DNA of 64,000 nt from NCBI RefSeq assembly GCF_900110255.1, contig NZ_FODD01000002.1, forward strand, positions 124,001-188,000, read 5' to 3'. This DNA is from Actinacidiphila rubida. Lineage in GTDB: Bacteria > Actinomycetota > Actinomycetes > Streptomycetales > Streptomycetaceae. The translations under genes and the position numbers were made by a program. Under the pieces are notes generated by a model. The model was given only the letters and a program-made list of their open reading frames with translations, was not told the origin of the DNA and did not search any database. Positions 1 through 64,000 of this stretch are shown piece by piece (position 1 is the first letter of the stretch; each line of letters starts with the position of its first letter).

Positions 1-129
1 CGGACGTGCCTGCGCTATCCGGGCGCCCTGGACCAACTCCTCGACGCGGTAAGGATGATGGAGGGAGAATCCACCGCTGTGTCCCGGATGGACCGCGAGG
101 CGGCGGAGTTGGGGAGGCGGTACGGCTGA
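1..129 (+). CDS. 3' end of an unidentified gene (partial)
   Basis: An open frame runs in from the left edge and stops at TGA 127-129, giving the last 42 residues of a protein. The tail is helical and charged, rich in Met, Glu and Arg, with no motif I can name. It lies about 110 bp upstream of the FxsA-like precursor on the same strand. By analogy with FxsA loci it could be a modifying enzyme such as the radical SAM protein, but nothing visible proves this. Start and length are unknown. Confidence 0.45.
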   Translation, partial: RTCLRYPGALDQLLDAVRMMEGESTAVSRMDREAAELGRRYG

Positions 130-241
130 CCGGATATCGCGCTCCTGCGGCACGCAACGTTTCGGCACGCCGTCCGCTGGGTCATGATGACAAGGGGTGG
201 ACCGACGCACGTTCGCAACGGGGGAAGGGGCAGAGCGAGCC

Positions 242-418
242 ATGGAACAGTCGATGCCCGCCGTCGAGTCCGAACTCGTCGATCTCACGGGGGTATCGCT
301 TGAAGCGCTGCGCGCCTTGGACGAAGACGCCCTCGCGGCACCGCTGGCGGCGCTGCTGCGGAGGATCGACGATCCACAGGCGATCGCGGCGGGGTACAAC
401 CAGTCACGTTCGGACTGA
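242..418 (+). CDS. fxsA: FxsA-like RiPP precursor peptide with variant C-terminus
   Basis: A 58-residue peptide starting at ATG 242 behind a purine-rich GGGAAGGGG stretch. The leader has the pattern seen in FxsA precursors: a short acidic start, a 'VDLTGVSLEALRALD' block, then an Ala/Leu helix 'APLAALLRRIDDP'. Family members normally end in Phe-x-Ser-x-x-COOH, the site of radical-SAM cyclophane formation. This one ends 'GYNQSRSD', so the Phe is replaced by Tyr and Ser is three residues later. It lies 32 bp upstream of the HExxH hydroxylase gene, its likely partner. The family call rests on leader resemblance and on FxsT nearby; the modified residues are unknown. Confidence 0.65.
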   Translation: MEQSMPAVESELVDLTGVSLEALRALDEDALAAPLAALLRRIDDPQAIAAGYNQSRSD

Positions 419-450
419 GCCGATCCGCACCGAGCCGCAGCGGAGGGCGC

Positions 451-2352
451 ATGCCGGGTGAACTGGGCGCCGCCCGGACACCGGGCGGGCTGCCGCGGCA
501 CGGGCTGTCCGCACGGGACCTGTCCGCCCTGGTCCGCGGCGAGGAGGACGAGGCCACGGTCGGCCGGCTGCTGGCCGCGGAGTACAGCCGCCGGCTGCTC
601 ATGCTGCGCGCCCTGGACGCGATGCGTCCGGCGGACCCGGCGCTGTCCGGCGAGCTTCCCGCGGACGGCTTCGACACCGCCTGGAGCCTGCTGAACCGCG
701 CACAGCGGAACGCGCCCGAGACCGTCGGGGAACTGCTGATGTACCCGCAGACGGGCATGTGGCTGTCGTTGCTGCTGCGCCGCCTGCGCGGCACGGCCAC
801 GATCGAGGCGCCGCTGTGGACGATGACCGGCCACCTCTCGGCCGTCGCCGCCGTGGCCGGCTTCCGGGCCGGTCTGGAGTTCACGATCACCGTGCCCTCC
901 CGCGGCGGACGCGTGGCGCTGCCGACCATGGGCTGCGCGACCCTGCCCCCACCCGTGCCGGCGCCCGGGCACTGGGGAACCGCTCTCGTGACCGCCGCGG
1001 CGGGACGATTACGCGTCGGCACCGGCGCGCGGAGCGTGCTGGTTCCCGCTGCGCCCGGACACGACGGACCGGGCTGGACGGCCCTGCGCCGCATCGGCGT
1101 CGGCCCGGCCGGGCGACGACTGGACCTGGCGCTGGACGACCTCGATCCGTACCGCGCCTACTCCGGGCCGGTCGAGCCGCAGCGCCTGACCGCCGGGACG
1201 GCCTCGGACTGGCGGGAGACGCTGGAGGAGGCGTGGGCCCTGCTCCTGCGCGAGATGCCCGGCGCCACCGCGACGATGCGGCGCGGCCTCTTCTCGCTCA
1301 CGCCCCTGCCGGCCAGGGAAAGGTTTCGGCCGCACAGCGTCAGCGCGGAGGACGCGTTCGGCGGGCTGATGGCGTCGAGTCCCGACGACCCGGTGCAGAT
1401 GGCCGTCACCCTGGTGCACGAGTTCCGGCACACCAAGCTCGGCGGTCTGCTGCACCTGGCGCCGCTCCAGGCTCCGTCCGGGGGCGACAACGATGGCAGC
1501 GGCGACGGCAGCGACAGCACCGGGGCCGGCGAGGACCTGTTCTACGCGCCGTGGCGCAACGACCCCCGGCCGCTGGGCGGCATGCTCCAGGGCCTCTACG
1601 CGTTCCTGGGAGTCACCGCGTTCTGGCGCGGGCACCGGACGGCGGCCGGGGACGACGAGGCGCTGGCGCACTTCGAGTTCGCGCTCTGGCGCGCGCAGGT
1701 CTGGTCCGCGCTGCACCAGGTGCGGCGCGATCCGCGGCTCACGCCGCTGGGCCGGAGCTTCGTGGAGTCCCTGCACGCCCAGTGCGCGCCCTGGCTCGAC
1801 GATCCCGTGCCGGCCGGACCGCGGGAACTGGCCGGCGCGGTCGCCCTGGACCACCGCGCCCGCTGGCAGGCCCATCATCTGCGGCCTCCGGAGCACGCCG
1901 TCGACGAGGCGGCGCGCGGCTGGGCCCGAGGCGCCCACCTCCCGCCCGCGGGGCTGGCCGCGGAGCCGCGCCTCGTGCCGGATCAGGCCGCCCGGTGGCT
2001 GGACACCGCGGCGACCATCGCCCGCCATCTGCTGACGGCGCCGGCCGACGAACCGCTCAAGACGGCCGCCACCGTCACCGGGGCGACCGAGGGCGACCTG
2101 CTGCTCGCCGCCGGGGACCCGGCAGGCGCCCGGGCCGCCTTCGCCGCGCACCTCGCGCTGGAGCCGGGGCACGGCGGCGCGTGGGCGGGGCTGGGCCGGT
2201 CCCTGGCCGCCGCGGGCGTCGAGCCGGCCGCGGCGGACCTGCTCCGCCGGCACCCCGAGCGGGCCCGGGCGGTGCAGTCCGCGCTGCTCGCGGGTGACGG
2301 ACGTGCGGCGGATCCGGTGCGGCTGGCGGCCTGGCTGGCCCGCACGCCGTAG
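451..2352 (+). CDS. aKG-HExxH-type peptide beta-hydroxylase
   Basis: A 633-residue protein starting at ATG 451 after GGAGGGC. Near residue 325 it carries 'LVHEFRHTKLGGLLHL', an HExxH motif in the context of the HExxH domain family of RiPP loci, described as alpha-ketoglutarate-dependent peptide beta-hydroxylases. The N-terminal third ('AAEYSRRLLMLRAL') is also typical. The C-terminal 100 residues are TPR-like, with alternating Ala/Leu helices. In many FxsA loci this domain is fused to the radical SAM enzyme as an inactive extension; here it is separate and keeps the motif, which suggests activity. The likely substrate is the precursor encoded just upstream. No radical SAM gene is visible inside the window. 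Confidence 0.78.
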   Translation: MPGELGAARTPGGLPRHGLSARDLSALVRGEEDEATVGRLLAAEYSRRLLMLRALDAMRPADPALSGELPADGFDTAWSLLNRAQRNAPETVGELLMYPQTGMWLSLLLRRLRGTATIEAPLWTMTGHLSAVAAVAGFRAGLEFTITVPSRGGRVALPTMGCATLPPPVPAPGHWGTALVTAAAGRLRVGTGARSVLVPAAPGHDGPGWTALRRIGVGPAGRRLDLALDDLDPYRAYSGPVEPQRLTAGTASDWRETLEEAWALLLREMPGATATMRRGLFSLTPLPARERFRPHSVSAEDAFGGLMASSPDDPVQMAVTLVHEFRHTKLGGLLHLAPLQAPSGGDNDGSGDGSDSTGAGEDLFYAPWRNDPRPLGGMLQGLYAFLGVTAFWRGHRTAAGDDEALAHFEFALWRAQVWSALHQVRRDPRLTPLGRSFVESLHAQCAPWLDDPVPAGPRELAGAVALDHRARWQAHHLRPPEHAVDEAARGWARGAHLPPAGLAAEPRLVPDQAARWLDTAATIARHLLTAPADEPLKTAATVTGATEGDLLLAAGDPAGARAAFAAHLALEPGHGGAWAGLGRSLAAAGVEPAAADLLRRHPERARAVQSALLAGDGRAADPVRLAAWLARTP

Positions 2353-2386
2353 GCCGGGCCGCGGCCGCACGCCCCCAGCTCGCACC

Positions 2387-2414
2387 GCCCGCCCGGACGT
2401 CCTGCCGGGCGGGC
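2387..2414. terminator. Bidirectional hairpin terminator
   Basis: A perfect 10-bp stem (2387-2396 with 2405-2414) and 8-nt loop lie between the convergent hydroxylase and FxsT genes. There is no T-run, as is common in streptomycetes. Confidence 0.55.
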
Positions 2415-2499
2415 CGCCGTCCGGCGTCGTCCGCCGCCTCATCCGTGCGCCTGCGCGTCAGCCCCGCCCCTCAGCGCCTCGCTACCGCGGCGAGTCCCG

Positions 2500-5400
2500 T
2501 CACAGCGGCATCGGGTCGATGTCGCAGTTGGCCCGCAGGCCCGCCTTCATCTGCTCGGTCGCCGGGTGCGGAGCAGCGCTCGGCGAGTTCAACCGCGGTG
2601 CGTCCAGCACCCGTTCCATCCGCTCCAGGGTGTCCGCGCGCAGGGCGGCGCTCTCCGCCTCGGCCCCCGCCAGCGTGAGGTCGAGCGCCAGGTTGGCCGC
2701 GCACACCAGCGTGGTCGGGTGGTCCTCGCCCAGGGCGGAACGGCACAACTCCAGGGTGCGTCGGCCCAGTTCACGTGCCCCGTCGATGTCGCCGAGCGCG
2801 CTCAGGTCGCTCGCCAGGTTGATCGCGCAGGCCAGCGGGATGGGGTGGGACGCGCCGAGGCGCTCGGTGAGCAGCATCAGCGCCGTCTCGTCGAGCCGGC
2901 GGGCCTCCTCCGCCTGGCCCAGCAGGCGCAGCGTCACCGCCAGGTCGACGTCCGCGGACAGGACGTGCGGGTGGTGGGGGTCGAAGATGCTCCGGTACCG
3001 CTGGGCCGCCTTGACGCCGCGGTCGCGGGCCGCCTCCAGTTCGCCGCTCTGCCGCAGCGCGATGGACACGGTCAGTGCGGTGGCCAGCGACTGGGGATGG
3101 GTGTCGCCGTAGCGCCGGGTGAACAACGCATAGGCCTCGTTGGCCAGTTCGAGCGACGCGGCGTGGTCGCCCTCCTTGCGGCAGGCCTCGCTCAGCTCCC
3201 GGATGGCGCGGATCGTGGTGGGGTTGCCGGGCCCGAACATGTTGCGGAACCCGTCGAGGACGACCTGCTGCCGGGTCCTGGCGCCCACGTAGTCGCCGGT
3301 CTCCTGGATGTCGATCGCGAAGCTGCGCTCGGTGATCAGCGTTCGCTGGTCGTCCCGGCCGAACAGCCGGGTCTTCATTTCCAGGGTCCGCTCGTCCAAA
3401 GCCAGGGCCCGGCGGAAGTCCCCGATCAGCCGCAGGCTCACGCCCAGGTTGTGGGCGCTGTTGAGGGTGTCGGGGTCGTCCTCGCCGAACGCCCGGCGGG
3501 ACCGCTCGTAGGCCAGCTCGTCCAGCCGCGCGCCGGCGGCGAAGTCGCCCTCCACGCGCCGCACGGCGGCCTCGAGGTTGAGTGCCTTGAGCGCGTCCTC
3601 CCGGGTGTCCTCTCCCCCGGGCGGCGCGGTGCGGTCGTAGATCTCGCGGAGTTCGCCGATGAGGTGGGCGGCGTCGCGGTAGCGCCCCACCACCCAGTAC
3701 ATGAAGCAGAGCCACTGCCCCATCAGCCGCGTCTGCTGGTCCTCGTCCCCGAAGACGCTCCGCCACGTCTTCCACGCCTGCTCGGAGAAGTCCAGCGCGA
3801 CGTCGTGGTCGCCCCAGTAGTAGAGGTACTCGGCGATGTTCATCACCAGCTGCCGGACCCACGGCTGGTCGGACTCGATGGCGTTCGAGGCGATGACGTG
3901 TCCGTAGAGTTCCGCGTACCGCGGCCAGTTGGTGGCGGTCACCGGCGACTTGGGGTCCGCGGCGGCCAGCAGGGTGTGGGCTCCCTGGCGCATGCGCCTC
4001 TGCTCCTCGGGGGTCATGCGGTTGTTCAGGACCAGCTGCACCAGGCGGTGCATCTCGATGGAGTTGGTCCGGTGGTCGATGCGGGCGAGGGAGTAGCGGC
4101 TGATCTCCCGGATCGCGCGCGCCAGCCGCATGGGATCGTTGAGCACCGCGTCGAGTTCGGGGACGATGCTGCTGTTGCCGAGGCCGGTGAAGATGGACCG
4201 GGCGATCGGGTCGGGGGCGAAGTACGAGCACAGCTGGAGCAGTCGCAGGGCGGCGGGGCTGCGGGTCTCCAGGTGGTCGAGGGAGACGTTCCAGGCGGCG
4301 GCGACGGGGAGTTGGTAGTCCGGCGGCGGCGACACCTCCAGCAGCTCGGTGCGCTTGCTCTCGAACAGCCGCAGGTACTCCGAGGCCGGCATGCCGGTCT
4401 CCGCGCGCCAGGCCGCGGCCTGTTCCAGGGCGAGCGGCAGGTCGCCGAGGGCCGCCGCGAGCCGGTCGGCCTCCTCGTCGCTGAGCGGCGGACCCGAGCG
4501 GGTCAGCAGTTCCTTGCTCTCCTCGCGGATGAACACGTCGACTTCCAGGGAGCTGCCGACCCGGTCCCAGCGGCGGTTGCGCGAGGTGACGAGGATGGTG
4601 CCGTTGCCGCCGGTCGGGAAGTAGTGGCGGACCCGCTCCGGATCGTCCGCGTTGTCGAAGATCAGCAGCCAGCGGGAGTACGGCCGTCCCTCGCGCAGCG
4701 CCTCGCGGACCGCGGGGCCGGCGATGTTCGCCTCCATGCTGGTCTCCAGGCCCAGCCGCTGGGCGAGTTCCACCAGCGCCTGGCCGATCTGGCCGGGGCG
4801 CTCGGCGGGGATCCACCAGACGATGTCGTACTCGGACTGGTGCAGGTACGCGTACTCGATCGCCAGCTGGGTCTTGCCGACGCCGCCCATGCCGTGGATC
4901 GCCTCGGGCAGGACGGTCGTGGTGCCCTCCCGCAGGCGTTCGCTGAGGAGTGCCAGCAGGTGCGCGCGGCCGGTGAAGTTGGGGTTGCGCGGCGGTACGT
5001 TGCCCCAGACCCTCGGCTGCTGCGACGTGCGCTGCCCCTCTGTCGTCGGCTGCGGAAGGGTGGCCATTGCTGCTCCTTTGGGCGTGTTGTTCGCGTCGGA
5101 CTCCGGCGCACCGCGTCCGGGTGGGTGCCTGTCGGGGCGGAACGGCGAGACGCCGGACAGCGGACCGTTGCGTTTGGTGAGGTCGACCGTGTGGTGCTGG
5201 TCGTACCAGTTCAGGACGCCCGCCAGCATTCCGGCGCGTTGCCGGAACCGTCCGCTGAGAGCACGCAGCGCGGCCAGCTCGATGCGGAGGAAGGCGATGT
5301 TGCGTCCCGACACGGTCGGCATCACCAGGGTGTCGAGCGGTTCGGAGCCGGGGGGCAGCACCGGCTGCCGATCGGATCCGGAGGGCGGGTCGTCGCCGAG

Positions 5401-6450
5401 CAGCACGCGGACGTCGTGGAGCACCCGGACGGTCTCGCTGCGCCGGCCCAGGGCCAGCAACTCCTCCCGGATTCCCGGTGCGAAGGTGAACGCCACCTCG
5501 TCGCCGTCGTCGTCCACGGGCCCACGCCGCACCAGTCCGCTCATCAGCAGCTCGGACAGGTGCTCGGGTCCCGCGCCGGGCATGGTGGCGGTCAGCGAGC
5601 GCATCACCGGCGCGGTCAGGGGCGCCGCCGCGAGCCGGGTGGCCAGCGCGAACGAGGTGGGCGAGGAGGCGGCACGGAAGTCCGAGACCCGCTCGGCGGC
5701 CGGTACGGCGCTGCTGGGGTCGAGGATGTCCTCGAGCCACGGGACGGCGCGTGCCGCGTCCGGCCGGCGCTTCCACTCGGTGGCCCGCATCGCGGACAGC
5801 TCGCACCAGCCGGACGAGGGCCGGCCGACCAGGTCGGCCCACGCGGCCAGCCACCGGTCGGTGGCCTCCAGCACGGGGACGACGACGGCTGCCTCACCGG
5901 ACTCCGGTTCCGGGCGCGGCGGGTCCAGCGGGGTCTCGCGCAGTTCCCAGCGCAGGTCGCTGTTCGGTGCCCAGGGGCGGGGTGCCTGTAACCGCACCCG
6001 GGCGACGTCCAGGCCGGTGCGGAACCATAACCGCTGCGGCAGCGGGTTGAGCACGGCGACGGGCCCGGAGCGGCCCCAGGCACGCAGCAGCGGGGAGACC
6101 GCGTCGGCGAGCCAGCCGGTCGCCAGTCCGTCGGTCATGACCAGGACGAGGCGGTGCCGGCCGCGCGGCTCGGGCAGGGGGCGTGCGAGACGGGCCCTGC
6201 CGGTTCCGGTCTCGTCGGTGCCGAGCAGGTCGACGGTCTCGACGCCCGACCACGTGTCCTGGCGGGCCAGTTCGGCGACGGCCTCGGTGACCCACTCGGA
6301 CCAGACCTGCATCGTCGGGTGGGCGTCGACCACGACGACGAGTTCGGCACGCGCCCGGCCGCGGGGCGGCTTCAGCGGGCCGAGGGCCCGCAGCGCCTGG
6401 CTCGGCGCCTGGGCGACCGGCGCGACACGCTGGCCGTCATCACCACGCAT
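2500..6450 (-). CDS. fxsT: FxSxx-COOH system TPR protein FxsT (SAV_2336-like domain + NTPase + TPR)
   Basis: About 1,316 residues from ATG 6450; an upstream in-frame start at 6513 is possible but lacks support. Residues about 1-400 resemble the SAV_2336 N-terminal domain ('ELVVVVDAHPTMQVWSEWV'). A linker leads to the FxsT hallmark 'VWGNVPPRNPNFTGR', a Walker A 'GMGGVGKTQLA' near residue 525 and a Walker B-like 'WLLIFDNAD', so an STAND/NB-ARC-type NTPase. The C-terminal third is a run of TPR helices. STAND NTPases usually act as signal-triggered switches; in FxsA loci FxsT is thought to work with the peptide in a conflict or self-recognition response. An internal ATG at 5068, just before the NTPase, could give a shorter product. 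Confidence 0.85.
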   Translation of the reverse strand: MRGDDGQRVAPVAQAPSQALRALGPLKPPRGRARAELVVVVDAHPTMQVWSEWVTEAVAELARQDTWSGVETVDLLGTDETGTGRARLARPLPEPRGRHRLVLVMTDGLATGWLADAVSPLLRAWGRSGPVAVLNPLPQRLWFRTGLDVARVRLQAPRPWAPNSDLRWELRETPLDPPRPEPESGEAAVVVPVLEATDRWLAAWADLVGRPSSGWCELSAMRATEWKRRPDAARAVPWLEDILDPSSAVPAAERVSDFRAASSPTSFALATRLAAAPLTAPVMRSLTATMPGAGPEHLSELLMSGLVRRGPVDDDGDEVAFTFAPGIREELLALGRRSETVRVLHDVRVLLGDDPPSGSDRQPVLPPGSEPLDTLVMPTVSGRNIAFLRIELAALRALSGRFRQRAGMLAGVLNWYDQHHTVDLTKRNGPLSGVSPFRPDRHPPGRGAPESDANNTPKGAAMATLPQPTTEGQRTSQQPRVWGNVPPRNPNFTGRAHLLALLSERLREGTTTVLPEAIHGMGGVGKTQLAIEYAYLHQSEYDIVWWIPAERPGQIGQALVELAQRLGLETSMEANIAGPAVREALREGRPYSRWLLIFDNADDPERVRHYFPTGGNGTILVTSRNRRWDRVGSSLEVDVFIREESKELLTRSGPPLSDEEADRLAAALGDLPLALEQAAAWRAETGMPASEYLRLFESKRTELLEVSPPPDYQLPVAAAWNVSLDHLETRSPAALRLLQLCSYFAPDPIARSIFTGLGNSSIVPELDAVLNDPMRLARAIREISRYSLARIDHRTNSIEMHRLVQLVLNNRMTPEEQRRMRQGAHTLLAAADPKSPVTATNWPRYAELYGHVIASNAIESDQPWVRQLVMNIAEYLYYWGDHDVALDFSEQAWKTWRSVFGDEDQQTRLMGQWLCFMYWVVGRYRDAAHLIGELREIYDRTAPPGGEDTREDALKALNLEAAVRRVEGDFAAGARLDELAYERSRRAFGEDDPDTLNSAHNLGVSLRLIGDFRRALALDERTLEMKTRLFGRDDQRTLITERSFAIDIQETGDYVGARTRQQVVLDGFRNMFGPGNPTTIRAIRELSEACRKEGDHAASLELANEAYALFTRRYGDTHPQSLATALTVSIALRQSGELEAARDRGVKAAQRYRSIFDPHHPHVLSADVDLAVTLRLLGQAEEARRLDETALMLLTERLGASHPIPLACAINLASDLSALGDIDGARELGRRTLELCRSALGEDHPTTLVCAANLALDLTLAGAEAESAALRADTLERMERVLDAPRLNSPSAAPHPATEQMKAGLRANCDIDPMPL

Positions 6451-6843
6451 GGACGCCCACAGGGCACGCCCGGAGCGGTGCGAAGGCTGAAGGGACCCGC
6501 GGCATGCGGGCACGCGTGGCGTCCACGCTCAAAGGGTGGCAGTGCCATGCCGGTGGTGCAAGGCGGCAGGCCAAGCCGAACACGGCAGTGACCCCGATGC
6601 ACCACCGAAACCGGCCGACCGCCCCGGCGCGCCGCGGTCGTCCCGATGAGCACCGCGGCACCTGGCGGTGCCGGCCGTGGAGAATCCCACCGGCCGCTGG
6701 GACGGGTGAGAGTGACGAAAAGAGCGTGACAGTATTGCGCCCCCAGCGCAAGACCGGCCCGACGGCGCCGGACCCGCGCCCCGACGGGGTCTCGGCGAAG
6801 CGCCCTGCCGAAGGTGCAGTCCACGGCCCCCTCGAGGGCGCTG
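6451..6843. other. Intergenic region between the VMAP and fxsT genes
   Basis: About 390 bp without a convincing gene, although long out-of-frame GC-rich ORFs cross it. It should hold the fxsT promoter on the minus strand. I see no clear operator or hairpin. Confidence 0.4.
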
Positions 6844-8358
6844 TCACGGTGCGGGCTGGGGACGCTCGCGGGGTGGCACCGGAACGTGCCCGGAATTCGC
6901 CGGTCCCGGCTTGCGTTCGGGGTCGTCCAGCAGCAGGGCGATGTGCCGCCCGACGTGCCCGTCCCAGCCGTCCGGCCCCAACGCCAGTGCGTCCTTGCGC
7001 CACTTGACGGCGCGCTCCATCAACCCGCCGAGGCCCCGCTCCTCGACGATCTCGCCGAACGCCTCCCGGTGCTCGGCGTCGTCGGACCCGCCCCGGTACC
7101 AGAGCACCGCGGGCACGCCGGCCCGTAACGCGGCCAGCAACTCCTTCCGCCCGACGTCCGACGCGTCGTCCGGCGGCTGGCTGAGGACCACGCAGACCGC
7201 CTGCTGGTCCTCCTTCAACTCCCGTTCCAGGTGGAAGAAGTACGCCGTGCCACCGGAAGGGCGGCACCAGTACGCGTGGCTGTCGGCCGGGAACTCCCGC
7301 AACTGGCGCCACTTGCCGTGCCACGGCCGGTGCCAGGCGGCCTTCCGCAGCCGCTCCAGGCTGCGTATGAGCACCGGGTAGTCCATGACCAGGGGGGTCG
7401 GCGAGCCTGAGGACGACTCCTTCGTCCACCACTCCACGGGCTCGTTGAGGAGCTCCCAGGGGAGGATGAACTCCACGATCACCGGCTGGCGCAGGTCCGC
7501 CCACTGCTCCTCCACCTGCTCGATGAGCCGCTCGACCTCGCCGGGCAGCTGGTCGCGGTGCAGGGCGACGGTCTCCCCCGGTACGGGATGCCATCCTTCG
7601 GCGTCGGACTGCCGCCAGTGGGACATGTGGTAGTGCTCGGAGTCGATGCCGTCGGGCTCGAACTGGATGAGCAGGTAGGCCGGTACGAGCGAGGGCGTAC
7701 TCGGTGTGAACCCCGCGCGCTCCCAGGCGGCCAACTCGTTCTGCAGGCCCCAGTCCTGGGCCTTGTGACGGTTCCAGCGCCGCACCAGCTCGGCGGCGTC
7801 CTGGCGCCCCTGCTCCACCAGGAGGTCCGCGGCCAGCACCAGGAAGGCCATGCCGGCCGGTAACTCGCCGTCCGCCGTGTTCCCTCCGGACAGCCTCAGG
7901 AACACCTGCCACCCGTTGTCGCACCAGGCGGGCAGTTCCTGGGTCCGCGAGCGGCTCGCCCGGCGGGCCAGCACCGTCAGGCCGCTCGCCCCCATGGCCC
8001 GCAGCGCCGGGCGCAGCGGGTGCAGGTCGGCCTTGTCGAAGAAGTCCACCGCCTCCCACTCGTCGACCAGCCGCCACAGCGCGCTGACCGCGGTGGACTG
8101 CTGCTCGACGTACGCGAGGCTGCGCACCAGGCAGGACAGGCCGTCACGGACGCCGTTGCAGGTGTCCAGCAGGCGCAGCAGCGCGGGCCGCAGGGCGTCG
8201 GTGCCGATCGCCGCGACGGGCACGCGCAGTTCCTGCTCCAGCATGGTGAGCCACAGGTCCCGGCTTCCCGGGTGACGCACCGTCGCCGATTCCTGGAGGA
8301 CGTCGACGATTCCGGCCATCAGCTCGTTGCGCACACGAGCCGGGCTGCGCCCCTCCAC
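6844..8358 (-). CDS. VMAP-C protein with effector-associated domain 2 (EAD2)-like N-terminus
   Basis: 504 residues from GTG 8358, chosen because GGGAGG lies six bases upstream; a GTG at 8379 has no ribosome site. Residues about 5-95 match the pattern of EAD2, a short helical adaptor ('VRNELMAGIVDVLQE', 'TLLRLLDTCNG'-like helices). The rest resembles the VMAP C-terminal domain: 'FEPDGIDSEHYHMSHWRQ', 'VEFILPWELLNEPVEWW', then 'GVPAVLWYRGG' near the end. VMAP proteins are the third partner of vWA-MoxR ternary systems, proposed NTP-dependent conflict systems of multicellular bacteria, with EADs docking effectors. No MoxR or vWA gene is nearby, but the FxsT downstream carries a SAV_2336-like domain of the same network. 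Family assignment is by motif resemblance. Confidence 0.72.
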   Translation of the reverse strand: MEGRSPARVRNELMAGIVDVLQESATVRHPGSRDLWLTMLEQELRVPVAAIGTDALRPALLRLLDTCNGVRDGLSCLVRSLAYVEQQSTAVSALWRLVDEWEAVDFFDKADLHPLRPALRAMGASGLTVLARRASRSRTQELPAWCDNGWQVFLRLSGGNTADGELPAGMAFLVLAADLLVEQGRQDAAELVRRWNRHKAQDWGLQNELAAWERAGFTPSTPSLVPAYLLIQFEPDGIDSEHYHMSHWRQSDAEGWHPVPGETVALHRDQLPGEVERLIEQVEEQWADLRQPVIVEFILPWELLNEPVEWWTKESSSGSPTPLVMDYPVLIRSLERLRKAAWHRPWHGKWRQLREFPADSHAYWCRPSGGTAYFFHLERELKEDQQAVCVVLSQPPDDASDVGRKELLAALRAGVPAVLWYRGGSDDAEHREAFGEIVEERGLGGLMERAVKWRKDALALGPDGWDGHVGRHIALLLDDPERKPGPANSGHVPVPPRERPQPAP

Positions 8359-8550
8359 CCATTGCCTCCCGCCAGCCACCGGTCACGTCCCGGCCCCCCG
8401 GGCACCGCTGGGGCCGAACCCCAGCCCAGGTTAGTCCCGCCGGGGAGCGCACGTCAGGCAACCGGGGCAAAAGCAGAACCCGCCTCTGCCGTCACGGCAC
8501 TTGCCGGGCACCACCCGCGTGGGCGGGACGCGGCGTCGTGGCGCCGCGGC

Positions 8551-9429
8551 TCAGCTCTCGGTGAGCATCCCGGCGCGGAGTCTGTCCAGGAGGCGGGAGA
8601 TCAGGCGCGACACGTGCATCTGGGAGTAGCCGAGTTCGGCGCCGATCTGGGCCTGGGTCATCTCCTGGCCGAAGCGCATCTGGAGCAGCAGCCGGTCGCG
8701 TTCGTCGAGCTGGTGGAGCATCGGGGCGAGCGCCTGGAAGTCCTCGACGAGTTCCATGGCCGGGTCGTCGTCGCCCAGGGTCTCGGCGTAGCTGCGGCCC
8801 TCGTCGGCGTCGGCGTCACCGGTGGGCAGGTCGAGCGAGCCGGCGGTGTAGCCGTTCGAGGCGACCATGCCCTCGATGACCTCCTCCTCCGGCAGGTCCA
8901 GGTACGCGGCCAGTTCGGCGACGGTCGGCGCGGAGCCGTTGACGGCGCTGAGGTGGTCGCGCGCCTTGGCGAGCTCCACGCGCAGTTCCTGCAGCCGCCG
9001 CGGGACGTGCACCGCCCAGCTGGTGTCGCGGAAGAAGCGCTTCATCTCGCCGACGATGTACGGCACGGCGAAGGTGGTGAACTCCACCTCGCGGCTCAGC
9101 TCGAACCGGTCGATCGCCTTGATCAGCCCGATGGTGCCGACCTGCAGGATGTCCTCCTGCTCCTCCGGCCCGCGGCCGCGGAACCGCCTGGCGGCGAAGT
9201 GCACCAGGGACATGTTCATCTCGATCAGGGTGTTGCGGGCGTAGCTGTACTCCCGCGTGCCCTCTTCGAGGTCCTGCAGCCGGTCGAAGAAGAGCCGCGA
9301 CAGCTCGCGCGCGTCCTTCGGCGCGATCTTGCCGGCGTCCTCGATCCACGGCAGATCGGCCGGTGCCTGCTGCTGACGTCCGTCGACAGCAGTGCCTGCA
9401 CTGGCGATTACGGACATTTCGGCGGCCAT
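8551..9429 (-). CDS. RNA polymerase sigma factor, SigB/SigF/SigG family
   Basis: 292 residues from ATG 9429, preceded by GGAGGA seven bases away. Region 2 is clear around residues 85-150: 'DILQVGTIGLIKAIDRFE', 'FTTFAVPYIVGEMKRFFRD' and 'VHVPRRLQELR'. Region 3 follows, then region 4 with a C-terminal helix-turn-helix ('MTQAQIGAELGYSQMHVSR'). Length and motifs fit the SigB/F/G group, which in Streptomyces controls stress response and sporulation and is held by anti-sigma factors. No anti-sigma or anti-anti-sigma gene is adjacent, so regulation must come from elsewhere. Confidence 0.93.
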   Translation of the reverse strand: MAAEMSVIASAGTAVDGRQQQAPADLPWIEDAGKIAPKDARELSRLFFDRLQDLEEGTREYSYARNTLIEMNMSLVHFAARRFRGRGPEEQEDILQVGTIGLIKAIDRFELSREVEFTTFAVPYIVGEMKRFFRDTSWAVHVPRRLQELRVELAKARDHLSAVNGSAPTVAELAAYLDLPEEEVIEGMVASNGYTAGSLDLPTGDADADEGRSYAETLGDDDPAMELVEDFQALAPMLHQLDERDRLLLQMRFGQEMTQAQIGAELGYSQMHVSRLISRLLDRLRAGMLTES

Positions 9430-9555
9430 CGGTCATCCTCCGCGTCGTCGGGAACCTCGGTAACAGCGACCGTATGCCCGGGATCGAACGACGTATTCCC
9501 ACGAACTTCCACCGATCTTCCCGCGACCCCGCGGCCCGGCCGCCTGCCGGCGTGA

Positions 9556-9777
9556 CGGACGTCACTCCGGCTCCGCCGGCCGTCCGGCACGATCCGGACC
9601 ACGGTCCGCCCCGGACACGGCACCCGGCCCGCCGACGGCACGTTCGACCTCCTCGCCGTCGACGGTGGCGGCTCCTCGTGGGGCTACCGCGGCACCGGCA
9701 CCGCGAACGCGCCCTTCGCCGCGCGCGAGGTGAGCGGCGCCGCCGTGACCGGGCCCGCCTCCAACGCCATCGCCTGA
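9556..9777 (+). pseudogene. Possible 3' remnant of a small secreted-type protein gene
   Basis: The frame ending at TGA 9775-9777 encodes a natural-looking tail ('GTFDLLAVDGGGSSWGYRG', then 'APFAAREVSGAAVTGPASNAIA'). It is open only back to 9556, where an in-frame stop occurs, and has no start or ribosome site. The Gly/Ala/Ser-rich beta-type composition differs from random GC-rich readthrough. It may be the end of a gene whose 5' part is lost or frameshifted. Weak call. Confidence 0.25.
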
Positions 9778-9895
9778 CCGCGCGACGCCCTCGTGCGGGC
9801 TTACCGGCCGCGCGGGGGCGGACGGGTTGGCGCAGGCGATCCGCCGGGCACGCCGGACGGGAGGGCGTCATCGGCCCGCGCCCGGGCCGCCGGGG

Positions 9896-10573
9896 TCAAC
9901 GTCCGTCGTGCGATGCCGCGTTGAACGCGGCGAGCTGGTCGGTGAACTCCCGGGCGCCGCCCTGCGCCGGGTGGCGGACGGCGGTCGCCTCGATGCCGGC
10001 CCGGGCCAGGGCGCCCTGCGCCTTGCGGCCCACCGCGAGGAACGTCGTGATGCCGAACGCCTCGGCCAGCGCGAGCGCGAGCGGCGCGCCGGCGGCCACC
10101 TCGCTCGCCCTGGGCGGGCGGTTGGTGGCCGGACGGCCGGGCTCGTGCGGGTGGTTGGGGTAGACCGCCCACATCAGCGGGAGCGGCCCGCGCCAGGCGG
10201 CCAGCGCCCGCCAGACGATCCCGGAGGACTGCTCCCAGTCCGCGGCAGGATGCTCGGGCACCAGGAAGCCGTCGCCCTGCGGAGCGCCGGTGATGAGTCC
10301 CGGCCTGGCCGTCAGCTGCCGCATGCTCATGAACGGCACACCCGTCACGGTGTGTCCGCGGTAGCCGGGCGCCTCGCCCACCAGCATCACCCGCGGTGGT
10401 CCCCCGGCGGCCATCGAGGCCGCGATCAGTTCGTGGTAGCGCCGCAGATTGTGCTCGCGAAGCCGCCCGGCCGGGTCGGGCCCGTACGAAAACTCCGCGT
10501 CGTCCGGGACCGGGAGCGCCCGCAGCAGCTCCCAGAACCGTCGGGTGTCCACGGCCGCCACCTGCTCCACCAC
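9896..10573 (-). CDS. Uracil-DNA glycosylase family protein
   Basis: 225 residues from GTG 10573, or GTG 10570, behind GAGAGGG. 'PRVMLVGEAPGYRGHTVTGVPF' carries the GEAPG motif of the uracil-DNA glycosylase superfamily water-activating loop, and 'AVRHPAQGG' near the C-terminus resembles the H-P-(S/A) DNA-intercalation loop. There is no Fe-S cysteine set like that of families 4 and 5, so this is a divergent single-domain member. Predicted role: excision of uracil or a related damaged base. No operon partner is apparent. Confidence 0.75.
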   Translation of the reverse strand: MVEQVAAVDTRRFWELLRALPVPDDAEFSYGPDPAGRLREHNLRRYHELIAASMAAGGPPRVMLVGEAPGYRGHTVTGVPFMSMRQLTARPGLITGAPQGDGFLVPEHPAADWEQSSGIVWRALAAWRGPLPLMWAVYPNHPHEPGRPATNRPPRASEVAAGAPLALALAEAFGITTFLAVGRKAQGALARAGIEATAVRHPAQGGAREFTDQLAAFNAASHDGR

Positions 10574-10913
10574 GCCCTCTCGACAGCAGGCGCCGCACAG
10601 GGAGGTCCGCCGCCCGACGGCGGCGCCCGAGGACGACGCCGGACGGCCATGCTAAGCGCCGCCGGCGAGGGAACGGCAGGCGCGACACCCGCCGGAGCCC
10701 CGGCCGCGCCGGAATCCCTCCCCGCGGGGCCGAGGGCGGCGGCCTACCATGGTCCGCACGGCATCGGGCCGCTTCGGTCGCGCTTCCGCGCCCGTCCGGC
10801 CGCACGCCGGACCCACTACGTGCCGGGAGGGCCCCCGCCGTCCCGGTCGACCGGGCACCGGGACGCCCGGCCACCCGTCTCCGCGCGGAACTTCCCACCC
10901 GATTGGACCTGTT

Positions 10914-11312
10914 GTGACCGCACTCGATCCGCGCGTACTCGACGCGCTGACGCGCGCCCGCTACGTCAGCCTGACGACCTACCGCAAGGACGGCACGCCG
11001 GTGGCCACCCCGGTGTGGCACGTCGTGGACGACGGGCGGCTCTACGTGTGGACCGAGGCCGGCTCCTGGAAGGTCAAGCGGCTGCGGCGGGACCCGCGCG
11101 TCAAGGTGGTGGTCTGCGACGTGCGCGGCCGGATCGCGCCGGACGCCGCCGAAGCGGAGGGCGCCGGCCGGCTGCTGGACGCCGACGGCGTGGCGAAGGT
11201 CCGCCGCCTGCTGGGCCGCAAGTACCTGCTCGCCCGAGTGGGCCACGTGTTCGCCACCGTGACCGGCCGCCGGCGCCGCCACCCCATCGCCGCACTGGAG
11301 ATCACCTTCTGA
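10914..11312 (+). CDS. PPOX-class F420-dependent oxidoreductase
   Basis: 132 residues from GTG 10914. The frame is open further left, but similarity to the family begins here ('DALTRARYVSLTTYRKDG'). 'TPVATPVWHVVDDGRLYVWT' and 'SWKVKRLRRDPRV' are the usual split beta-barrel motifs of the pyridoxamine-oxidase-like flavin/F420 reductases; length is typical. Such enzymes use reduced F420 on unknown small substrates. The ribosome site is weak. It stands alone, divergent from the glycosylase gene at left. Confidence 0.85.
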   Translation: MTALDPRVLDALTRARYVSLTTYRKDGTPVATPVWHVVDDGRLYVWTEAGSWKVKRLRRDPRVKVVVCDVRGRIAPDAAEAEGAGRLLDADGVAKVRRLLGRKYLLARVGHVFATVTGRRRRHPIAALEITF

Positions 11313-11859
11313 CGGAGGGCCCGCGGTGGCGCGACCCCCGGCCGTCGCCTGCCGACTCCGCGCACCGGGTCAAGGGATCACCCGTGAAAGGTCAAGCCTT
11401 CCCCGGGGCGACTGACGTACCTCTGTAGACGAAGTGGCTGCGTAACGCCCGTTTCCGGGGTCCGACGACTCGTCCTCGCTGGTGAGAGCGCCCTATCCCG
11501 ACTATTGACCGGGTCACGCCAATCTGGTTCTCTGTCGCCACGGCGCACCCCCACCACCCCACCTGCCGCATCGTCAGCACCACCTCCCACCCCGGTTCCG
11601 TTTCCGTCGAGAGCCCGCACGGGCCCCGGTGGATCACTCGGTCATGTCCTGCCCTCGGCGGGCAGCCCCTGCGGTTTGCCGCTCGAGCTACGCGCGTCAC
11701 GCACCCCGCCCGGACCTGCCCGGCCCGGAACCGTCCCACCCCGGCACTTCGGCCCCGGTCCTCGCCGGGGCTGCCCAGGTGCGTCTTCTTCTGTCCCTAC
11801 GAGCGGATCAGTGCTGCCCACAGGCAGTGCGACGTCCGCGAAGAGAGGTTCCTCCACCC
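11313..11859. other. Intergenic region upstream of the HExxE secreted protein
   Basis: About 550 bp. Readthrough frames exist on both strands but none has codon structure or a ribosome site I trust. It should contain the promoter of the next gene; I see no recognised riboswitch or operator. Confidence 0.4.
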
Positions 11860-13755
11860 ATGGGCGAATCCCACCACCGCGCAGTGGCGCGAGCGGCCTT
11901 CACCGGCCTCGCGTCGCTCGCCCTCGTCACCGGCGCAGCTTTCGCCGCCGCACCCCTGGCGGCAGCCGCACCGACGCCGGCGCCGAGCCACTCGGTCGCC
12001 AACCCCTACAGCCCCGCGAACGGCCACGCCTACCGGCACGGCGTCGTGCCGACCCTCCAGCAGAACGCCAAGATGAAGTCATGGGCCGCCGGCCAGGCGT
12101 CCCCCGCGGCCACCGGGCCGGAGACGCTGTCCTACGGCGGCGGCATCGACGGCATCGGCGTCCAGAGCGGCCACTCGAAGGTCTACCTGGTCTTCTACGG
12201 CACCCAGTGGGGCACGCAGAGCACCAACGGCAGCGGCGACGCCACGTTCTCCGGCGACTCCCAGGGTGCCGCTCCGGTCGCCCAGGAGATGTTCAAGGGC
12301 ATCGGCACCGGGAACGAACTCTGGTCGGCCGACCTCACGCAGTGGTGTGACGGCCCCAACGTCTCGGCGGGCGCCACCAGTTGCCCCTCCAACGCCAACT
12401 TCATCCCGTACCAGAGCGGCGGCGTGCTCAGCGGCGTCTGGTACGACAACTCGGCCGCCTCGCCGAGTGCGGCGAGCGGCCACCAGCTGGGCGTGGAGGC
12501 CGTGAAGGCGGCCAGCCACTTCGGGAACACCACGGCCGCGGCCAACCGGGACGCGTACTACGTGATCCTGTCCCCGCACGGCACCAACCCGGACAACTAC
12601 CAGAACCAGTACTGCGCGTGGCACGACTACAACGGTGACAGCACGCTGACCGGCGGTGCCGTGTCGTCGACCGTCGGCGATGTCGCGTTCAGCAACCAGC
12701 CGTACAACATGGACTCGGGTGCGGGCTGCGGCGTCGGCTTCATCAACTCCCCCGGAACGCTCGACGGTTACACGATGACGCTCGGCCACGAGTGGCACGA
12801 GATGATGTCGGACCAGAACCCGGCGGGCGGCTGGACCAACCAGACCGGGAGCTCCTACAACGGCCAGGAGAACTCGGACGAGTGCGCCTGGATCAACCCC
12901 GGTCAGGCGGGTGGCGCGGCCAACATCACGATGGGCACCGGCACCTTCGCCGAGCAGGCGAGCTGGTCCAACGACACCAACGCGTGCGCCATCTCGCACC
13001 CGATCGTCGGCGGCGGCAGCACGGGCAACACGGTCGCCGTGACCAACCCCGGCAACCAGAACTCGACCGTCGGCACCGCGGTCTCGCTGCAGATCTCCGG
13101 CAGCGACTCCGCCTCGGGCCAGACCCTGACGTACAGCGCCACGGGTCTGCCGGCCGGGCTGAGCATCTCGTCCGGCGGCGCCGTCACGGGCACGCCCACC
13201 ACGAGCGGCACCTCCAGCGTGACCGTCACCGCCAAGGACACCACCGGCGCGTCCGGGAGCACGTCCTTCACCTGGACCGTCGGCACCTCCGGCGGCGGCT
13301 GCACCACCCCCGGCCAGAAGATCGGCAACCCCGGCTTCGAGACCGGCACGGCGGCGCCCTGGACCGCGAGCTCCGGCGTGATCGACAACTCCACCGGTGA
13401 GGCCGCGCACTCCGGCAGCTGGAAGGCGTGGATGGACGGCTACGGCAGCACCCACACCGACACCCTCTCGCAGTCCGTGACCATCCCGTCCGGGTGCGCG
13501 GCGACCTTCTCCTTCTACCTGCACATCGACACGGCCGAGAGCGGCAGCACGGCCTACGACAAGCTGACCGTCCAGGTCGGCAGCACGACGCTGGCCACCT
13601 ACTCCAACGTGAACGCGGCGAGCGGCTACGCCCTGAAGTCCTTCAACCTGTCCAGCTACGCGGGGCAGACGGTGACGCTGAAGTTCACCGGCACCGAGGA
13701 CTCCTCGCTCCAGACGAGCTTCGTGGTCGACGACACGGCGCTCAACGCCTCCTGA
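11860..13755 (+). CDS. Secreted Ig-domain protein with HExxE motif (putative metalloprotease, exordium-like centre)
   Basis: 631 residues from ATG 11860 after AGAGAGG; the longer frame starting at 11629 is not a plausible N-terminus. A Sec signal ('[21 protein letters not shown]') is followed by a domain with '[16 protein letters not shown]', a downstream 'GGWTN' and 'ENSDECAW'. This HExxE ... D/P ... W ... EN.D.CAW order recalls the exordium/phosphate-induced protein family and related secreted proteins. Residues about 385-475 form a putative Ig (He_PIG) domain ('[18 protein letters not shown]'). The last 140 residues are a jelly-roll, carbohydrate-binding-like module ('NPGFETG'). Enzyme activity is inferred, not shown. 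Confidence 0.7.
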
Positions 13756-13768
13756 TCCCAGGCACGTT

Positions 13769-13807
13769 CGCGGTGGTGGAGCGGGCGCGGCCCGCTCCAC
13801 CACCGCG
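13769..13807 (+). terminator. Strong hairpin terminator
   Basis: An 18-bp perfect stem (13769-13786 with 13790-13807) and 3-nt loop start 13 bases after the stop codon of the HExxE protein gene. No T-run. Confidence 0.7.
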
Positions 13808-13853
13808 GCACGACCGACGACGACGGCGTCACCACCCGGGAGGAGGACCGCCG

Positions 13854-14399
13854 GTGTCCCGCCGTACGCTCCACGGGCACGACGCCGTCGCGGGTGGGAG
13901 GCGGGCCGCGTCCTCCTCGGCGGCCCTGCGCCTGCCACTCGCACTCGTGGTCGCCGTCACGCTGGGCGCCTGCTCCGCGGGCCGGCCCCCGGCGTCGACG
14001 TCCGGCTCACCGCCCTCCCCCACGAGCCCGCCCACGGCAACCGCCACGGCCACGCAGAGCGTCCCGGCGTCGTCCCCTCCGACCCTCGTCCTCGACGAGC
14101 ACGCCCGGCTGACCACCGTGACCGTACCCACCGGATCCACCGTGATCGTCCGGCTGCACAGCACCTACTGGTCGACCCCGTCGACATCCGACCCGGCCGT
14201 GCTCGCGCCGCACGGCGGCGGAAGCTCCCCGGCGGGTTCGTGCCCGCCCGGCGGCGGCTGCGGTGTGAGCACGGCCCGCTTCTCGGCGGCGCGCCCCGGC
14301 ACCGCCCGCATCACCGCCCACCGCACCTCGTGCGGCGAGGCGAGACGCTGCCCGCCGGGGCAGACGGCGTACGCGGTCACGGTGACCGTCACGCGATAG
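13854..14399 (+). CDS. Putative lipoprotein with chagasin-like C-terminal domain
   Basis: 181 residues from GTG 13854 with GGGAGGAGG about eight bases upstream. Twin arginines, a hydrophobic stretch and lipobox 'LGAC' predict lipidation at Cys about 42. A Ser/Thr/Pro-rich linker follows, then a beta-rich domain with four cysteines near the end ('CPPGGGC', 'CGEARRC') and a closing 'YAVTVTV' strand. The fold pattern resembles chagasin/I42 peptidase inhibitors, but the key loops are not clear. Lying just after a putative secreted protease gene, it could be a surface inhibitor; this is inference. Confidence 0.55.
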   Translation: MSRRTLHGHDAVAGGRRAASSSAALRLPLALVVAVTLGACSAGRPPASTSGSPPSPTSPPTATATATQSVPASSPPTLVLDEHARLTTVTVPTGSTVIVRLHSTYWSTPSTSDPAVLAPHGGGSSPAGSCPPGGGCGVSTARFSAARPGTARITAHRTSCGEARRCPPGQTAYAVTVTVTR

Positions 14400-14616
14400 C
14401 CGTGAGGGGTGCCGTCAGCGCATGTCGGGGCCGTCGTCAACGCCGTGCCCGCCGTGAACGCCCCGAACGCCGGTCCCCCCGGCGGGTGCGCCTCGCCGTC
14501 GAGACGGGCCGCGACGACGGGCACGAGCAGGTCCTGGGCACGCCGGCCGGCGGCCGGCCCTCGGCCACGTCCTGCTCTCCCCGGTCGTGACCGGCGGCCA
14601 GTGACCGCCCGGGCGG
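14400..14616. other. Intergenic region between convergent genes
   Basis: About 215 bp between the lipoprotein and a convergent membrane-protein gene. No gene or strong hairpin seen. Confidence 0.35.
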
Positions 14617-15417
14617 CTACCGCGCGAGCGCGTCCATGATGCCGCGCATGGTGCGGGGCAGTGCGGTCCGCAAGGAGGTCGTGTCCGGGAGGCGCGGGCG
14701 CTCGCGTGATCCGGTGGCGGCCATCGGCTCGCCGTCCGCCGCCATACGGTCGTTCGTGGCGTCCACGCCGAGGAAGAACTCGGCACCCCCGTGCAGGACG
14801 GCGAGCACCTGGCGCGACCTGCTGGAGATGAGGTACGCGCGGTCCCCCGGGCCCGGGTACGCGCTGACGGTCGAGATCTCGTCGGGCGGAAGGAGCGGCA
14901 GGAGCCTGCTCCCCGCGACGGGGGCGGCGGCCGCGGCCCGCACCGCGTCGTCGAACTCCGGCCCCGGGTCACGCTTCTTGTGCAGGTCGACGGTGACCGT
15001 GACCACGTAGTCGGTCGACCATCCGTCGCCGTGGTCGGCCCGGTCGGACATCACACAGGAGGTGTGGTCGACCGCCGAGCCGCGGCGGGTCAGCAGCGGA
15101 TCGGCGGTCTGGCTCTGCGCGGCCATCCGGTCCACGAGCGGCTGCAGGAGCAGCGCGGTGCACAGGTCGGTGCCGACGCGGTAGCCGTGCAGGTCCGGCG
15201 CGTGCGTCCGGCCGTACCCCGCCGCCTCGACCCCCACCACCCCGAGGACGCAGGCCAGCGCGAAACCGCCCAGCGCCCACCGCCACCGCTCCCCCGCACC
15301 GGGACCGGCACCGGCACCGCTCACGTCCCCGAAGTGCCCCCGGCCGCCCAGCAACTCCCCGCTTGCGGCTGCCGTTCCGGGTTCGCGCCCCGGCTCCATC
15401 TCCGGCTCACCGATCAC
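14617..15417 (-). CDS. Single-pass membrane-anchored protein of unknown function
   Basis: 266 residues from GTG 15417. A cytoplasmic, Gly/Glu-rich N-terminal stretch of about 45 residues precedes one transmembrane segment ('WALGGFALACVLGVVGVEAAG'). The outside domain of about 200 residues has a Cys pair, 'DLCTALLLQPLVDRM' and 'DHTSCVMS', a common pattern in small streptomycete surface proteins of unknown role. It is divergent from the sedolisin gene. I do not recognise a named family. Confidence 0.6.
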   Translation of the reverse strand: MIGEPEMEPGREPGTAAASGELLGGRGHFGDVSGAGAGPGAGERWRWALGGFALACVLGVVGVEAAGYGRTHAPDLHGYRVGTDLCTALLLQPLVDRMAAQSQTADPLLTRRGSAVDHTSCVMSDRADHGDGWSTDYVVTVTVDLHKKRDPGPEFDDAVRAAAAAPVAGSRLLPLLPPDEISTVSAYPGPGDRAYLISSRSRQVLAVLHGGAEFFLGVDATNDRMAADGEPMAATGSRERPRLPDTTSLRTALPRTMRGIMDALAR

Positions 15418-15698
15418 GCCCCACCCCTCCGCTGTGTCATGTGGTTCCCCCCGGGCCCTCGCTCACCGCGAGCGCCCACCGCTCCCTCGCGTGCGGCCGG
15501 CGTCCGTCGGCCCACGCACGCTCAAGGCCCCCGGAACCCGGCCGGACCGCCGGGCGGCGGCATCGCGGCCTCCCACCCATTGTGGGCGCGGAGGGCCGCC
15601 AACTACCATCTGGCCGTCCGCGCTGTGTGCCCCACATCCCCCCACTACAGGGGCGGACCAATGTGTCGACTCACTGATCCTCAGGGAGGACCACGCAC

Positions 15699-17201
15699 AT
15701 GGCACACACCGTCACACGGTGGCTCCTCGCGGGAGCGGGCACCCTGGCGCTCGCCGCCGCGGGAACACTGTCCGCACCGGGAACCGCGGCCGCGGCCTAT
15801 CCCCACGTCCGGCCGACCGTCGCGGAGTTCACCCAGCTCACCACCGGTTCCACGCCGCCGACCGCCGCCCAGTGCGCGTCGGCCGGGCGTCGCTGTTTCA
15901 GCCCCCAAGGGGTCCGGGCCGCCTACGACGTGGGCCCGCTCCACGCCGCCGGGCTGGACGGCCACGGGCAGACGATCGCGATCGTCGACTCGTACGGCAG
16001 CGACACGATGGCCCACGACCTGCACGTCTTCGACACCGCGTTCGGCGTCGCGCCGATGTGCGGCGAGGAGGGCGTCAGTTGCGCGCCCGGCATGCCGACC
16101 TTCAGCGAACTGCACCTGCAGGGCGCGCCCGCCACCAAGGCCCCGCCGGCGACTGGCAAGGGCACGGGACAGGAGGACAAGAGCGCCTGGGCGCTGGAAG
16201 TGGCCCTCGACGTGGAGACCGCGCACGCCATGGCACCCGGCGCGAACATCCTGCTCGTCGCCACACCGACCGCCGAGACGCTGGGCGTTCAGGGCCTCCC
16301 CCAGATGATGGCGGCCGAGGACTACGTGGTGCAGCACCATCTGGCCACGGTCATCTCGCAGTCGTTCGCGTCCGCCGAGGACGCCTTCGGCAGCCCGCAC
16401 GCCCTGGAGAACCTGCGGTACGCGTTCCAGGACGCGGCCGCCGGCGGCGTCACCGTGCTCGGATCGTCGGGCGACGGCGGCACCGCGAACTCGTCCAAGG
16501 CCCCCGTGGGCAAGGGCGGTTCGGCGTTCCCCTACCCGACCGTGGAGTGGCCGGCATCGGACCCGCTGGTGACCGGCGTCGGCGGCACGTACCTGTGCAC
16601 CGATCCGCACGCGACGAGCGCACGCGTCACCGACAGCACCGACCAGCCCGGCGTCTGCTCGGCCAACGCGGGTCAGGCGGAGGTCGGTTGGACCCTTTCC
16701 GGTGGCGGCTTCAGCCACGTCTTCGGCAAGCCCGCCTACCAGGCCGGCGCGTTGCCGGCCGGCAGCACCGCGATCGGCACCATGCGCGGCGTGCCCGACA
16801 TCGCCTTGCAGGCCAGCTCGGCCACGGGTGCCCTCGTGTACCTGTCGCTGCCGCCGGACGGCAACAGCGGTCTCAACTGCGGCGGCACGCCCTGCAGCAC
16901 GGGCTGGTACGACATCGGCGGCACGTCGCTCTCCTGCCCGCAGTGGGCCGGACTGGTCGCGATCGCGGACCAGATCAACGGCGGCGGCCTCGGCCCGATC
17001 AACTCCGCTCTCTACAAGGTCGCTTCGAACCCCGCGGCCTACGGCACGGCCTTCCACGACGTGACCGCGGGCAACAACACCGCGGACCCGAACGTGCCGG
17101 GATACCCCGCCACCAAGGGTTGGGACCCGGTCACCGGGCTCGGCACCCCGGACGCGTCGGCTCTGCTGCCCGCGCTCGTCACCGCCGCACACAGCGGCTG
17201 A
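15699..17201 (+). CDS. Secreted S53 family serine peptidase (sedolisin)
   Basis: 500 residues from ATG 15699 with GGGAGG nine bases upstream. A Sec signal ends near 'GTAAAA'. The sedolisin catalytic pair is visible in 'WALEVALDVETAHAMAPGA' (Glu and Asp four residues apart), and the nucleophile in 'GGTSLSCPQWAG'. The oxyanion Asp region is 'GSSGDGGTAN', and the C-terminal calcium site is 'FHDVTAGNN...GWDPVTGLGTP'. The usual 150-180-residue pro-kumamolisin domain is missing: the catalytic domain begins about 60 residues after the signal. Predicted role is acid-active extracellular protein digestion. Confidence 0.9.
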   Translation: MAHTVTRWLLAGAGTLALAAAGTLSAPGTAAAAYPHVRPTVAEFTQLTTGSTPPTAAQCASAGRRCFSPQGVRAAYDVGPLHAAGLDGHGQTIAIVDSYGSDTMAHDLHVFDTAFGVAPMCGEEGVSCAPGMPTFSELHLQGAPATKAPPATGKGTGQEDKSAWALEVALDVETAHAMAPGANILLVATPTAETLGVQGLPQMMAAEDYVVQHHLATVISQSFASAEDAFGSPHALENLRYAFQDAAAGGVTVLGSSGDGGTANSSKAPVGKGGSAFPYPTVEWPASDPLVTGVGGTYLCTDPHATSARVTDSTDQPGVCSANAGQAEVGWTLSGGGFSHVFGKPAYQAGALPAGSTAIGTMRGVPDIALQASSATGALVYLSLPPDGNSGLNCGGTPCSTGWYDIGGTSLSCPQWAGLVAIADQINGGGLGPINSALYKVASNPAAYGTAFHDVTAGNNTADPNVPGYPATKGWDPVTGLGTPDASALLPALVTAAHSG

Positions 17202-17211
17202 ACCAGCGGAC

Positions 17212-17251
17212 CCGGCGGGGCCGGGGGCGTCAGCGCCCCCGGCCCCGCCGG
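17212..17251 (+). terminator. Strong hairpin terminator
   Basis: A perfect 18-bp GC stem (17212-17229 with 17234-17251) and 4-nt loop lie 10 bases downstream of the sedolisin stop codon. Confidence 0.75.
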
Positions 17252-17352
17252 CCCACGTCCGCGGCACCGCGCGCCGCCGGGGGTGTCCCGTCACCGCGGA
17301 GGCCTCGACGGGCTCGACCGGCTCCAGCGGCTCGGGCGGGGGCGCCGCCGCC

Positions 17353-17835
17353 TCAGTGCTCGGACGTCGCCGCGTGGTCGAGGGAGTCGGTGAGCTGCCG
17401 CAGGATGCGGTCGAGGGTCCGCAGGTCGTCGGCGCTCAGGCCGGCGGCCGCCTGGATCTCGGCCGGGACCTTCCGCGCGGGCTCGCGCAGGGCCTCGCCT
17501 GCCTCGCTGAGCCCGATGAGGACCGAGCGCTCGTCGGCGAGGCTCCGGGACCGGGTGATCAGCCCCGCCGCCTCCAGCCGCTTCAGCAGGGGTGACAGGG
17601 TGCCCGAGTCGAGCCGCAGCAGGGCGCCCAGGCCCTTGACCGTGAGGTCGCCGTGCTCCCAGAGCGCGAGCATGACGAGGTACTGCGGATAGGTCAGTCC
17701 GGTCTCGCGCAGCACCGTGCGGTACACGGCGTTGAAGGCCCGCGAGGTGTTCTGCAGGGCGAAGCAGATGTGCAGCGCGAGCCGCAGCGGTTCCTCCCCG
17801 CCGGCGGCGGGCTGGTCGGCAGCGTGATCGGACAT
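17353..17835 (-). CDS. MarR family regulator, OhrR-like
   Basis: 160 residues from ATG 17835. The N-terminal segment 'LALHICFALQNTSRAFNAVYR' places a cysteine where OhrR peroxide sensors carry their reactive Cys, followed by 'GLTYPQYLVMLALWEHG' and the winged helix 'LGALLRLDSGTLSPLLKRLEAAGLITR'. One-Cys OhrR proteins release DNA on oxidation by organic hydroperoxides. It lies 95 bp downstream of an alpha/beta hydrolase gene on the same strand, and a palindrome of MarR type precedes that hydrolase, so the pair is probably one autoregulated unit. No ohr gene is adjacent, so the natural inducer may differ. Confidence 0.85.
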   Translation of the reverse strand: MSDHAADQPAAGGEEPLRLALHICFALQNTSRAFNAVYRTVLRETGLTYPQYLVMLALWEHGDLTVKGLGALLRLDSGTLSPLLKRLEAAGLITRSRSLADERSVLIGLSEAGEALREPARKVPAEIQAAAGLSADDLRTLDRILRQLTDSLDHAATSEH

Positions 17836-17930
17836 GGTGCGAGCCTACTGTTCCGTGAAGGCCGGCGGGCGGGTGAGAGGAGCGGGCCGGCCGGCGCCCG
17901 AGGGTCCGGCCGGCCCGTCCCGGTGGGGAG

Positions 17931-18698
17931 TCAGCCGGCGATGTGGCGGGCGGCCTGCTCGATGACCCCGGCGACGACGTCGGGCCGGGAGGCGGCGACG
18001 GCGTGCGAGGCGTCGACCTCGGTGACGTGCGCGCCGGCCCGCTCGGCCATGAACCGCTGGGCGGCGACCGGGATGTTGAGGTCCGCGGTGGTGACGACGT
18101 CCCACGACGGGAGCGTCTTCCACGCGGCCACGGTCGCGGTCTCCTCGAGAGCGGCCTGCGCTATGGGGCGCTGCGTGGCGGCCATGCGCGCGGCGGTGTC
18201 CGCGGGGACGTCGGCGGCGAACTGGTGGTGGTAGGCGTCGGCCCGGATGTACAGGTCGGTGCCGGTGCTGCCGTCCGCGCCGGTGAAGGCGACGGGGTCG
18301 AGCGCGCCGGGCAGTGTGGAGCCCGGGAAGCGGCCGGTCAGCTCCAGGGCGCTCTCGCCGACCTCCGGCAGGAACGCGCCGACGTAGACCAGGGCCCGCA
18401 CGTTCTCCGCGCCGTCCGCGGCCTGGCTGATCACCGATCCGCCGTAGGAGTGGCCGACCAGCACCACGGGTCCCCGCACGTGGTCCACCAGGCTGCGCAC
18501 CGCGGCGGCGTCGGAGGCGGGGCTGCGCAGCGGGTTGCCGGCGGCCACCACCGGATAGCCCCGCTCCTGCAGCAGGGCGATGACCCCGTCCCAGCTCGCG
18601 GACTCGGCGAACGCGCCGTGCACCAGGACGACGGTCGGCTTGGCGCCGCCTTCTGCGGTCTGGTCGGAAGTGGTGGCGGCCGCGGTGTTCTCGGACAT
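17931..18698 (-). CDS. Alpha/beta hydrolase (paralogue of the one at 22670)
   Basis: 255 residues from ATG 18698, with AGGGA upstream. Core motifs: 'PTVVLVHGAFAESASW' (oxyanion region), nucleophile elbow 'LVGHSYGGSV', acid region and terminal His in 'VTEVDASHAVAASRP'. This is the small cytoplasmic alpha/beta hydrolase family often induced by MarR/TetR regulators. It shares the blocks 'LPSW', 'ATQRP' and 'TGTDLYIRAD' with the Tat-exported hydrolase at 22670-23509, so the two are paralogues in different compartments. Substrate unknown. Confidence 0.85.
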   Translation of the reverse strand: MSENTAAATTSDQTAEGGAKPTVVLVHGAFAESASWDGVIALLQERGYPVVAAGNPLRSPASDAAAVRSLVDHVRGPVVLVGHSYGGSVISQAADGAENVRALVYVGAFLPEVGESALELTGRFPGSTLPGALDPVAFTGADGSTGTDLYIRADAYHHQFAADVPADTAARMAATQRPIAQAALEETATVAAWKTLPSWDVVTTADLNIPVAAQRFMAERAGAHVTEVDASHAVAASRPDVVAGVIEQAARHIAG

Positions 18699-18817
18699 GG
18701 CGCATCCCTGCTCGTGAGGTGTGGCACTGGACCCTGTCCGCCGAGGGATCGCCGGACAGGTGGTACGCGGTCGCCGCCCGCCGTGGGGCCGGCGCCGACC
18801 GACACGAGAAAGATAGC

Positions 18818-18838
18818 GCACAACTAGGTTGTGCACAA
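18818..18838. promoter_or_regulatory. Operator-like overlapping palindromes for the hydrolase-marR unit
   Basis: GCACAAC-TAG-GTTGTGC (18818-18834) has perfect 7-bp arms and overlaps a second perfect 10-bp palindrome TTGTGCACAA (18829-18838). It is AT-richer than its surroundings and 120 bp upstream of the hydrolase start. The pattern fits a MarR/OhrR-type site; the binder is inferred to be the adjacent regulator. Confidence 0.6.
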
Positions 18839-19140
18839 TTCATATCCGCCGAGTGACCCGGCCGGCCACGCCGCGGCGCGCTGACGGCGCTGACGGCGCT
18901 GACGGCGGGGCTCGGCCGGTCCCTGGTCGCGCCGGCGACGGACGGCAGAGCCCAGGCAGGTATGCCACGACGGCGGTGAGCGCGCGGCCGCGTCCGGCCG
19001 CGGGACCGACGGTCGTCCGGAGGGCAGGGCAGAGTCCGGGGTGCCCGTCAACCAGGGCAAGGCCGGTCGGGACGGGTCGGACACCGTCGGTGCGGCCGGA
19101 TTCAGCGGCCGGGCTCAACGGCCGGGCTCAACGGCCGGGC

Positions 19141-21678
19141 TCAACGGGCCGGCGCCTCCCCGGCGAGGAACACGCAGTCGAGTTCGGCGAAGGCGGTGCC
19201 CTTGCTGAGCGTGACGACGTTGTCCCCCGCCACGAGGGGCACGTCCACGAAGGCGACGTTCCACATGCCGTTGGCGCCCCAGCCGCCGGTCGAGGGGTAG
19301 CTCGCGGTGTACCCGCCGGCCGCGTTGACGGTCACCCCGTGGGTCGCCGGGCCGAGCCCGTTCGCGTAGCGGATGCCCAGCCGGTAGGTGGCGCCGCGGT
19401 CGGCGTGGACGGCCGTGAAACTCACCGAGCTGCCCGAGCCGTCGATCCCGCCGACGTATCCGCCGCCGGACGCGGCCACACCGCCGAGGACGATCCGTGC
19501 GCCCGTGACCACCGCTTCCTCGGCCTCGTAGCGGTGCGCACCCTCGGGTACGCCGGGAAGCTGGCCCCGCGCGCCGAGCAGTTCGAGGTCGGCGATGCCC
19601 ACGGCCGTGCCCTTCGCCGGCGCCATCACCAGCTGGAAGCGGGCCGCGCGCACCGGCGGGAAGAGCAGGCCGGTGGCGGTGTTCGGCAGCGGCCGGGCAT
19701 CACCGCCCGGCAGGGTCCGGACGTCGTACCACCTGCCGTCCTTCCAGTACTGGAGCCGATGCCGGATCGGGGCCCGCACCCCGGAGCCGTCGTCGTAGTA
19801 GTGCACCCGGGCAGCGCTGACGACGGCGTCGCCGGCCAGCTCGACGGTGTAGCGGGCGGCCGCACGGCCGTCGGGGACGGAGACCCAGCGGTTCACCGGA
19901 GCCGGGTCGAACCAGACGCGGCCGTCGTCGCCCTGCGCGGTGGTGCCGTCGCCCGTGGACGAGGCGGTGGCCAGGGGGAAGCCCTGTCCCACCGGGTTGT
20001 AGGCGTAGTTGGCGAGCGCCACGGGCCTGGCGACCGGCGATCGGGAGAGGTCGACGGTCGTGCCGTCCGGCGACCGGCCCGAGACGCGCAGTTCTCCGTC
20101 GATCCACACCGACAGGCCGGCACGGCCGAGCGGGTAGTGGGTTCCGTCGCGGTCGTAGACGACGCTGACACGACGCCCGTGATAGGTCACGTTCTGCAGC
20201 GCGAAGTAGTCCCAGTCCCCGGGGATCAACGGCCGTACGCGCAGGGTGTCGCCGGACGAGGGCCGCAGGCCCAGCAGGCCCGAGATGACGAGGTCGGCGA
20301 ACGTGGAGTGGTTGTAGTGCTCGCTGCGGTCGGGGAAGTCGGCGATCCACTGCCCGGTATCGGGGTTCAGGTTCTCCGCGACGTACGGGCGGCCGTCCTT
20401 GCGCTGCTGGGCCGCGTACTGGTGGAGGAGCGCGACGTAGTCGGCGCTGCCGATCGCGGTCTGCGGGCGGTCGTCGAGGAGGTTGGCAAGGCCGGTGAGG
20501 ACCTGGCTGGTCTGGAACGGCCATGAGGGCCCGTTCCATTCGCACTCGCCGGGGGACGCCCCGGGCGTGCGGTGCTGGACGAGGTAGTACGGCGAGGTGG
20601 GGTAGATCGTGCGCAGCCCGTGGGTCCCGGCGAACTTGCCGGGGTCGGTCAGGTTGCGCCAGGAACCGTCGAAGCGGGCGTCGGGGAGGCCGACGGACCA
20701 CGGCACGTACCCGGCCAGTTCGGGTCCGCTGGCGAAGTCGAAGTACCGGTCCGGGTACTGCGGGCCGAACCGGTCGGTGAACTGCTGGAACTCCGCGTTC
20801 CACAACGAGTCCTGCACCCGGGTGGCGAGCCGGGCGGCGCGCTGCGTGTAGTCCGCCGCGGTGGCGTCGTCCCCGGCGAGCGCCGCGACCCGGCCGATCG
20901 CTCGCATCTGGGCGAACAGGTAGCTGTTGAGGGTGGGGCGGAAGGCCTGTCCGCCCCAGCCGTCCCCGACGTCCAGTCCGGTGGTGGTGAACTCCGTCGC
21001 GTCGTTGACCGGGACGATCCAGTACAGGCCCTTGGACTCGTCGAACTGCGGGTCCCAGGCATCGAGATCGGCCTTGAGCGCGTCCAGGTGGGACAGCGGC
21101 ACGCGCGCGTCCCCGCTCACTTCGTAGTCGGCCCAGACCGCGTCGCCGATCCAGCTGCTGTACTGGTGGAGGTTGCCCCCGCCGCCCAGCCACCAGTTCA
21201 GGTAGTCCTCGACGTACGTGCGGTCGCGCAGCCACCGGGCCTCGCGGAGGTGGTGCCCGCACGCGGCGTTGATCGTGCCGTTCGGCCCCTCCCAGGACAC
21301 CGACGGCATGAATTCGGTGATGAGCCGTCCGCTCGTGGTGCTGCGCAGATGCTTGGTGAACGCCGCCCACCGGTAGTAGTAGGTGTCCGCGATGACCTGG
21401 TCGGGGATGTCGATGAACGGGATGTTCTCCGCGAACCACGCATGGTCGCTGCCGTAATGCGTGCGGGCCAACTCGGCGACGTCCAGAGGGGGCTGGTGAC
21501 CGGCGCCCGGTGCGGGCGGCCGCGTTCCCGGCGCTGCCCAGGCGTTGCCGGCCGAAAGCGGGCCGGACAGACCGGCGGTGACGCCCAGTGCGGCCACCGC
21601 TGTCAGCATCCGCCGCCTGTTGACGCCTCGCGGCCCCGTGGCGGGGACGTCTGCGTCCGACGGCGTCGACTCGGTCAT
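19141..21678 (-). CDS. Tat-exported glycoside hydrolase (MGH1/GH63-like) with C-terminal carbohydrate-binding domain
   Basis: 845 residues from ATG 21678, with GAGGAGG upstream; an ATG 33 bases earlier lacks one. A Tat signal ('NRRRMLTAVAALGVTAGL') is followed by an (alpha/alpha)6-barrel-type domain to about residue 500: 'DIPDQVIADTYYYRWAAF', 'WLGGGGNLHQYSSWIGDA', 'ECEWNGPSWPFQTSQVL' and 'FADLVISGLLGL'. This matches the mannosylglycerate hydrolase-like (MGH1/GH63 clan) group. A beta-rich domain follows, and the last 140 residues are CBM35/6-like ('YEAEEAVVTGARIV', 'VSFTAVHADRGATYRLGIRYANG'). Probably secreted and acting on a glycan; exact substrate unknown. A LacI-type operator-like site lies upstream. 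Confidence 0.82.
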   Translation of the reverse strand: MTESTPSDADVPATGPRGVNRRRMLTAVAALGVTAGLSGPLSAGNAWAAPGTRPPAPGAGHQPPLDVAELARTHYGSDHAWFAENIPFIDIPDQVIADTYYYRWAAFTKHLRSTTSGRLITEFMPSVSWEGPNGTINAACGHHLREARWLRDRTYVEDYLNWWLGGGGNLHQYSSWIGDAVWADYEVSGDARVPLSHLDALKADLDAWDPQFDESKGLYWIVPVNDATEFTTTGLDVGDGWGGQAFRPTLNSYLFAQMRAIGRVAALAGDDATAADYTQRAARLATRVQDSLWNAEFQQFTDRFGPQYPDRYFDFASGPELAGYVPWSVGLPDARFDGSWRNLTDPGKFAGTHGLRTIYPTSPYYLVQHRTPGASPGECEWNGPSWPFQTSQVLTGLANLLDDRPQTAIGSADYVALLHQYAAQQRKDGRPYVAENLNPDTGQWIADFPDRSEHYNHSTFADLVISGLLGLRPSSGDTLRVRPLIPGDWDYFALQNVTYHGRRVSVVYDRDGTHYPLGRAGLSVWIDGELRVSGRSPDGTTVDLSRSPVARPVALANYAYNPVGQGFPLATASSTGDGTTAQGDDGRVWFDPAPVNRWVSVPDGRAAARYTVELAGDAVVSAARVHYYDDGSGVRAPIRHRLQYWKDGRWYDVRTLPGGDARPLPNTATGLLFPPVRAARFQLVMAPAKGTAVGIADLELLGARGQLPGVPEGAHRYEAEEAVVTGARIVLGGVAASGGGYVGGIDGSGSSVSFTAVHADRGATYRLGIRYANGLGPATHGVTVNAAGGYTASYPSTGGWGANGMWNVAFVDVPLVAGDNVVTLSKGTAFAELDCVFLAGEAPAR

Positions 21679-22413
21679 GCCTGCCTCCTCATGCGGTGTG
21701 CACACGGGCATTGAGAGAAACGCGTTCCGGTCCCGGTCGCCTGACGCGGCGATCGTCCCGCCGTCCGCTCCGACGCGGTCGTCGACTGACCGTCAGGCCC
21801 ACCCTTACAACGTTGGAAATCCGATCTCGGCAAGTAGGAGAACACGACCCCGCGATCATGTCCACCCTTCGCGCAGGCATGGCCCGGCGAGGCGTCCCGC
21901 GGGTCCGGCCGCGCCTTCCGCGAGCGGGGCCGGCCGGGAACATCCCGCCGAGGCGATGCCGGGGTTCCGCACGGCGCCGGCCGTCATCGACGACCCGGCT
22001 GACGGGATGACGCCGGGCATCGCGGCGTACAGCCGGCCGGTGGCCGGTGCCAGGATCGGCGAGTGTCTCGGGCGCCTCGGCCGCGCACGTACGCGCGGGC
22101 GGCGGAGGCGTTCGGCGCGATCGGCGACGCGGAGGGCCGGACGCGGTGCCAGGCTGTGGCCGGAGGAACTCCCCGAGATCCGCGGGCACTTCGTGAGGGC
22201 GCACCCGCACCCCGAGGCCCCGCCACGGAGGTCCCGCCCCGGGGCTTCCCGAGGGGGCCGGGGCCCTCCCCACCGGTCCGCTCGCGGTCGACGAGCCCAC
22301 CCGCCGCGCTACTTCTGCGTGCTGTTCTTCCTGGCGCAGCCGCCCGCTCCGATCTTGACTGGGAACCCTCGGGGCAGCCGTGAGGGCCTGTCCCCTCCAG
22401 GTCAGGAGTGACC
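21679..22413. other. Long intergenic region upstream of the glycoside hydrolase
   Basis: About 735 bp without a supported gene. One plus-strand frame near 22063-22170 reads like half a TPR ('AAEAFGAIGDAEGRTRCQAVA') but decays into Arg/Pro readthrough, so at most a remnant. The region holds the LacI-type palindrome described separately. Confidence 0.35.
21805..21818. promoter_or_regulatory. LacI-type operator-like palindrome
   Basis: TTACAACGTTGGAA has one mismatch between 7-bp arms and a central CG, the shape of LacI/GalR-family operators. It stands 127 bp upstream of the glycoside hydrolase start. No LacI gene is in the window, so the regulator would be encoded elsewhere. Confidence 0.4.
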
Positions 22414-22521
22414 ATGGCAACCATCGGAACCCCGGGCAGCCACGCCGTCCACGTCTCCCGCCCGGCCGTCGTCGCGGCCGTCATCGCACAGGCGGCCCAG
22501 AGCGCCAACGGCGGGTCCTGA
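22414..22521 (+). CDS. Possible 35-residue small protein
   Basis: ATG 22414 is preceded by AGGAG five bases away and opens a 35-codon frame ending at TGA 22519. The peptide has a short polar start ('MATIGTPGSHAVHVS') and an Ala/Val helix ('PAVVAAVIAQAAQSANGGS'). The good ribosome site and non-Arg/Pro composition favour a real gene. The helix is too short and weak for a clear membrane anchor. It sits 148 bp upstream of the exported hydrolase. Function unknown. Confidence 0.35.
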   Translation: MATIGTPGSHAVHVSRPAVVAAVIAQAAQSANGGS

Positions 22522-22669
22522 CGGGAGAGCGGTCCGCTCTCGCCTACCGCTCCCCCACCCGCCGGACCCGCATCACCGTTCCCCCGGGCGCAGTTCGCAC
22601 CCACCCGCTCGCCCGGACATCTGCCGGGCGGGCGTTCTCCCGCACCGATCGACCGTGAAGGAATCCGCC

Positions 22670-23509
22670 ATGGGATATGACCTCACCCGCCGCCGCGTGC
22701 TCGCCACCGGCGCCGCCGTCGCCGGCACCGCCGCGCTGCTCGGACCGCTCGCCACGACCGCCTCGGCGTCGGCCAAGCCCTCGGGCGGCGGCACCCGGCC
22801 GACCATCGTGCTGGTGCACGGCGGATTCGCCGACGCCTCGTGCTGGAACGGCACCATCGAGCTTCTCCAGCACGCCGGTTACCCCACCGTCGCGCCCGCC
22901 AACCCCTTGCGCGGGCTGCCCACCGACGCCCCTTATCTGGCCAGCGTGCTCCGGTCGATCCAGGGACCGATCGTCCTGGTCGGCCACTCCTACGGCGGGG
23001 CCGTCATCACCAACGCCGCCGCCGGGATCCCGAACGTCGCGGCGCTGGTCTACATCGCGGCGTTCGTCCCCGACCAGGGCGAGCAACTGGGCGTCCTGAT
23101 CGGCACGTTCCCCGGCAGCATCATCCAGTCCGCGACGACGCCCGTCCCCTTCCCGAACGCCGACGGCACGACCGGGATCGACCTGTACCTGCGCGCCGAC
23201 GGGTTCCGGGCCGCGTTCGCCGCCGACCTGCCCGAGGCCACGACGCGGCTGATGCAGGCGACCCAACGGCCCTTCAGCGCTTCCTCGTTCACCGATGTCA
23301 CCACCGCGGCGGCCTGGCACACCATCCCGTCGTGGGGCCTGGTCGCGGGTGCCGACAAGGCCATCCCGCCGGCCCTGGAGCGCTACTTCTACCAGCGTGC
23401 GGGGGCCCGCGAGGTCGTCGAGATCGCCGGTGCGTCGCACGTCGCCATGATCAGCCACCCGGGCGCCGTCGCCGCCCTCGTCAAGAAGGCGGCAGTGGCG
23501 GTCGGTTGA
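22670..23509 (+). CDS. Tat-exported alpha/beta hydrolase (paralogue of the one at 17931)
   Basis: 279 residues from ATG 22670, with AAGGA nine bases upstream; the in-frame GTG at 22655 covers that ribosome site and is less likely. A twin-arginine signal ('LTRRRVLATGAAVAGTAALLG') precedes the hydrolase core: 'PTIVLVHGGFADASCW', 'LVGHSYGGAV', and a final His in 'VEIAGASHVAMISHP'. It matches the cytoplasmic hydrolase at 17931-18698 along its length ('ATQRP', 'IPSW', 'GIDLYLRADGF'). It probably hydrolyses an ester or lactone outside the cell. Its neighbour downstream is a convergent TetR gene. Confidence 0.87.
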   Translation: MGYDLTRRRVLATGAAVAGTAALLGPLATTASASAKPSGGGTRPTIVLVHGGFADASCWNGTIELLQHAGYPTVAPANPLRGLPTDAPYLASVLRSIQGPIVLVGHSYGGAVITNAAAGIPNVAALVYIAAFVPDQGEQLGVLIGTFPGSIIQSATTPVPFPNADGTTGIDLYLRADGFRAAFAADLPEATTRLMQATQRPFSASSFTDVTTAAAWHTIPSWGLVAGADKAIPPALERYFYQRAGAREVVEIAGASHVAMISHPGAVAALVKKAAVAVG

Positions 23510-23611
23510 CCTCCGCCCGGCGGACCGGCCCGCCGTGCTGCCCGGACCGTGTGAGCGGTCGCGGGTCAGCCGGCGGGCTGCCCGGCCGCCTGGCCCGGGT
23601 CGGGCCGCGGC

Positions 23612-24211
23612 TCAGTTCCGGCGCGGTTCGCACCCGCGCAGGGTCGCGGCGATCACGTCGTCGAGTCCGGACTCGATCACTTCGGGGGGCAGCGTGCCAC
23701 TGACCGCGAGGGTGGCGAAGCCGTGGAGCGCGGCGAAGACCGGGAGGGCGACGCGTTCGCACGGTCCTTCGCGCACGTCGCCGCGCCGCTGGCCGTCGAC
23801 GATTACCTCGAGGATCTGGTCCGCCCATCGCCCCGCGGCCCCGCCCAGGGCCTCCGACGCCTCCGGGCCGTGCTTGGCCGAGAACATGAGGTCGAGCAGC
23901 GCGGGGTTGCCGATGGCGAAGCCGACGTAGGCGCGGGCCGCTGCGTCCAGCCGGTCGGCGAACGACTCGCCGGCGCGCTCCTGGGAGGCGGCGATGTCCT
24001 GGGTGAGCCGTTCGAAGCCGCTCAGCGCGAGCGCGTCGAGGAGTGCCTGCTTGGTCCGGAAGTGGCGGCTGGGCGCGCCCGGGCTCACGTCGAGGTCGCG
24101 GGCGAGTTCCCGCAGGGACAGCGCCGCCGATCCTCGTTCGTGCAGCGTCCGCTCGGCTCGCGCCAGCAGCGCGGCCCGCAGGTCTCCGTGGTGGTAGGGG
24201 CGCGTCTTCAT
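23612..24211 (-). CDS. TetR/AcrR family regulator (WHG-domain type)
   Basis: 199 residues from ATG 24211. The N-terminal helix-turn-helix is 'ALSLRELARDLDVSPGAPSRHFRTKQALLDAL'; the start 'YHHGDLRAALLARAERTL' is typical of the TetR group with a WHG C-terminal domain. It is divergent from an SDR gene, with a 79-bp shared region full of 18-bp direct repeats, so it most likely represses that gene and itself. The ligand is probably the SDR substrate. Confidence 0.87.
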   Translation of the reverse strand: MKTRPYHHGDLRAALLARAERTLHERGSAALSLRELARDLDVSPGAPSRHFRTKQALLDALALSGFERLTQDIAASQERAGESFADRLDAAARAYVGFAIGNPALLDLMFSAKHGPEASEALGGAAGRWADQILEVIVDGQRRGDVREGPCERVALPVFAALHGFATLAVSGTLPPEVIESGLDDVIAATLRGCEPRRN

Positions 24212-24242
24212 GAGCTCAGCCTAGCCGGGTGTGAACAGCGAC

Positions 24243-24286
24243 TACATTGTGGTCATTGCCTACATTGTGATCAACGCATACATTGG
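24243..24286. promoter_or_regulatory. Three direct repeats with 18-bp period (operator-like)
   Basis: TACATTG recurs at 24243, 24261 and 24279, exactly 18 bp apart; the first two copies match over 12 of 13 bases. The array lies between the divergent TetR and SDR genes and runs into the SDR ribosome site (GGAG at 24284-24287), so a bound repressor would block both promoter and translation start. Confidence 0.6.
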
Positions 24287-24290
24287 AGCC

Positions 24291-25208
24291 ATGACGCAGA
24301 CCCCGAAGTCCCAGCCCTGGACCACCGACGACATCCCCGACCAGACCGGGCGCACCGCCGTGGTGACCGGCGCCAGCAGCGGACTCGGCCTCGCCACCGC
24401 GCGGACGCTCGCCTCCGCCGGAGCCCACGTGGTCCTCGCGGTGCGCGACACCACGCGCGGCGAGGAGGCCGCCCGATCCGTGAACGGCAGCGTGGAGGTG
24501 CGCCGGCTCGATCTCGCCGACCTCTCCTCCGTGCGCGAGTTCGCCGTCGGCTGGCGCGGCGGCCTGGACCTGCTCGTCAACAACGCCGGCGTCATGAACA
24601 TCCCCGAGGCCCGCACGAAGGACGGCTTCGAGATGCAGTTCGGCACCAACCACCTGGGCCACTTCGCCCTGACGAACCTGCTGCTGCCCCACATCGGCGA
24701 CCGCGTGGTGACCCTGTCGTCCGGCGCGCACCGGGCGCCGCGCACCCGCATCCGCTTCGGCAACACCGATCTGGCCGGCGAGTACCGCCCCACGGCCGCG
24801 TACAGCCAGTCCAAGCTCGCCAACCTGCTGTTCACGCTGGAGCTCCAGCGGCGCCTGACCGCGGCGGGTTCGCCGGTCCGCGCCCTGGCCGCGCACCCCG
24901 GCTGGGCCGCCACCAACCTCCAGGGGCACGACGCGAGTGCCGCACGGCGCGCCGTCATGCGCCTGGGCAACCGGTTCGTCGCCCAGGACAGCCTGGCCGG
25001 CGCCCTGCCCACCCTGTACGCGGCCGTCGAGGACCTGCCGGGCGGCAGCTACGCCGGGCCCGGCGGCAGGCTGGAGCTGCGGGGTGCCCCGACCCTGGTC
25101 GGCCGCTCGCGGGCGGCGGGCGACACGGCCGCCGCACGGCGCCTGTGGACCCTCTCCGAGGAGCTCACCGGCGTCGAGTTCCCCGCGTCCGCCGTGACGG
25201 CCCCGTGA
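24291..25208 (+). CDS. Short-chain dehydrogenase/reductase
   Basis: 305 residues from ATG 24291; the upstream in-frame start at 24231 would encode the repeat array and is rejected. NAD(P)-binding 'VVTGASSGLGLATAR', structural 'LLVNNAGVMN', and catalytic Ser (in 'VVTLSSGAHR') and 'YSQSKLANLL' Tyr/Lys are all present. Length and C-terminus place it with the retinol dehydrogenase/oxidoreductase-like SDRs of about 300 residues. It is regulated with the divergent TetR. Substrate unknown. Confidence 0.9.
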   Translation: MTQTPKSQPWTTDDIPDQTGRTAVVTGASSGLGLATARTLASAGAHVVLAVRDTTRGEEAARSVNGSVEVRRLDLADLSSVREFAVGWRGGLDLLVNNAGVMNIPEARTKDGFEMQFGTNHLGHFALTNLLLPHIGDRVVTLSSGAHRAPRTRIRFGNTDLAGEYRPTAAYSQSKLANLLFTLELQRRLTAAGSPVRALAAHPGWAATNLQGHDASAARRAVMRLGNRFVAQDSLAGALPTLYAAVEDLPGGSYAGPGGRLELRGAPTLVGRSRAAGDTAAARRLWTLSEELTGVEFPASAVTAP

Positions 25209-25262
25209 CCCCGACGGACCCGGACGACACCGCGCGGCCGCGGGGCGCGCCGGACACGCGCG

Positions 25263-26159
25263 TCAGCCGGCGGACTCCGCCGCCGCCTGCTCCTCCTTCA
25301 CTCCCGGCTGGTCGTCCCCGCCCTGCTCGCCGGTCCCGTCCCGCCCGTCGGTCCCGTCCGGCTGCCCGTTCCCGTCCCGCTGCTCCTTGAGGGACTGCCG
25401 GAACAGGATGACCCAGCCGATGGGCAGCAGCAGCGCGAAGAGCCACCACTGGATCGCGTACGGAAGGTGCACGCCCTTGCCGACGATCGCCGCGTCGCTC
25501 GTGGACGGGCCGGTGCTGTCCGGGCCGGCCACGGACTCCGCGCGGTACGCCGCGGAGAGGGCGGGCTTCGCCGAGACCAGTTCGACGTAGCCGCTCAGGA
25601 GCGGTTCCGCGAGATTCCCGGCCTGCTGGCCGCTGCTGATCAGCATGTACTGGCGCGGCGGCAGGCCGGAGACGTTGCGGATCCGGCTGAGTTTCGACGT
25701 CTCGTCGGGCTGCAGCCGCCCGGTGACCGTGAGCACACCCTGCGGGGTCTTCGGCACGACGGGGAAAGCCGCGCCGTCGGTGTTGTTCGGCGCGACCCAG
25801 CCGCGGTTGACCAGCACGGCCTTGCCGTCCTGGCCGATCAGCGGCGTGATCAGGAAGAACCCGATGTCGCCGTCGGCGTTGGTGCGGCGGCGCACGACGA
25901 ACTGGTGGGCCTCGTCGAAGCGGCCGGTCACCGTCACGGGCCGGTACCGGTCCTGCTCGGGCACGGGCGTGCCCGGGCGCGACAGGGTGCCCACCGGGAC
26001 CGGCGGCGCCTGGACGGCCAGCGAGATGCGGTGGTCGTTGCGCTTCGTCTCCTGGTAGCGGTGGAACTGCCACAACCCCAGCCGGTACATGATCAGTATC
26101 AGGGCGACGAAGACGAGCGTCAGCGCGACCCAGCGGCGGGTGAACAAGACACGAAGCAT
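25263..26159 (-). CDS. SURF1 family cytochrome oxidase biogenesis protein
   Basis: 298 residues from ATG 26159, where the family's N-terminus begins ('MLRVLFTRRWVALTLVFVAL'); a start at 26198 would add 13 unsupported residues. Two transmembrane helices flank an extracytoplasmic domain: helix 1 at residues 8-30 and helix 2 'WWLFALLLPIGWVILFRQ' near 230. Between them are 'WQFHRYQETKRND', 'RYRPVTVTGRFD' and 'LVNRGWV'. The C-terminal 45 residues are a polar Gly/Asp/Glu tail. SURF1 helps heme insertion into cytochrome c oxidase. It converges with the SDR gene. Confidence 0.92.
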   Translation of the reverse strand: MLRVLFTRRWVALTLVFVALILIMYRLGLWQFHRYQETKRNDHRISLAVQAPPVPVGTLSRPGTPVPEQDRYRPVTVTGRFDEAHQFVVRRRTNADGDIGFFLITPLIGQDGKAVLVNRGWVAPNNTDGAAFPVVPKTPQGVLTVTGRLQPDETSKLSRIRNVSGLPPRQYMLISSGQQAGNLAEPLLSGYVELVSAKPALSAAYRAESVAGPDSTGPSTSDAAIVGKGVHLPYAIQWWLFALLLPIGWVILFRQSLKEQRDGNGQPDGTDGRDGTGEQGGDDQPGVKEEQAAAESAG

Positions 26160-26251
26160 GATGGGGACGCTACCCCGGCCGGCTTCCGGCGCTGTCACGG
26201 GGCCGCACCATCAGGCACCGCGGAGGGTTCCGCCAGGGGTGCCCTCGCACG

Positions 26252-26291
26252 CCGGTCCCGGACGGGAACGGGCGTTCCTGTCCGGGACCGG
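26252..26291. terminator. Long hairpin between the SURF1 and glycosyltransferase genes
   Basis: Arms 26252-26270 and 26273-26291 pair over 19 positions with one G-T/U mismatch. A second hairpin, GCGCCCTGG with a 4-nt loop (26312-26333), lies 6 bases past the glycosyltransferase stop. Either or both could end minus-strand transcription. Confidence 0.55.
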
Positions 26292-26339
26292 GTGAACGGG
26301 GCGGGAGGCCGGCGCCCTGGGCGGCCAGGGCGCGGCGGG

Positions 26340-27482
26340 TCAGGCCAGGGCGGCCGCGAGCCGGTCGGCGACCTCGTGCGGCGAGGGCATGGCGGCGATC
26401 TGCGCGGCGACGGCCCGCGCGTTGTCCTGGTACTCGGTGTCCTTGAGGACCTCGGTGACCGCCTCGACCACGGCCTCCGGGCCCACCGGAGGCGGTACGG
26501 CCAGTCCGGCGCGGGCGCCCGCGACGGCGGCGGCCTGGAGGAACTGGTCGGCACCCTGCGGGACGACGACCATCGGCAGGCCGCGGGACAGGGCGCCGAG
26601 CGTGGTGCCCGCACCGCCGTGCGTGACCACCAGGTCGATGCCGTCGAGCAGCTCCGCGAGCGGGGTGAACCCGACGAAGGCGAGGTGATCGCCGTGCTCG
26701 CCCTGGTCGCCGAAGTCCGCGGCGGTCCCCGTCAGGCCGAGGGTGACGAGGAGGTCCGCCGTCGGCGCGAGGGCGTCGACGATCGGCCGCAGGACGTCGG
26801 GCGCGGTGAAGTGCGTCCCGAAGGAGAGCAGCACCTTGGGGCGCGGTCCGCCGCCGGTCGCCGCGCCGGTGGCCGGTGCGTCGGGCGTGTCCGGCCCGCG
26901 GTGGGCCTCGGGACGCATCGGGACGCGGCCCTGCGGCGGCTCCCAGCCGGGGTTCTGCAGGAGCTCGGGGCACGGGTCCAGGTACCAGGCGGGTCCGGGC
27001 ACGGTCAGCCCGCGCTCCTTGTAGCGCTGTTCGGCGACCGAGGTGAAGACGTCGGTGAACTGGGCGGGGATCAGGGGGCCGAACGCCAGCTTGGCGTACG
27101 GGACGTCGAGGGCGGCGGCGACGAGCGGGCCCACGTAGTCCGTCGCCTCGGCGACGATCAGGTCGGGAGCGAAGCCGCGCGCGGCGTCGAGCGCCGCGTC
27201 CGCGGTGAGGTCGATGCGGGTTCCGGCGAAGAACTCGGCCGCGGCCTCGGGGGTCGGTTCGGCAGCGGGGTCGACCCCGGTCCGGCGGGCCGCCTCCGCG
27301 AGCAGTTCGAAGGCCTCGGGGCCCGCGGCGAGCAGGGCGATGCGCTCGGCGGCGAGCATCGGCCCGAAGGAGGCGGAGGTGAGGACGGCCACCTCGTCGC
27401 CGCGGTCACGGAACGCCCGCGCGAGCGGCAGTTGGGGCAGGAGGTGACCATGCGCCGGTGTGCTGGAGAAGAGGATACGCAT
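26340..27482 (-). CDS. GT1-type (MGT-like) glycosyltransferase
   Basis: 380 residues from ATG 27482. N-terminal acceptor domain begins 'MRILFSSTPAHGHLLPQLPLA'; the C-terminal nucleotide-sugar domain has 'KVLLSFGTHF' and the donor motif 'VTHGGAGTTLGALSRGLPMVVVP', followed by 'GADQF'. This is the family of macrolide and natural-product glycosyltransferases with NDP-sugar donors. A TetR gene 78 bp upstream on the same strand and a palindrome at the start suggest inducible glycosylation of a toxic small molecule, for example an antibiotic. No biosynthetic cluster surrounds it. Confidence 0.88.
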   Translation of the reverse strand: MRILFSSTPAHGHLLPQLPLARAFRDRGDEVAVLTSASFGPMLAAERIALLAAGPEAFELLAEAARRTGVDPAAEPTPEAAAEFFAGTRIDLTADAALDAARGFAPDLIVAEATDYVGPLVAAALDVPYAKLAFGPLIPAQFTDVFTSVAEQRYKERGLTVPGPAWYLDPCPELLQNPGWEPPQGRVPMRPEAHRGPDTPDAPATGAATGGGPRPKVLLSFGTHFTAPDVLRPIVDALAPTADLLVTLGLTGTAADFGDQGEHGDHLAFVGFTPLAELLDGIDLVVTHGGAGTTLGALSRGLPMVVVPQGADQFLQAAAVAGARAGLAVPPPVGPEAVVEAVTEVLKDTEYQDNARAVAAQIAAMPSPHEVADRLAAALA

Positions 27483-27503
27483 GCGGGGAGTCTAGATCAT
27501 TGG

Positions 27504-27520
27504 ATGAAGTCACACTTCAT
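27504..27520. promoter_or_regulatory. TetR-type operator-like inverted repeat
   Basis: ATGAAGT-CAC-ACTTCAT has perfect 7-bp arms and lies 21 bases upstream of the glycosyltransferase start codon, in the 77-bp gap after the TetR gene. Its position overlaps the expected promoter or leader. Confidence 0.6.
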
Positions 27521-27559
27521 TGATAGCTGACATACTCGCCGCATGACACGTGTGCACTC

Positions 27560-28171
27560 CTACCGCAGCAGAGCCGCACACACGGCCTCGGTCAGGAACA
27601 CACCTGCGTCGTCCCAGTCCCAGCCGAGTTCGAGCAACCGGTGCCAGGACGGCGGCGCCACGAAGTACTCCAGCACCCGGTCCGCGTCGCCGGGGGTGAT
27701 GCCGGGGCGCAGCGCGCCGAGCTGCTCCAGCCGGCCGGTCACCCGCCCGAAACGGGCCCGCTGGATCTTCTCCGTCTCGGCGAGCAGGGCGGCGATGTCC
27801 TGGTCCACCGCGGCGGCGTCGAACAGCACGGCCATGGTCCGGCTGTGGTGCCGGACCAGGTCGCGGGTCTGGCGCACGACCAGCCCGACGACGTCGTCGC
27901 CGGTCGCCGCGACCTCGACGGCGGCGAGGACCTCACCGATGCTGGCGTCGCCGGCGGCCCGCTCCGTCAGCGCGGCGACGAGCGCCGGCTTGCTCCCGAA
28001 GGCCGCGTAGACCGTGCCCTGGGAGACCTCCGCCTCCTCGGCGATCCGCTTGATGGTGACCCTGGCGTAGCCCTCGTCCGCGAACAGCGCCTCGGCCGCG
28101 TCCAGGATCGCCGTCCGTGTCGCGGCGGCCGCGCGTTCACGTACGGTCGATTGGTAGGTGCGAGGCGTCAT
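27560..28171 (-). CDS. TetR/AcrR family regulator
   Basis: 203 residues from ATG 28171; the upstream open frame is Arg/Gly-rich readthrough. The helix-turn-helix is 'RVTIKRIAEEAEVSQGTVYAAFGSKPALVAAL' after the usual 'RTAILDAAEALFADEGY'. The C-terminal half is a divergent ligand domain with 'PPSWHRLLELGWDWDD'. There is little ribosome-site sequence, so it may be leaderless. It precedes the glycosyltransferase on the same strand and is its likely repressor. Confidence 0.88.
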   Translation of the reverse strand: MTPRTYQSTVRERAAAATRTAILDAAEALFADEGYARVTIKRIAEEAEVSQGTVYAAFGSKPALVAALTERAAGDASIGEVLAAVEVAATGDDVVGLVVRQTRDLVRHHSRTMAVLFDAAAVDQDIAALLAETEKIQRARFGRVTGRLEQLGALRPGITPGDADRVLEYFVAPPSWHRLLELGWDWDDAGVFLTEAVCAALLR

Positions 28172-28211
28172 TAGCCCAGTGTAGGAGCGGTCCGCCCGCC
28201 CGCGTCCGCCG

Positions 28212-28237
28212 CGCCCCGCGGGGTTTCCGCGGGGTGC
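28212..28237 (-). terminator. Hairpin downstream of the TPP enzyme gene
   Basis: A CCCCGCGG/CCGCGGGG-type stem with a short T-containing loop lies 40-60 bases beyond the minus-strand stop at 28274 and before the TetR start. Confidence 0.45.
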
Positions 28238-28273
28238 GCGAGCGGTGCGGGACACGTGTCACGGGCAGGGGGG

Positions 28274-30007
28274 TCAGTGCAGGATCCGGCGCGCCACGTT
28301 GGTCGTGACGAGGTCGAGCAGTTCCTCGCCCCGACCCGAGAGGATCGTGCGGATCGCGTAGAGGGTGAAGCCCTTGGCCTGTTCCACCGTGACCGCCGGC
28401 GGCACCGACAGCTCCTGGCGGGCGGTCATGACCTCCACCAGCGCCGGGCCGTCGTGGGCGAACGCGCCCTGGAGAGCGTCCTCCAGGTCGCCGGGGCGCT
28501 CGACCCGGCGGGCCCACAGCCCGATCGCGGCGGCGACCTCGGCGAGCTGCGGATTGTCCAGCTCCGTCGCGTAGGTGACGATGCCCGCGGCCTTCATCTC
28601 CAGCTCGACGAAGTTGAGCGAGCCGTTGTTGAAGACGACGATCTTGGCCGGCAGGCGGTTCTGCCGCAGTGTGAACAACTCGCCCAGCAGCATGGTGAGT
28701 CCGCCGTCGCCGGACAGCGACACCACCTGGCGTCCCGGGTACGCGGCCTGTGCTCCCACGGCGTGCGGCAGGGCGCAGGCCATGCTGCCGTGGTTGAAGG
28801 AGCCCAGCAGCCGGCGGCGGCCGTTGAAGGTGAGATAGCGCGCGGCCCACACCACGGGCGAGCCGACGTCGACGGTGAAGACCGCGTCCTGGTCGGCGAG
28901 GCGGTCGATGGTGGCGGCCACGAACTGCGGGTGGATGGGCGTGCGTTCGTGGTCGTTGACGGCGAGCGCGTCGAGCGAGTGCCGGGTCCGGGCGTAGTGG
29001 GCGAGGGCCCGGTCGAGGTGGTCACGCCGGCTCTTGGCGGTCAGCAGCGGCAGCAGGGCGGGCAGCGTGTCGCGCACGCTGCCGACCAGGGGCAGGTCGA
29101 CGCGGGTGCGCCGGCCGATCTGCTCGCCGCGTAGGTCGAGCTGGATCACCTTCGCGTCGCGCGGGTAGAACTGCCGGTAGGGGAAGTCGGTGCCCAGCAT
29201 GAGCAGGGTGTCGGCCTCCTCGATCGCCTTGTAGCCGGAGGCGAAGCCGAGCAGGCCGGTCATGCCGACGTCGTACGGGTTGTCGTACTCGACGTGCTCC
29301 TTGCCGCGCAGCGCGTGCACGACCGGGGCCTTGAGGGTCTCGGCGAGCCGGACCAGGTCGTCGTGCGCGCCGGCCGCTCCGGCACCGGCCAGGATCGTCA
29401 CGCGCTCACCGGAGTTGAGGAGCGCGGCGGCCTCGCGCAGGGTGTCGTCGTCCGGGCGGACGACGGTCCGGGCGGGACGGACGACCGCGGGCGCCAGGTC
29501 GCGGGCGACCTTCGCGAGGAACATCTCGCCGGGGACGACGACCACCGCCACGCCGCGGCGCTCCACCGCGGCCCGCATCGCCATCTCCAGGATCCGCGGT
29601 CCGGACTCCGGGCTGGTGACGACTTCGGCGAAGACGCTGCACTCGGCGAACAGCTCCTGCGGCCGCGTCTCCTGGAAGTAGCCCGAGCCGACCTCGGAGC
29701 CGGGGATCTGGGCGGCGATGGCGAGCACCGGCACCCTGCTGCGCTGAGCGTCGTAGAGGCCGTTGACGAGGTGCAGGTTGCCCGGGCCGCAGCTGCCGAC
29801 GCACGCGGTCAGCTCTCCGGTGAGCCCGGCCTCGCCCGCGGCGGCGAAGGCCGCGCTCTCCTCGTGCCGCACGTGCACCCACTCCACCTCCCCGTCCCTG
29901 CGGATGGCGTCCGTCAGCCCGTTGAGGGAGTCACCGGGCAGGCCGTACATGCGCCGCACACCGGAGGCCTTGAGCGAGGTGATGACGTGGTCGGCGAAGG
30001 TGTGCAC
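28274..30007 (-). CDS. Thiamine pyrophosphate-dependent enzyme (pyruvate oxidase/acetolactate synthase-like)
   Basis: 577 residues from GTG 30007, where similarity begins ('TFADHVITSLKASGVRRMYGLPGDS'); GAGAGG lies upstream. All three domains are present: the PYR domain with catalytic Glu in 'HVRHEESAAFAAAGEA', the middle domain ('VTILAGAGAAGAHDDLVRLAE'), and the PP domain with 'LSGDGGLTMLLGELFTLRQN' ending in '...VFNNGS' (TPP/Mg binding). The order is that of the PoxB/pyruvate dehydrogenase (quinone) group rather than anabolic acetolactate synthase. The short C-terminus lacks an evident membrane-binding extension. Predicted reaction: oxidative decarboxylation of pyruvate or a related 2-oxoacid. 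Confidence 0.85.
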   Translation of the reverse strand: MHTFADHVITSLKASGVRRMYGLPGDSLNGLTDAIRRDGEVEWVHVRHEESAAFAAAGEAGLTGELTACVGSCGPGNLHLVNGLYDAQRSRVPVLAIAAQIPGSEVGSGYFQETRPQELFAECSVFAEVVTSPESGPRILEMAMRAAVERRGVAVVVVPGEMFLAKVARDLAPAVVRPARTVVRPDDDTLREAAALLNSGERVTILAGAGAAGAHDDLVRLAETLKAPVVHALRGKEHVEYDNPYDVGMTGLLGFASGYKAIEEADTLLMLGTDFPYRQFYPRDAKVIQLDLRGEQIGRRTRVDLPLVGSVRDTLPALLPLLTAKSRRDHLDRALAHYARTRHSLDALAVNDHERTPIHPQFVAATIDRLADQDAVFTVDVGSPVVWAARYLTFNGRRRLLGSFNHGSMACALPHAVGAQAAYPGRQVVSLSGDGGLTMLLGELFTLRQNRLPAKIVVFNNGSLNFVELEMKAAGIVTYATELDNPQLAEVAAAIGLWARRVERPGDLEDALQGAFAHDGPALVEVMTARQELSVPPAVTVEQAKGFTLYAIRTILSGRGEELLDLVTTNVARRILH

Positions 30008-30234
30008 AGGGATCGGGCCTCTCGTCGGTGGGGGCCGTCCGTGGTGGCCGGTGTCCGGTGCGGGCACGGTCCGCCCGCACCGGACCCGTCGCGGACGGCT
30101 GGTGCCCGGCCAGTCTCCGTGCGCCGGCGGCGCTCACGCATCAGTTGAATGACGGTGTTTCCCGCCCGCGTTCGCCCTTCGCGCAGGTGGGACGCCCGCG
30201 ATCACCGTGCGGGCGGTCCTCTTCCGGCGGCGGG

Positions 30235-31458
30235 TCACCGCAGTTTCCGGTAGGTGGAGCGCAGGTCGTGGATCCAGGCCCCGGGGTTCTCGTAGGGGCC
30301 GAAGTGACCGCCCCCCTTGTGGACGTTGACGTCACGGACGTCCGCGTAGAACCGGCCGCCGCCGGCCTTGAAGATCTCGACGCGCTGTTCCGGGGTCTCC
30401 GCACCCGGGGAGGAGTCCCCCAGCAGGAACGTGAAGCCGGCCGGCGCCTGGACGTACGGCGTCAGGTCGTTGACGGGCTCCGGCGGGTAGAGGCTCGCGT
30501 TCTTGTAGGCCCGGATCGAGGACCCGATCGACTCGGTGACCCAGATGATCGTGGCGAAGGTCAGGATGTCGTCGACGGGCCAGCCGGCCGCGAAGTCGGC
30601 ATCGCGGTCGCTCCAGTACTTGTAGCGCTTGACGATCCAGGCGAGCGTGCCGGCCGGGGAGTCGTTCAGCCCGTGGGTGAGCGTCTGGCCGTCGAGGAGG
30701 TGGGCGGCCACGTGGGAGACGTAGACGTCGTTGCGCCGGACCAGCCGGGCCCGCTCGGCCGGGGGCAGGTCCTCGGTGCGCTGCCCGCCCGACAGGTCCC
30801 AGGAGCGGTCGCCCTGGAACATCGTGGGCGGCATCTCGTTGCCGAGGTGGACGCCGTAGAGCGAGCCGGCGTACTTGTGGCCGAGGCGCGCGCCCACCAG
30901 GGCCCCGTAGTCCGCGGCGCCGACGCCGAACCTGCCGTAGCCGAGCACGTCGGTCATCAGCGTGTGGAACCGGTCCGCCATGCTCGCGTAGTTCTCCCTG
31001 GGGTCGGTCAGCGGCGTGGAGAAGCCGAAGCCGGGCAGGGACGGCACGACGACGTCGAAGGCGTCGGCGGGGTCGCCGCCGAACGCGGCCGGGTCGGTGA
31101 GCGGCCCGATGACCTTGTTCCAGTGGTGGTACAGCCACGGCCAGCCGTGCAGCAGGAGCAGGGGGATCGGGGCCGGCCCCCTCCCCCGCTCGTGGACGAA
31201 GTGCACGGGGGTGCCGCCGACGTCCACGCGGTGCTGGTGGAACGCGTTGAGCCGCGCTTCGGCGGCGCGCCAGTCGAAACCGTCCGCCCAGTACTCGACC
31301 AGCGGCCGGAGGAAGGCGGTGCTCAGCCCGTAGACCTCGTTCTCGTTCTCCGGGTCGGGTGCGAAGCGTGTGGCCTTCAGGCGGGCGCGCAGGTCGTCGA
31401 GGACGTCCTGCGGGACGTGGACGGTGAAGGGGGCGAGTTCGGAAGGGGTGGTGCTCAT
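30235..31458 (-). CDS. Epoxide hydrolase family protein (EHN domain)
   Basis: 407 residues from ATG 31458. The N-terminal EHN segment 'FTVHVPQDVLDDLRARLKATRFAP' is followed by an alpha/beta hydrolase fold: 'LLLLHGWPWLYHHWNKVI' (HGxP oxyanion), nucleophile region 'GVGAADYGALVGARLG', and lid tyrosines in 'VKRYKYWSDRDADF'. The acid/His end is 'VNVHKGGGHFGPYE'. The nucleophile context is A-D-Y-G rather than the common G-D-W-G. It probably opens epoxides. An NTF2-like gene lies 36 bp upstream on the same strand, likely the same operon. Confidence 0.87.
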   Translation of the reverse strand: MSTTPSELAPFTVHVPQDVLDDLRARLKATRFAPDPENENEVYGLSTAFLRPLVEYWADGFDWRAAEARLNAFHQHRVDVGGTPVHFVHERGRGPAPIPLLLLHGWPWLYHHWNKVIGPLTDPAAFGGDPADAFDVVVPSLPGFGFSTPLTDPRENYASMADRFHTLMTDVLGYGRFGVGAADYGALVGARLGHKYAGSLYGVHLGNEMPPTMFQGDRSWDLSGGQRTEDLPPAERARLVRRNDVYVSHVAAHLLDGQTLTHGLNDSPAGTLAWIVKRYKYWSDRDADFAAGWPVDDILTFATIIWVTESIGSSIRAYKNASLYPPEPVNDLTPYVQAPAGFTFLLGDSSPGAETPEQRVEIFKAGGGRFYADVRDVNVHKGGGHFGPYENPGAWIHDLRSTYRKLR

Positions 31459-31494
31459 GGCTGCCGCCTCGAAGGGGAGTGAGGGTGTCCGGGG

Positions 31495-31953
31495 TCAGTA
31501 GGTCAGGTCGACGCGCACACGTGTGAGGACGAGCTCGGCGATCCTCCACTCGCCGCCGGTCTTCGTGAAGCGCGGACGGTAGTGGCCGAAGCCGTGCATC
31601 TCGGTGAACTGCGGCCGTCCGTCGGGATCCGTACGGGCGGGCCGCCGGATGAGGTCCTCCATGGCCCACACCCCGCGTGCCGCGTCCGCGGACTCGACGT
31701 CGACGAGGTCGGAGAACAGGTGGTGCACGATGACGGCGCCGGAACCGACGCTGCGCGGGATGGACCGGGCGATCTCCTCGGGGCCGTCCATCCGCCGCAG
31801 GACCGTTCCGTCGGCGTTGTGCGGGGTGAAGCTGCCGTCGGGCGTGAACAGGGAGGCGAGTTCGTCCCACTGCTGGTGGTCGGCCGCGTACACGTAGCGC
31901 GCCATCAGCCGGCGCAGGCTCTCGATGATGCTCAGCCGCTCGATCTCGTTCAT
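31495..31953 (-). CDS. NTF2/SnoaL-like family protein
   Basis: 152 residues from ATG 31953 with GAGG upstream. The cone-fold pattern is visible: 'RRLMARYVYAADHQQWDELASLFTPDG' and 'VIVHHLFSDLVDVESADAARGVWAMEDL', ending in 'TKTGGEWRIAELVLTRVRV'. Relatives are small isomerases, hydratases or dehydratases of polyketide and aromatic pathways. Encoded 36 bp before the epoxide hydrolase gene, it may act on the same substrate. Confidence 0.82.
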   Translation of the reverse strand: MNEIERLSIIESLRRLMARYVYAADHQQWDELASLFTPDGSFTPHNADGTVLRRMDGPEEIARSIPRSVGSGAVIVHHLFSDLVDVESADAARGVWAMEDLIRRPARTDPDGRPQFTEMHGFGHYRPRFTKTGGEWRIAELVLTRVRVDLTY

Positions 31954-32102
31954 CCTTGTTCGCTCCTCGCCGTGTCGGCCACGAGGCACGGGACCCGGCT
32001 CGGTCCCGGTGCCGGACTCATCAGCCCGGCCAGCATCGCTCGCGACAATTGGACCAGCAAGTCCAGAATGGTGACCACGCCCGGACACGTCCGGACACGT
32101 GT

Positions 32103-33231
<1,129 letters not shown>

Positions 33232-33305
33232 CCTGACGCACACCCTTCACCCGACGCCGGCGCGGCGCATCCCACACCCCGCGTCGGCACCCCAAGGAGT
33301 CCCCG

Positions 33306-34079
33306 ATGAACGAAGTCCTGTGGAACCGTCTGACGGCCGCGCAGCTCGGCGCCCTCGCGGCCCGGGACGCTGTGGTGCTGGTGCCCGTGGGGGCCACGGA
33401 GCAGCACGGCCCCCACCTGCCCACCGGCGTGGACGACTTCCTCGCCGCCGAGGTGTGCCGCCGGGCGGCGCGGCTGGCCGGCGAGCACACCGGTGTCGTG
33501 GTGACCCCCTCCGTCCCGACCGGGCTGTCGGAGCATCACATGCCGTTCGGCGGAACGCTGACGCTCACGCTGCCCACGCTGCACGCGCTCCTGAGGGACA
33601 TCTGCCGCTCCGTGGTCCGGGCGGGGTTCTCCCGCATCCTGCTCGTCAACGGGCACGGCGGGAACATGACCGCACTGAACGCCCTCACCACCGAGCTCAC
33701 CACGGAACTGGCGACGCCGATCGCGTTCGCCAGCTACTTCAGCGCCGGGCGGGACGTGCTGCGGGAGACCCTGGAGACGCAGGACGGCCTCATGCACGCC
33801 TGCGAGGGCGAGACGTCCATGATGATGGCCGCCTTCCCGGAGCTGATCCGTCCCGAGCACCTGCCCGAGGCCCACGGACCGCGGATCACGCTGCCCGCGG
33901 AGTCCAGCGATCCCGTGTACATGGCGGTGACGTTCGACCGCATCACACCGTCCGGCGTCGCGGGCGACGCCCGGGTGGCGACAGCCGAGAAGGGCGAGAA
34001 GCTGCTGTCCGGCTGCGCGGAGGCGCTGGCCGACATCATCGTGCGGGACCCGTGGGACAAGCTGGGCGGCAGGGGGTAG
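33306..34079 (+). CDS. Creatininase/MftE-type amidohydrolase
   Basis: 257 residues from ATG 33306 with AAGGAG six bases upstream. Metal-site motifs of the creatininase family are clear: 'VPVGATEQHGPHLPTGVDDFLA', 'ILLVNGHGGNMTALN' and 'HACEGETSMMMA'. Members cleave creatinine, formamides or peptide bonds (the mycofactocin peptidase). No mycofactocin genes are near, so the substrate is open. Confidence 0.88.
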   Translation: MNEVLWNRLTAAQLGALAARDAVVLVPVGATEQHGPHLPTGVDDFLAAEVCRRAARLAGEHTGVVVTPSVPTGLSEHHMPFGGTLTLTLPTLHALLRDICRSVVRAGFSRILLVNGHGGNMTALNALTTELTTELATPIAFASYFSAGRDVLRETLETQDGLMHACEGETSMMMAAFPELIRPEHLPEAHGPRITLPAESSDPVYMAVTFDRITPSGVAGDARVATAEKGEKLLSGCAEALADIIVRDPWDKLGGRG

Positions 34080-34248
34080 CGGCTCGCCCGGCCGCACCGG
34101 CCTCGGAGTGCGCCGGACGGGCCGGCCGAGCGGGAGCGGCTGCGCCGGCGAACGGCGTCCGGGCACCCCGCCGCCAGGTGGTCGGTCCATCCTGGCCGCG
34201 GGGTGCCCATGGGGTTGTGCGAGGCGGCGGGGCCGTCCCGCGCGCCGC

Positions 34249-35547
34249 TCAGAAGTGGTGGCTCCTGAGGTCGCCGAGCAGGACGTCCAGCTGCCGCTCC
34301 TGCTCCGCGGCGGGAGCCGGCTTGATGGACCCGTGGTCGATGGCATACGTCTTGAGGACCGCGTCCATCTGGTCGTCGAGCAGGGTCCAGGTGGTGTTGT
34401 TCACCGCCTGGAGGGAGGTGGCGTCGGCGTCCCAGTCGTCGCGCATCTTCTGCACGGTGGCGTGGGAGGCCGCGGCCGTCCCGGCCTTGTCCTGCGCGAT
34501 CGCCGTCTGCGCGAGCTGCTCGTACTTCGCGACCGCAGCGGCCGTCTGGGAGCCGGTCAGGGCGGCCTTCGGGCAGGCCGGCAGCGTCTCGCTCTGGCCG
34601 GTCGGGTCGCAGGTGACGTGCGGCTGGTTGTGGGCCCAGACCAACAGCGCGACCGTGGCCACGGCCAGTACGCCGAAGCCCCCGAGCGCGGTCCGCTCCT
34701 TGCGCGGATTGGTGGTGACCGACGGCGCATGGGTCATCTCGCGGGTCTCGGCGACGTCCGTGCGGCTGATCGACAGGTAGACGACCGTGGCCAGGATGGC
34801 GCTGAGGAAGATCAGGCTGGTCACCAGCGTGCCCAGGCCCAGTCCGACGGGCTCGCCGGCACTGGCCGGGGTCTTCGGGGAGGCGAGCCAGTCACCGATG
34901 TTGGCACCCAGCGGCCGGGTGAGGATGTAGGCCAGCCAGAAGGACAGGACCGGATTGGCACCGAACCTCCACAGCCCGGTGATCGCCGCGATCAGGCCCA
35001 GCGGCAGCAGGACCGACTTCGCGGGCGTCCAGTTCGTCAGCTCCAGCGTCCAGTCACCGGTGGCGGTGCCCAGCGCGAACGTGACCAGGACGGTCAGCCA
35101 ATAGAACGCCTCCCGCGGGCGGGTCGTGATGCTGTGGATCGACAGGGTCCGCTCGCGCAGCCACCAGACCCCGAAGACGATGGCCAGCAGGACCGAGAAC
35201 ACCGTCGTGCTCAGCCACAGCGGGACGTGCTGCTGGTCGGTGAGCATGTCGGTGTAGAGGGTGCCGGTGACACTGACCACGACCACGGTGAGCCAGTAGG
35301 GGAACGGGCTGTAGCGCTTGGTGCGGAACTGCCAGGTCAGTACCACCGCGAACACGGCCGTGAACAGCAGCATCGTGTTCGTCAGGCCGAAGCCCAGCGT
35401 GGTGTTGATGTAGTCGGCGAAACTCTCGCCCACGGTCGTGCACAGGATCTTGATGATCCAGAACCAGACCGTTACCTCGGGCACCTTGTTGAGCAGGCGG
35501 CTTCCCGTGGCGCCTCGCGGGGTCACGGTAGTCGTGGGAGTCGTCAT
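34249..35547 (-). CDS. COG4705-like polytopic membrane protein
   Basis: 432 residues from ATG 35547. The first 260 residues hold about seven to eight hydrophobic helices ('VWFWIIKILCTTVGESFADYINT', 'LTVLVTFALGTATGDWTLE'), with acidic residues in conserved 'GESFADY' and 'GTATGDW' blocks. A further helix ('FGVLAVATVALLVWAH') leads to a soluble 130-residue tail with a Cys pair. The TM part matches a family of uncharacterised membrane proteins (COG4705). A 14-bp palindrome sits 17 bases upstream of the start. Confidence 0.75.
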   Translation of the reverse strand: MTTPTTTVTPRGATGSRLLNKVPEVTVWFWIIKILCTTVGESFADYINTTLGFGLTNTMLLFTAVFAVVLTWQFRTKRYSPFPYWLTVVVVSVTGTLYTDMLTDQQHVPLWLSTTVFSVLLAIVFGVWWLRERTLSIHSITTRPREAFYWLTVLVTFALGTATGDWTLELTNWTPAKSVLLPLGLIAAITGLWRFGANPVLSFWLAYILTRPLGANIGDWLASPKTPASAGEPVGLGLGTLVTSLIFLSAILATVVYLSISRTDVAETREMTHAPSVTTNPRKERTALGGFGVLAVATVALLVWAHNQPHVTCDPTGQSETLPACPKAALTGSQTAAAVAKYEQLAQTAIAQDKAGTAAASHATVQKMRDDWDADATSLQAVNNTTWTLLDDQMDAVLKTYAIDHGSIKPAPAAEQERQLDVLLGDLRSHHF

Positions 35548-35563
35548 GCGGCGACCCTAGCGT

Positions 35564-35577
35564 CTACAAGCTTGTAG
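35564..35577. promoter_or_regulatory. Perfect 14-bp palindrome at a gene start
   Basis: CTACAAGCTTGTAG is a perfect palindrome starting 17 bases before the start codon of the membrane protein gene, in a short AT-richer stretch. Likely an operator for an unlinked repressor, for example of GntR or MarR type. Confidence 0.5.
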
Positions 35578-35861
35578 TCGGTAATGCCCCGGCGTGGCCC
35601 TGGCCTGCCGGGGAGCCCCGGCCGGGCTCGCGGCCGCGGGCCGCAGCCGCGGGCCCGACCAGCGGAAACAGATCGGTTCACGGGGGTACGGCCCGGCATC
35701 CGCCGACATGCGCCGCGCTCGGCCCACCGCTACCTTCAGGTGGGGGCAGAACCCGAACCGTGGAGCGTTTCCGCAGGTAGGAGGCCTTTCACGGCGACGC
35801 GGCCCCCAGGCGACACTCGCATCGCCCTCGGATCCTCGCCTGCTCCTGGAGGTTCGATCCC

Positions 35862-36482
35862 ATGGCCCTGTCACGCACCGGCATCACCACGGCAGTAGCG
35901 GCGGCCGCCGTCGCGATCCCGCTGAGCCTCGGGGGTCTGGCCCCCCAGGCCCACGCGCAGAGCACCTCGCCCTCACCGACCCCCACGGGAACCTCGACCG
36001 CCTCGTCCGGCATCTTCGGCCCCGGCTGCTCCTCGCTGCCCAGGACCGGGGTGGGCAGCGCCGCGGTCATGGCCAAGCAGAAGCTCGTCGCCGCGGCCTC
36101 GGGCAACCCGCAGCTCAGCATGCTGATCTTCTACGTCAACCGCGCCAGGATCGCCGACGCGCTCGACACGGCGAACAACATCACCTTGTTCGCGCCGACG
36201 AACGCGGCCTGGCAGAAGCTGTCGTCCTCCCAGCGGGCGAGCCTCGCGACCAATCCCACGCAGCTGAAGAAGGTGCTGAACTACCACGTGGTGAACCAGC
36301 ACGTCACGAAGGCGGAGTTGCCGAACGGCTCGTTCACCACCCGTGAGGGCTCCAAGCTCACGACCTCCGGATCCGGCACCACCTTCAAGGTCAACAACAC
36401 GGCCGACATCGTCTGCGGCAACATCCCGACCGTGAACGCCACGGTCTACCTCGTCGACACCGTCCTGATGCCGCCGAGCTGA
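35862..36482 (+). CDS. Secreted fasciclin-domain protein
   Basis: 206 residues from ATG 35862 with TGGAGG upstream. A Sec signal ends near 'PQAHAQ'; a Ser/Thr/Pro linker follows. One fasciclin (FAS1) domain covers about residues 70-205: 'NITLFAPTNAAWQKL', 'LKKVLNYHVV', and 'VYLVDTVLMPP' as the closing H2 motif. FAS1 domains mediate adhesion at cell surfaces. No cell-wall anchor is visible. Confidence 0.92.
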   Translation: MALSRTGITTAVAAAAVAIPLSLGGLAPQAHAQSTSPSPTPTGTSTASSGIFGPGCSSLPRTGVGSAAVMAKQKLVAAASGNPQLSMLIFYVNRARIADALDTANNITLFAPTNAAWQKLSSSQRASLATNPTQLKKVLNYHVVNQHVTKAELPNGSFTTREGSKLTTSGSGTTFKVNNTADIVCGNIPTVNATVYLVDTVLMPPS

Positions 36483-36540
36483 GCGAGGCGCGGATCGGGC
36501 CCGCGCACCGGAACGGCAGTCCCGGTGCCGGCCGCCCGGC

Positions 36541-36587
36541 CGCGGCGAGGGGCCCGGGCGATCACGTCGCCCGGGCCCCTCGCCGCG
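36541..36587 (+). terminator. Very strong hairpin terminator
   Basis: A 21-bp perfect stem (36541-36561 with 36567-36587) and 5-nt loop, 58 bases after the fasciclin stop codon. Confidence 0.75.
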
Positions 36588-36686
36588 CACCCTTCGCGGG
36601 GGACGTGCAGCGTCGCGGTCGCGCCCCTCCCGGCGCGGGCCCGAGGGGGCTGTCCGACCGGGGCTGTCGCCACCGCCGCTCGCCCA

Positions 36687-36757
36687 CCTGACGCCTGACG
36701 CCTGACGCCTCAGGCCTCAGGCGGGCCTCACACGTGCCTCACACGTGTCTCACACGT
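36687..36757. repeat. Short tandem repeats (7-mers and 11-mers)
   Basis: Three CCTGACG copies (36687-36707), two CCTCAGG copies (36708-36721), then three 11-mers GCCTCACACGT (36725-36757, the last with one change). The 535-bp intergenic region (36483-37017) otherwise shows only the terminator upstream and no gene. Confidence 0.8.
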
Positions 36758-37017
36758 GCCTGGCTCCAGCCCGACGCGTGCCGCCGAACCGCTGTCTCCG
36801 TAGCGCGTCCCTCCACCCCTTCCCGGGCGGCGCGCGGGGCGGACCCGCCCGGACACGCTGACGGCCGACAAGGGTCGCGCTGGTGGCCCTGCCCGACGGG
36901 CGGCGGGCTGGCGGCCGGGTTTTCGTGGGCGATGGCCGGTAGCCGCCGGCCCGCGCACAGCAGGTGCCCGTGAGTCGTCGGGCGGCCTGACGGCACACCA
37001 GGAAAGAAAGAGAACCC

Positions 37018-38163
37018 ATGAGGCTTCATGTCCCACGTCTGGCTGCCGCGGCAGTCGCCACCGCCGCCGCGCTGCTGGTGGCCGGCCAGCCCGCATCCGC
37101 CACAGCCGCCGGCGGCCCCGGCGGAAGCAGCGGCAAGCCGTTCCTCAAGCCCTTGCACACCGTCAGCACCATCGCCTCGACCGTTCCCCGGAACGGTGAC
37201 GTGAACCCGTACGGCACCGTCCTGATCGACCGGAACTCCGGCCGCCTGCACCGCGGCAACGTGCTGGTGAGCAACTTCAACAACTCCGCCAACCTCCAGG
37301 GCACCGGGACCACGCTGGTGCAGGTCAACCCCAAGGGAACCGCCACCCAGTTCGCGCAGATCGACGCGCGCCGCCTGCCCGGCGCGTGCCCGGGAGGCGT
37401 CGGGCTGACCACCGCGCTGTCCGTCCTGCCGGGCGGCTGGGTCGTGGTGGGCAGCCTGCCGACCGCCGACGGCACGTCCGCCACGGCGCAGGCCGGCTGC
37501 CTGATCGTGCTGGACAACCGCGGGAAGGTCCGCGAGACCCTCAGCGGCAACGGCATCAACGGCCCCTGGGACATGACCGCGACGAGCCACGGCGACCACG
37601 CGGACCTGTTCGTCACCAACGTCCTCAACGGCACCGTCGCCGGCGGCGGCGACGTCGTGCGCCGCGGCACCGTGCTGCGCATCGCCCTGCGGCTCCGCGG
37701 CGACAAGCCGCCCGTCAGGGTCGACACGACCACGATCGGCTCGGGCTTCGCCCAGAAGACCGACCCCGCCGCCCTGGTCATCGGCCCGACGGGCGTCGGC
37801 CTGCGGGGCCGGACCCTCTACGTCGCCGACACCGTGGACAACCGGATCACCGCGATCCCCGACGCGCTGGACCGGAACACCAGCGCGGGCACCGGACGGG
37901 TCGTCACCACCGACCGCCACCTCAACGGCCCGCTGGGCCTGGCCGTCGCGCCCAACGGGAACATCCTCACCGTCAACAGCGGCGACGGGAACATCGTGGA
38001 GACCACGCCCCGCGGCAACCAGGTGGCCGTGCGCACCCTGGACTCCAGCGGCGACCCCGCCGGAGCCGGCGCCCTGTTCGGCCTCGCCGTCGCCACCTGT
38101 CCCGACCGCGTCTACTTCGTCGACGACGCCACCAACACCCTCAACCTGCTGAGCCGCCCCTGA
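37018..38163 (+). CDS. Secreted beta-propeller-like protein
   Basis: 381 residues from ATG 37018 behind an A/G-rich 'AAGAAAGAGAA' stretch. The signal peptide ends near 'GQPASATA'. The body repeats blade-like units with 'GNVLVSNFNN', 'HADLFVTNVLNG', 'GRTLYVADTVDNRITAIPDA' and 'GPLGLAVAPNGNILTVNSGDGNIVE', as in NHL/SMP-30-type propellers. No catalytic motif is certain. Relatives are uncharacterised secreted streptomycete proteins. Confidence 0.75.
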   Translation: MRLHVPRLAAAAVATAAALLVAGQPASATAAGGPGGSSGKPFLKPLHTVSTIASTVPRNGDVNPYGTVLIDRNSGRLHRGNVLVSNFNNSANLQGTGTTLVQVNPKGTATQFAQIDARRLPGACPGGVGLTTALSVLPGGWVVVGSLPTADGTSATAQAGCLIVLDNRGKVRETLSGNGINGPWDMTATSHGDHADLFVTNVLNGTVAGGGDVVRRGTVLRIALRLRGDKPPVRVDTTTIGSGFAQKTDPAALVIGPTGVGLRGRTLYVADTVDNRITAIPDALDRNTSAGTGRVVTTDRHLNGPLGLAVAPNGNILTVNSGDGNIVETTPRGNQVAVRTLDSSGDPAGAGALFGLAVATCPDRVYFVDDATNTLNLLSRP

Positions 38164-38211
38164 TCACCCCTCACCCAGGTGCGCGCACCGCGTGCCACGC
38201 ACCTGGCCGCC

Positions 38212-38254
38212 ACCGGCTCCGTTCCCGCCACCCACCGGCGGGGACGGAGCCGGT
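38212..38254. terminator. Hairpin terminator
   Basis: Arms 38212-38229 and 38237-38254 pair over 18 positions with one G-T/U mismatch and a 7-nt loop. It lies between the convergent propeller and methyltransferase genes. Confidence 0.6.
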
Positions 38255-38362
38255 ATCCACTCGGGCCACGGTGACGAACCGCCATCCAGTGGCCGTCGAG
38301 GTGGCACAGCGCTCCACGTGGCCGCGCGGAGGCACGGCCGTCCCGTCCGGCCCCACGGCTGG

Positions 38363-39154
38363 TCAGCCCGGCTTGACCGCCAGCGTCGCGAAGTAGTGCG
38401 ACATGTATGCGGCGGACGCGTTGGACTGGTGCGGCGCTTCCGCGAAGCCGGTGACCACGAACCCCGCGGCGAGTTGCCCGCCGATCTGGTCGGTGAGGGT
38501 GTGGCTGTATTCCAGGGCGGCATCCGCGCCGAACTTCGTGGCGCGTTCCTCGGCGGAGTACTGCGTGACGTCGCTGTAGGGCAGCTTGTGCACGACGATC
38601 AGCTCGCCGCGCTCATCGAGCGCCTCGTGGTCGAACAAGTACCCATCCGGGTTGAGGAAGCCCGCGAGCAGAGTTCCGCCCGGTCGCAGAACGCGGAAGC
38701 ACTCACGCCACACCGGCGCCAGGTCCGGCACGAACAGGTTGGAGACCGGATGGAACACGACGTCGAAGGCCGCGTCGCCGAAGGCGCTGAGGTCGCGCAT
38801 GTCGCCCAGGACGGTGCACAGTTCGAGTCCGTCGCGCGCCGCCACCATCCGGTCCTGGCCGAGCTGGCGCGGTGAGTTGTCGAACACGGTGACCCGCGCC
38901 CCCGCGGCGGCGAGGATCGGACCCTGCTGGCCACCGCCGGAGGCCAGGCACAACACGTCCTTGCCGGTCAGATCCGTCGGCAGCCAGGTGCGGTCGACCG
39001 GCTCACGCCCGATGAGAACGATCGACCAGTCGCCCGTGCGGGCCCGCTCGACATCCTCGGCACTCACCGGCGTCGACCACTCGTTGCCCTCCTGGACGTA
39101 CTTGTCCCAGGCCGCCCGATTGTGGGCAACGGGGTCGACACTCACGTCCTGCAC
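38363..39154 (-). CDS. Class I SAM-dependent methyltransferase
   Basis: 263 residues if started at GTG 39154, which has GGGAG six bases upstream; a TTG at 39160 sits directly on that site. SAM-binding motif I is 'DVLCLASGGGQQGPILAAAGARVTVFDNS', followed by 'DMRDLSAFGDAAFDVVFHPVSNLFV' and 'VLRPGGTLLAGF'. The N-terminal 'NRAAWDKYVQEGNEW' is typical of this family of small-molecule methyltransferases. Substrate not predictable. Confidence 0.87.
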   Translation of the reverse strand: MQDVSVDPVAHNRAAWDKYVQEGNEWSTPVSAEDVERARTGDWSIVLIGREPVDRTWLPTDLTGKDVLCLASGGGQQGPILAAAGARVTVFDNSPRQLGQDRMVAARDGLELCTVLGDMRDLSAFGDAAFDVVFHPVSNLFVPDLAPVWRECFRVLRPGGTLLAGFLNPDGYLFDHEALDERGELIVVHKLPYSDVTQYSAEERATKFGADAALEYSHTLTDQIGGQLAAGFVVTGFAEAPHQSNASAAYMSHYFATLAVKPG

Positions 39155-39160
39155 GTTCAA

Positions 39161-39566
39161 CTCCCTGCTCCAGCCCAGCGGACGCCCGCGGTCCTGACGG
39201 TTCGGTGCCGCCAGCCAACACGATCGCGGAGTGCCGGCTCAACGAATTTAGCGGGCACTCCGGTGTGTCCACGGGCTCCACGGGTGGTCGACGGCCGCAC
39301 CACGCTCTCTCAGGCCTCGGGAGTAGGACCGGACTTCGGGCCGACGAGAGCGATCTCCCCCGGCTTCGCCCTCTCTCCGGCGTCAGCTGCGAGCGCCCCA
39401 ACTACCCTTGGCGCTCATAGGGTTACCATCTGGAAGCTGGTCGAATTGTCGCGGGATCAGCCCCTTGAGTGGCTTTTCCGGGGATGTGTGGGTGTGCTCC
39501 CCGAACCTCTCGCAGAACCCCTGTATCTCATGATCGTCACGTGAGGTGAGAGAAGGGCTGTGGACG
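39161..39566. other. Divergent intergenic region
   Basis: About 400 bp between the methyltransferase and multicopper oxidase genes. The part near 39410-39540 is AT-richer, as expected for promoters. No clear operator found. Confidence 0.35.
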
Positions 39567-41453
39567 ATGGTGGAGCGCAGGAAATTCCTCATGGCCGGTG
39601 CCATGGGAGGCACGGCCATGGTCCCATGGGGCCGCATGAGCACGCAGGCGCAGGCGGCGCCGACTCACGGGAGCGGGGCCTCGAGCACCGCCATCCCGCA
39701 GACTCCTGCGCTGGAGAAGTACGTCGACCCGCTGCCCACGCCACTGACGGCGATCGCGGACACCTCGGTCTACCCGGGCGCCGACTACTACGACATCACG
39801 ATGCGGGCCGGCTCCTGGCGCTTCCACCGCGATCTCGGACCGGCGACCGTGTGGGGGTACTGGGCCACGAACCCGCACCGTCCGCACCGCCCGATCGGCA
39901 TGGGCTACCTCGGGCCGACCCTCGAGGTGACCAGGGACCACCCGACGGTCGTCAAGTGGCGCAATCACCTGCCGACCACGCACCTGTTCCAATTCGTCAT
40001 CGACGACATCCGCGGCGGCAACGCCCAGCTCACTCCGACCCCACCGCCTCCCTACAAGAGCGAGGTGCCGTTCCCGCCGGACGTCAACGTGTGGAATGTC
40101 GTGCACCAGCACGGCGGTTACACGCCGCCGCAGTCCGACGGCATGCCCAAGCAGTCGTACAGTCCCGACGGCATCCATGCGGAGTCCTACAGCACGTTGG
40201 ATCCGGACCGTGTCAAACCCAACGAGGCGATCTACGCCTACACCAACCACGACCAGTCGTGCCAGCTCTGGTACCACGACCACGGCATGGGGATGACCAG
40301 CCTCAACGTCTACGCGGGCTTGGCCGGGCTCTACACCATCCGCGACCCCGCGGATGACCGACTCGGACTGCCGAGCGGCGAGTTCGAGGTCCCGCTCATC
40401 CTCCAGGACAAGACCTTCAACTCCGACGGCACGCTCGCCTACACCATGACCCTGCAAGAAGGCGAGGACACTCCGGTCGTCAACGGGAAGGCCTACCCGT
40501 TCCTGGCCGTCGAACCCCGCCGCTACCGGTTCCGCATCCTCAACGCCTCGAACGAGCGCTTCTGGCGGCTGCGGTTCGAGACGCCCCGCGATGTCCTGCC
40601 CCAGCCCACACTGCCGTTCTGGCTGATCGGCACCGACGGCGGTCTGCGCACCCCCCTGCGCATGCTGAACTTCCTGATCTCACCGGCCGAGCGCTACGAC
40701 CTGATCGTCGACTTCAGCCAGATGCCCATGGGCACGAGCATCACCCTGACGAACTACCACGCCCCGGTCCACTACCCCGGCATGCCGGGACAGGGGCCCG
40801 AGATCTCGGAGATCATGCAGTTCCAGGTCACCAAGCCCTTGTCCGGGGGCGGGGACGAGTCGACGCCTCCGGAGAAGCTCGACCTGCCGGCCGTCACTCC
40901 CTTCGAGCCGTCGCCAAAGATGAAGCGCCGCGAATGGGTTGTCTACCAGCACCAGCTCTTCGGCACCATGACGTTCAACGCGGTGCCGTTCGACGCGCCC
41001 TCCCAGGACTTCGTCACGACCGGCACGGGCGAGGTCTGGGAGTACATCAACCCCAACCACGACGCCCACCCCATGCACGTCCACCTCATCAACTTCCAGG
41101 TGCTCAACCGGCAGCCGATCGACGCTGCGGGCTACCAGGAGCAGTACGAGAAATGGATCGACGGCGGCCGCAAAGCGCAAGACCTGCCGGTACTGGAGGA
41201 CTTCATCACCGGGCCGCCGATCCCGCCGGACCCGGACGAGGCCGTGTCCCTCAAGGACACTTTCAAGTCCTACCCGGAGACGGTGACCCGGATCGTGGTC
41301 CCGGACTTCACCCCGCCCACGGACCTGATCGCGTCGATCCCGGGCAGCGGCGCCGAGCTTCCAGCGACGTACATCCACCACTGCCACCTGCTGGAACACG
41401 AGGACGACGACCTGATGCGCCCCTGGACCATCGTCCAAGCCGCCAACGACTGA
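39567..41453 (+). CDS. Multicopper oxidase (CotA/phenoxazinone synthase-like), Tat-exported
   Basis: 628 residues from ATG 39567 with GAGAAGGG upstream. A Tat-type signal ('ERRKFLMAGAMGGTAM') precedes three cupredoxin domains. All four copper-binding blocks are visible: 'VVHQHGG', 'WYHDHGMGMTSLN', 'HPMHVHLINFQVL' and 'YIHHCHLLEHEDDDLM' (type 1 site with Met). The long first-domain insertions ('PTPPPPYKSEVPFPPDVN') suit the CotA/phenoxazinone synthase group. It probably oxidises phenolics or bilirubin-like compounds outside the cell. Confidence 0.92.
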   Translation: MVERRKFLMAGAMGGTAMVPWGRMSTQAQAAPTHGSGASSTAIPQTPALEKYVDPLPTPLTAIADTSVYPGADYYDITMRAGSWRFHRDLGPATVWGYWATNPHRPHRPIGMGYLGPTLEVTRDHPTVVKWRNHLPTTHLFQFVIDDIRGGNAQLTPTPPPPYKSEVPFPPDVNVWNVVHQHGGYTPPQSDGMPKQSYSPDGIHAESYSTLDPDRVKPNEAIYAYTNHDQSCQLWYHDHGMGMTSLNVYAGLAGLYTIRDPADDRLGLPSGEFEVPLILQDKTFNSDGTLAYTMTLQEGEDTPVVNGKAYPFLAVEPRRYRFRILNASNERFWRLRFETPRDVLPQPTLPFWLIGTDGGLRTPLRMLNFLISPAERYDLIVDFSQMPMGTSITLTNYHAPVHYPGMPGQGPEISEIMQFQVTKPLSGGGDESTPPEKLDLPAVTPFEPSPKMKRREWVVYQHQLFGTMTFNAVPFDAPSQDFVTTGTGEVWEYINPNHDAHPMHVHLINFQVLNRQPIDAAGYQEQYEKWIDGGRKAQDLPVLEDFITGPPIPPDPDEAVSLKDTFKSYPETVTRIVVPDFTPPTDLIASIPGSGAELPATYIHHCHLLEHEDDDLMRPWTIVQAAND

Positions 41454-41459
41454 TCACGC

Positions 41460-41511
41460 TGCGCCGGTGACGTGGACGCCATCCCCATGGGTGGCCCTGT
41501 TCACCGGCGCA
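41460..41511. terminator. Stem-loop overlapping the DUF4291 fragment stop
   Basis: Arms TGCGCCGGTGA (41460-41470) and its reverse complement (41501-41511) are separated by 30 nt. It may end transcription from both sides. Confidence 0.4.
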
Positions 41512-41958
41512 CGTGGTCCAGGCCTCCTTCGGGCACCGGGTAGGAATGCTCCTCGGGCAGGAGGCGTCGTGCCGCAGTCAGATCCCCGTCCCGCACGTGG
41601 TCTTGAATCGCGCGCGCAAGTGGAGTGATGTCGGTGATGGGCACCGTCCACTCGTCCGCGTAGCGGCGCGCGGCTTCACCTGTGAGACCGAGTTGCAGCG
41701 AACGGTGAGGGAGTGCCTGCAGGTGCAGGTCCCGTTCCGGGTCCCACTGGACCCGAGCCGGAGACAGCTTCAACTGGCGTTTCCAGGTCGCGCGATCCGA
41801 ATGCAACCCGGGCTCGTAGTGCGCCAGGCAGGCATGTTCCAGCGCCCACGCGAAGCCCTCGCGGCTGATCTCGATCGCCAGGACGGTTTCCTGACCGTCC
41901 TTGGAGCCCCATCCGCAGCGGTACATCATCCACAGGAACGACGGCTTGATCCACGTCA
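41501..41958 (-). pseudogene. DUF4291 gene, 3' part (split by the integrative element)
   Basis: This frame encodes the C-terminal three quarters of a DUF4291 protein ('KPSFLWMMYRCGWGSKDGQETVLAIEISREGF'). It lacks a normal start: the frame enters from the element's left junction, with only a TTG at 41959 created by the insertion. The missing N-terminal 50 residues lie at 48447-48599 on the same strand, beyond the element. Joined, the two give about 197 residues, the usual family length. DUF4291 has no known function. Confidence 0.88.
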
Positions 41959-41973
41959 AGCCGCGCTCATAGT
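41942..41973. other. Left attachment junction of the element
   Basis: Holds the 17-bp core (41942-41958) and, starting in the core, the element half-site arm TCAAGCCGCGCTCATAGT (41956-41973). This arm is the exact reverse complement of the one at the other junction. Confidence 0.85.
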
Positions 41974-42010
41974 CCTTTTCGACTGTCGAACCCTGCGGCG
42001 CGATCCCCGT

Positions 42011-42340
42011 TCAGCAGTGGTCTTCGACGTACAGCATGCGCTTGCCTGGCTCAGCACGGAACTCGTGGGCCAGATAGCGGCCCGTCGACCAGGTACCACC
42101 GGGGCCCATGTAATGGTCCTTGATCCGGGCCCAGAGTTCGGGGCGTTCGGCGTCTGTCGCGGTTCGCGGCACGATGCCGCCCATGGCCCCCCACACCACC
42201 GGCGTCGTGGCGTCCTTGACGAGCCGGCGGACGGCGCGGAGGTCCAGTCGCTTGCGGTGAAGGACCCAGCTTGTCCCCTCCTCGTCGAGGAGCGTCACGG
42301 GGTGGCTCAGACTGTCGGGGTTCGCGGGAAAGGTTTGCAC
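42011..42340 (-). CDS. Hypothetical cargo protein of the element (109 aa)
   Basis: 109 residues from GTG 42340. The product is balanced in composition, with 'TSWVLHRKRLDLRAVRRLVKDA' and a C-terminal 'GTWSTGRYLAHEFRAEPGKRMLYVEDHC'. Its Trp- and Glu-rich small soluble character resembles many actinobacterial accessory proteins, but I recognise no family. It is the first gene inside the left junction. Confidence 0.6.
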   Translation of the reverse strand: MQTFPANPDSLSHPVTLLDEEGTSWVLHRKRLDLRAVRRLVKDATTPVVWGAMGGIVPRTATDAERPELWARIKDHYMGPGGTWSTGRYLAHEFRAEPGKRMLYVEDHC

Positions 42341-42479
42341 AACTCCAGTATCGGACCCTCCTTTTCTCCATCGCTCTGGCCCAGACGCGGTTCGTGCGAT
42401 GGCCGAGTCGCGCAGGCGCGCGCGTGGAGTGCAGTTGATCGCCCAGCAAGGCCGCGAGGGCCCGCGCCAATGGGATCGG

Positions 42480-42776
42480 TCAGTAGCGCAGACGGAAGCG
42501 GTTGTCGTTGACGTGCAGCATGAACTCCGCGATCGGCTCGCTGTCGCCAGCAGCGATGATCACGAGACCCAGCGCTTCAAGTGATCGGTAGGCGGAGTCC
42601 ATCGCAGATTCGTCTCCGTCTTCGACGGCCTGAAACCACGCGTCGAAGGCCGGCCGGAGCGGCTCGAAGTCGGGTGCGGGCTGGAAGTGACCATGCCACC
42701 AGGGCATGTCGCCGTCGTCGATGATGAGTGCCCCTAGGACCGTGTCGCCTTGCTTGAGCTGCATCGTCGGGTTCAT
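42480..42776 (-). CDS. Hypothetical cargo protein of the element (98 aa)
   Basis: 98 residues from ATG 42776 with AGGAAGGG upstream. Acidic, with 'GDMPWWHGHFQPAPDFEPLRPAFDAWFQ' and 'LGLVIIAAGDSEPIAEFMLHV'. The size and acidity are common among immunity proteins, but no family is recognised. It lies just outside the left terminal repeat of the first IS-like unit. Confidence 0.62.
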   Translation of the reverse strand: MNPTMQLKQGDTVLGALIIDDGDMPWWHGHFQPAPDFEPLRPAFDAWFQAVEDGDESAMDSAYRSLEALGLVIIAAGDSEPIAEFMLHVNDNRFRLRY

Positions 42777-42841
42777 CGTCAGGCCCTTCCTGGTGAGGGC
42801 CGCACTCTAAGCGCTGTCCCGTGATCTCGCGAGGCTGAGGG

Positions 42842-43255
42842 TCAAGCCGTGTCAGGGTCGGTGCCGATGGCACCGGCCGAGCGAAGCGCACGTCCGAGGT
42901 CTCCGGTGAGGATGCGGGGGTGGCGCCGCCACCACCACAGGTCGGGGACAGGCAGCCTGTGGAACTGACCGAGTGCTTGGCCGTCGTCGTCAACAGTCGC
43001 GGCCTTGTACTGCACGTCCAAGGCTTTGATCCGCGGGGTCCAGAGCTGGACGACGTGTTCGTCCAGCAGGAGCCACGCCTCGTGCAGCCAGTTTCGGCAG
43101 TAGAGGTCGTTGGTGTACTCGTAGATGTCGTCGTCGTAGCCGCCCTCGATGGCGCTCACCAGGGCAGCCCACGCGTTCACACTTTCGGCGACCGTGAACG
43201 CCGTCCTCCAGCCGCGCTGGTGCAACAGCTCTCCCACCTCGGTTTCAGTAGCCAC
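42842..43255 (-). CDS. Hypothetical cargo protein inside the IS-like unit (137 aa)
   Basis: 137 residues from GTG 43255. 'WAALVSAIEGGYDDDIYEYTNDLYCRNWLHEAWLLL' and 'VPDLWWWRRHPRILTG' give a Trp/Tyr/Asp-rich soluble protein with no recognised family. It begins 100 bp from the divergent transposase start and ends 18 bp from the left terminal repeat, so it lies wholly within the repeats. An immunity-type role is a guess from size and setting. Confidence 0.6.
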   Translation of the reverse strand: MATETEVGELLHQRGWRTAFTVAESVNAWAALVSAIEGGYDDDIYEYTNDLYCRNWLHEAWLLLDEHVVQLWTPRIKALDVQYKAATVDDDGQALGQFHRLPVPDLWWWRRHPRILTGDLGRALRSAGAIGTDPDTA

Positions 43256-43354
43256 GGGCGTGAGGCTCTCATGCCGAATCCGTCCGGGCGACCGAGATGT
43301 GTCTTGTCAGAGGCCAGCGGCCCCGCATCATGATCAAGATGAGACGATCTCGCC

Positions 43355-44124
43355 GTGGCTTGTGTGATCTCGGCGTCGGAGCCGTCCTGGATAGCCCTGT
43401 TCAGCGGGCTGAGTCCGATGCAGTTCGGGAAGCTGGTGACCGTTCTGAGGCGCCAGGGTGCGGACGCCGTCCGCAAGGGCCGGCCGTGGAGCCTTCCACA
43501 GGAGGACCGGGCCCTGCTGGTCGCGACCTACTGGCGCACGAACCTGACCATGCGACAACTCGCCCCGCTGTTCGGGGTGTCCAAGCCGGCGGCGGACCGC
43601 ATCATCGACCACCTCGGGCCGATGCTCGCCCTCCAGCCCCGCAAGCGGTTCGCCAAGGACACCGTGCTCATCGTGGACGGCACCCTGGTCCCCACCCGGA
43701 CCACACGATCGCCGAGCCGTCGAAGAACTACCGGTACTCCACCAACCACCAGGTCGTCATCGACGCCGACACCCGCCCGGTCGTCGTGGTCGGCCGGTCA
43801 CTCGCCGGAAACCGCAACGACTGCAAGGCATGGGAAGAATCCGGCGCCAAGGACGCCGTGGGCAACACCGTAACGATCGCCGACGGCGGCTACCCGGGCA
43901 CCGGACTCGTCATCCCCCACCGCCGGAAGCGCGGCCAGAGCAAACTCCCGGACTGGAAACAGGAGCACAACAAGTCCCACAAGCAGGTCCGCGCCCGGGT
44001 TCAGCACGTCTTCGCCCGTATGAAGACCTGGAAGATCCTCCGCGACTGCCGCCTCAAAGGCGACGGCGTCCACCACGCCATGCTCGGCATCGCCCGGCTG
44101 CACAACGTCGCCCTCGCCGGATAG
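43355..44124 (+). pseudogene. IS5-family transposase, frameshifted
   Basis: Starts at GTG 43355. The first frame gives an N-terminal DDE-type start ('LPQEDRALLVATYWRTNLTMRQLAPLFGVS', 'LIVDGTLVPTR'). Near 43699 a one-base shift moves the rest into another frame: 'DHTIAEPSKNYRYSTNHQVVIDAD', 'VTIADGGYPGTGLVIP' and 'QVRARVQHVFARMKTWKILRDCR', ending at 44124. The codon pair at the break reads as if one G of a GGG run were lost. The element is probably immobile unless frameshifting occurs. Confidence 0.85.
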
Positions 44125-44210
44125 GCAAGAGGGCCGCGCAGCGACCAATCGTGATTGGGTCGATCCGAAGATCATTCACGGGACAGCGCTTAGAACTCCT
44201 ATCGGAATGC

Positions 44211-44708
44211 TCAGGAGTCGATCTCCCAGTGGAGAGCGCCAGTCTGAGCGGATGCCTCCAGGATCTTCACGAGTGCTGCTGTCGGATCCGTGCCCGGCGG
44301 GAGGTCCACCGCGAGGTAGGTTCCCTGGAGCCATTCGTGGGGCAAGCCAGCCTCAACGGTGCTGCCGTGCAGGAGTTCGTGCAGCTGCTCCCGATCTGGG
44401 TGGTCGATGACGAGAGCGACCCGGAGGGTGCGGTGGCCGGATTTCTCCAGCACGCGGCTTACCAGGTGATTGCTGTCTATGGTCACTACGTCGCGGTAGC
44501 AGATGCCGTAGGTGAAGAAGGGCAGACAGACCACTTCGAACTGGTCAGACGCGAGCTGCCGGGTCCAAAGCTGCTCGCGCCAGCCGTCCTCGCGATCTGA
44601 CAGATCAGCGTGGATCATGTAGTTGCTGGGACCCCGGCCGATCGGGTCCTCGTGCGTGATGATGATGGGTGCCTCCTGGAGCCGGATCCCGACCTCAAGA
44701 TCCTGCAC
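44211..44708 (-). CDS. DUF4265 family protein
   Basis: Up to 165 residues from GTG 44708, but family similarity begins near an internal ATG at 44618 and the longer start overlaps a transposase remnant. The DUF4265 pattern is visible: 'FEVVCLPFFTYGICYRDVVTIDSN', 'KSGHRTLRVALVID' and a final 'ALHWEID'. Function unknown. It is one of several small accessory genes on the element. Confidence 0.75.
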   Translation of the reverse strand: MQDLEVGIRLQEAPIIITHEDPIGRGPSNYMIHADLSDREDGWREQLWTRQLASDQFEVVCLPFFTYGICYRDVVTIDSNHLVSRVLEKSGHRTLRVALVIDHPDREQLHELLHGSTVEAGLPHEWLQGTYLAVDLPPGTDPTAALVKILEASAQTGALHWEIDS

Positions 44709-44730
44709 CAGCCGCCTCGGCCGGAAGTAG

Positions 44731-45155
44731 GCGGGCCGAGTTCAGGCGTCGCCAGCAGATGAGTGCGCATCCGAGAGTGAGGAAGGCTTCGTGGATGTCG
44801 TCGCGGATCTCCCAGCGGATCCGCAAGCGGCGGAACCAATGGAGGTGGGCGAACGCGCGCTCCACGACCCAGCGTTGGGTGCCCAGGCCGGAGCCGTGTT
44901 CGGTACCGCGGCGGGCGATCAGCGGCTTCACGCCCAGGTCCCACACCAGGCGGCGGTATTTGTCGTGGTCGTAGCCGCGGTCGGCTAGGACCACGTCCGG
45001 GCGGCGTCGGGGCCGGCCGCTTGCCGCGCACTGGTGGCACGGCCTGGAGGAGCGGGATCAGCTGGGTGACGTCGTTGCGGTTACCGCCGGTCAAGGTGGC
45101 AGCGAGCGGGATACCGGTAGCGTCGGTGATCCCCTGCCGACCGAGGCGCACCGAC
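44731..45155 (-). pseudogene. IS5-family transposase remnant
   Basis: C-terminal coding fragments in two frames: 'GRQGITDATGIPLAATLTGGNRNDVTQLIPLLQAV', then after a shift near 45010 'VVLADRGYDHDKYRRLVWDLGVKPLIARRGTEH' and 'RWVVERAFAHLHWFRRLRIRWE'. The N-terminal half and both IS ends are missing. Its right edge abuts the broken 5' side of the repSA remnant. Confidence 0.8.
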
Positions 45156-45159
45156 CGTC

Positions 45160-46115
45160 GCTGTGATCACGGGCGTCCGCTCGCATGTCCTGTTGCCCAC
45201 ACCAGTGCCGATCCTCGTAGCGGGCAACCGCTCTGCCCCGACTGCTACGACTACACCGGTCACGTCATCTGGCATGCCTACGCAGGACGTTTGTGGAAGG
45301 CGTTCACCGACAACCTGTACCACCACCTCGCCGCGCGAACGGGAGTGAGCCGGACGGCCCTCCGGCGGTCGGTACGCATCTCTTACGCCAAAGTCGCGGA
45401 GTACCAGCGCCGGGCGGCTGTCCACGTCCATGCGGTCATGCGCCTCGACGGAGCGACGGGAGCGGACAGCCCGCCGCCTCACTGGGCAGATGGCCGTCTC
45501 CTCGCTGATGCCGTTCCGACTGCTGCCGCGGCCGTCCGACTGACGGCGCCGTATCACCCAGCGCTCGGTGAGTACGAACTGCGTTGGGGCGATCAGCTGG
45601 ACGTTCGGGCTCTGCGCTCGGGCGACACGTCGGACGAGCTGAGCGATGACGCGGTGGCAGCGTACGTCGCCAAGTACGTCACCAAGGGGGCTGCCGAGTC
45701 GGGCGCCGGCCTGGACTACTCCGTCAAGGGACCGGCGGACATCGGGGCTGCCGTGGTCTCTCAACATGTTCGCGCGCTCATGGCTACCTGCTGGCGCCTC
45801 GGTGGCCTCCCGGAGTTGGACTCACTCCGTCTACGTTCCTGGGCCCACACTCTCGGCTACCGCGGCCACATCCTCACCAAGTCGCGCGCCTACTCCACCA
45901 CCTACGCCGCTCTGCGCGAAGAGCGCGGCGCTCACGAACGCGCAGAGAAGGATGACCTCGGGGCTCCAGACCTGGACGGGAGCACCGAATCCCAGTGGCG
46001 TTACGTGGGCTCCGGCCATACCGCCGGCGCGGCCCTTCTTGCGGCTGGCATCGCCGAAGACCTCGCGGCGAACCGCGAGATTGCCCGTGAGGCGCGGATG
46101 GCGGTGGGCCGTTGA
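45160..46115 (+). pseudogene. repSA: Replication initiator RepSA, 5'-truncated
   Basis: The frame encodes the C-terminal 310 or so residues of a RepSA-type initiator of actinomycete integrative elements: 'GQPLCPDCYDYTGHVIWHAYAGRLWKAF', 'AVAAYVAKYVTKGAAESGAGLDYSVKG', 'LRSWAHTLGYRGHILTKSRAYSTTYAALR' and 'WRYVGSGHTAGAALLAAGIAEDLA'. The N-terminal part is missing and replaced by a transposase remnant on the other strand; upstream in-frame codons to 45021 are antisense to that remnant. It is unlikely to be functional, so the element cannot replicate by itself. Confidence 0.85.
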
Positions 46116-46255
46116 CGGCACACGACCGCAACGCGGAGCGCGCCCGGCATCTGGAGCGCGTCTGCAGCAGGTTCTGCACCAAGATCAGCCCAGCTGCGGC
46201 GCGACGACTGGCCCGGCTCCTGGGGCAACCACAGCATGAGATCCCTGGCCGATGA
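46112..46255 (+). CDS. Small ORF coupled to repSA (47 aa)
   Basis: A TTG at 46112 overlaps the repSA stop codon (TTGA) and opens a 47-codon frame rich in Arg, His and Cys ('RARHLERVCSRFCTKISPAAARRLARLLGQ'). The stop-start overlap suggests translational coupling in the ancestral element. Function unknown; it could be a fragment of a small DNA-binding protein. Confidence 0.4.
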   Translation: MTAHDRNAERARHLERVCSRFCTKISPAAARRLARLLGQPQHEIPGR

Positions 46256-46298
46256 GAGCTGGGGTGTGTGTCAGTGTGGCCTGGAATAGTGGCCCACT

Positions 46299-46895
46299 GT
46301 GGACAACGACGCATTCTGGGAACTGGTCGAGGACAGCCTGCGGCACTCACCGAGCCGCAGCCAGCGAGAGGCGTTCCTGACCGAGCGCCTGGCCGCGCTG
46401 CCTCCCGATCACATAGTCCTGTTCCAGACCCACCTGGACATCGCCAGCGGACGTGCATACACCTGGGACCTCTGGGGGGCCGCCATGCGCATCTTCGGTG
46501 GCTGGTGCTCAGACGACGGCTTCAAGTACTTCAGGCTCTGGCTCATTGGTCGAGGCCGCCAGGTCTTCGACCGCGCGGTCGTGGAACCCGACGCGTTGAC
46601 CGGACTCCCAGAGGTTCAGCGCCTTGCCGGCCGCCATCGCCGCACGTGGAGCAGCGATGTGGAGTGGCCCGAGTGGGAGTCCCTGGACTACGTCGCCGCC
46701 AAGACCTACGACCTGCTCGCGGGGGATGACGACGAGTGCACCGAGGGCTTCTACGACGCCGTTGAAGTCGAGCTGGGTGGACACCACTTCAATCGCAACC
46801 CGGTGGGGGAACGTTGGGACGCGCGGGACGAGGCAACGTCAGCACTCAAGGTGCCTCGGCTGACGGAGATGTTCAGCATTGAGACCCTGCGCTGA
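46299..46895 (+). CDS. DUF4240 family protein
   Basis: 198 residues from GTG 46299 ('MDNDAFWELVEDSLRHS'). The DUF4240 pattern is clear: Trp-rich helix start, 'YTWDLWGAAMRIFGGWCSDDGFKYFRLWLIGRGRQVF', then 'WESLDYVAAKTYDLL'. Members are small intracellular proteins of unknown role, frequent in actinobacterial accessory regions. No convincing ribosome site is visible. It faces the integrase gene. Confidence 0.82.
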   Translation: MDNDAFWELVEDSLRHSPSRSQREAFLTERLAALPPDHIVLFQTHLDIASGRAYTWDLWGAAMRIFGGWCSDDGFKYFRLWLIGRGRQVFDRAVVEPDALTGLPEVQRLAGRHRRTWSSDVEWPEWESLDYVAAKTYDLLAGDDDECTEGFYDAVEVELGGHHFNRNPVGERWDARDEATSALKVPRLTEMFSIETLR

Positions 46896-46916
46896 CGCCG
46901 GCTCCGGCCTCGGCGG

Positions 46917-48427
46917 TCAGGTCCAGATCGGGTTCTGCTCGATGTCGATTCTGCCGTAGTCGAACTGGCGACCCCTCTTCGTGGCCTCCTTGATCTTCAC
47001 AGCGGCGAACAGGAAGCGAAGGACCGCGTTCATGCGCTCGAAGTTCCCGGCGTCCTCAACGCTGCCCAGCTCGCTCGGGCGTCGGGGCCGGCGAGGCCAT
47101 CCAGAACCTCCGCTGTCGGCCGGACGATCATCTTCTGCTGAAGGCCCTGGATCCGCGCCTCGACGGTCTTGCGCATCTCGCGGTACTCCCGCGTGGTCAG
47201 TTCCTGGCTCTGCCACATGTCCTTGAGCTCGTCGAGTTCCTGCCGGTCGGCGTCGACGGCTGCCTGGTCCTCCGCTGACAACGAGGACGGGGAGGGCACC
47301 TCTGTGAGATCCAGATGCTCCAACAGGTACAGGGCGGCCTCGGTGACGAACTCGTTCACGGGGGCAGCCTTGATGGCGCGGTTACACCGGGGCACGTCGA
47401 GTCGGTGGGTGTGGTTGCAGATGTACTTGGTCGTTGCCCCGCCCATCGGCTTGCCGCATCCGGTGCACATCACCAGACCCCGCAGGAGGTAGAAGCGCCG
47501 CGGCTGCTCATCGTCGGGGGCCCACGTCGCGGCCCGGTACATACGTCGTGCCTTGACCTCCAGCCACATGCCGCGATCGATGATCGGCGGCCATTCACCG
47601 TCGCCGATCTCCTCGCCGCGGAAAACGCGGATGCCGGTGACGTGGCGGTTGCCAAGGAGTTCGCGCACACGAGGTGCGGTCCAGTGGCGGCCCTGTGCTG
47701 TCTTCACTTCCCTCGCATAGAGGTCCTGGGCGATCCGCAACGGGCTCTCCCCGTCCAGGTAGCTGCTGAAGACCTCGCGCACGATGGCGGCTTCCTCGGG
47801 GATGATCTGCGTCCCGGTCTTGTCGTAGCCGTACCGGCGTCGGCCTGTGTGCGGCCGTCCCTCCTTGGCCCGGTCGATCATGGAGTCGACGAGTCGTCGT
47901 GAGGTGTCGTCGCTGGAGCGGCAGGCATGCGCCACCTCGATGCGCAGGAAGAACCGGTCGTCCGGGTCGGCGAGATCGCGGCGGTTTGCCTGGCCGTGCA
48001 GCGTGATGTTGTGATCGTCGGCTATCTGCAGCAGCTCTTCAAGGTCGCGGGGCTGCCGCATCAGGCGATCGGGGTGGTACGTGAGCACGTGGCGTATGCG
48101 GCCCTGCCGGGCCTCGGCGAGTAGCGCGTCCCATCCTGGGCGCTGTCGCTTGCGTTGCCACGCTGACCGGTTGTTGTCCACGAAGACCTGGTCCTCGGCA
48201 ACGGTGAGGCCGAGTCGTTCGGCCACGTCGCGGCAGATGATCTCCTGGCGGTCGACGCCGGTCTGGTCGTCGTCGTTCGTGTGGGAGATCCGGCAGTAGA
48301 TCGCCGCGGTTTCCCCGGACCAGTCGACGCGGGCGTTCCTCACGCGCTGGCCACCGGCGGCCCGACTCGCGCGCACCGCACGCCGTAACCGCGCCTCGTC
48401 CTGCTGCTTGCTGTCGTCTGTCGTCAT
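46917..48427 (-). pseudogene. Large serine integrase with C-terminal frameshift
   Basis: Starts at ATG 48427. The resolvase-type catalytic domain has 'AAIYCRISHTNDDDQTGVDRQ' (nucleophile Ser) and 'RHVLTYHPDRLMRQPRDLEELLQ'. The recombinase domain is 'RRRYGYDKTG...IVREVFSSYLDGESPLRIA', and the zinc ribbon includes 'VMCTGCGKPMGG...CNHTH...VPRCNRAI'. A coiled-coil stretch follows. The frame stops at 47030, about 38 codons early; the normal end ('NFERMNAVLRFLFAAVKIKEATKRGR') continues in another frame to 46917, so one base was gained or lost near 47065-47080. The truncated 465-residue form may or may not be active. Confidence 0.88.
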
Positions 48428-48436
48428 GTGAAAAAG

Positions 48437-48463
48437 ACTATGAGCGCGGCTTGATCCACGTCA
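48437..48463. other. Right attachment junction of the element
   Basis: Contains the element arm ACTATGAGCGCGGCTTGA (48437-48454) and the 17-bp core (48447-48463), directly followed by DUF4291 coding sequence. It lies 10 bp upstream of the integrase start codon, the usual place for serine integrase attP. Confidence 0.85.
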
Positions 48464-48599
48464 TCCGGTCCCGCTGCCAGGCTGCCGGGAAGCGACCGTC
48501 CCGGGCCGCGGGAAGACCGATCTCCGGCCTGTACGCCTGGTAGACGGTGACCGTGGAGGCGGTGTAGCGGGCGCGGATCTGGTGCTTGGGTTCTGCCAC
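48447..48599 (-). pseudogene. DUF4291 gene, 5' part (split by the integrative element)
   Basis: From GTG 48599 the frame reads 'AEPKHQIRARYTASTVTVYQ', 'AYRPEIGLPAARDGRFPAAW' and 'QRDRMTWIKP', the conserved N-terminus of DUF4291 proteins. It then enters the element and stops at 48438. The rest is at 41501-41958. An IS-like unit lies 44 bp upstream of the start and may have displaced the promoter. Confidence 0.87.
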
Positions 48600-48686
48600 G
48601 GTGACCAGGGTGGGGGCACGGCTCGATGCGTGCCATCGAATTAGGGCCCATTCTATAAGTGGATCAAGGTCTGCCATGATCCACTC

Positions 48687-49566
48687 GTGGGACGTGGAGA
48701 TCTGACGAGTGAGCAATAGACCAGACTGGAGTCGCTGTTGCCGGTGGGCAGGAAGCCGGTACGGCCTCCGGTCTGGTCGAAGCGGCAGGTGATCAACGGC
48801 ATAGATTGGCGGACGCGGACCGGTTCGCCCTGGCATGACGTTCCCGCCCGCTACGGCGAGTGGGAGACCGTCTACCGTCTCTTCCGGCGCTGGCAACGCG
48901 ACGGCACCTGGAGCGGGATCCTTACCCAACTGCAGGCCGAGGCCGACGCAAAAGCCCTGATCACCTGGGACGTGAATGTGGACTCCACCGTCGCTCGATT
49001 TCATCAGCATGCGGCAGGCGCCCGCAAAAAAAAGGGGGGACCTGCAGCGGGACAAACAAGGCGGAGTCGCCAACGAGCCCGCCGACCACGGGCTCGGCCG
49101 ATCGCGCGGTGGTCTGATGACGAAGGTGCACCTGGCGGTCGAGCACGGACAGAAGCCCCTGTCATTCCTGGTCACCGCCGGTCAGCGGAACGACAGCCCC
49201 GAGTTCCAATCGGTCCTGGAGCGCATCCGGGTACCCCGTGTGGGCGTTGGCATGCCGCGCCGTCGACCGGACCGGGTGCGGGCCGATAGGGCCTACGGGT
49301 CCCGGGGCAACCGCGGCTACCTGCGCCGACGCGGAATCCGCTGCACGATTCCGGAGAAGTCCGACCAGGTCCGCAACCGCAGGAAGCTGGGCGCCTGTGG
49401 TGGTCGGCCGCCGAAGTTCGACAAGGCCGACTACCACGAGTGCCACGCGGTCGAATGCGGTATCAACCGCCTTAAGCGCCACCGGGCGGTGGCCACCAGA
49501 TACGACAAGCGTGCAGTCCGATACGAGGCCACTGTCACCATCGCTGTCATCGACGAGTGCCTTTGA
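48687..49566 (+). pseudogene. IS5-family transposase with amber codon and A8G6 frameshift
   Basis: From GTG 48687 the frame reads 'VGRGDLTSEQ' and meets TAG at 48717, where relatives carry Trp (TGG). It continues 'VINGIDWRTRTGSPWHDVPARYGEWETVY'. At an A8-G6 run (49026-49039) the reading moves by one base; the second part is '[19 protein letters not shown]', '[20 protein letters not shown]' and '[20 protein letters not shown]', ending at 49566. The slip could be genuine transcriptional or ribosomal slippage, but the amber codon makes this copy defective. Confidence 0.82.
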
Positions 49567-49574
49567 CCAGGTTG

Positions 49575-49982
49575 CTACGGGAAAACAGGATTCCCGTCCT
49601 CGCCGGTCCACGGCTTTCGTGCCGGCTGCCGGCCTACGGCTTGCCAGACGGCATGTGCCGCAGCGAACTTCACATCACCAGGGCCCGTGTCTACTGGCGA
49701 AGTGACGATCCCGACGAGAGATACACGGACCCCACGGGCTTCTTCAGGCAGCTGCATGAGCGCATACCAGGCGCCTTCCAGCGCCTCTGCCTGGACCTCA
49801 TGATCGTCGGTGTGGCTGGTGTCATTGAGGCGGCCGTATGCCTGACTGCGCCGCCCGAACACGTCCCCACCCATCAGCACCTCTGGCTCGGCGGATGCGG
49901 CTCCACGAACGGTGACTTGGGCAAACCGCGCCCACCGACTCGTCTGACGGAGATGCCTGTGCGTTCCTTCCACGAGCCGCAT
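49575..49982 (-). CDS. Hypothetical cargo protein inside the second IS-like unit (135 aa)
   Basis: 135 residues from ATG 49982; a GTG at 49973 has better spacing from GGGAG. The product reads 'ALEGAWYALMQLPEEARGVRVSLVGIVTSP' and 'VDTGPGDVKFAAAHAVWQAVG', clearly protein-like, but no family is recognised. It ends 8 bp from the convergent transposase stop and starts 39 bp inside the right terminal repeat. Size and setting are compatible with an accessory or immunity-type role (inference). Confidence 0.6.
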   Translation of the reverse strand: MRLVEGTHRHLRQTSRWARFAQVTVRGAASAEPEVLMGGDVFGRRSQAYGRLNDTSHTDDHEVQAEALEGAWYALMQLPEEARGVRVSLVGIVTSPVDTGPGDVKFAAAHAVWQAVGRQPARKPWTGEDGNPVFP

Positions 49983-50042
49983 TCTCCCGCAGATTCGTGA
50001 AGCACCCGGGCTCGGCAAGAGATCCACTTCTAAAACAGGCCC

Positions 50043-50244
50043 TATAGTGGCGCACTTGGCTGGTCCCGGCGCACCGGGACCAGTCCAACCCCTCCACACG
50101 GATCCGCTCCCACCGGGCCCTCTCCCCGTCGTCAACCCGCCGGCCGACCAAGCATCGAGGCCATCCTGCAGGTCGACCTGCCGCCCGGGCAACCATCCGG
50201 TACTGCCATGAAGTCCATCAGGTCGGCATCCCCGACCGGCAACC
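50043..50244. other. Short non-coding or degraded stretch
   Basis: About 200 bp between the second IS-like unit and the small minus-strand gene. Readthrough frames are short and without start signals. A hairpin GCTGGTCCCGG/CCGGGACCAG-type repeat occurs near 50058-50083. Nothing else is supported. Confidence 0.35.
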
Positions 50245-50484
50245 TCACCAGCCCAGCAGCCTGGGCAAGTCCTCGATGTACGGCGCGTCATCAGGCTCTT
50301 CCTCGGCAATGCGGCGGAGTACGCTCCGGAACTCCCGGCGCTCCGCACCGTTCATCGCGCTCAGGTCCGACGCAATGTTCTCAAGCCCTTGAGAAGCAAC
50401 ATCACGATCGATCTCGTCAGCTGATGAATGGTCGAGCAGCATGATGGCAGAGAGCACTGCCCTTGCAAGGTGGTTTTCAATCAC
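50245..50484 (-). CDS. Small acidic protein, possible orphan immunity protein (79 aa)
   Basis: 79 residues from GTG 50484 with AGGA seven bases upstream, in an AT-richer setting. Helical and acidic: 'AVLSAIMLLDHSSADEIDRDVASQGLENIASDLSAM', then 'FRSVLRRIAEEEPDDAPYIEDLP'. No family recognised. It lies downstream of the toxin-immunity pair on the same strand, separated by an integrase remnant, where displaced immunity genes often collect. The immunity role is inference. Confidence 0.6.
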   Translation of the reverse strand: MIENHLARAVLSAIMLLDHSSADEIDRDVASQGLENIASDLSAMNGAERREFRSVLRRIAEEEPDDAPYIEDLPRLLGW

Positions 50485-50527
50485 TAATTTTCCTGCCTTG
50501 TGACGATGGTCGTCATACCCCAGCTAT

Positions 50528-50927
50528 CCAGCAGTTCGCGAGCCCTTTGCAGACGAGGCCCGGCAGTTCCTCGCCGCCCCCAGGGCCACCGACTCGCCGC
50601 GCTGTTCGAGCTAGCGCTGCGCACCGGGCTGCGCAAGGGCGAACCCCTTGGGTTGCGCTGGGAAAACCTCAACCTCGACGCGGGCAGCGCCAGCATCCGC
50701 CGCACCCTCCAGCGCACCCCAGGGCGTCGAACTAGCTAGTCGTCATCGAGGAACTCCTCGGCCACACCCACATCGGTGTCACCGCCACCGTCTATGCCCA
50801 CGTCCGGCTCCGCCTCCAGCGCGACGCAATCGACCTCCTCAGCCGTGCCCTCCGCCACCCCGCCGAGGACGCCGCCCAGCCCGACGACGGCGACGAACCG
50901 CTGCTCTGTGCACCACCCGTCCGCTGA
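50528..50927 (+). pseudogene. Tyrosine site-specific recombinase remnant
   Basis: Three pieces of one integrase in successive frames: 'REPFADEARQFLAAP', then 'LAALFELALRTGLRKGEPLGLRWENLNLDAGSASIRRTLQRT' (with the first catalytic Arg in 'LRTGLRKGE'), and after a deletion the C-terminal 'VVIEELLGHTHIGVTATVYAHVRLRLQRDAIDLL' (HTH...Y, with the nucleophile Tyr). The segment with H-x-x-R is missing. It is clearly dead. Confidence 0.85.
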
Positions 50928-50965
50928 CGCTGCCGTCAACAACTGCCGTCAGACACCCCAGAGGG

Positions 50966-50989
50966 CCCACCGGAATTACATCCGGTGGG
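50966..50989 (-). terminator. Hairpin downstream of the immunity gene
   Basis: CCCACCGGA with its complement (50966-50974 and 50981-50989) and a 6-nt loop, 42 bases beyond the immunity gene stop on the minus strand. Confidence 0.5.
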
Positions 50990-51030
50990 GCCACTTGATG
51001 GGGTCGCCCAGAGGCTTCGTACCCGACAAC

Positions 51031-51258
51031 CTAGAGTTCGATGGCCCGGTATGAGAGGGCTTCCTGAACAGCGCGTTCGTCCGATAGGTCAGGGCTCCGG
51101 TGGAACATAAGGTCAGTCCACGCCGGATGCGGGATGAGCCTCTGCAACTCATCGATCAACGCAGCGCACTGATCGTCAGAGAAGCCTCCCCGTCGGATCA
51201 TCGACACCAACTCGATAGCCCTCACCTGCCTACGGTCAGGATCAACCAACCAGCTCAC
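51031..51258 (-). CDS. Colicin E/S-pyocin-type (Im9-like) immunity protein
   Basis: 75 residues from GTG 51258, whose first bases overlap the toxin stop codon (GTGA), so translation is coupled; a TTG at 51249 is an alternative start. The pattern 'ELVSMIRRGGFSDDQCAALIDELQRLIPHPAWTDLMFHRSPDLSDERAVQEAL' follows the four-helix Im2/Im7/Im9 family: a short helix, then E/L-rich helix 2, the conserved 'HP..(S/T)DL' turn, and helix 4. The Tyr-Tyr of the classic 'DLIYYP' contact is replaced by Phe-His. It should bind and neutralise the nuclease tip of the RHS protein. Confidence 0.83.
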   Translation of the reverse strand: MSWLVDPDRRQVRAIELVSMIRRGGFSDDQCAALIDELQRLIPHPAWTDLMFHRSPDLSDERAVQEALSYRAIEL

Positions 51259-54200
51259 CTCCCATAATGGAATCCAGGATCCAGTATCTCCGAGTGTAGT
51301 CGAGGGGTCAAAATCACGATGTTATCCATGTCGTAGACCCCGCCACCAGCCCATATGGGCATCGAATGGTGAAGAACATAATTAAATTGACCTGGCATTG
51401 ATTGCCCGGAGGCCGTGAACGGTGATCCGCCATCCTGCATTCGCGTGACATTGGACACAGAGAAGGATGAAGCCAGATCTGAATCGTTCCCAACAGTCTT
51501 CCAGAATGCCTCACGGAAGGCATTGAAGCTACTAAAGGTCTGACCGCGCAGCTGATCTGCTACCTGCCCTGGGATACGACCAAAATTACCTTGAGATCCC
51601 CTCAGCCAGCCACTACCAGCGTCCGCCAAACCATATCCTCCGGTCGCAGGACCAGGAGTGTTTCGAATCTGCGTTGCACTGCGAGATCCGCCAATTCCAC
51701 AAAGCCCGTCATCGGTATTGTGAACCAAGACCGGCGTGTCGCCCGCCTCCACATAGTACGTGTGCAGGCCCGCGATGGTGAGGTCGTACGTGGTGGTGGT
51801 GGCGTGGTAGAGGCGGAGGCCGGTGACCTCGGCGGTGCCGGTCGGGGTTTGGAGGACGTCGCCCGTGTGGAGGTCGCCGGCCTCGACGAAGGAAGAGCGG
51901 GTCGCGTCGTAGAAGGGGTGGTGGAAGGTCGTGGTGAGTGTGGCGCCGCCGGCCGTGGCCTCGGAGGTCGCGGACGTGGGTGCGGACGCGGGCGCGGTGT
52001 AGGCGACCGGAGTCGGTGCCGCGGCGTCGTGGTGGGACACGCCCAACGTCGTGGTGACCAGGGCGGCGGAGGCCGCGAGGCCGAGGGCGGACTTGCGGAG
52101 GATGCGCCGGCCCAGGCCGGGCGTGGTCGACGTCCGCTTCCCAGCCGTCCCGGCCGGTGCCACCGTCACGTCCACGAAGTCGTGGTCCGTGGTCGTCACG
52201 ATGACCGCCTGGACGGTGTGGGTCTGGGCGCCCTTCGCCCCCGGAACGGCGTCCTTGACCTGGTCGCCGACCTTGACCTGGGAGATCGCCTTGGTGGAGC
52301 CGTCGGCCATCACCACGCCCGTCGAGCCGACGAAGCTGTGCGGGCCCGAGCTCTCACAGACGTTGCGTCCGCCGCCGAGTCCGGCCAGTGCCCCACCGAT
52401 ACCGCCGCCGATCGCGCCGGAGACCGTGCCGGAGGCCACCGCGTCTCCCGCGCCCGACCAGGTGCACCCGGACTGGCTGTCGGAACAGGTCAGGCCGTAG
52501 GTGATGGCGCTGGCCGTGCCTCCGGAGATGCCGCCGACGGCGGCACCCTCCAGCGTGCTGGTGACCAGCTTCGGCAGGACGTCGCCGAGCGCCGATTCGG
52601 CGAGCTTGCCACCGAGCGCACCGCCGATGCCACCGCCGACCGCACCGCCCACCGCCCCGAGGAAGGCGGACTCGCCGAACGACGCGACCGAGCAGGCGCC
52701 GTGCTGTCCCTCGGCGCACTTGGCGCCCTGATCGACCAGGCCGCTGGCCGCTCCCGCGAGCGCCCCGCAGCCGATGGCGCCGGGCACGGAGAGCGTGCCG
52801 CCGCTGGCTCCGGTCACCACCGCCTCGCAACCCGCGAAGACCACGGCCGACACCGCGAAGGAGGCGATGGCCGCCGCGTGGTTCTTGAAGTACGTGGCGC
52901 TGGTGTTGACCGCCTTCGCGACGGCTTGGTACGTGCTGTGCGCGGCGTGGCTGACGACGTTCTGCGCGTTGCGTACCGCTGCCGCGGCCTCCCGTTTCGC
53001 CGCCGCCTTGGCATCGGCGATCTCTTTGTTGAAGGCCGCGATCTGCCGGTCGAATGCGGCGATCTGGCGTTCCATGGCGGCCACTTGCCGGTTGAAGGCC
53101 GCTTCCGCGCGGTGGAGTCTCTCGGTGGCCGCTTCGTAGATCGCGCTCGCGTAGCTGCTGACCTTGCTGGCAACGTAGTGGTATGCGCTGACGACCCCGT
53201 GGTAGATCGACTTCGCGGTGTTGACGACCGCGTGGTACACGGTCTTGGCCGTGTTGACGACCGCGTGGTAGACGGTCTTCGCCGTGTTGACGACCGCGTG
53301 GTACGTGCTGGAGGCGGCGTGGCGGACCGCGCTGAGGAAGCCGTGGCCGGTGGGGTCGACGCCCGTCATCGGGTTGTCGTTGGCGTACGCGAACGGGTTG
53401 GCGTTGGCCGGGTTCGGCATCGGGGACTGCGCCACGGTGTCGCGGTTCATGAACTGGCCGGTCGCCGGGTTGTACCAGCGGGCGGCCATGTCGACCTTGC
53501 CGGTGCTGCCGTCCGTCCAGCCCGATTGGTAGCCCAGCCGGCCCAGGGGTGTCCCGTTGGTGCCGGTGACCTTGCCGAGCGGGTCGTAGCCGGTGGAGGC
53601 GGAGACCGCCGTGCTCCCGGCGGTGAAGTCGCCGACCACGTCGTCGTGCTGGTCGGTCAGGGCGAGCACCGCGCCGGCCTGCGTGCCGCCTGTGGCACCG
53701 ACGCCGACCAGGGCGCCGTCGGGCGTCCAGGAGTACGAATTGGCGCCGTCGGAGGCGGTGTTGGTGTCGGTTCCGCCGTAGGAGAAGGTGACCGAACCGC
53801 CGCCGCCGGTGTTCGTGTCCGTGATGACGCGGCCGAGCGCGTCCGTGACGTAGCGCTGGGTGCCCTGGCTCGTCTGCTGTCCGTAGGCGTCCGAGGCGAA
53901 CGACGCGGTGGTGCCACCCGCGGACTGCTGGGTCAGCGTGCCGCGGGCACTGTAGGTGTAGGTGTTCTGGCCGTCACCGGTGAGCTGGTCACGGGCGTCG
54001 TAGGTGTAGACGTCGGAGCCGGCGCGGGTGCGGTTGCCGGAGTCGTCGTAGGCGTAGGCGGTGGTCGTGCCGCCGTTGGCCCAGGACGTCAGGCGGTTCG
54101 CCCAGTCGTAGGTGTAGGTGTTGGCGCCGGCGCCCGCCAGGCCCGTGGTGGTCTTGCCGGTCTCGTTGTTGTTGCCGTCGTAGCCGTAGCCGATGGAGGC

Positions 54201-57200
54201 GACGGTGCCTCCGGACGGTGTGGTCAGGGTGTCGCTGGTGAGCCGGTGCAGGTGGTCGTACCCGTAGGTGCGCGTGTCACCGCCGGCGCCGTACTGCACG
54301 GTGGACGGCTGCGAGAGCGTGTTGTAGTGGTAGGTGAGCTGGGTTCCGGTGAGCGGATCGGTGAGGGTGCCGAGCCGGTCGGCGACGTCGTAGGTGTAGC
54401 CGGTGGTGCCGGCCGCGTCGCTGCGGCTGGTGGGCAGCCCGTCGCCGTTGTAGGTGAAGGAGCTCGAGGAGCCGGACCCGTCGGCGCCGAGGAGGTCGCT
54501 GCGGTCGTCGTAGCGGAAGGTCTCGTCGGTGGCGGGTGTGCCGGTGCCGAGGGCGGCGGTGGCCGCCTCGGTCATCCGGTTGTCCAGGTCGTAGTGGAAG
54601 GACCGGCCGGCGGTGTCCGCCTCGGCGCCGGAGCCGCTCTGCGACGTGACGTTGCCGAGGTTGTCGTAGCCCGTGGTGGGGGCCACCCGGCCCGGCTCGG
54701 TCTGGGTGACCGCGCGGCCGGCGGCGTCGTAGGTGGTCGTGGAGGTGGAGTCGGCCGGGCTGCTGTAGTCGTAGGTGCCCGTGGTCACGGACGGTTCGAT
54801 CACCGACTCGGGCAGGTTCCACGTGGTGTAGGTGTACAGGGTCTTGTTGCCGCGGCCGTCGGTGTAGCGGGTGCCGTTGCCGGCCGCGTCGTAGCCGAAC
54901 GAGGTGGTGATGGAATGCCCGGCGTCCACCGGCTGGACCTCGCCGGTGACCTGTCCGAGCGCGTCGCGGGTGAACGTCGTGGTGTGGTGGTTGCCGTCGG
55001 TGGACGACTTCAGGTTGCCGGCGGCGTCGTAGGTCGCCGACTGGCCGGCGAGCACCGTCTGGTGATCGGTGTCCAGTGAGGTGACCTGGAGCGGGTCGCC
55101 GAGCTGGTCGTATCCGACGGTGTTCATGGTGCCGTCGGGCTGGGTGACGGAGGTGGCCCGCCCCTGCGCGTCGTACCCGGTCCTGGTGGTGTTCCCGGCC
55201 GCGTCGGTGACCTGGGTGGTCTCGCCGACGTGGTCGTAGCCGTAGCTGGTCGTGACGCCGTCGGCCGTGGTGGTGCCGGCCAGGAAGGCGCCGCCGGGGT
55301 TCAGTGTGGAGGCGGTGTAGTCGTTGTGCGCGGTGAGCGTCGCCGGGGTGGGGTAGCGCTCCAGGACGGTGGAGGTCAGCGGGCGGCCGAGGAAGTCGTA
55401 CGTGGTCTGGGTCTGGCCGCCCGTCGGGTCGGTCTGGGTGCGGGCCTCGCCGTTCTCGTCGTACGTGGTGCGGGAGACGCCGCCGTTGGCGTCGGTGGTC
55501 TGCGCGAGGTCGCCGAGCTGGTCGTACAGGGTGTGGGTGGTGTGCTGGAGCGGATCGGTGACGGTGGCGATGTTGCCCGCGTCGTCATAGGTCCACGTGG
55601 TGGCGGCGTCGTGGATGACCGGTGAGCCGTCCGGCGGGGTGTAGTCCGGTGCGACGACGCCGGTCCGCCGGCCGCCACCGTCGTACGTCGTGGTGACCGT
55701 GTCGCCGTTGGGGTCGGTGGACTCGGTCGGCTCGCCGAACGTGTTGTAGCCGGTGGTCGTCGTGGGGTGGACCAGTGCGGGGGCGCCGCCGTCGTGTTCG
55801 GCGTTCACCGCCGGGGCGCTGGTGAGCACCAGCTGTCCCGCTTCGTCGTAGGAGTAGTCGGTGACGTTCTGGTCCGGGTCGGTCATGCTCTTCGGCAGGC
55901 CGCGCTGGTCGAGTTGGAACGACGTGGTGGCCTCGTCCGAGGAGGCGGTGGTTCCGCCGGAGCGGCCCTTGGCGTACAGCGCGGAGATCTCCGCGGTCGT
56001 CAGGTCGCGCTGGTAGACCTGCACGTTGTCGACCGAGCCGTGCACGTCGTCCTTGATCGTCGTCCCGTCGGCGAGGGTGACGCCGCCGATGGCCAGCGGG
56101 CCGGTGCCCTGCCACGGAGCGGGGTTGGTGCCGCTGCCGGCCAGGACGCCGTTGACGTAGAGGCTGATGGCTCCCGTGCCGGCGTTGTACTGGCCGACCA
56201 GGTGCGTCCAGGTGTTCAGCACGGGTGGGGTGGAGGCGGCGGCGTCGTAGAACGCGGAGGGCGCTGCCACGTCTTGGCTGCCGAAGTGCAGGTCGTAGGC
56301 CTTGCTGCCGGCGGAGTACTGGAGGTAGAAGGCGGCCCGGGTGGTTCCGCCCTGCGACACGAACGTGTAGTTCGTGGCGGTGTCGGGGATCTTCACCCAC
56401 GCCGACACCGTGTAGGAGGCCGTGGCGTCGAGTACCGGGCCGTTGGTGGCGATGTCGCCGTCGGCGGCGTTGCCGGTGAACGAGGCGGCGCCGTCGGACC
56501 AGGTCACGCCGGGTCCCGCGGTCGCGGTGTGGCCGTCGCCCGAGGCGTCGGGCACGGACCTGCCGGCGGTCTGGTCGAGCTTCCACCAGCCGTCGGGGTG
56601 GCCGACGCCGTCCTCCTGGACGGAGGAGCTGGTGACGTTGCCCATCGGGTCGTAGGTGGAACTGGTCGTGTGGGTCTGCCCGGTGGAGTCGCTGAGGGTG
56701 CTGGTGGCGACCATGTCGTCGGGCGTGTAGGACACCGTGGTGGTGCGGTTCACCCCGGTCGGGTCGACGGTCGTCGACGTGGTGCGGTCGGCGGCGTCCA
56801 CGGCGGATGTGGTCGTGGTGGCGCCGTTGTTGCTGACCTGCTTGATCAGGTTGCCCGCGCCGTCGTAGGTGTTCGCCTGCTCGACGAACGTCTGCGTACC
56901 GGTCGGGTCGGAGCGGGTGGCCGTCGCCTGGAGGCCGTTGTCGGTGTAGGTGTACGACGTGGTGTTGCCCATGGCGTCGGTGAGCGACGCCAGCCGGCCC
57001 GCCGGGTCGTACGCGCGGGAGGACTCCACCAGGTCCCGCGGGGCGGAGGGGCTGACCGGGTCGCCGGTGTAGCCCTTGAGCGTCTGGGTCAGCAGGTTGC
57101 CGGTCGCGTCGTAGTCGAACTGGGTGAGGTTGCCGGCGGCGTCGGTCTCGGTGGCCTTGTTGCCGTACGCGTCGTACGTGAGGGTGCTCGTGCTGCCGGA

Positions 57201-60200
57201 GGGTTCCTCGCTGGTCTTGACCTGGTCGAAGGGCGTATAGGTGTACTTCTGGACGCGGGGGCTGTCACCGCCGCTGAGGTCGCTGACGGTCTGTGAGCTG
57301 ACCATGCCGTCGACGTCGAAGACGGTGTCGGTGCGGGCCTGGTGGGCCGCTCCGGTGACCCGGTCGGTGACCTGCGGATCGGTCTGCGAGGTGACCTGCG
57401 AGTCGCCGTCGTAGGTGTAGGAGGTGGTCAGCCCGGCCGGGTAGCTGTCGGAGGCCTCGGTCTTGCTGAGCGGCCGGCCGAGGTTGTCGTAGCCGAAGGT
57501 GGTCACCTTCCCGTCGGGGTCGGTGACCTTGGCGATGTCGCCGTTCTTGAAATAGGTGATCGTGGTGGTGGCGCCACCGGGTGAGACGGTCTTGTAGGGC
57601 AGGCCCTTCGGGGCGAAGCCGCCGTCGGCCGCCGCGACCGTGGTCCCGTCGGTGTAGGTGACGCCGGTGGTGCGGCCGTGCGGGAATCCGCTGACCGGCG
57701 GGGTGGTCACGCCGGTGCGGTTGCCGGCCGCGTCGTAGCTGTAGGACGTGAGGTACGCCGGGTCGGTGGCCGAGGCGGACCGGCCGTCACGTGTGGTGGC
57801 GGGCAGGTCGTTCTGCGGGTTGGGCGTCAGGGCGGCGCTGGTGTCGTCCGGCAGGTAGGTGCTGTAGGTCGTGGAGCACTTGAGGGCGGTCTGGTCCTGG
57901 CAGCTGGTCTGGGAGACCTGGTTGCCGCGGACGTCGTGGCCGATCGTGGTCACGTCGCCGTTGGGGTCGGTGACGGTGTGCTCGAAGCCGCCGGAGTCGT
58001 AGCCGTACGAGGTCGTGTGACCCGTGCCGTCGGTCTGCGAGATCATCCGGTAGCTGTTGTCGGGGTCGAACCGGTACGTGTTCGACTTCCCCTGGGGATC
58101 GGTGACCTGCACGGTGTCCACCGGCGACAGGCCACCGGAGTTCTGGCCCGCGGCGAAGTGCGCGGCGATGTCCTGGCCGGACAGCGGGTGGGCGTACAGG
58201 GCCGCCTCGGCTATGGAGCCGTTGAAGTAGCTGACCGCACCGGGGGTGTTCACCCAGGCGGTGGCGAAACCCGCGCCGAGATAGAGGCGGTTGGTCGACG
58301 CGTCGTTGGGGGCGCCGGTGTAGGTGCCCTGGGCGATGCCGTCGATGTAGAGGGTCTGTGCGGTACCGGTGACGGTGAGCGCGGCATGGTGCCATTTGCC
58401 GTCGTCGACCAGCACTTTGGAGCCGAACGCGGTGCCGCCGGTGCCGCTGCCGCTCCAGAAGTGGCCGTGCATCTTCCCGTCCGTACCGACGTAGAGGATC
58501 GGGTCCCAACTGCCGCTGGCGGCGGTGGCGCCGGCGATGGCCACGGACTGGTCGGAGAGGATCACGCCTGGTGACGTCGTCTTGAACCACGCCTCCACTG
58601 CCCGGTCGTTGCTCGCGTGCAGCAGGGTGTCGGACAACTGGACGTAGGAGCTGGTGCCGTTGAAGCCCGCTGTCGTGTGGTCGGCGAAGGGGCCGGCCGT
58701 GCCGAGGGTGGTGTTCGCGTAGGTGCCGGGGGTGGACTCGGTCTCGCCGACGGCCTGCGAGGCGCCGGTCGTCTCCCCGAGCCGGTAGTAGCCGAACGGT
58801 GCGGAGCCGAGGACCGAGGACCGGTAACCCAGGCTGGAGCCGGTGTACTTCGGGGCGGCCATCGACCAGCTGCCGCCGTTCTCGTCGGTCAGGCTGTCGA
58901 CCGACGAGGTCTCCGGGTCGTAGCCGACCTGCGCGAACACCTTGCCCGAGGGCCGGACCACCTTGTTGAGCAGGCTCGCGGGGGTGGTGGCGGCCTTGTT
59001 GAGCGCGGTGACGTCGGCCTGGACGAGGGGGCGGCTGTAGTAGGAGACGTCCGCGATGGAGCCCTTGAAGTACGTGGCGTAGGCCGTCGTGGAGTTGAGG
59101 TGCGCCTGGTCGGGCCATGCAGCGCCCTGGTAGCCGGTGCCGACGTAGACGTCGGTGAACAGCCAGGGCTGGTTGCCGGTGAACCCGAAGCTGCCGTACC
59201 CGGCCGACGTACCGGACTGGACGCCGTCGAGCCACATCGTCTGCTTGGTCCACGAGCCGGCGAGCACCACATGGTGCCAGGCGTTGTCGGTGACCGCGGC
59301 GGCCGAGGTGATCGGGGTCGGCTTCTCGCCGTACCAGAGCAGGCCGTTGAGCTTGCCGTCGGAGCCGACGTACAGCGACGGCGTGAAGTTGCCCAGCGTC
59401 GCGGTCGCCTTGATCGGCATGTCCGAGAAGGAGAAGATCACGCCGTTCGCGGTGGACGTCTTGAACCACAGCGAGATCGACTCCGAGGAGGAGGTGCCCA
59501 GTTCCAGGTTCGGCAGCTTCGCGTACGACGAGGTGCCGTCGAATCCGGCCGCCGTGGCACCGCCGCCGGTCAGGTGGCCGGGCTGGCCCAGGGTCACCGC
59601 GTTGTAGGCGGCGTTGTCGGCGCCCTCACGCGGCAGGACCGCGCTGACCGCGGTGGTGCCGGAGGTGTCCGACAGCGGCCAGTACGAGTCGGGACCGAGG
59701 TCGAGGGTCTGGCTGTGCTCCTCGTTCGCCGTCGTGTAGCCGTAGGTGGTGCACGCGGAGCCGTCGGCGGTGTCGTCCGGGGAGCAGACCTTGGTCAGCT
59801 GGTTGCCGGTGTACGCGTACGTCCATGTGAGAGCGGTGCTCGACTGCCCGGCCGTCACCGGGTCGGTGGTGACGGTCGAGACGTGCGCGCTGCCCCCGGA
59901 GGGAGTGGCCCAGACGACGTGCAGGGCTCGGCCCGAAACGGCCGAGGTCATCGCCGTGACCTGGTTCCCGGTGTAGGTGAAGTTCTCCGCACGGCCGTTG
60001 GCGTCGGTGATCGAGGTGATGCCGTAGCCGCCGGAGCCGAGTGCGTGCGTGAACAGGTAGACCGTGGCGTTCTTGTCCGTCAGCGAGTAGCCGCCGGTGA
60101 CCGTGGCGAACGTGGCGAACCGGCCCTGGGGCGGGGTGAACGACCCGTTGGAGTTCTTGCCGTAGCCGACCGCCGAGCCGTCCGGGTAGGTGACGACGAC

Positions 60201-62390
60201 GCTGGTGACCGCGCCGGTCGAGTCGTACTGCTCGGTGGCGTGCGCGTCCAGCACGCTCGACCAGCCCGCGCCGAACGCCCCCGCGGTGCGCGGGTCCAGG
60301 GAGTTGTAGTCACGGGTGATGGTCAGGGAGGGGCCGGGCGTGGAGACGTTGGCGTCCACGGCGGAGGTGGTGTAGTTGCCCGTGGCCGGGTCGTAGCCGT
60401 GGCCGTCGGTGTTCTGCGACAGGCCGGAGGTGATCAACGGCTGCGGCACCTGGGTGGTCAGTTCCTGCCAGACCGGGCCTGGTGAGTAGTTGGTGCCGTC
60501 GTACGCCTGGACTTCCCAGTAGTACGGCTTGCCCCAGGCCAGTTTGCCGTTGGGGACGGTGTACGAGTTCGCCGTGATGGTCCCGGAGTCGACGACGAGG
60601 GTGCCTGCGGCGTCGTAGACCTGGAAGTCGTACTTCTGCGTGACCGCCAGGTTGGGGTCGATGATCGCCACGGCCGACAGCACCGGAGTGTGCGTGGTGA
60701 CGGTGGAGTTGTTGGCCGGGGCGGTACTCACCACCTGCGGAAGCGTCGCTCCCGTGTAGGTCAGGTTGAGCGTGGGGAAGTACGACACGTCGTAGATCGA
60801 GCCGAACTGCTTCCAGTGCAGGGCGTCGTTGGTGGCCGCGTACACCGCCAGACCGTGGTCGGCGGAGGCGCCGGTGGCCCACGAGTTGAAGGTGGCGGCC
60901 GCCAGGGTCACGGTCACCCAGTCGCCCTTGCTGACGTCAACGGCGCTGTTGGCGCAGGCGTTGGGCGTGCTCGGTGTGGCGTTGCCGATCGAGGCTCCGT
61001 GGCCGGGTCCCGGGTAGGTGGTCACGCCGGACGGGGTCCAGTCGGCGCTTGCGGGCGCGACGTCGAACCGCTCGGCGGTGCACGTGGACGATGACACGGC
61101 GTACAGGTTGAGCGTGGCCGCGGAGACGGTGATGTGCGACCCGTCGACGCCGACCGTGGGGAACTGCAGGTAGGAGACCGCGGAGTGGGTGCCGGAGTCG
61201 TAGGAGCCGACCTTGATGGTCTGCTCCATCGAGTGGTCGCCGTCCGCGCCCGACTCGGCGTATGTGGTGATGGCCTGGGCACCGCCGAAGGAAGGATCCA
61301 CGGTGACGGGGAAGACCCGGTTCGCCGCGTGCAGCCAGTTCGGGTCCAGCGTCATGTGCAGGGTGGAGCGGCCGTGCGACTGCCTGAGCGTGTAACGGAC
61401 GGCGTGAGTGGTGGCGTGTTCGCGGGACACGGGGTCGACGTGGGAGTCGAAGGCATAGCCCGCCGGGATCGTCCCGACCAGCTTTCCCGCGCTGTCGCGC
61501 AGGCCCACGGACCCGTCGGATCCGACCGACGGGGTGAGCCCGTCGAGATCGAGCGGGAAGTCCCAGGAGGTGCCGGCCTGCGGCGAGTTCAGGACCAGTG
61601 ACTCCTTCACGCCGACCGTGGTCGGCTGCGCGGTCAGGTCCGTGTGCGGGAGCACCCCGGGGTAGGTGACGGTGGCGCCGGACACCTCGGGTGACACCGT
61701 TGCCGCGCCGTTCAGACCGTAGCCGAAGCGGTGGCCGCCGATCGGCATGGCGACCAGGTCGTGATCGGCGCCGTTCGCGCCGAAGCTCACCTTGGCGGAG
61801 CCGGCGCGCTCCTCCCACCGCCCGTCGGCCGCGGGCACCACCGTGGTGTCGATGGGCTGCCAGCTTCCGTCCGCGGCACGGTAGTTGACGGGCAGCGGCG
61901 AGTAGCGACGGCTGTAGGAGCCGTCGGCGTTCTGGAAGTACGTGGAGGTGGCGGTCGACTTGGCCGGCACGCGCGTGCTGGTGCGGGCGTCGTATCCGAG
62001 CCGCGCCCCGCTGCTCGGCCCGGCCGCGACCTTGCGGGCGTAGGACTGAGGTGCGGCCGGCAACTCGCCCTTGCCCGGGTGCCGTTGCTTCCCGACGCCG
62101 CCTCTCGCCTTGGTGGCGGCGGACGAGGCGGAGTGGCTGCGGCCGGCAGCCGTACCGGACTGCTGGCGCGGCAGCTTCCCCCACTGCGGGGAAGCAGGAT
62201 GCGCCAGCCACGCGGCCACGCTCTTCAGCGTCGGCACCGACAGGGCCGGAAATCCCCGGTCGACGGCGTACGACTCCTCGCCGGTGAACAGCATCGCGAA
62301 GGCGACGAGGGCCAGCAGGGCGACCGCCCTGTGCAGACGACGGTGGAAGCGAACCCGTGCGGGGGACCGACGGTACCGACGAGAGCGCAT
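51255..62390 (-). CDS. Giant RHS/YD-repeat polymorphic toxin with LamG, HINT and colicin-E-type HNH nuclease
   Basis: About 3,711 residues from ATG 62390, with AGGAG six bases upstream; a TTG at 62396 is less likely. A membrane/signal segment ('AVALLALVAFAMLFTG') lies at about 24-40. LamG-type domains are near residues 970, 1270 and 2000 ('ESISLWFKTSTANG', 'AVEAWFKTTSPGV', 'YTVSAWVKIPDTA'), with YD repeats between and after. The RHS core closes at about 2,990 ('RWYNPATGQFMNRDTV...DPTGHG'). Then come a repeat/coiled-coil region (3,030-3,135), Gly-zipper hydrophobic segments (3,170-3,335), a HINT domain (3,350-3,550) ending 'YYVEAGDTPVLVHN', and the nuclease tip (3,555-3,711). The RHS shell should encapsulate the toxin, HINT release it, and the tip cut target-cell DNA. 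Confidence 0.92.
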   Translation of the reverse strand: MRSRRYRRSPARVRFHRRLHRAVALLALVAFAMLFTGEESYAVDRGFPALSVPTLKSVAAWLAHPASPQWGKLPRQQSGTAAGRSHSASSAATKARGGVGKQRHPGKGELPAAPQSYARKVAAGPSSGARLGYDARTSTRVPAKSTATSTYFQNADGSYSRRYSPLPVNYRAADGSWQPIDTTVVPAADGRWEERAGSAKVSFGANGADHDLVAMPIGGHRFGYGLNGAATVSPEVSGATVTYPGVLPHTDLTAQPTTVGVKESLVLNSPQAGTSWDFPLDLDGLTPSVGSDGSVGLRDSAGKLVGTIPAGYAFDSHVDPVSREHATTHAVRYTLRQSHGRSTLHMTLDPNWLHAANRVFPVTVDPSFGGAQAITTYAESGADGDHSMEQTIKVGSYDSGTHSAVSYLQFPTVGVDGSHITVSAATLNLYAVSSSTCTAERFDVAPASADWTPSGVTTYPGPGHGASIGNATPSTPNACANSAVDVSKGDWVTVTLAAATFNSWATGASADHGLAVYAATNDALHWKQFGSIYDVSYFPTLNLTYTGATLPQVVSTAPANNSTVTTHTPVLSAVAIIDPNLAVTQKYDFQVYDAAGTLVVDSGTITANSYTVPNGKLAWGKPYYWEVQAYDGTNYSPGPVWQELTTQVPQPLITSGLSQNTDGHGYDPATGNYTTSAVDANVSTPGPSLTITRDYNSLDPRTAGAFGAGWSSVLDAHATEQYDSTGAVTSVVVTYPDGSAVGYGKNSNGSFTPPQGRFATFATVTGGYSLTDKNATVYLFTHALGSGGYGITSITDANGRAENFTYTGNQVTAMTSAVSGRALHVVWATPSGGSAHVSTVTTDPVTAGQSSTALTWTYAYTGNQLTKVCSPDDTADGSACTTYGYTTANEEHSQTLDLGPDSYWPLSDTSGTTAVSAVLPREGADNAAYNAVTLGQPGHLTGGGATAAGFDGTSSYAKLPNLELGTSSSESISLWFKTSTANGVIFSFSDMPIKATATLGNFTPSLYVGSDGKLNGLLWYGEKPTPITSAAAVTDNAWHHVVLAGSWTKQTMWLDGVQSGTSAGYGSFGFTGNQPWLFTDVYVGTGYQGAAWPDQAHLNSTTAYATYFKGSIADVSYYSRPLVQADVTALNKAATTPASLLNKVVRPSGKVFAQVGYDPETSSVDSLTDENGGSWSMAAPKYTGSSLGYRSSVLGSAPFGYYRLGETTGASQAVGETESTPGTYANTTLGTAGPFADHTTAGFNGTSSYVQLSDTLLHASNDRAVEAWFKTTSPGVILSDQSVAIAGATAASGSWDPILYVGTDGKMHGHFWSGSGTGGTAFGSKVLVDDGKWHHAALTVTGTAQTLYIDGIAQGTYTGAPNDASTNRLYLGAGFATAWVNTPGAVSYFNGSIAEAALYAHPLSGQDIAAHFAAGQNSGGLSPVDTVQVTDPQGKSNTYRFDPDNSYRMISQTDGTGHTTSYGYDSGGFEHTVTDPNGDVTTIGHDVRGNQVSQTSCQDQTALKCSTTYSTYLPDDTSAALTPNPQNDLPATTRDGRSASATDPAYLTSYSYDAAGNRTGVTTPPVSGFPHGRTTGVTYTDGTTVAAADGGFAPKGLPYKTVSPGGATTTITYFKNGDIAKVTDPDGKVTTFGYDNLGRPLSKTEASDSYPAGLTTSYTYDGDSQVTSQTDPQVTDRVTGAAHQARTDTVFDVDGMVSSQTVSDLSGGDSPRVQKYTYTPFDQVKTSEEPSGSTSTLTYDAYGNKATETDAAGNLTQFDYDATGNLLTQTLKGYTGDPVSPSAPRDLVESSRAYDPAGRLASLTDAMGNTTSYTYTDNGLQATATRSDPTGTQTFVEQANTYDGAGNLIKQVSNNGATTTTSAVDAADRTTSTTVDPTGVNRTTTVSYTPDDMVATSTLSDSTGQTHTTSSTYDPMGNVTSSSVQEDGVGHPDGWWKLDQTAGRSVPDASGDGHTATAGPGVTWSDGAASFTGNAADGDIATNGPVLDATASYTVSAWVKIPDTATNYTFVSQGGTTRAAFYLQYSAGSKAYDLHFGSQDVAAPSAFYDAAASTPPVLNTWTHLVGQYNAGTGAISLYVNGVLAGSGTNPAPWQGTGPLAIGGVTLADGTTIKDDVHGSVDNVQVYQRDLTTAEISALYAKGRSGGTTASSDEATTSFQLDQRGLPKSMTDPDQNVTDYSYDEAGQLVLTSAPAVNAEHDGGAPALVHPTTTTGYNTFGEPTESTDPNGDTVTTTYDGGGRRTGVVAPDYTPPDGSPVIHDAATTWTYDDAGNIATVTDPLQHTTHTLYDQLGDLAQTTDANGGVSRTTYDENGEARTQTDPTGGQTQTTYDFLGRPLTSTVLERYPTPATLTAHNDYTASTLNPGGAFLAGTTTADGVTTSYGYDHVGETTQVTDAAGNTTRTGYDAQGRATSVTQPDGTMNTVGYDQLGDPLQVTSLDTDHQTVLAGQSATYDAAGNLKSSTDGNHHTTTFTRDALGQVTGEVQPVDAGHSITTSFGYDAAGNGTRYTDGRGNKTLYTYTTWNLPESVIEPSVTTGTYDYSSPADSTSTTTYDAAGRAVTQTEPGRVAPTTGYDNLGNVTSQSGSGAEADTAGRSFHYDLDNRMTEAATAALGTGTPATDETFRYDDRSDLLGADGSGSSSSFTYNGDGLPTSRSDAAGTTGYTYDVADRLGTLTDPLTGTQLTYHYNTLSQPSTVQYGAGGDTRTYGYDHLHRLTSDTLTTPSGGTVASIGYGYDGNNNETGKTTTGLAGAGANTYTYDWANRLTSWANGGTTTAYAYDDSGNRTRAGSDVYTYDARDQLTGDGQNTYTYSARGTLTQQSAGGTTASFASDAYGQQTSQGTQRYVTDALGRVITDTNTGGGGSVTFSYGGTDTNTASDGANSYSWTPDGALVGVGATGGTQAGAVLALTDQHDDVVGDFTAGSTAVSASTGYDPLGKVTGTNGTPLGRLGYQSGWTDGSTGKVDMAARWYNPATGQFMNRDTVAQSPMPNPANANPFAYANDNPMTGVDPTGHGFLSAVRHAASSTYHAVVNTAKTVYHAVVNTAKTVYHAVVNTAKSIYHGVVSAYHYVASKVSSYASAIYEAATERLHRAEAAFNRQVAAMERQIAAFDRQIAAFNKEIADAKAAAKREAAAAVRNAQNVVSHAAHSTYQAVAKAVNTSATYFKNHAAAIASFAVSAVVFAGCEAVVTGASGGTLSVPGAIGCGALAGAASGLVDQGAKCAEGQHGACSVASFGESAFLGAVGGAVGGGIGGALGGKLAESALGDVLPKLVTSTLEGAAVGGISGGTASAITYGLTCSDSQSGCTWSGAGDAVASGTVSGAIGGGIGGALAGLGGGRNVCESSGPHSFVGSTGVVMADGSTKAISQVKVGDQVKDAVPGAKGAQTHTVQAVIVTTTDHDFVDVTVAPAGTAGKRTSTTPGLGRRILRKSALGLAASAALVTTTLGVSHHDAAAPTPVAYTAPASAPTSATSEATAGGATLTTTFHHPFYDATRSSFVEAGDLHTGDVLQTPTGTAEVTGLRLYHATTTTYDLTIAGLHTYYVEAGDTPVLVHNTDDGLCGIGGSRSATQIRNTPGPATGGYGLADAGSGWLRGSQGNFGRIPGQVADQLRGQTFSSFNAFREAFWKTVGNDSDLASSFSVSNVTRMQDGGSPFTASGQSMPGQFNYVLHHSMPIWAGGGVYDMDNIVILTPRLHSEILDPGFHYGR
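51258..51730 (-). other. Toxin tip: colicin E9/S-pyocin-like HNH DNase domain
   Basis: The last 157 residues align by eye with the E-colicin DNase domain: 'GQVADQLRGQTFSSFNAFREAFWKTVGNDSDL', 'GGSPFTASGQ', and 'LHHSMPIWAGGGVYDMDNI'. The His-His pair (about 3674-3675), the HNH Asn (about 3690) and the next His (about 3699) are kept. The last metal-ligand His of E9 ('HIDIH') is Leu here ('HSEIL'), though another His follows five residues later. The segment is visibly less GC-rich than the rest of the gene, as in swapped toxin tips. Confidence 0.85.
51735..52350 (-). other. HINT (Hedgehog/intein-type) pre-toxin domain
   Basis: Begins 'GSTGVVMADGSTKAISQVKVGDQV' and ends 'LTIAGLHTYYVEAGDTPVLVHN', the start and end blocks of PT-HINT domains, which autocleave to free the toxin. 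Between them is an unusual hydrophobic, TM-like insert ('SALGLAASAALVTTTLGV') with Ala/Pro-rich flanks. 'TTFHHPFYD' is the expected central His block. Confidence 0.8.
53218..53307 (-). repeat. 33-bp tandem repeat within the RHS gene
   Basis: Two full 33-bp units (53218-53250, 53251-53283) and one partial unit (to 53307) encode an 11-residue repeat (AVVNTAKTVYH). They lie just after the RHS core and lead into an Ala/Gln/Arg-rich coiled coil. Confidence 0.85.
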
Positions 62391-62991
62391 CCACAACTCC
62401 TGTTAACAACCTGCACACCAGTCCTGCATGGGCGTTGTGAATATGCGGGTCAGAGGCGGAGTTGATCCATACCTGCCAGGATTTATTGCCTGCTATTTAC
62501 GTTCAACGGGCCTGCGGAGAATGGGGTACTGACGGTGGATGAACTCAAGGCGACCGCAAGCGGGACGCCCGGCGACTCCGCGTCCGGGCCACGTGCGGCG
62601 CCGGCCGCCGACGCGACCCGTGCGACGAGGGGTCACGTGGGGAGGGGGCGTGTGGAGATCGCCACGGTCGCGCGTCCCCGACGGGACGTCAACTGACGTC
62701 TAAGACACGTCATTCGGGCCTGCGAGGGCCACCCCCGGACACGCCCGCGGAGGGGACGTCGCCCCCCACGGGCAGGCCGGAACGTCGGGGCGGACACGGC
62801 ACGGTCGCGGTGGCGGCGGACGCAGATCTGCCCGGCGTGCACGCACGTATGGGTCCCGTAGCCATCGAGGTGACCGCGGCCGTGGAGCCGGCCGCATTCG
62901 CTCGGAACGCGACCGCGGGCCCGCGCGTCGCATCGCGTCGTGCGGACCGCGGCGGCCGTAGGGTCGAAGCCGTCGCGGAGGAGGGCTTCTG
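62391..62991. other. Intergenic region with the RHS gene promoter
   Basis: About 600 bp. The part at 62400-62520 is clearly AT-richer than its surroundings and should hold the minus-strand promoter of the toxin gene. A plus-strand frame from GTG 62535 to 62696 (53 codons) exists but lacks a ribosome site and reads as Arg/Ala-rich; I do not call it. Confidence 0.45.
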
Positions 62992-63564
62992 GTGCGCAGC
63001 GTGACCTATTCGATGGGCGTCTCGCTCGACGGGTACATCGTCGGACCGGACGGCGACTTCGGCTGGACGGCGCCCGACGAGGAGGTGTTCCGTTTCGTCA
63101 CCGACGAGCTCCGGGAGGTCGGCGTCCACCTGCTGGGGCGGCGGCTGTACGAGACGATGCTGTACTGGGAGACCGCCGACCAGGACCCCTCACTCGACGC
63201 GTCCATGCTCGAGTGGGCCGCGCTCTGGAAGCCGCTCCCCAAAGTGGTGTTCTCCTCGACGCTCTCGACGGTGCGGGGCCGTGCGCGGCTGGCCACCGGA
63301 GGCCTGGCGGAGGAGATCGCCCGGCTGCGGGCCGAGCCGGGGGAAGGTGCCATCGCGCTGGGCGGCGCGACGCTCGCCGCGGAGGCGGCCGCACTGGACC
63401 TGATCGACGAGTACCGGGCCCGCGTCCACCCGGTGCTGGTCGGCGGCGGCATCCCGTTCTTCCCCCGGCACGAGCGCCGGGTGGACCTCGAACTCGTCGA
63501 GACCCGCACCTTCGGCTCAGGCGTCCTCCACCTCCGCTACCGCGTGGCGCGAGAGGCGGAGTGA
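62992..63564 (+). CDS. Dihydrofolate reductase-like (RibD C-terminal) family protein
   Basis: 190 residues from GTG 62992 with GGAGGAGGG upstream. The family pattern is 'VTYSMGVSLDGYIVGPDGDFGW', 'LLGRRLYETMLYWE', 'KVVFSSTL', 'IALGGATLAAEAAALDLIDEYRARVHPVLVGGGIPFFP', ending 'VLHLRYRV'. These are NADPH-binding reductases related to DHFR and RibD, usually with unknown substrates. It stands alone, divergent from the RHS gene. Confidence 0.9.
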   Translation: MRSVTYSMGVSLDGYIVGPDGDFGWTAPDEEVFRFVTDELREVGVHLLGRRLYETMLYWETADQDPSLDASMLEWAALWKPLPKVVFSSTLSTVRGRARLATGGLAEEIARLRAEPGEGAIALGGATLAAEAAALDLIDEYRARVHPVLVGGGIPFFPRHERRVDLELVETRTFGSGVLHLRYRVAREAE

Positions 63565-63723
63565 CGCGCGGACACCGCGCCCCCACCCCACTCCGGCGAG
63601 GCGAGCCCGAGCTCGGGCCGGGCGGAGAGAATCCCCCGGATCCGGGGGCGCCCGGTGTCGAAATCGGCGTGGCGCGTTCGACGCCCTGGTGCAGGACTCG
63701 ATCCGCGTATCCGGGAGGAAACC

Positions 63724-64000
63724 ATGTCCACCACCGCCGCTCCGAACCGCACGTCCGCTCCCCTGACCGTCTCCTTCCTGGCGCGCCGCCCGGTCTGGCA
63801 GGTGTGCTACCTGGCGGCGCTCGCGGCGAGCGTCCTCGTCGAGCTGTGGGGGCTGGCCGCGCGGGGCGCCGGTGTGCCGATGCGGGCCGCCGGCCTGGGC
63901 TCGCACCACGCGTCGACGATCACCGTCGGCATGTTCGCGATGGGGACGATGGTCGTGACCTTCTGGTTCACCTTCGTCGTCGTGCTCATCGCCCGCTTCG
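63724..64000 (+). CDS. DUF6069-like membrane protein (5' part, cut by window edge)
   Basis: Starts at ATG 63724 with GGGAGGAA directly upstream and is open to the window end (92 codons). After a polar N-terminus there are two transmembrane segments: 'QVCYLAALAASVLVELWGLAA' and 'TVGMFAMGTMVVTFWFTFVVVLIARF'. Small four-helix membrane proteins of this kind (DUF6069) are common in Streptomyces. Function unknown. Confidence 0.6.
   Translation, partial: MSTTAAPNRTSAPLTVSFLARRPVWQVCYLAALAASVLVELWGLAARGAGVPMRAAGLGSHHASTITVGMFAMGTMVVTFWFTFVVVLIARF

Follow-up and report, generated by a model that had tools for sequence, protein, structure and literature searches.

A colicin-type DNase domain and its likely immunity protein as probable cargo of an integrative element in the HINT codons of an RHS toxin gene

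Introduction

It has long been asked how polymorphic toxins exchange their tips on a constant carrier, and the usual answer is that they recombine with orphan cassettes. It is raised here by the end of an RHS gene of Actinacidiphila rubida, where a nuclease-like tip and a small overlapping gene lie beside the tail of an integrase gene. The whole 64,000-nucleotide stretch of DNA analysed is called the window, and coordinates are positions in it. In this report, we argue that the DNase domain and its likely Im protein probably came as cargo with an integrative element, which would have entered a 15-bp site in the HINT codons and so given the carrier its present tip. A broader reading, favoured with rather less assurance, is that Streptomycetaceae harbour pSAM2-like elements whose attachment site lies in the HINT codons of polymorphic-toxin genes, each with a HINT end, a tip, and an immunity gene; integration would re-arm the RHS protein and store the old tip as an orphan, a site-specific toxin switching of which the DNase/Im pair in the window would be one warhead. 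If true, a dedicated integrase, a fixed 15-bp in-frame site, and tip/immunity cargo make up a testable recombination reaction, which would explain orphan HINT-tip arrays, the joint travel of tip and immunity gene, and warhead spread among streptomycetes.

Results and Discussion

The RHS carrier ends in a HINT domain and a DNase-family tip

The RHS carrier gene (51255..62396, minus strand) encodes 3,713 aa from a TTG start; the 3,711 residues stated in the original prediction equal the length counted from the ATG at 62390, two codons in. The protein comprises a hydrophobic N-terminus, three LamG domains, 23 RHS-repeat stretches, a PT-HINT domain, and the DNase tip. The C-terminal part of the PT-HINT domain (residues 3483-3560; 51717..51950, minus strand) matched PF07591 with an E-value of 4.3e-10 (40.4 bits against a cut-off of 27.7), and the intein C-terminal region TIGR01443 matched the RHS protein with an E-value of 0.0021. 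PF07591 covers just the second half of the domain because a hydrophobic Ala-rich insert (residues about 3400-3470) splits it; similar inserts are found in L096 and L098. The candidate N-terminal Cys, in CESSGPHSF, sits further upstream than the Cys of P0021 and P0022. At the other end, the HINT domain closes with PVLVHN, the HN preceding the TDD with which the toxin begins.

The tip lies after VHN (51255..51716, minus strand). By profile, 118 residues near the RHS C-terminus matched Col-Pyo_DNase (PF21431; E 1.4e-33, 116.2 bits, curated cut-off 27), and in the structure database the tip matched solved colicin and pyocin DNases with E-values down to 1.2e-29. It has the bba-Me DNase fold, and the earlier view of the RHS tip as an HNH DNase-family domain is borne out. 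Its relatives include the domain with which colicins cut DNA, and the last 150-odd RHS codons are predicted to encode a colicin/pyocin-family DNase domain. The RHS stop overlaps by 4 bases a gene of 75 codons (51031..51258, minus strand) with a GTG start and an alternative TTG start a few codons in.

This is the Tox-ColE7 layout, with a C-terminal ColE7-type tip, carrier relatives with other tips, and an immunity gene directly 3'. Zhang 2012 (PMC3482391) reports Tox-ColE7 tips on RHS and other carriers, accompanied by Imm-ColE7 or SUKH; the list, in the text covered, names Bacteroidetes, proteobacteria, and firmicutes, and does not name actinobacteria. The pairing of a DNase-family tip with a likely Im protein in a Gram-positive RHS toxin, pointed out earlier, is not new as a kind, since that list already includes RHS carriers and Firmicutes. 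The same paper reports recombinases near polyimmunity loci; the part covered describes no integrase boundary for Tox-ColE7 and has the word 'integrase' 0 times, whereas the pair in the window has such a boundary.

Related carriers bear other tips

We compared the carrier with its relatives. No copy of the window tip was found in the last 350 residues of the 120 best-matching carriers (best 120 of 583), whose tips, by Pfam accession, we take to be deaminase, EndoU, REase, and others. The wide exchange of toxin tips proposed earlier therefore holds. A 77%-identical carrier in a genome of the same genus (G043) is decayed at its 5' end and has a different tip. Homology between the two runs up to 51717, where the VHN codons end, and restarts at 50989, 41 bases past the immunity stop; the swapped segment measures 727 bp in the window (50990..51716) and 1,039 bp in G043, where a different tip and small gene occupy it. 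Neither this G043 tip nor the small gene had a match in Pfam or a name in NCBIfam. Beyond the carrier and the integrase tail, the 34 kb read around the G043 carrier had no match at E<=1e-10 with any other stretch of the window, so that the G043 locus may lie at a different chromosomal position.

A conserved integrase junction follows the immunity gene

Downstream of the immunity gene lies a GC-rich inverted repeat (50962..50992; 79% mean column conservation), whose stem-loop z is -4.9 on one strand and -4.6 on the other, and a terminator scan found no T-tailed terminator between this gene and the integrase tail. Next come the junction block GTCTGACGGCAGTTGTTGACGGCAGCGTCAGCGGACG (50918..50954, minus strand), present as a single copy in the window, and the truncated 3' tail of a tyrosine-integrase gene (50736..50927, plus strand), which is convergent with the RHS gene, ends with a stop at 50925-50927, and has an in-frame TAG directly before the remnant. 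Four homologous intact genes were scanned (L159, L195, L211, and L216; 442-444 aa), and all match PF00589. Across 17 other loci, 50918..50955 was about 94% conserved, compared with 40% for 50992..51030 just after the immunity stop.

The junction DNA alone was used as a query against 35 genomes of the genus, and the 54 best matches were inspected. Thirty-eight of them were preceded, on their own strand and within 1.5 kb, by a HINT end (VHN motif), against 2, 4, and 0 of 54 in three control directions. An RHS-core match was followed within 5 kb by 14 of the 54, of which 12 shared its orientation, while none stood within 15 kb upstream of such a match. At family level, the junction was matched at E<=1e-9 in 130 of 297 genomes. 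Thirty of these family loci were read, 26 of them from other genera, and 22 of the 26 had a HINT end (controls 0, 1, and 0); one other-genus locus without a HINT end had just 13 bases upstream. Tips could be read at 26 of the 30 loci, and all were different. With a 24-bp junction pattern, 28 sites were obtained among 11 genomes (10 of 11 matched; reversed control 0). A HINT end was present at 25 sites (controls 0, 2, and 0) and an integrase-like ORF on the opposite strand at 21, while RepSA was located <=6 kb away at 16 junctions, 12 with it on the integrase side and four on the toxin side.

The HINT codons contain a proposed att core that bounds intact elements

The proposed att core, CACACGTACTATGTG (51750..51764, minus strand; exact, single copy in the window), codes for HTYYV of HINT and is conserved at the DNA level at other HINT ends. 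The 15-mer occurred in 21 of 35 genus genomes (38 matches; reversed control 1), and 28 of the 29 matches read continued in frame as a HINT end. Among 67 HINT ends chosen by their junction, the first Tyr codon was TAC in 67, the second was TAT in 67, and the first 14 bases equalled the core in 60; TAT was also the second Tyr codon in 11 of 13 HINT ends that had been selected through the carrier protein instead. The TAC:TAT ratio of the window RHS gene is 169:9. The core codons are fixed beyond protein need. This 15-bp site and the integrase junction, the two bounds of the cassette, were absent from the original prediction.

Two loci, L216 and L217, have two junctions each, 7.6-7.8 kb apart as direct repeats. 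Their cores are 14-bp direct repeats 7,550 and 7,430 bp apart, and the resulting elements (7.4-7.6 kb) are bounded by direct repeats of CACACGTACTATGT, coding for HTYY of HINT. Between the junctions lie an integrase gene, RepSA (PF20199; E 1.2e-139 in L216 and 1.9e-92 in L217), a GntR regulator, and others, followed, past the far repeat, by an orphan ORF that opens with a HINT end and continues into a different tip. No FtsK/SpoIIIE-type Tra was detected among the 10 ORFs of L216 and L217 scanned. The L216 locus is present twice in its genome (G099), inverted and about 0.37 Mb apart; this second copy, L218, was not counted as a further element, and its sites remain among the 28 junctions.

Orphan copies share a layout in which a conserved arm, GCGAAAACGCAGG or a near variant, is followed by 18 bases and then by the core. 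A 45-bp arm-core pattern drawn from six loci (<=3 mismatches allowed) was found in 56 of 297 family genomes, with a reversed control of 0. At 26 of the 30 arm-core loci read, the core led in frame into a HINT end; no two of the 30 ORFs were alike, and a junction was visible at 11 of the 30 within the DNA read. In a sample of the order, the pattern occurred in 24 of 197 genomes, all of the same family, and in none of 15 genomes of other families. Outside the family, two HINT ends of an Actinoplanes locus (L003) contain the core. On another contig of the A. rubida genome (C53; L098, L152), a second LamG-RHS-HINT gene with a 3,755-aa open frame bears another tip. Its locus shows a carrier core, two arm-core copies, and then the junction, i.e. 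three stacked cassettes.

The same observations bear on the main alternative, namely ordinary polymorphic-toxin evolution, where homologous recombination exchanged the DNase/Im pair like many other tips, the integrase being a mere passenger in the shared flank. Such swaps are attributed to recombination with toxin-immunity cassettes in Zhang 2012 (PMC3482391), and carriers have long homologous HINT and core regions in common; at L136, two HINT copies are alike far beyond the core. Nevertheless, L136 is the exception in the alignment of HINT ends, in which the orphan homology begins at CACACGTACTATGT in L216, L217, L133, and L135, with the conserved arm at its fixed 18-bp spacing. No integrase-like ORF was seen at seven of the 28 junction sites, as a passenger would allow, but the junction stands on one side of the cassettes, and the core Tyr codons are fixed at the DNA level. 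We consider this alternative improbable, if the strongest of those weighed here, and retain site-specific integration as the preferred reading.

Proposed mechanism and element remnants

Under site-specific integration, attP would consist of arm, core, HINT end, tip, immunity gene, junction, and integrase gene, and the integrase would join the element core to the carrier core. As the core codes for HTYY(V) in frame, the carrier would become fused to the element's HINT end and its new tip, with the immunity gene, and the old tip and its immunity gene would be displaced behind the far core. Homologous recombination among stacked copies could later delete or shuffle cassettes. By analogy with known families, the carrier would be exported, HINT would release the tip after VHN, the tip would cut the DNA of a neighbour via a metal site whose third His lies five residues further on, and the producer would be shielded by the immunity protein. 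We infer integration, the direction of the event, and the mobility of the elements from sequence comparison.

The window would then hold the decayed carrier-side end of an element; no far-end core or arm was found in it. A remnant of a RepSA (pSAM2) replication-initiator gene (45021..46115, plus strand) matched PF20199 with an E-value of 1.6e-106, with profile positions 1-120 missing, and may be part of the same element or of another one. This RepSA at 45 kb does not prove that the element body lies in the window but makes it possible, its identity to RepSA of the two intact elements being just 41-43%. Transposase and recombinase genes are located at 42-50 kb. An IS-like transposase segment (42807-44193) recurs with 90% identity next to the genome's other RHS locus (L098 7503-8890), and a large serine recombinase gene (minus strand) and a piece of a DDE transposase gene lie downstream of the integrase tail (47030-50000). 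The GC content of this last segment is 65-67%, and it is mostly 69-78% outside 39-52 kb.

The intact relatives resemble pSAM2-type AICEs (Ghinet 2011, PMC3218068) in tyrosine integrase, RepSA, and GntR regulator. Apart from the pSLS sub-family, tyrosine-integrase AICEs are reported mostly from the 3' ends of tRNA genes, whereas the HINT elements would insert into the HINT codons of toxin genes and carry a tip and an immunity gene; the main text of that paper, as far as covered, contains 'toxin' and 'rhs' 0 times. Prophages of M. abscessus (PMC8092301) likewise place PT-Imm toxin-immunity cassettes beside a mobile-element attachment junction, but there the whole WXG-100 toxin is phage-borne, whereas the elements proposed here would contribute no more than the C-terminal end of a toxin already encoded on the chromosome. 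The Umb toxin particles of Streptomyces (PMC11062931) also combine a large polymorphic toxin, HINT, and linked immunity; their carrier has ALF repeats and partner proteins, and the window carrier is of the RHS type. The literature covered, with subscription papers and preprints outside its scope, did not mention elements that integrate into HINT codons, which is weak evidence of absence, nor did it describe a toxin gene whose tip is changed through an attachment site within that gene.

The tip belongs to a branch with a displaced histidine

The colicin E2/E7/E9 and pyocin S2/AP41/S8 DNases (PF21431) are like the window tip in fold, in the HH-N-H core, and in having an Im-type neighbour directly downstream. 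They differ in their HX3H spacing and bacteriocin import domains, the window tip being of the HX8H type on an RHS-HINT carrier. The motif of the window tip is HHX14NX8HX8H rather than the HHX14NX8HX3H of nuclease bacteriocins (Sharp 2017), whose carriers have receptor and translocation domains in place of RHS, LamG, and HINT.

H104, H105, N120, H129, and H138 (model numbers) were invariant in an alignment of 48 sequences (A2), and H138 takes the place of H131, displaced five residues on. R96, E100, and H131 (colicin E9 numbering) are replaced in the window tip, which lacks the Arg and Glu that colicin and pyocin DNases have at the first two positions. Glu occupied the E100 position in eight of 12 HX3H tips and in two of 38 HX8H tips, of which 26 had Val there; Arg occupied the R96 position in six of 12 and two of 38, respectively. 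A frameshift that had killed the tip was also considered and found no support, the H131 change and the HX8H spacing both being branch-wide.

The replacement of the three residues, along with the decay of the flanking element, could be read as the mark of a degenerate, inactive DNase, a mere leftover. We regard this as quite unlikely, given that the replacements characterize the whole branch, that the HH-N-H core and the displaced H138 are invariant, and that the frame is open and accompanied by an immunity gene. An active DNase therefore remains the preferred reading of the tip.

The tip groups with those of Actinomycetota

A profile search of genome contigs yielded 55 loci with the tip, of which five with a broken frame or an incomplete full motif (L049, L052-L055) were left out. 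Of 51 tips including that of the window, 38 had HHX14NX8HX8H, 12 had HX3H, and one had neither (L045). All HX3H rows were from Pseudomonadota, and 11 of the 12 formed a separate gamma-proteobacterial clade (94/94), outside which L038 stood as a long branch. HX8H tips were spread over Actinomycetota, Bacteroidota, Bacillota, Pseudomonadota, and some candidate phyla. The window tip grouped with Streptomyces malaysiense (100/95), and the five rows nearest to it by path were all from Actinomycetota. The designation 'enterobacterial pair' thus does not stand, as the tip groups with Actinomycetota, apart from 11 of the 12 colicin-type HX3H tips; on this tree position, an enterobacterial origin of the tip was rejected. 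The attribution to an actinobacterium is supported, as a genome of the same genus has an exact 100-mer in common with the Actinacidiphila bryophytorum record L007, and a mycelial habit would follow from that genus. Given the tree placement and prior reports of the HX8H motif and of RHS-borne ColE7 tips, the pair belongs to an actinobacterial set whose members are of a known kind. Since HX8H DNases with Im-like partners are widespread in Actinomycetota, Bacteroidota, Bacillota, and Pseudomonadota, the system may be older than the colicin pair, which would then represent just one of its branches. The tip is uncommon, occurring in two of 35 genomes of the genus and in nine of 394 in the family (eight above the cut-off). 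In Sphingomonas, a DNase tip is carried by a 5,187-aa two-partner-secretion haemagglutinin (P0015).

The overlapping gene likely encodes an Im-type immunity protein

The 75-aa protein scored 14.2 bits against PF01320, under the cut-off of 21.2. Its best immunity-protein match was the designed Imdes7 (E 3.4e-4), in a list that included unrelated designed helical proteins (E 2.6e-4 to 1e-3). Among its relatives, PF01320 was present in P0016, P0018, and P0019 and absent from P0017 and P0020, and it was found at E<=0.01 in 30 of 49 members of a mixed set (A3), 10 of which are canonical neighbours. NCBIfam gave no name for the window protein or for two of its relatives, and Pfam none for the neighbours of L033, L038, and L048.

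An HMM was trained solely on 10 gamma-proteobacterial neighbours and searched in 2,014 ORFs of the 55 loci. It returned 34 non-training matches at E<=1, every one 3' of the tip ORF, on the same strand, and <=468 nt from the tip stop, a placement far above chance. An Im-like neighbour was present at 31 of 37 HX8H loci. Distances among tips and among immunity proteins were correlated (r 0.74 for all 44 pairs and 0.56 for 34 HX8H pairs, p 1e-4), shared ancestry being included in these values. The overlapping gene, previously proposed as an Im-type immunity gene, likely encodes such a protein, seeing that a model built from gamma-proteobacterial neighbours places Im-like genes directly 3' of the tips.

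The HHX14NX8HX8H nucleases of Bacillus (Sharp 2017, PMC5536347) have the same His spacing as the window tip and are linked to SUKH immunity, in contrast to the Im-like neighbour here. No SUKH family was found among the Pfam or NCBIfam matches of the window protein, and SUKH immunity was rejected for this pair, the neighbour being Im-like.

Although LamG and RHS repeats are surface-type modules, a role of the RHS protein in adhesion or development, with a tip not used against neighbours, is very improbable, as conflict systems are marked by just such a turnover of tips with linked immunity genes.

Immunity genes were also arranged in other ways. Five Im-type immunity genes lie along one locus in Enterobacteriaceae (L047 1321-4954), strings of additional immunity genes occur at L050 and L051, and in Clostridia (L037 4354-4974) an Im-like protein extends into about 140 more residues.
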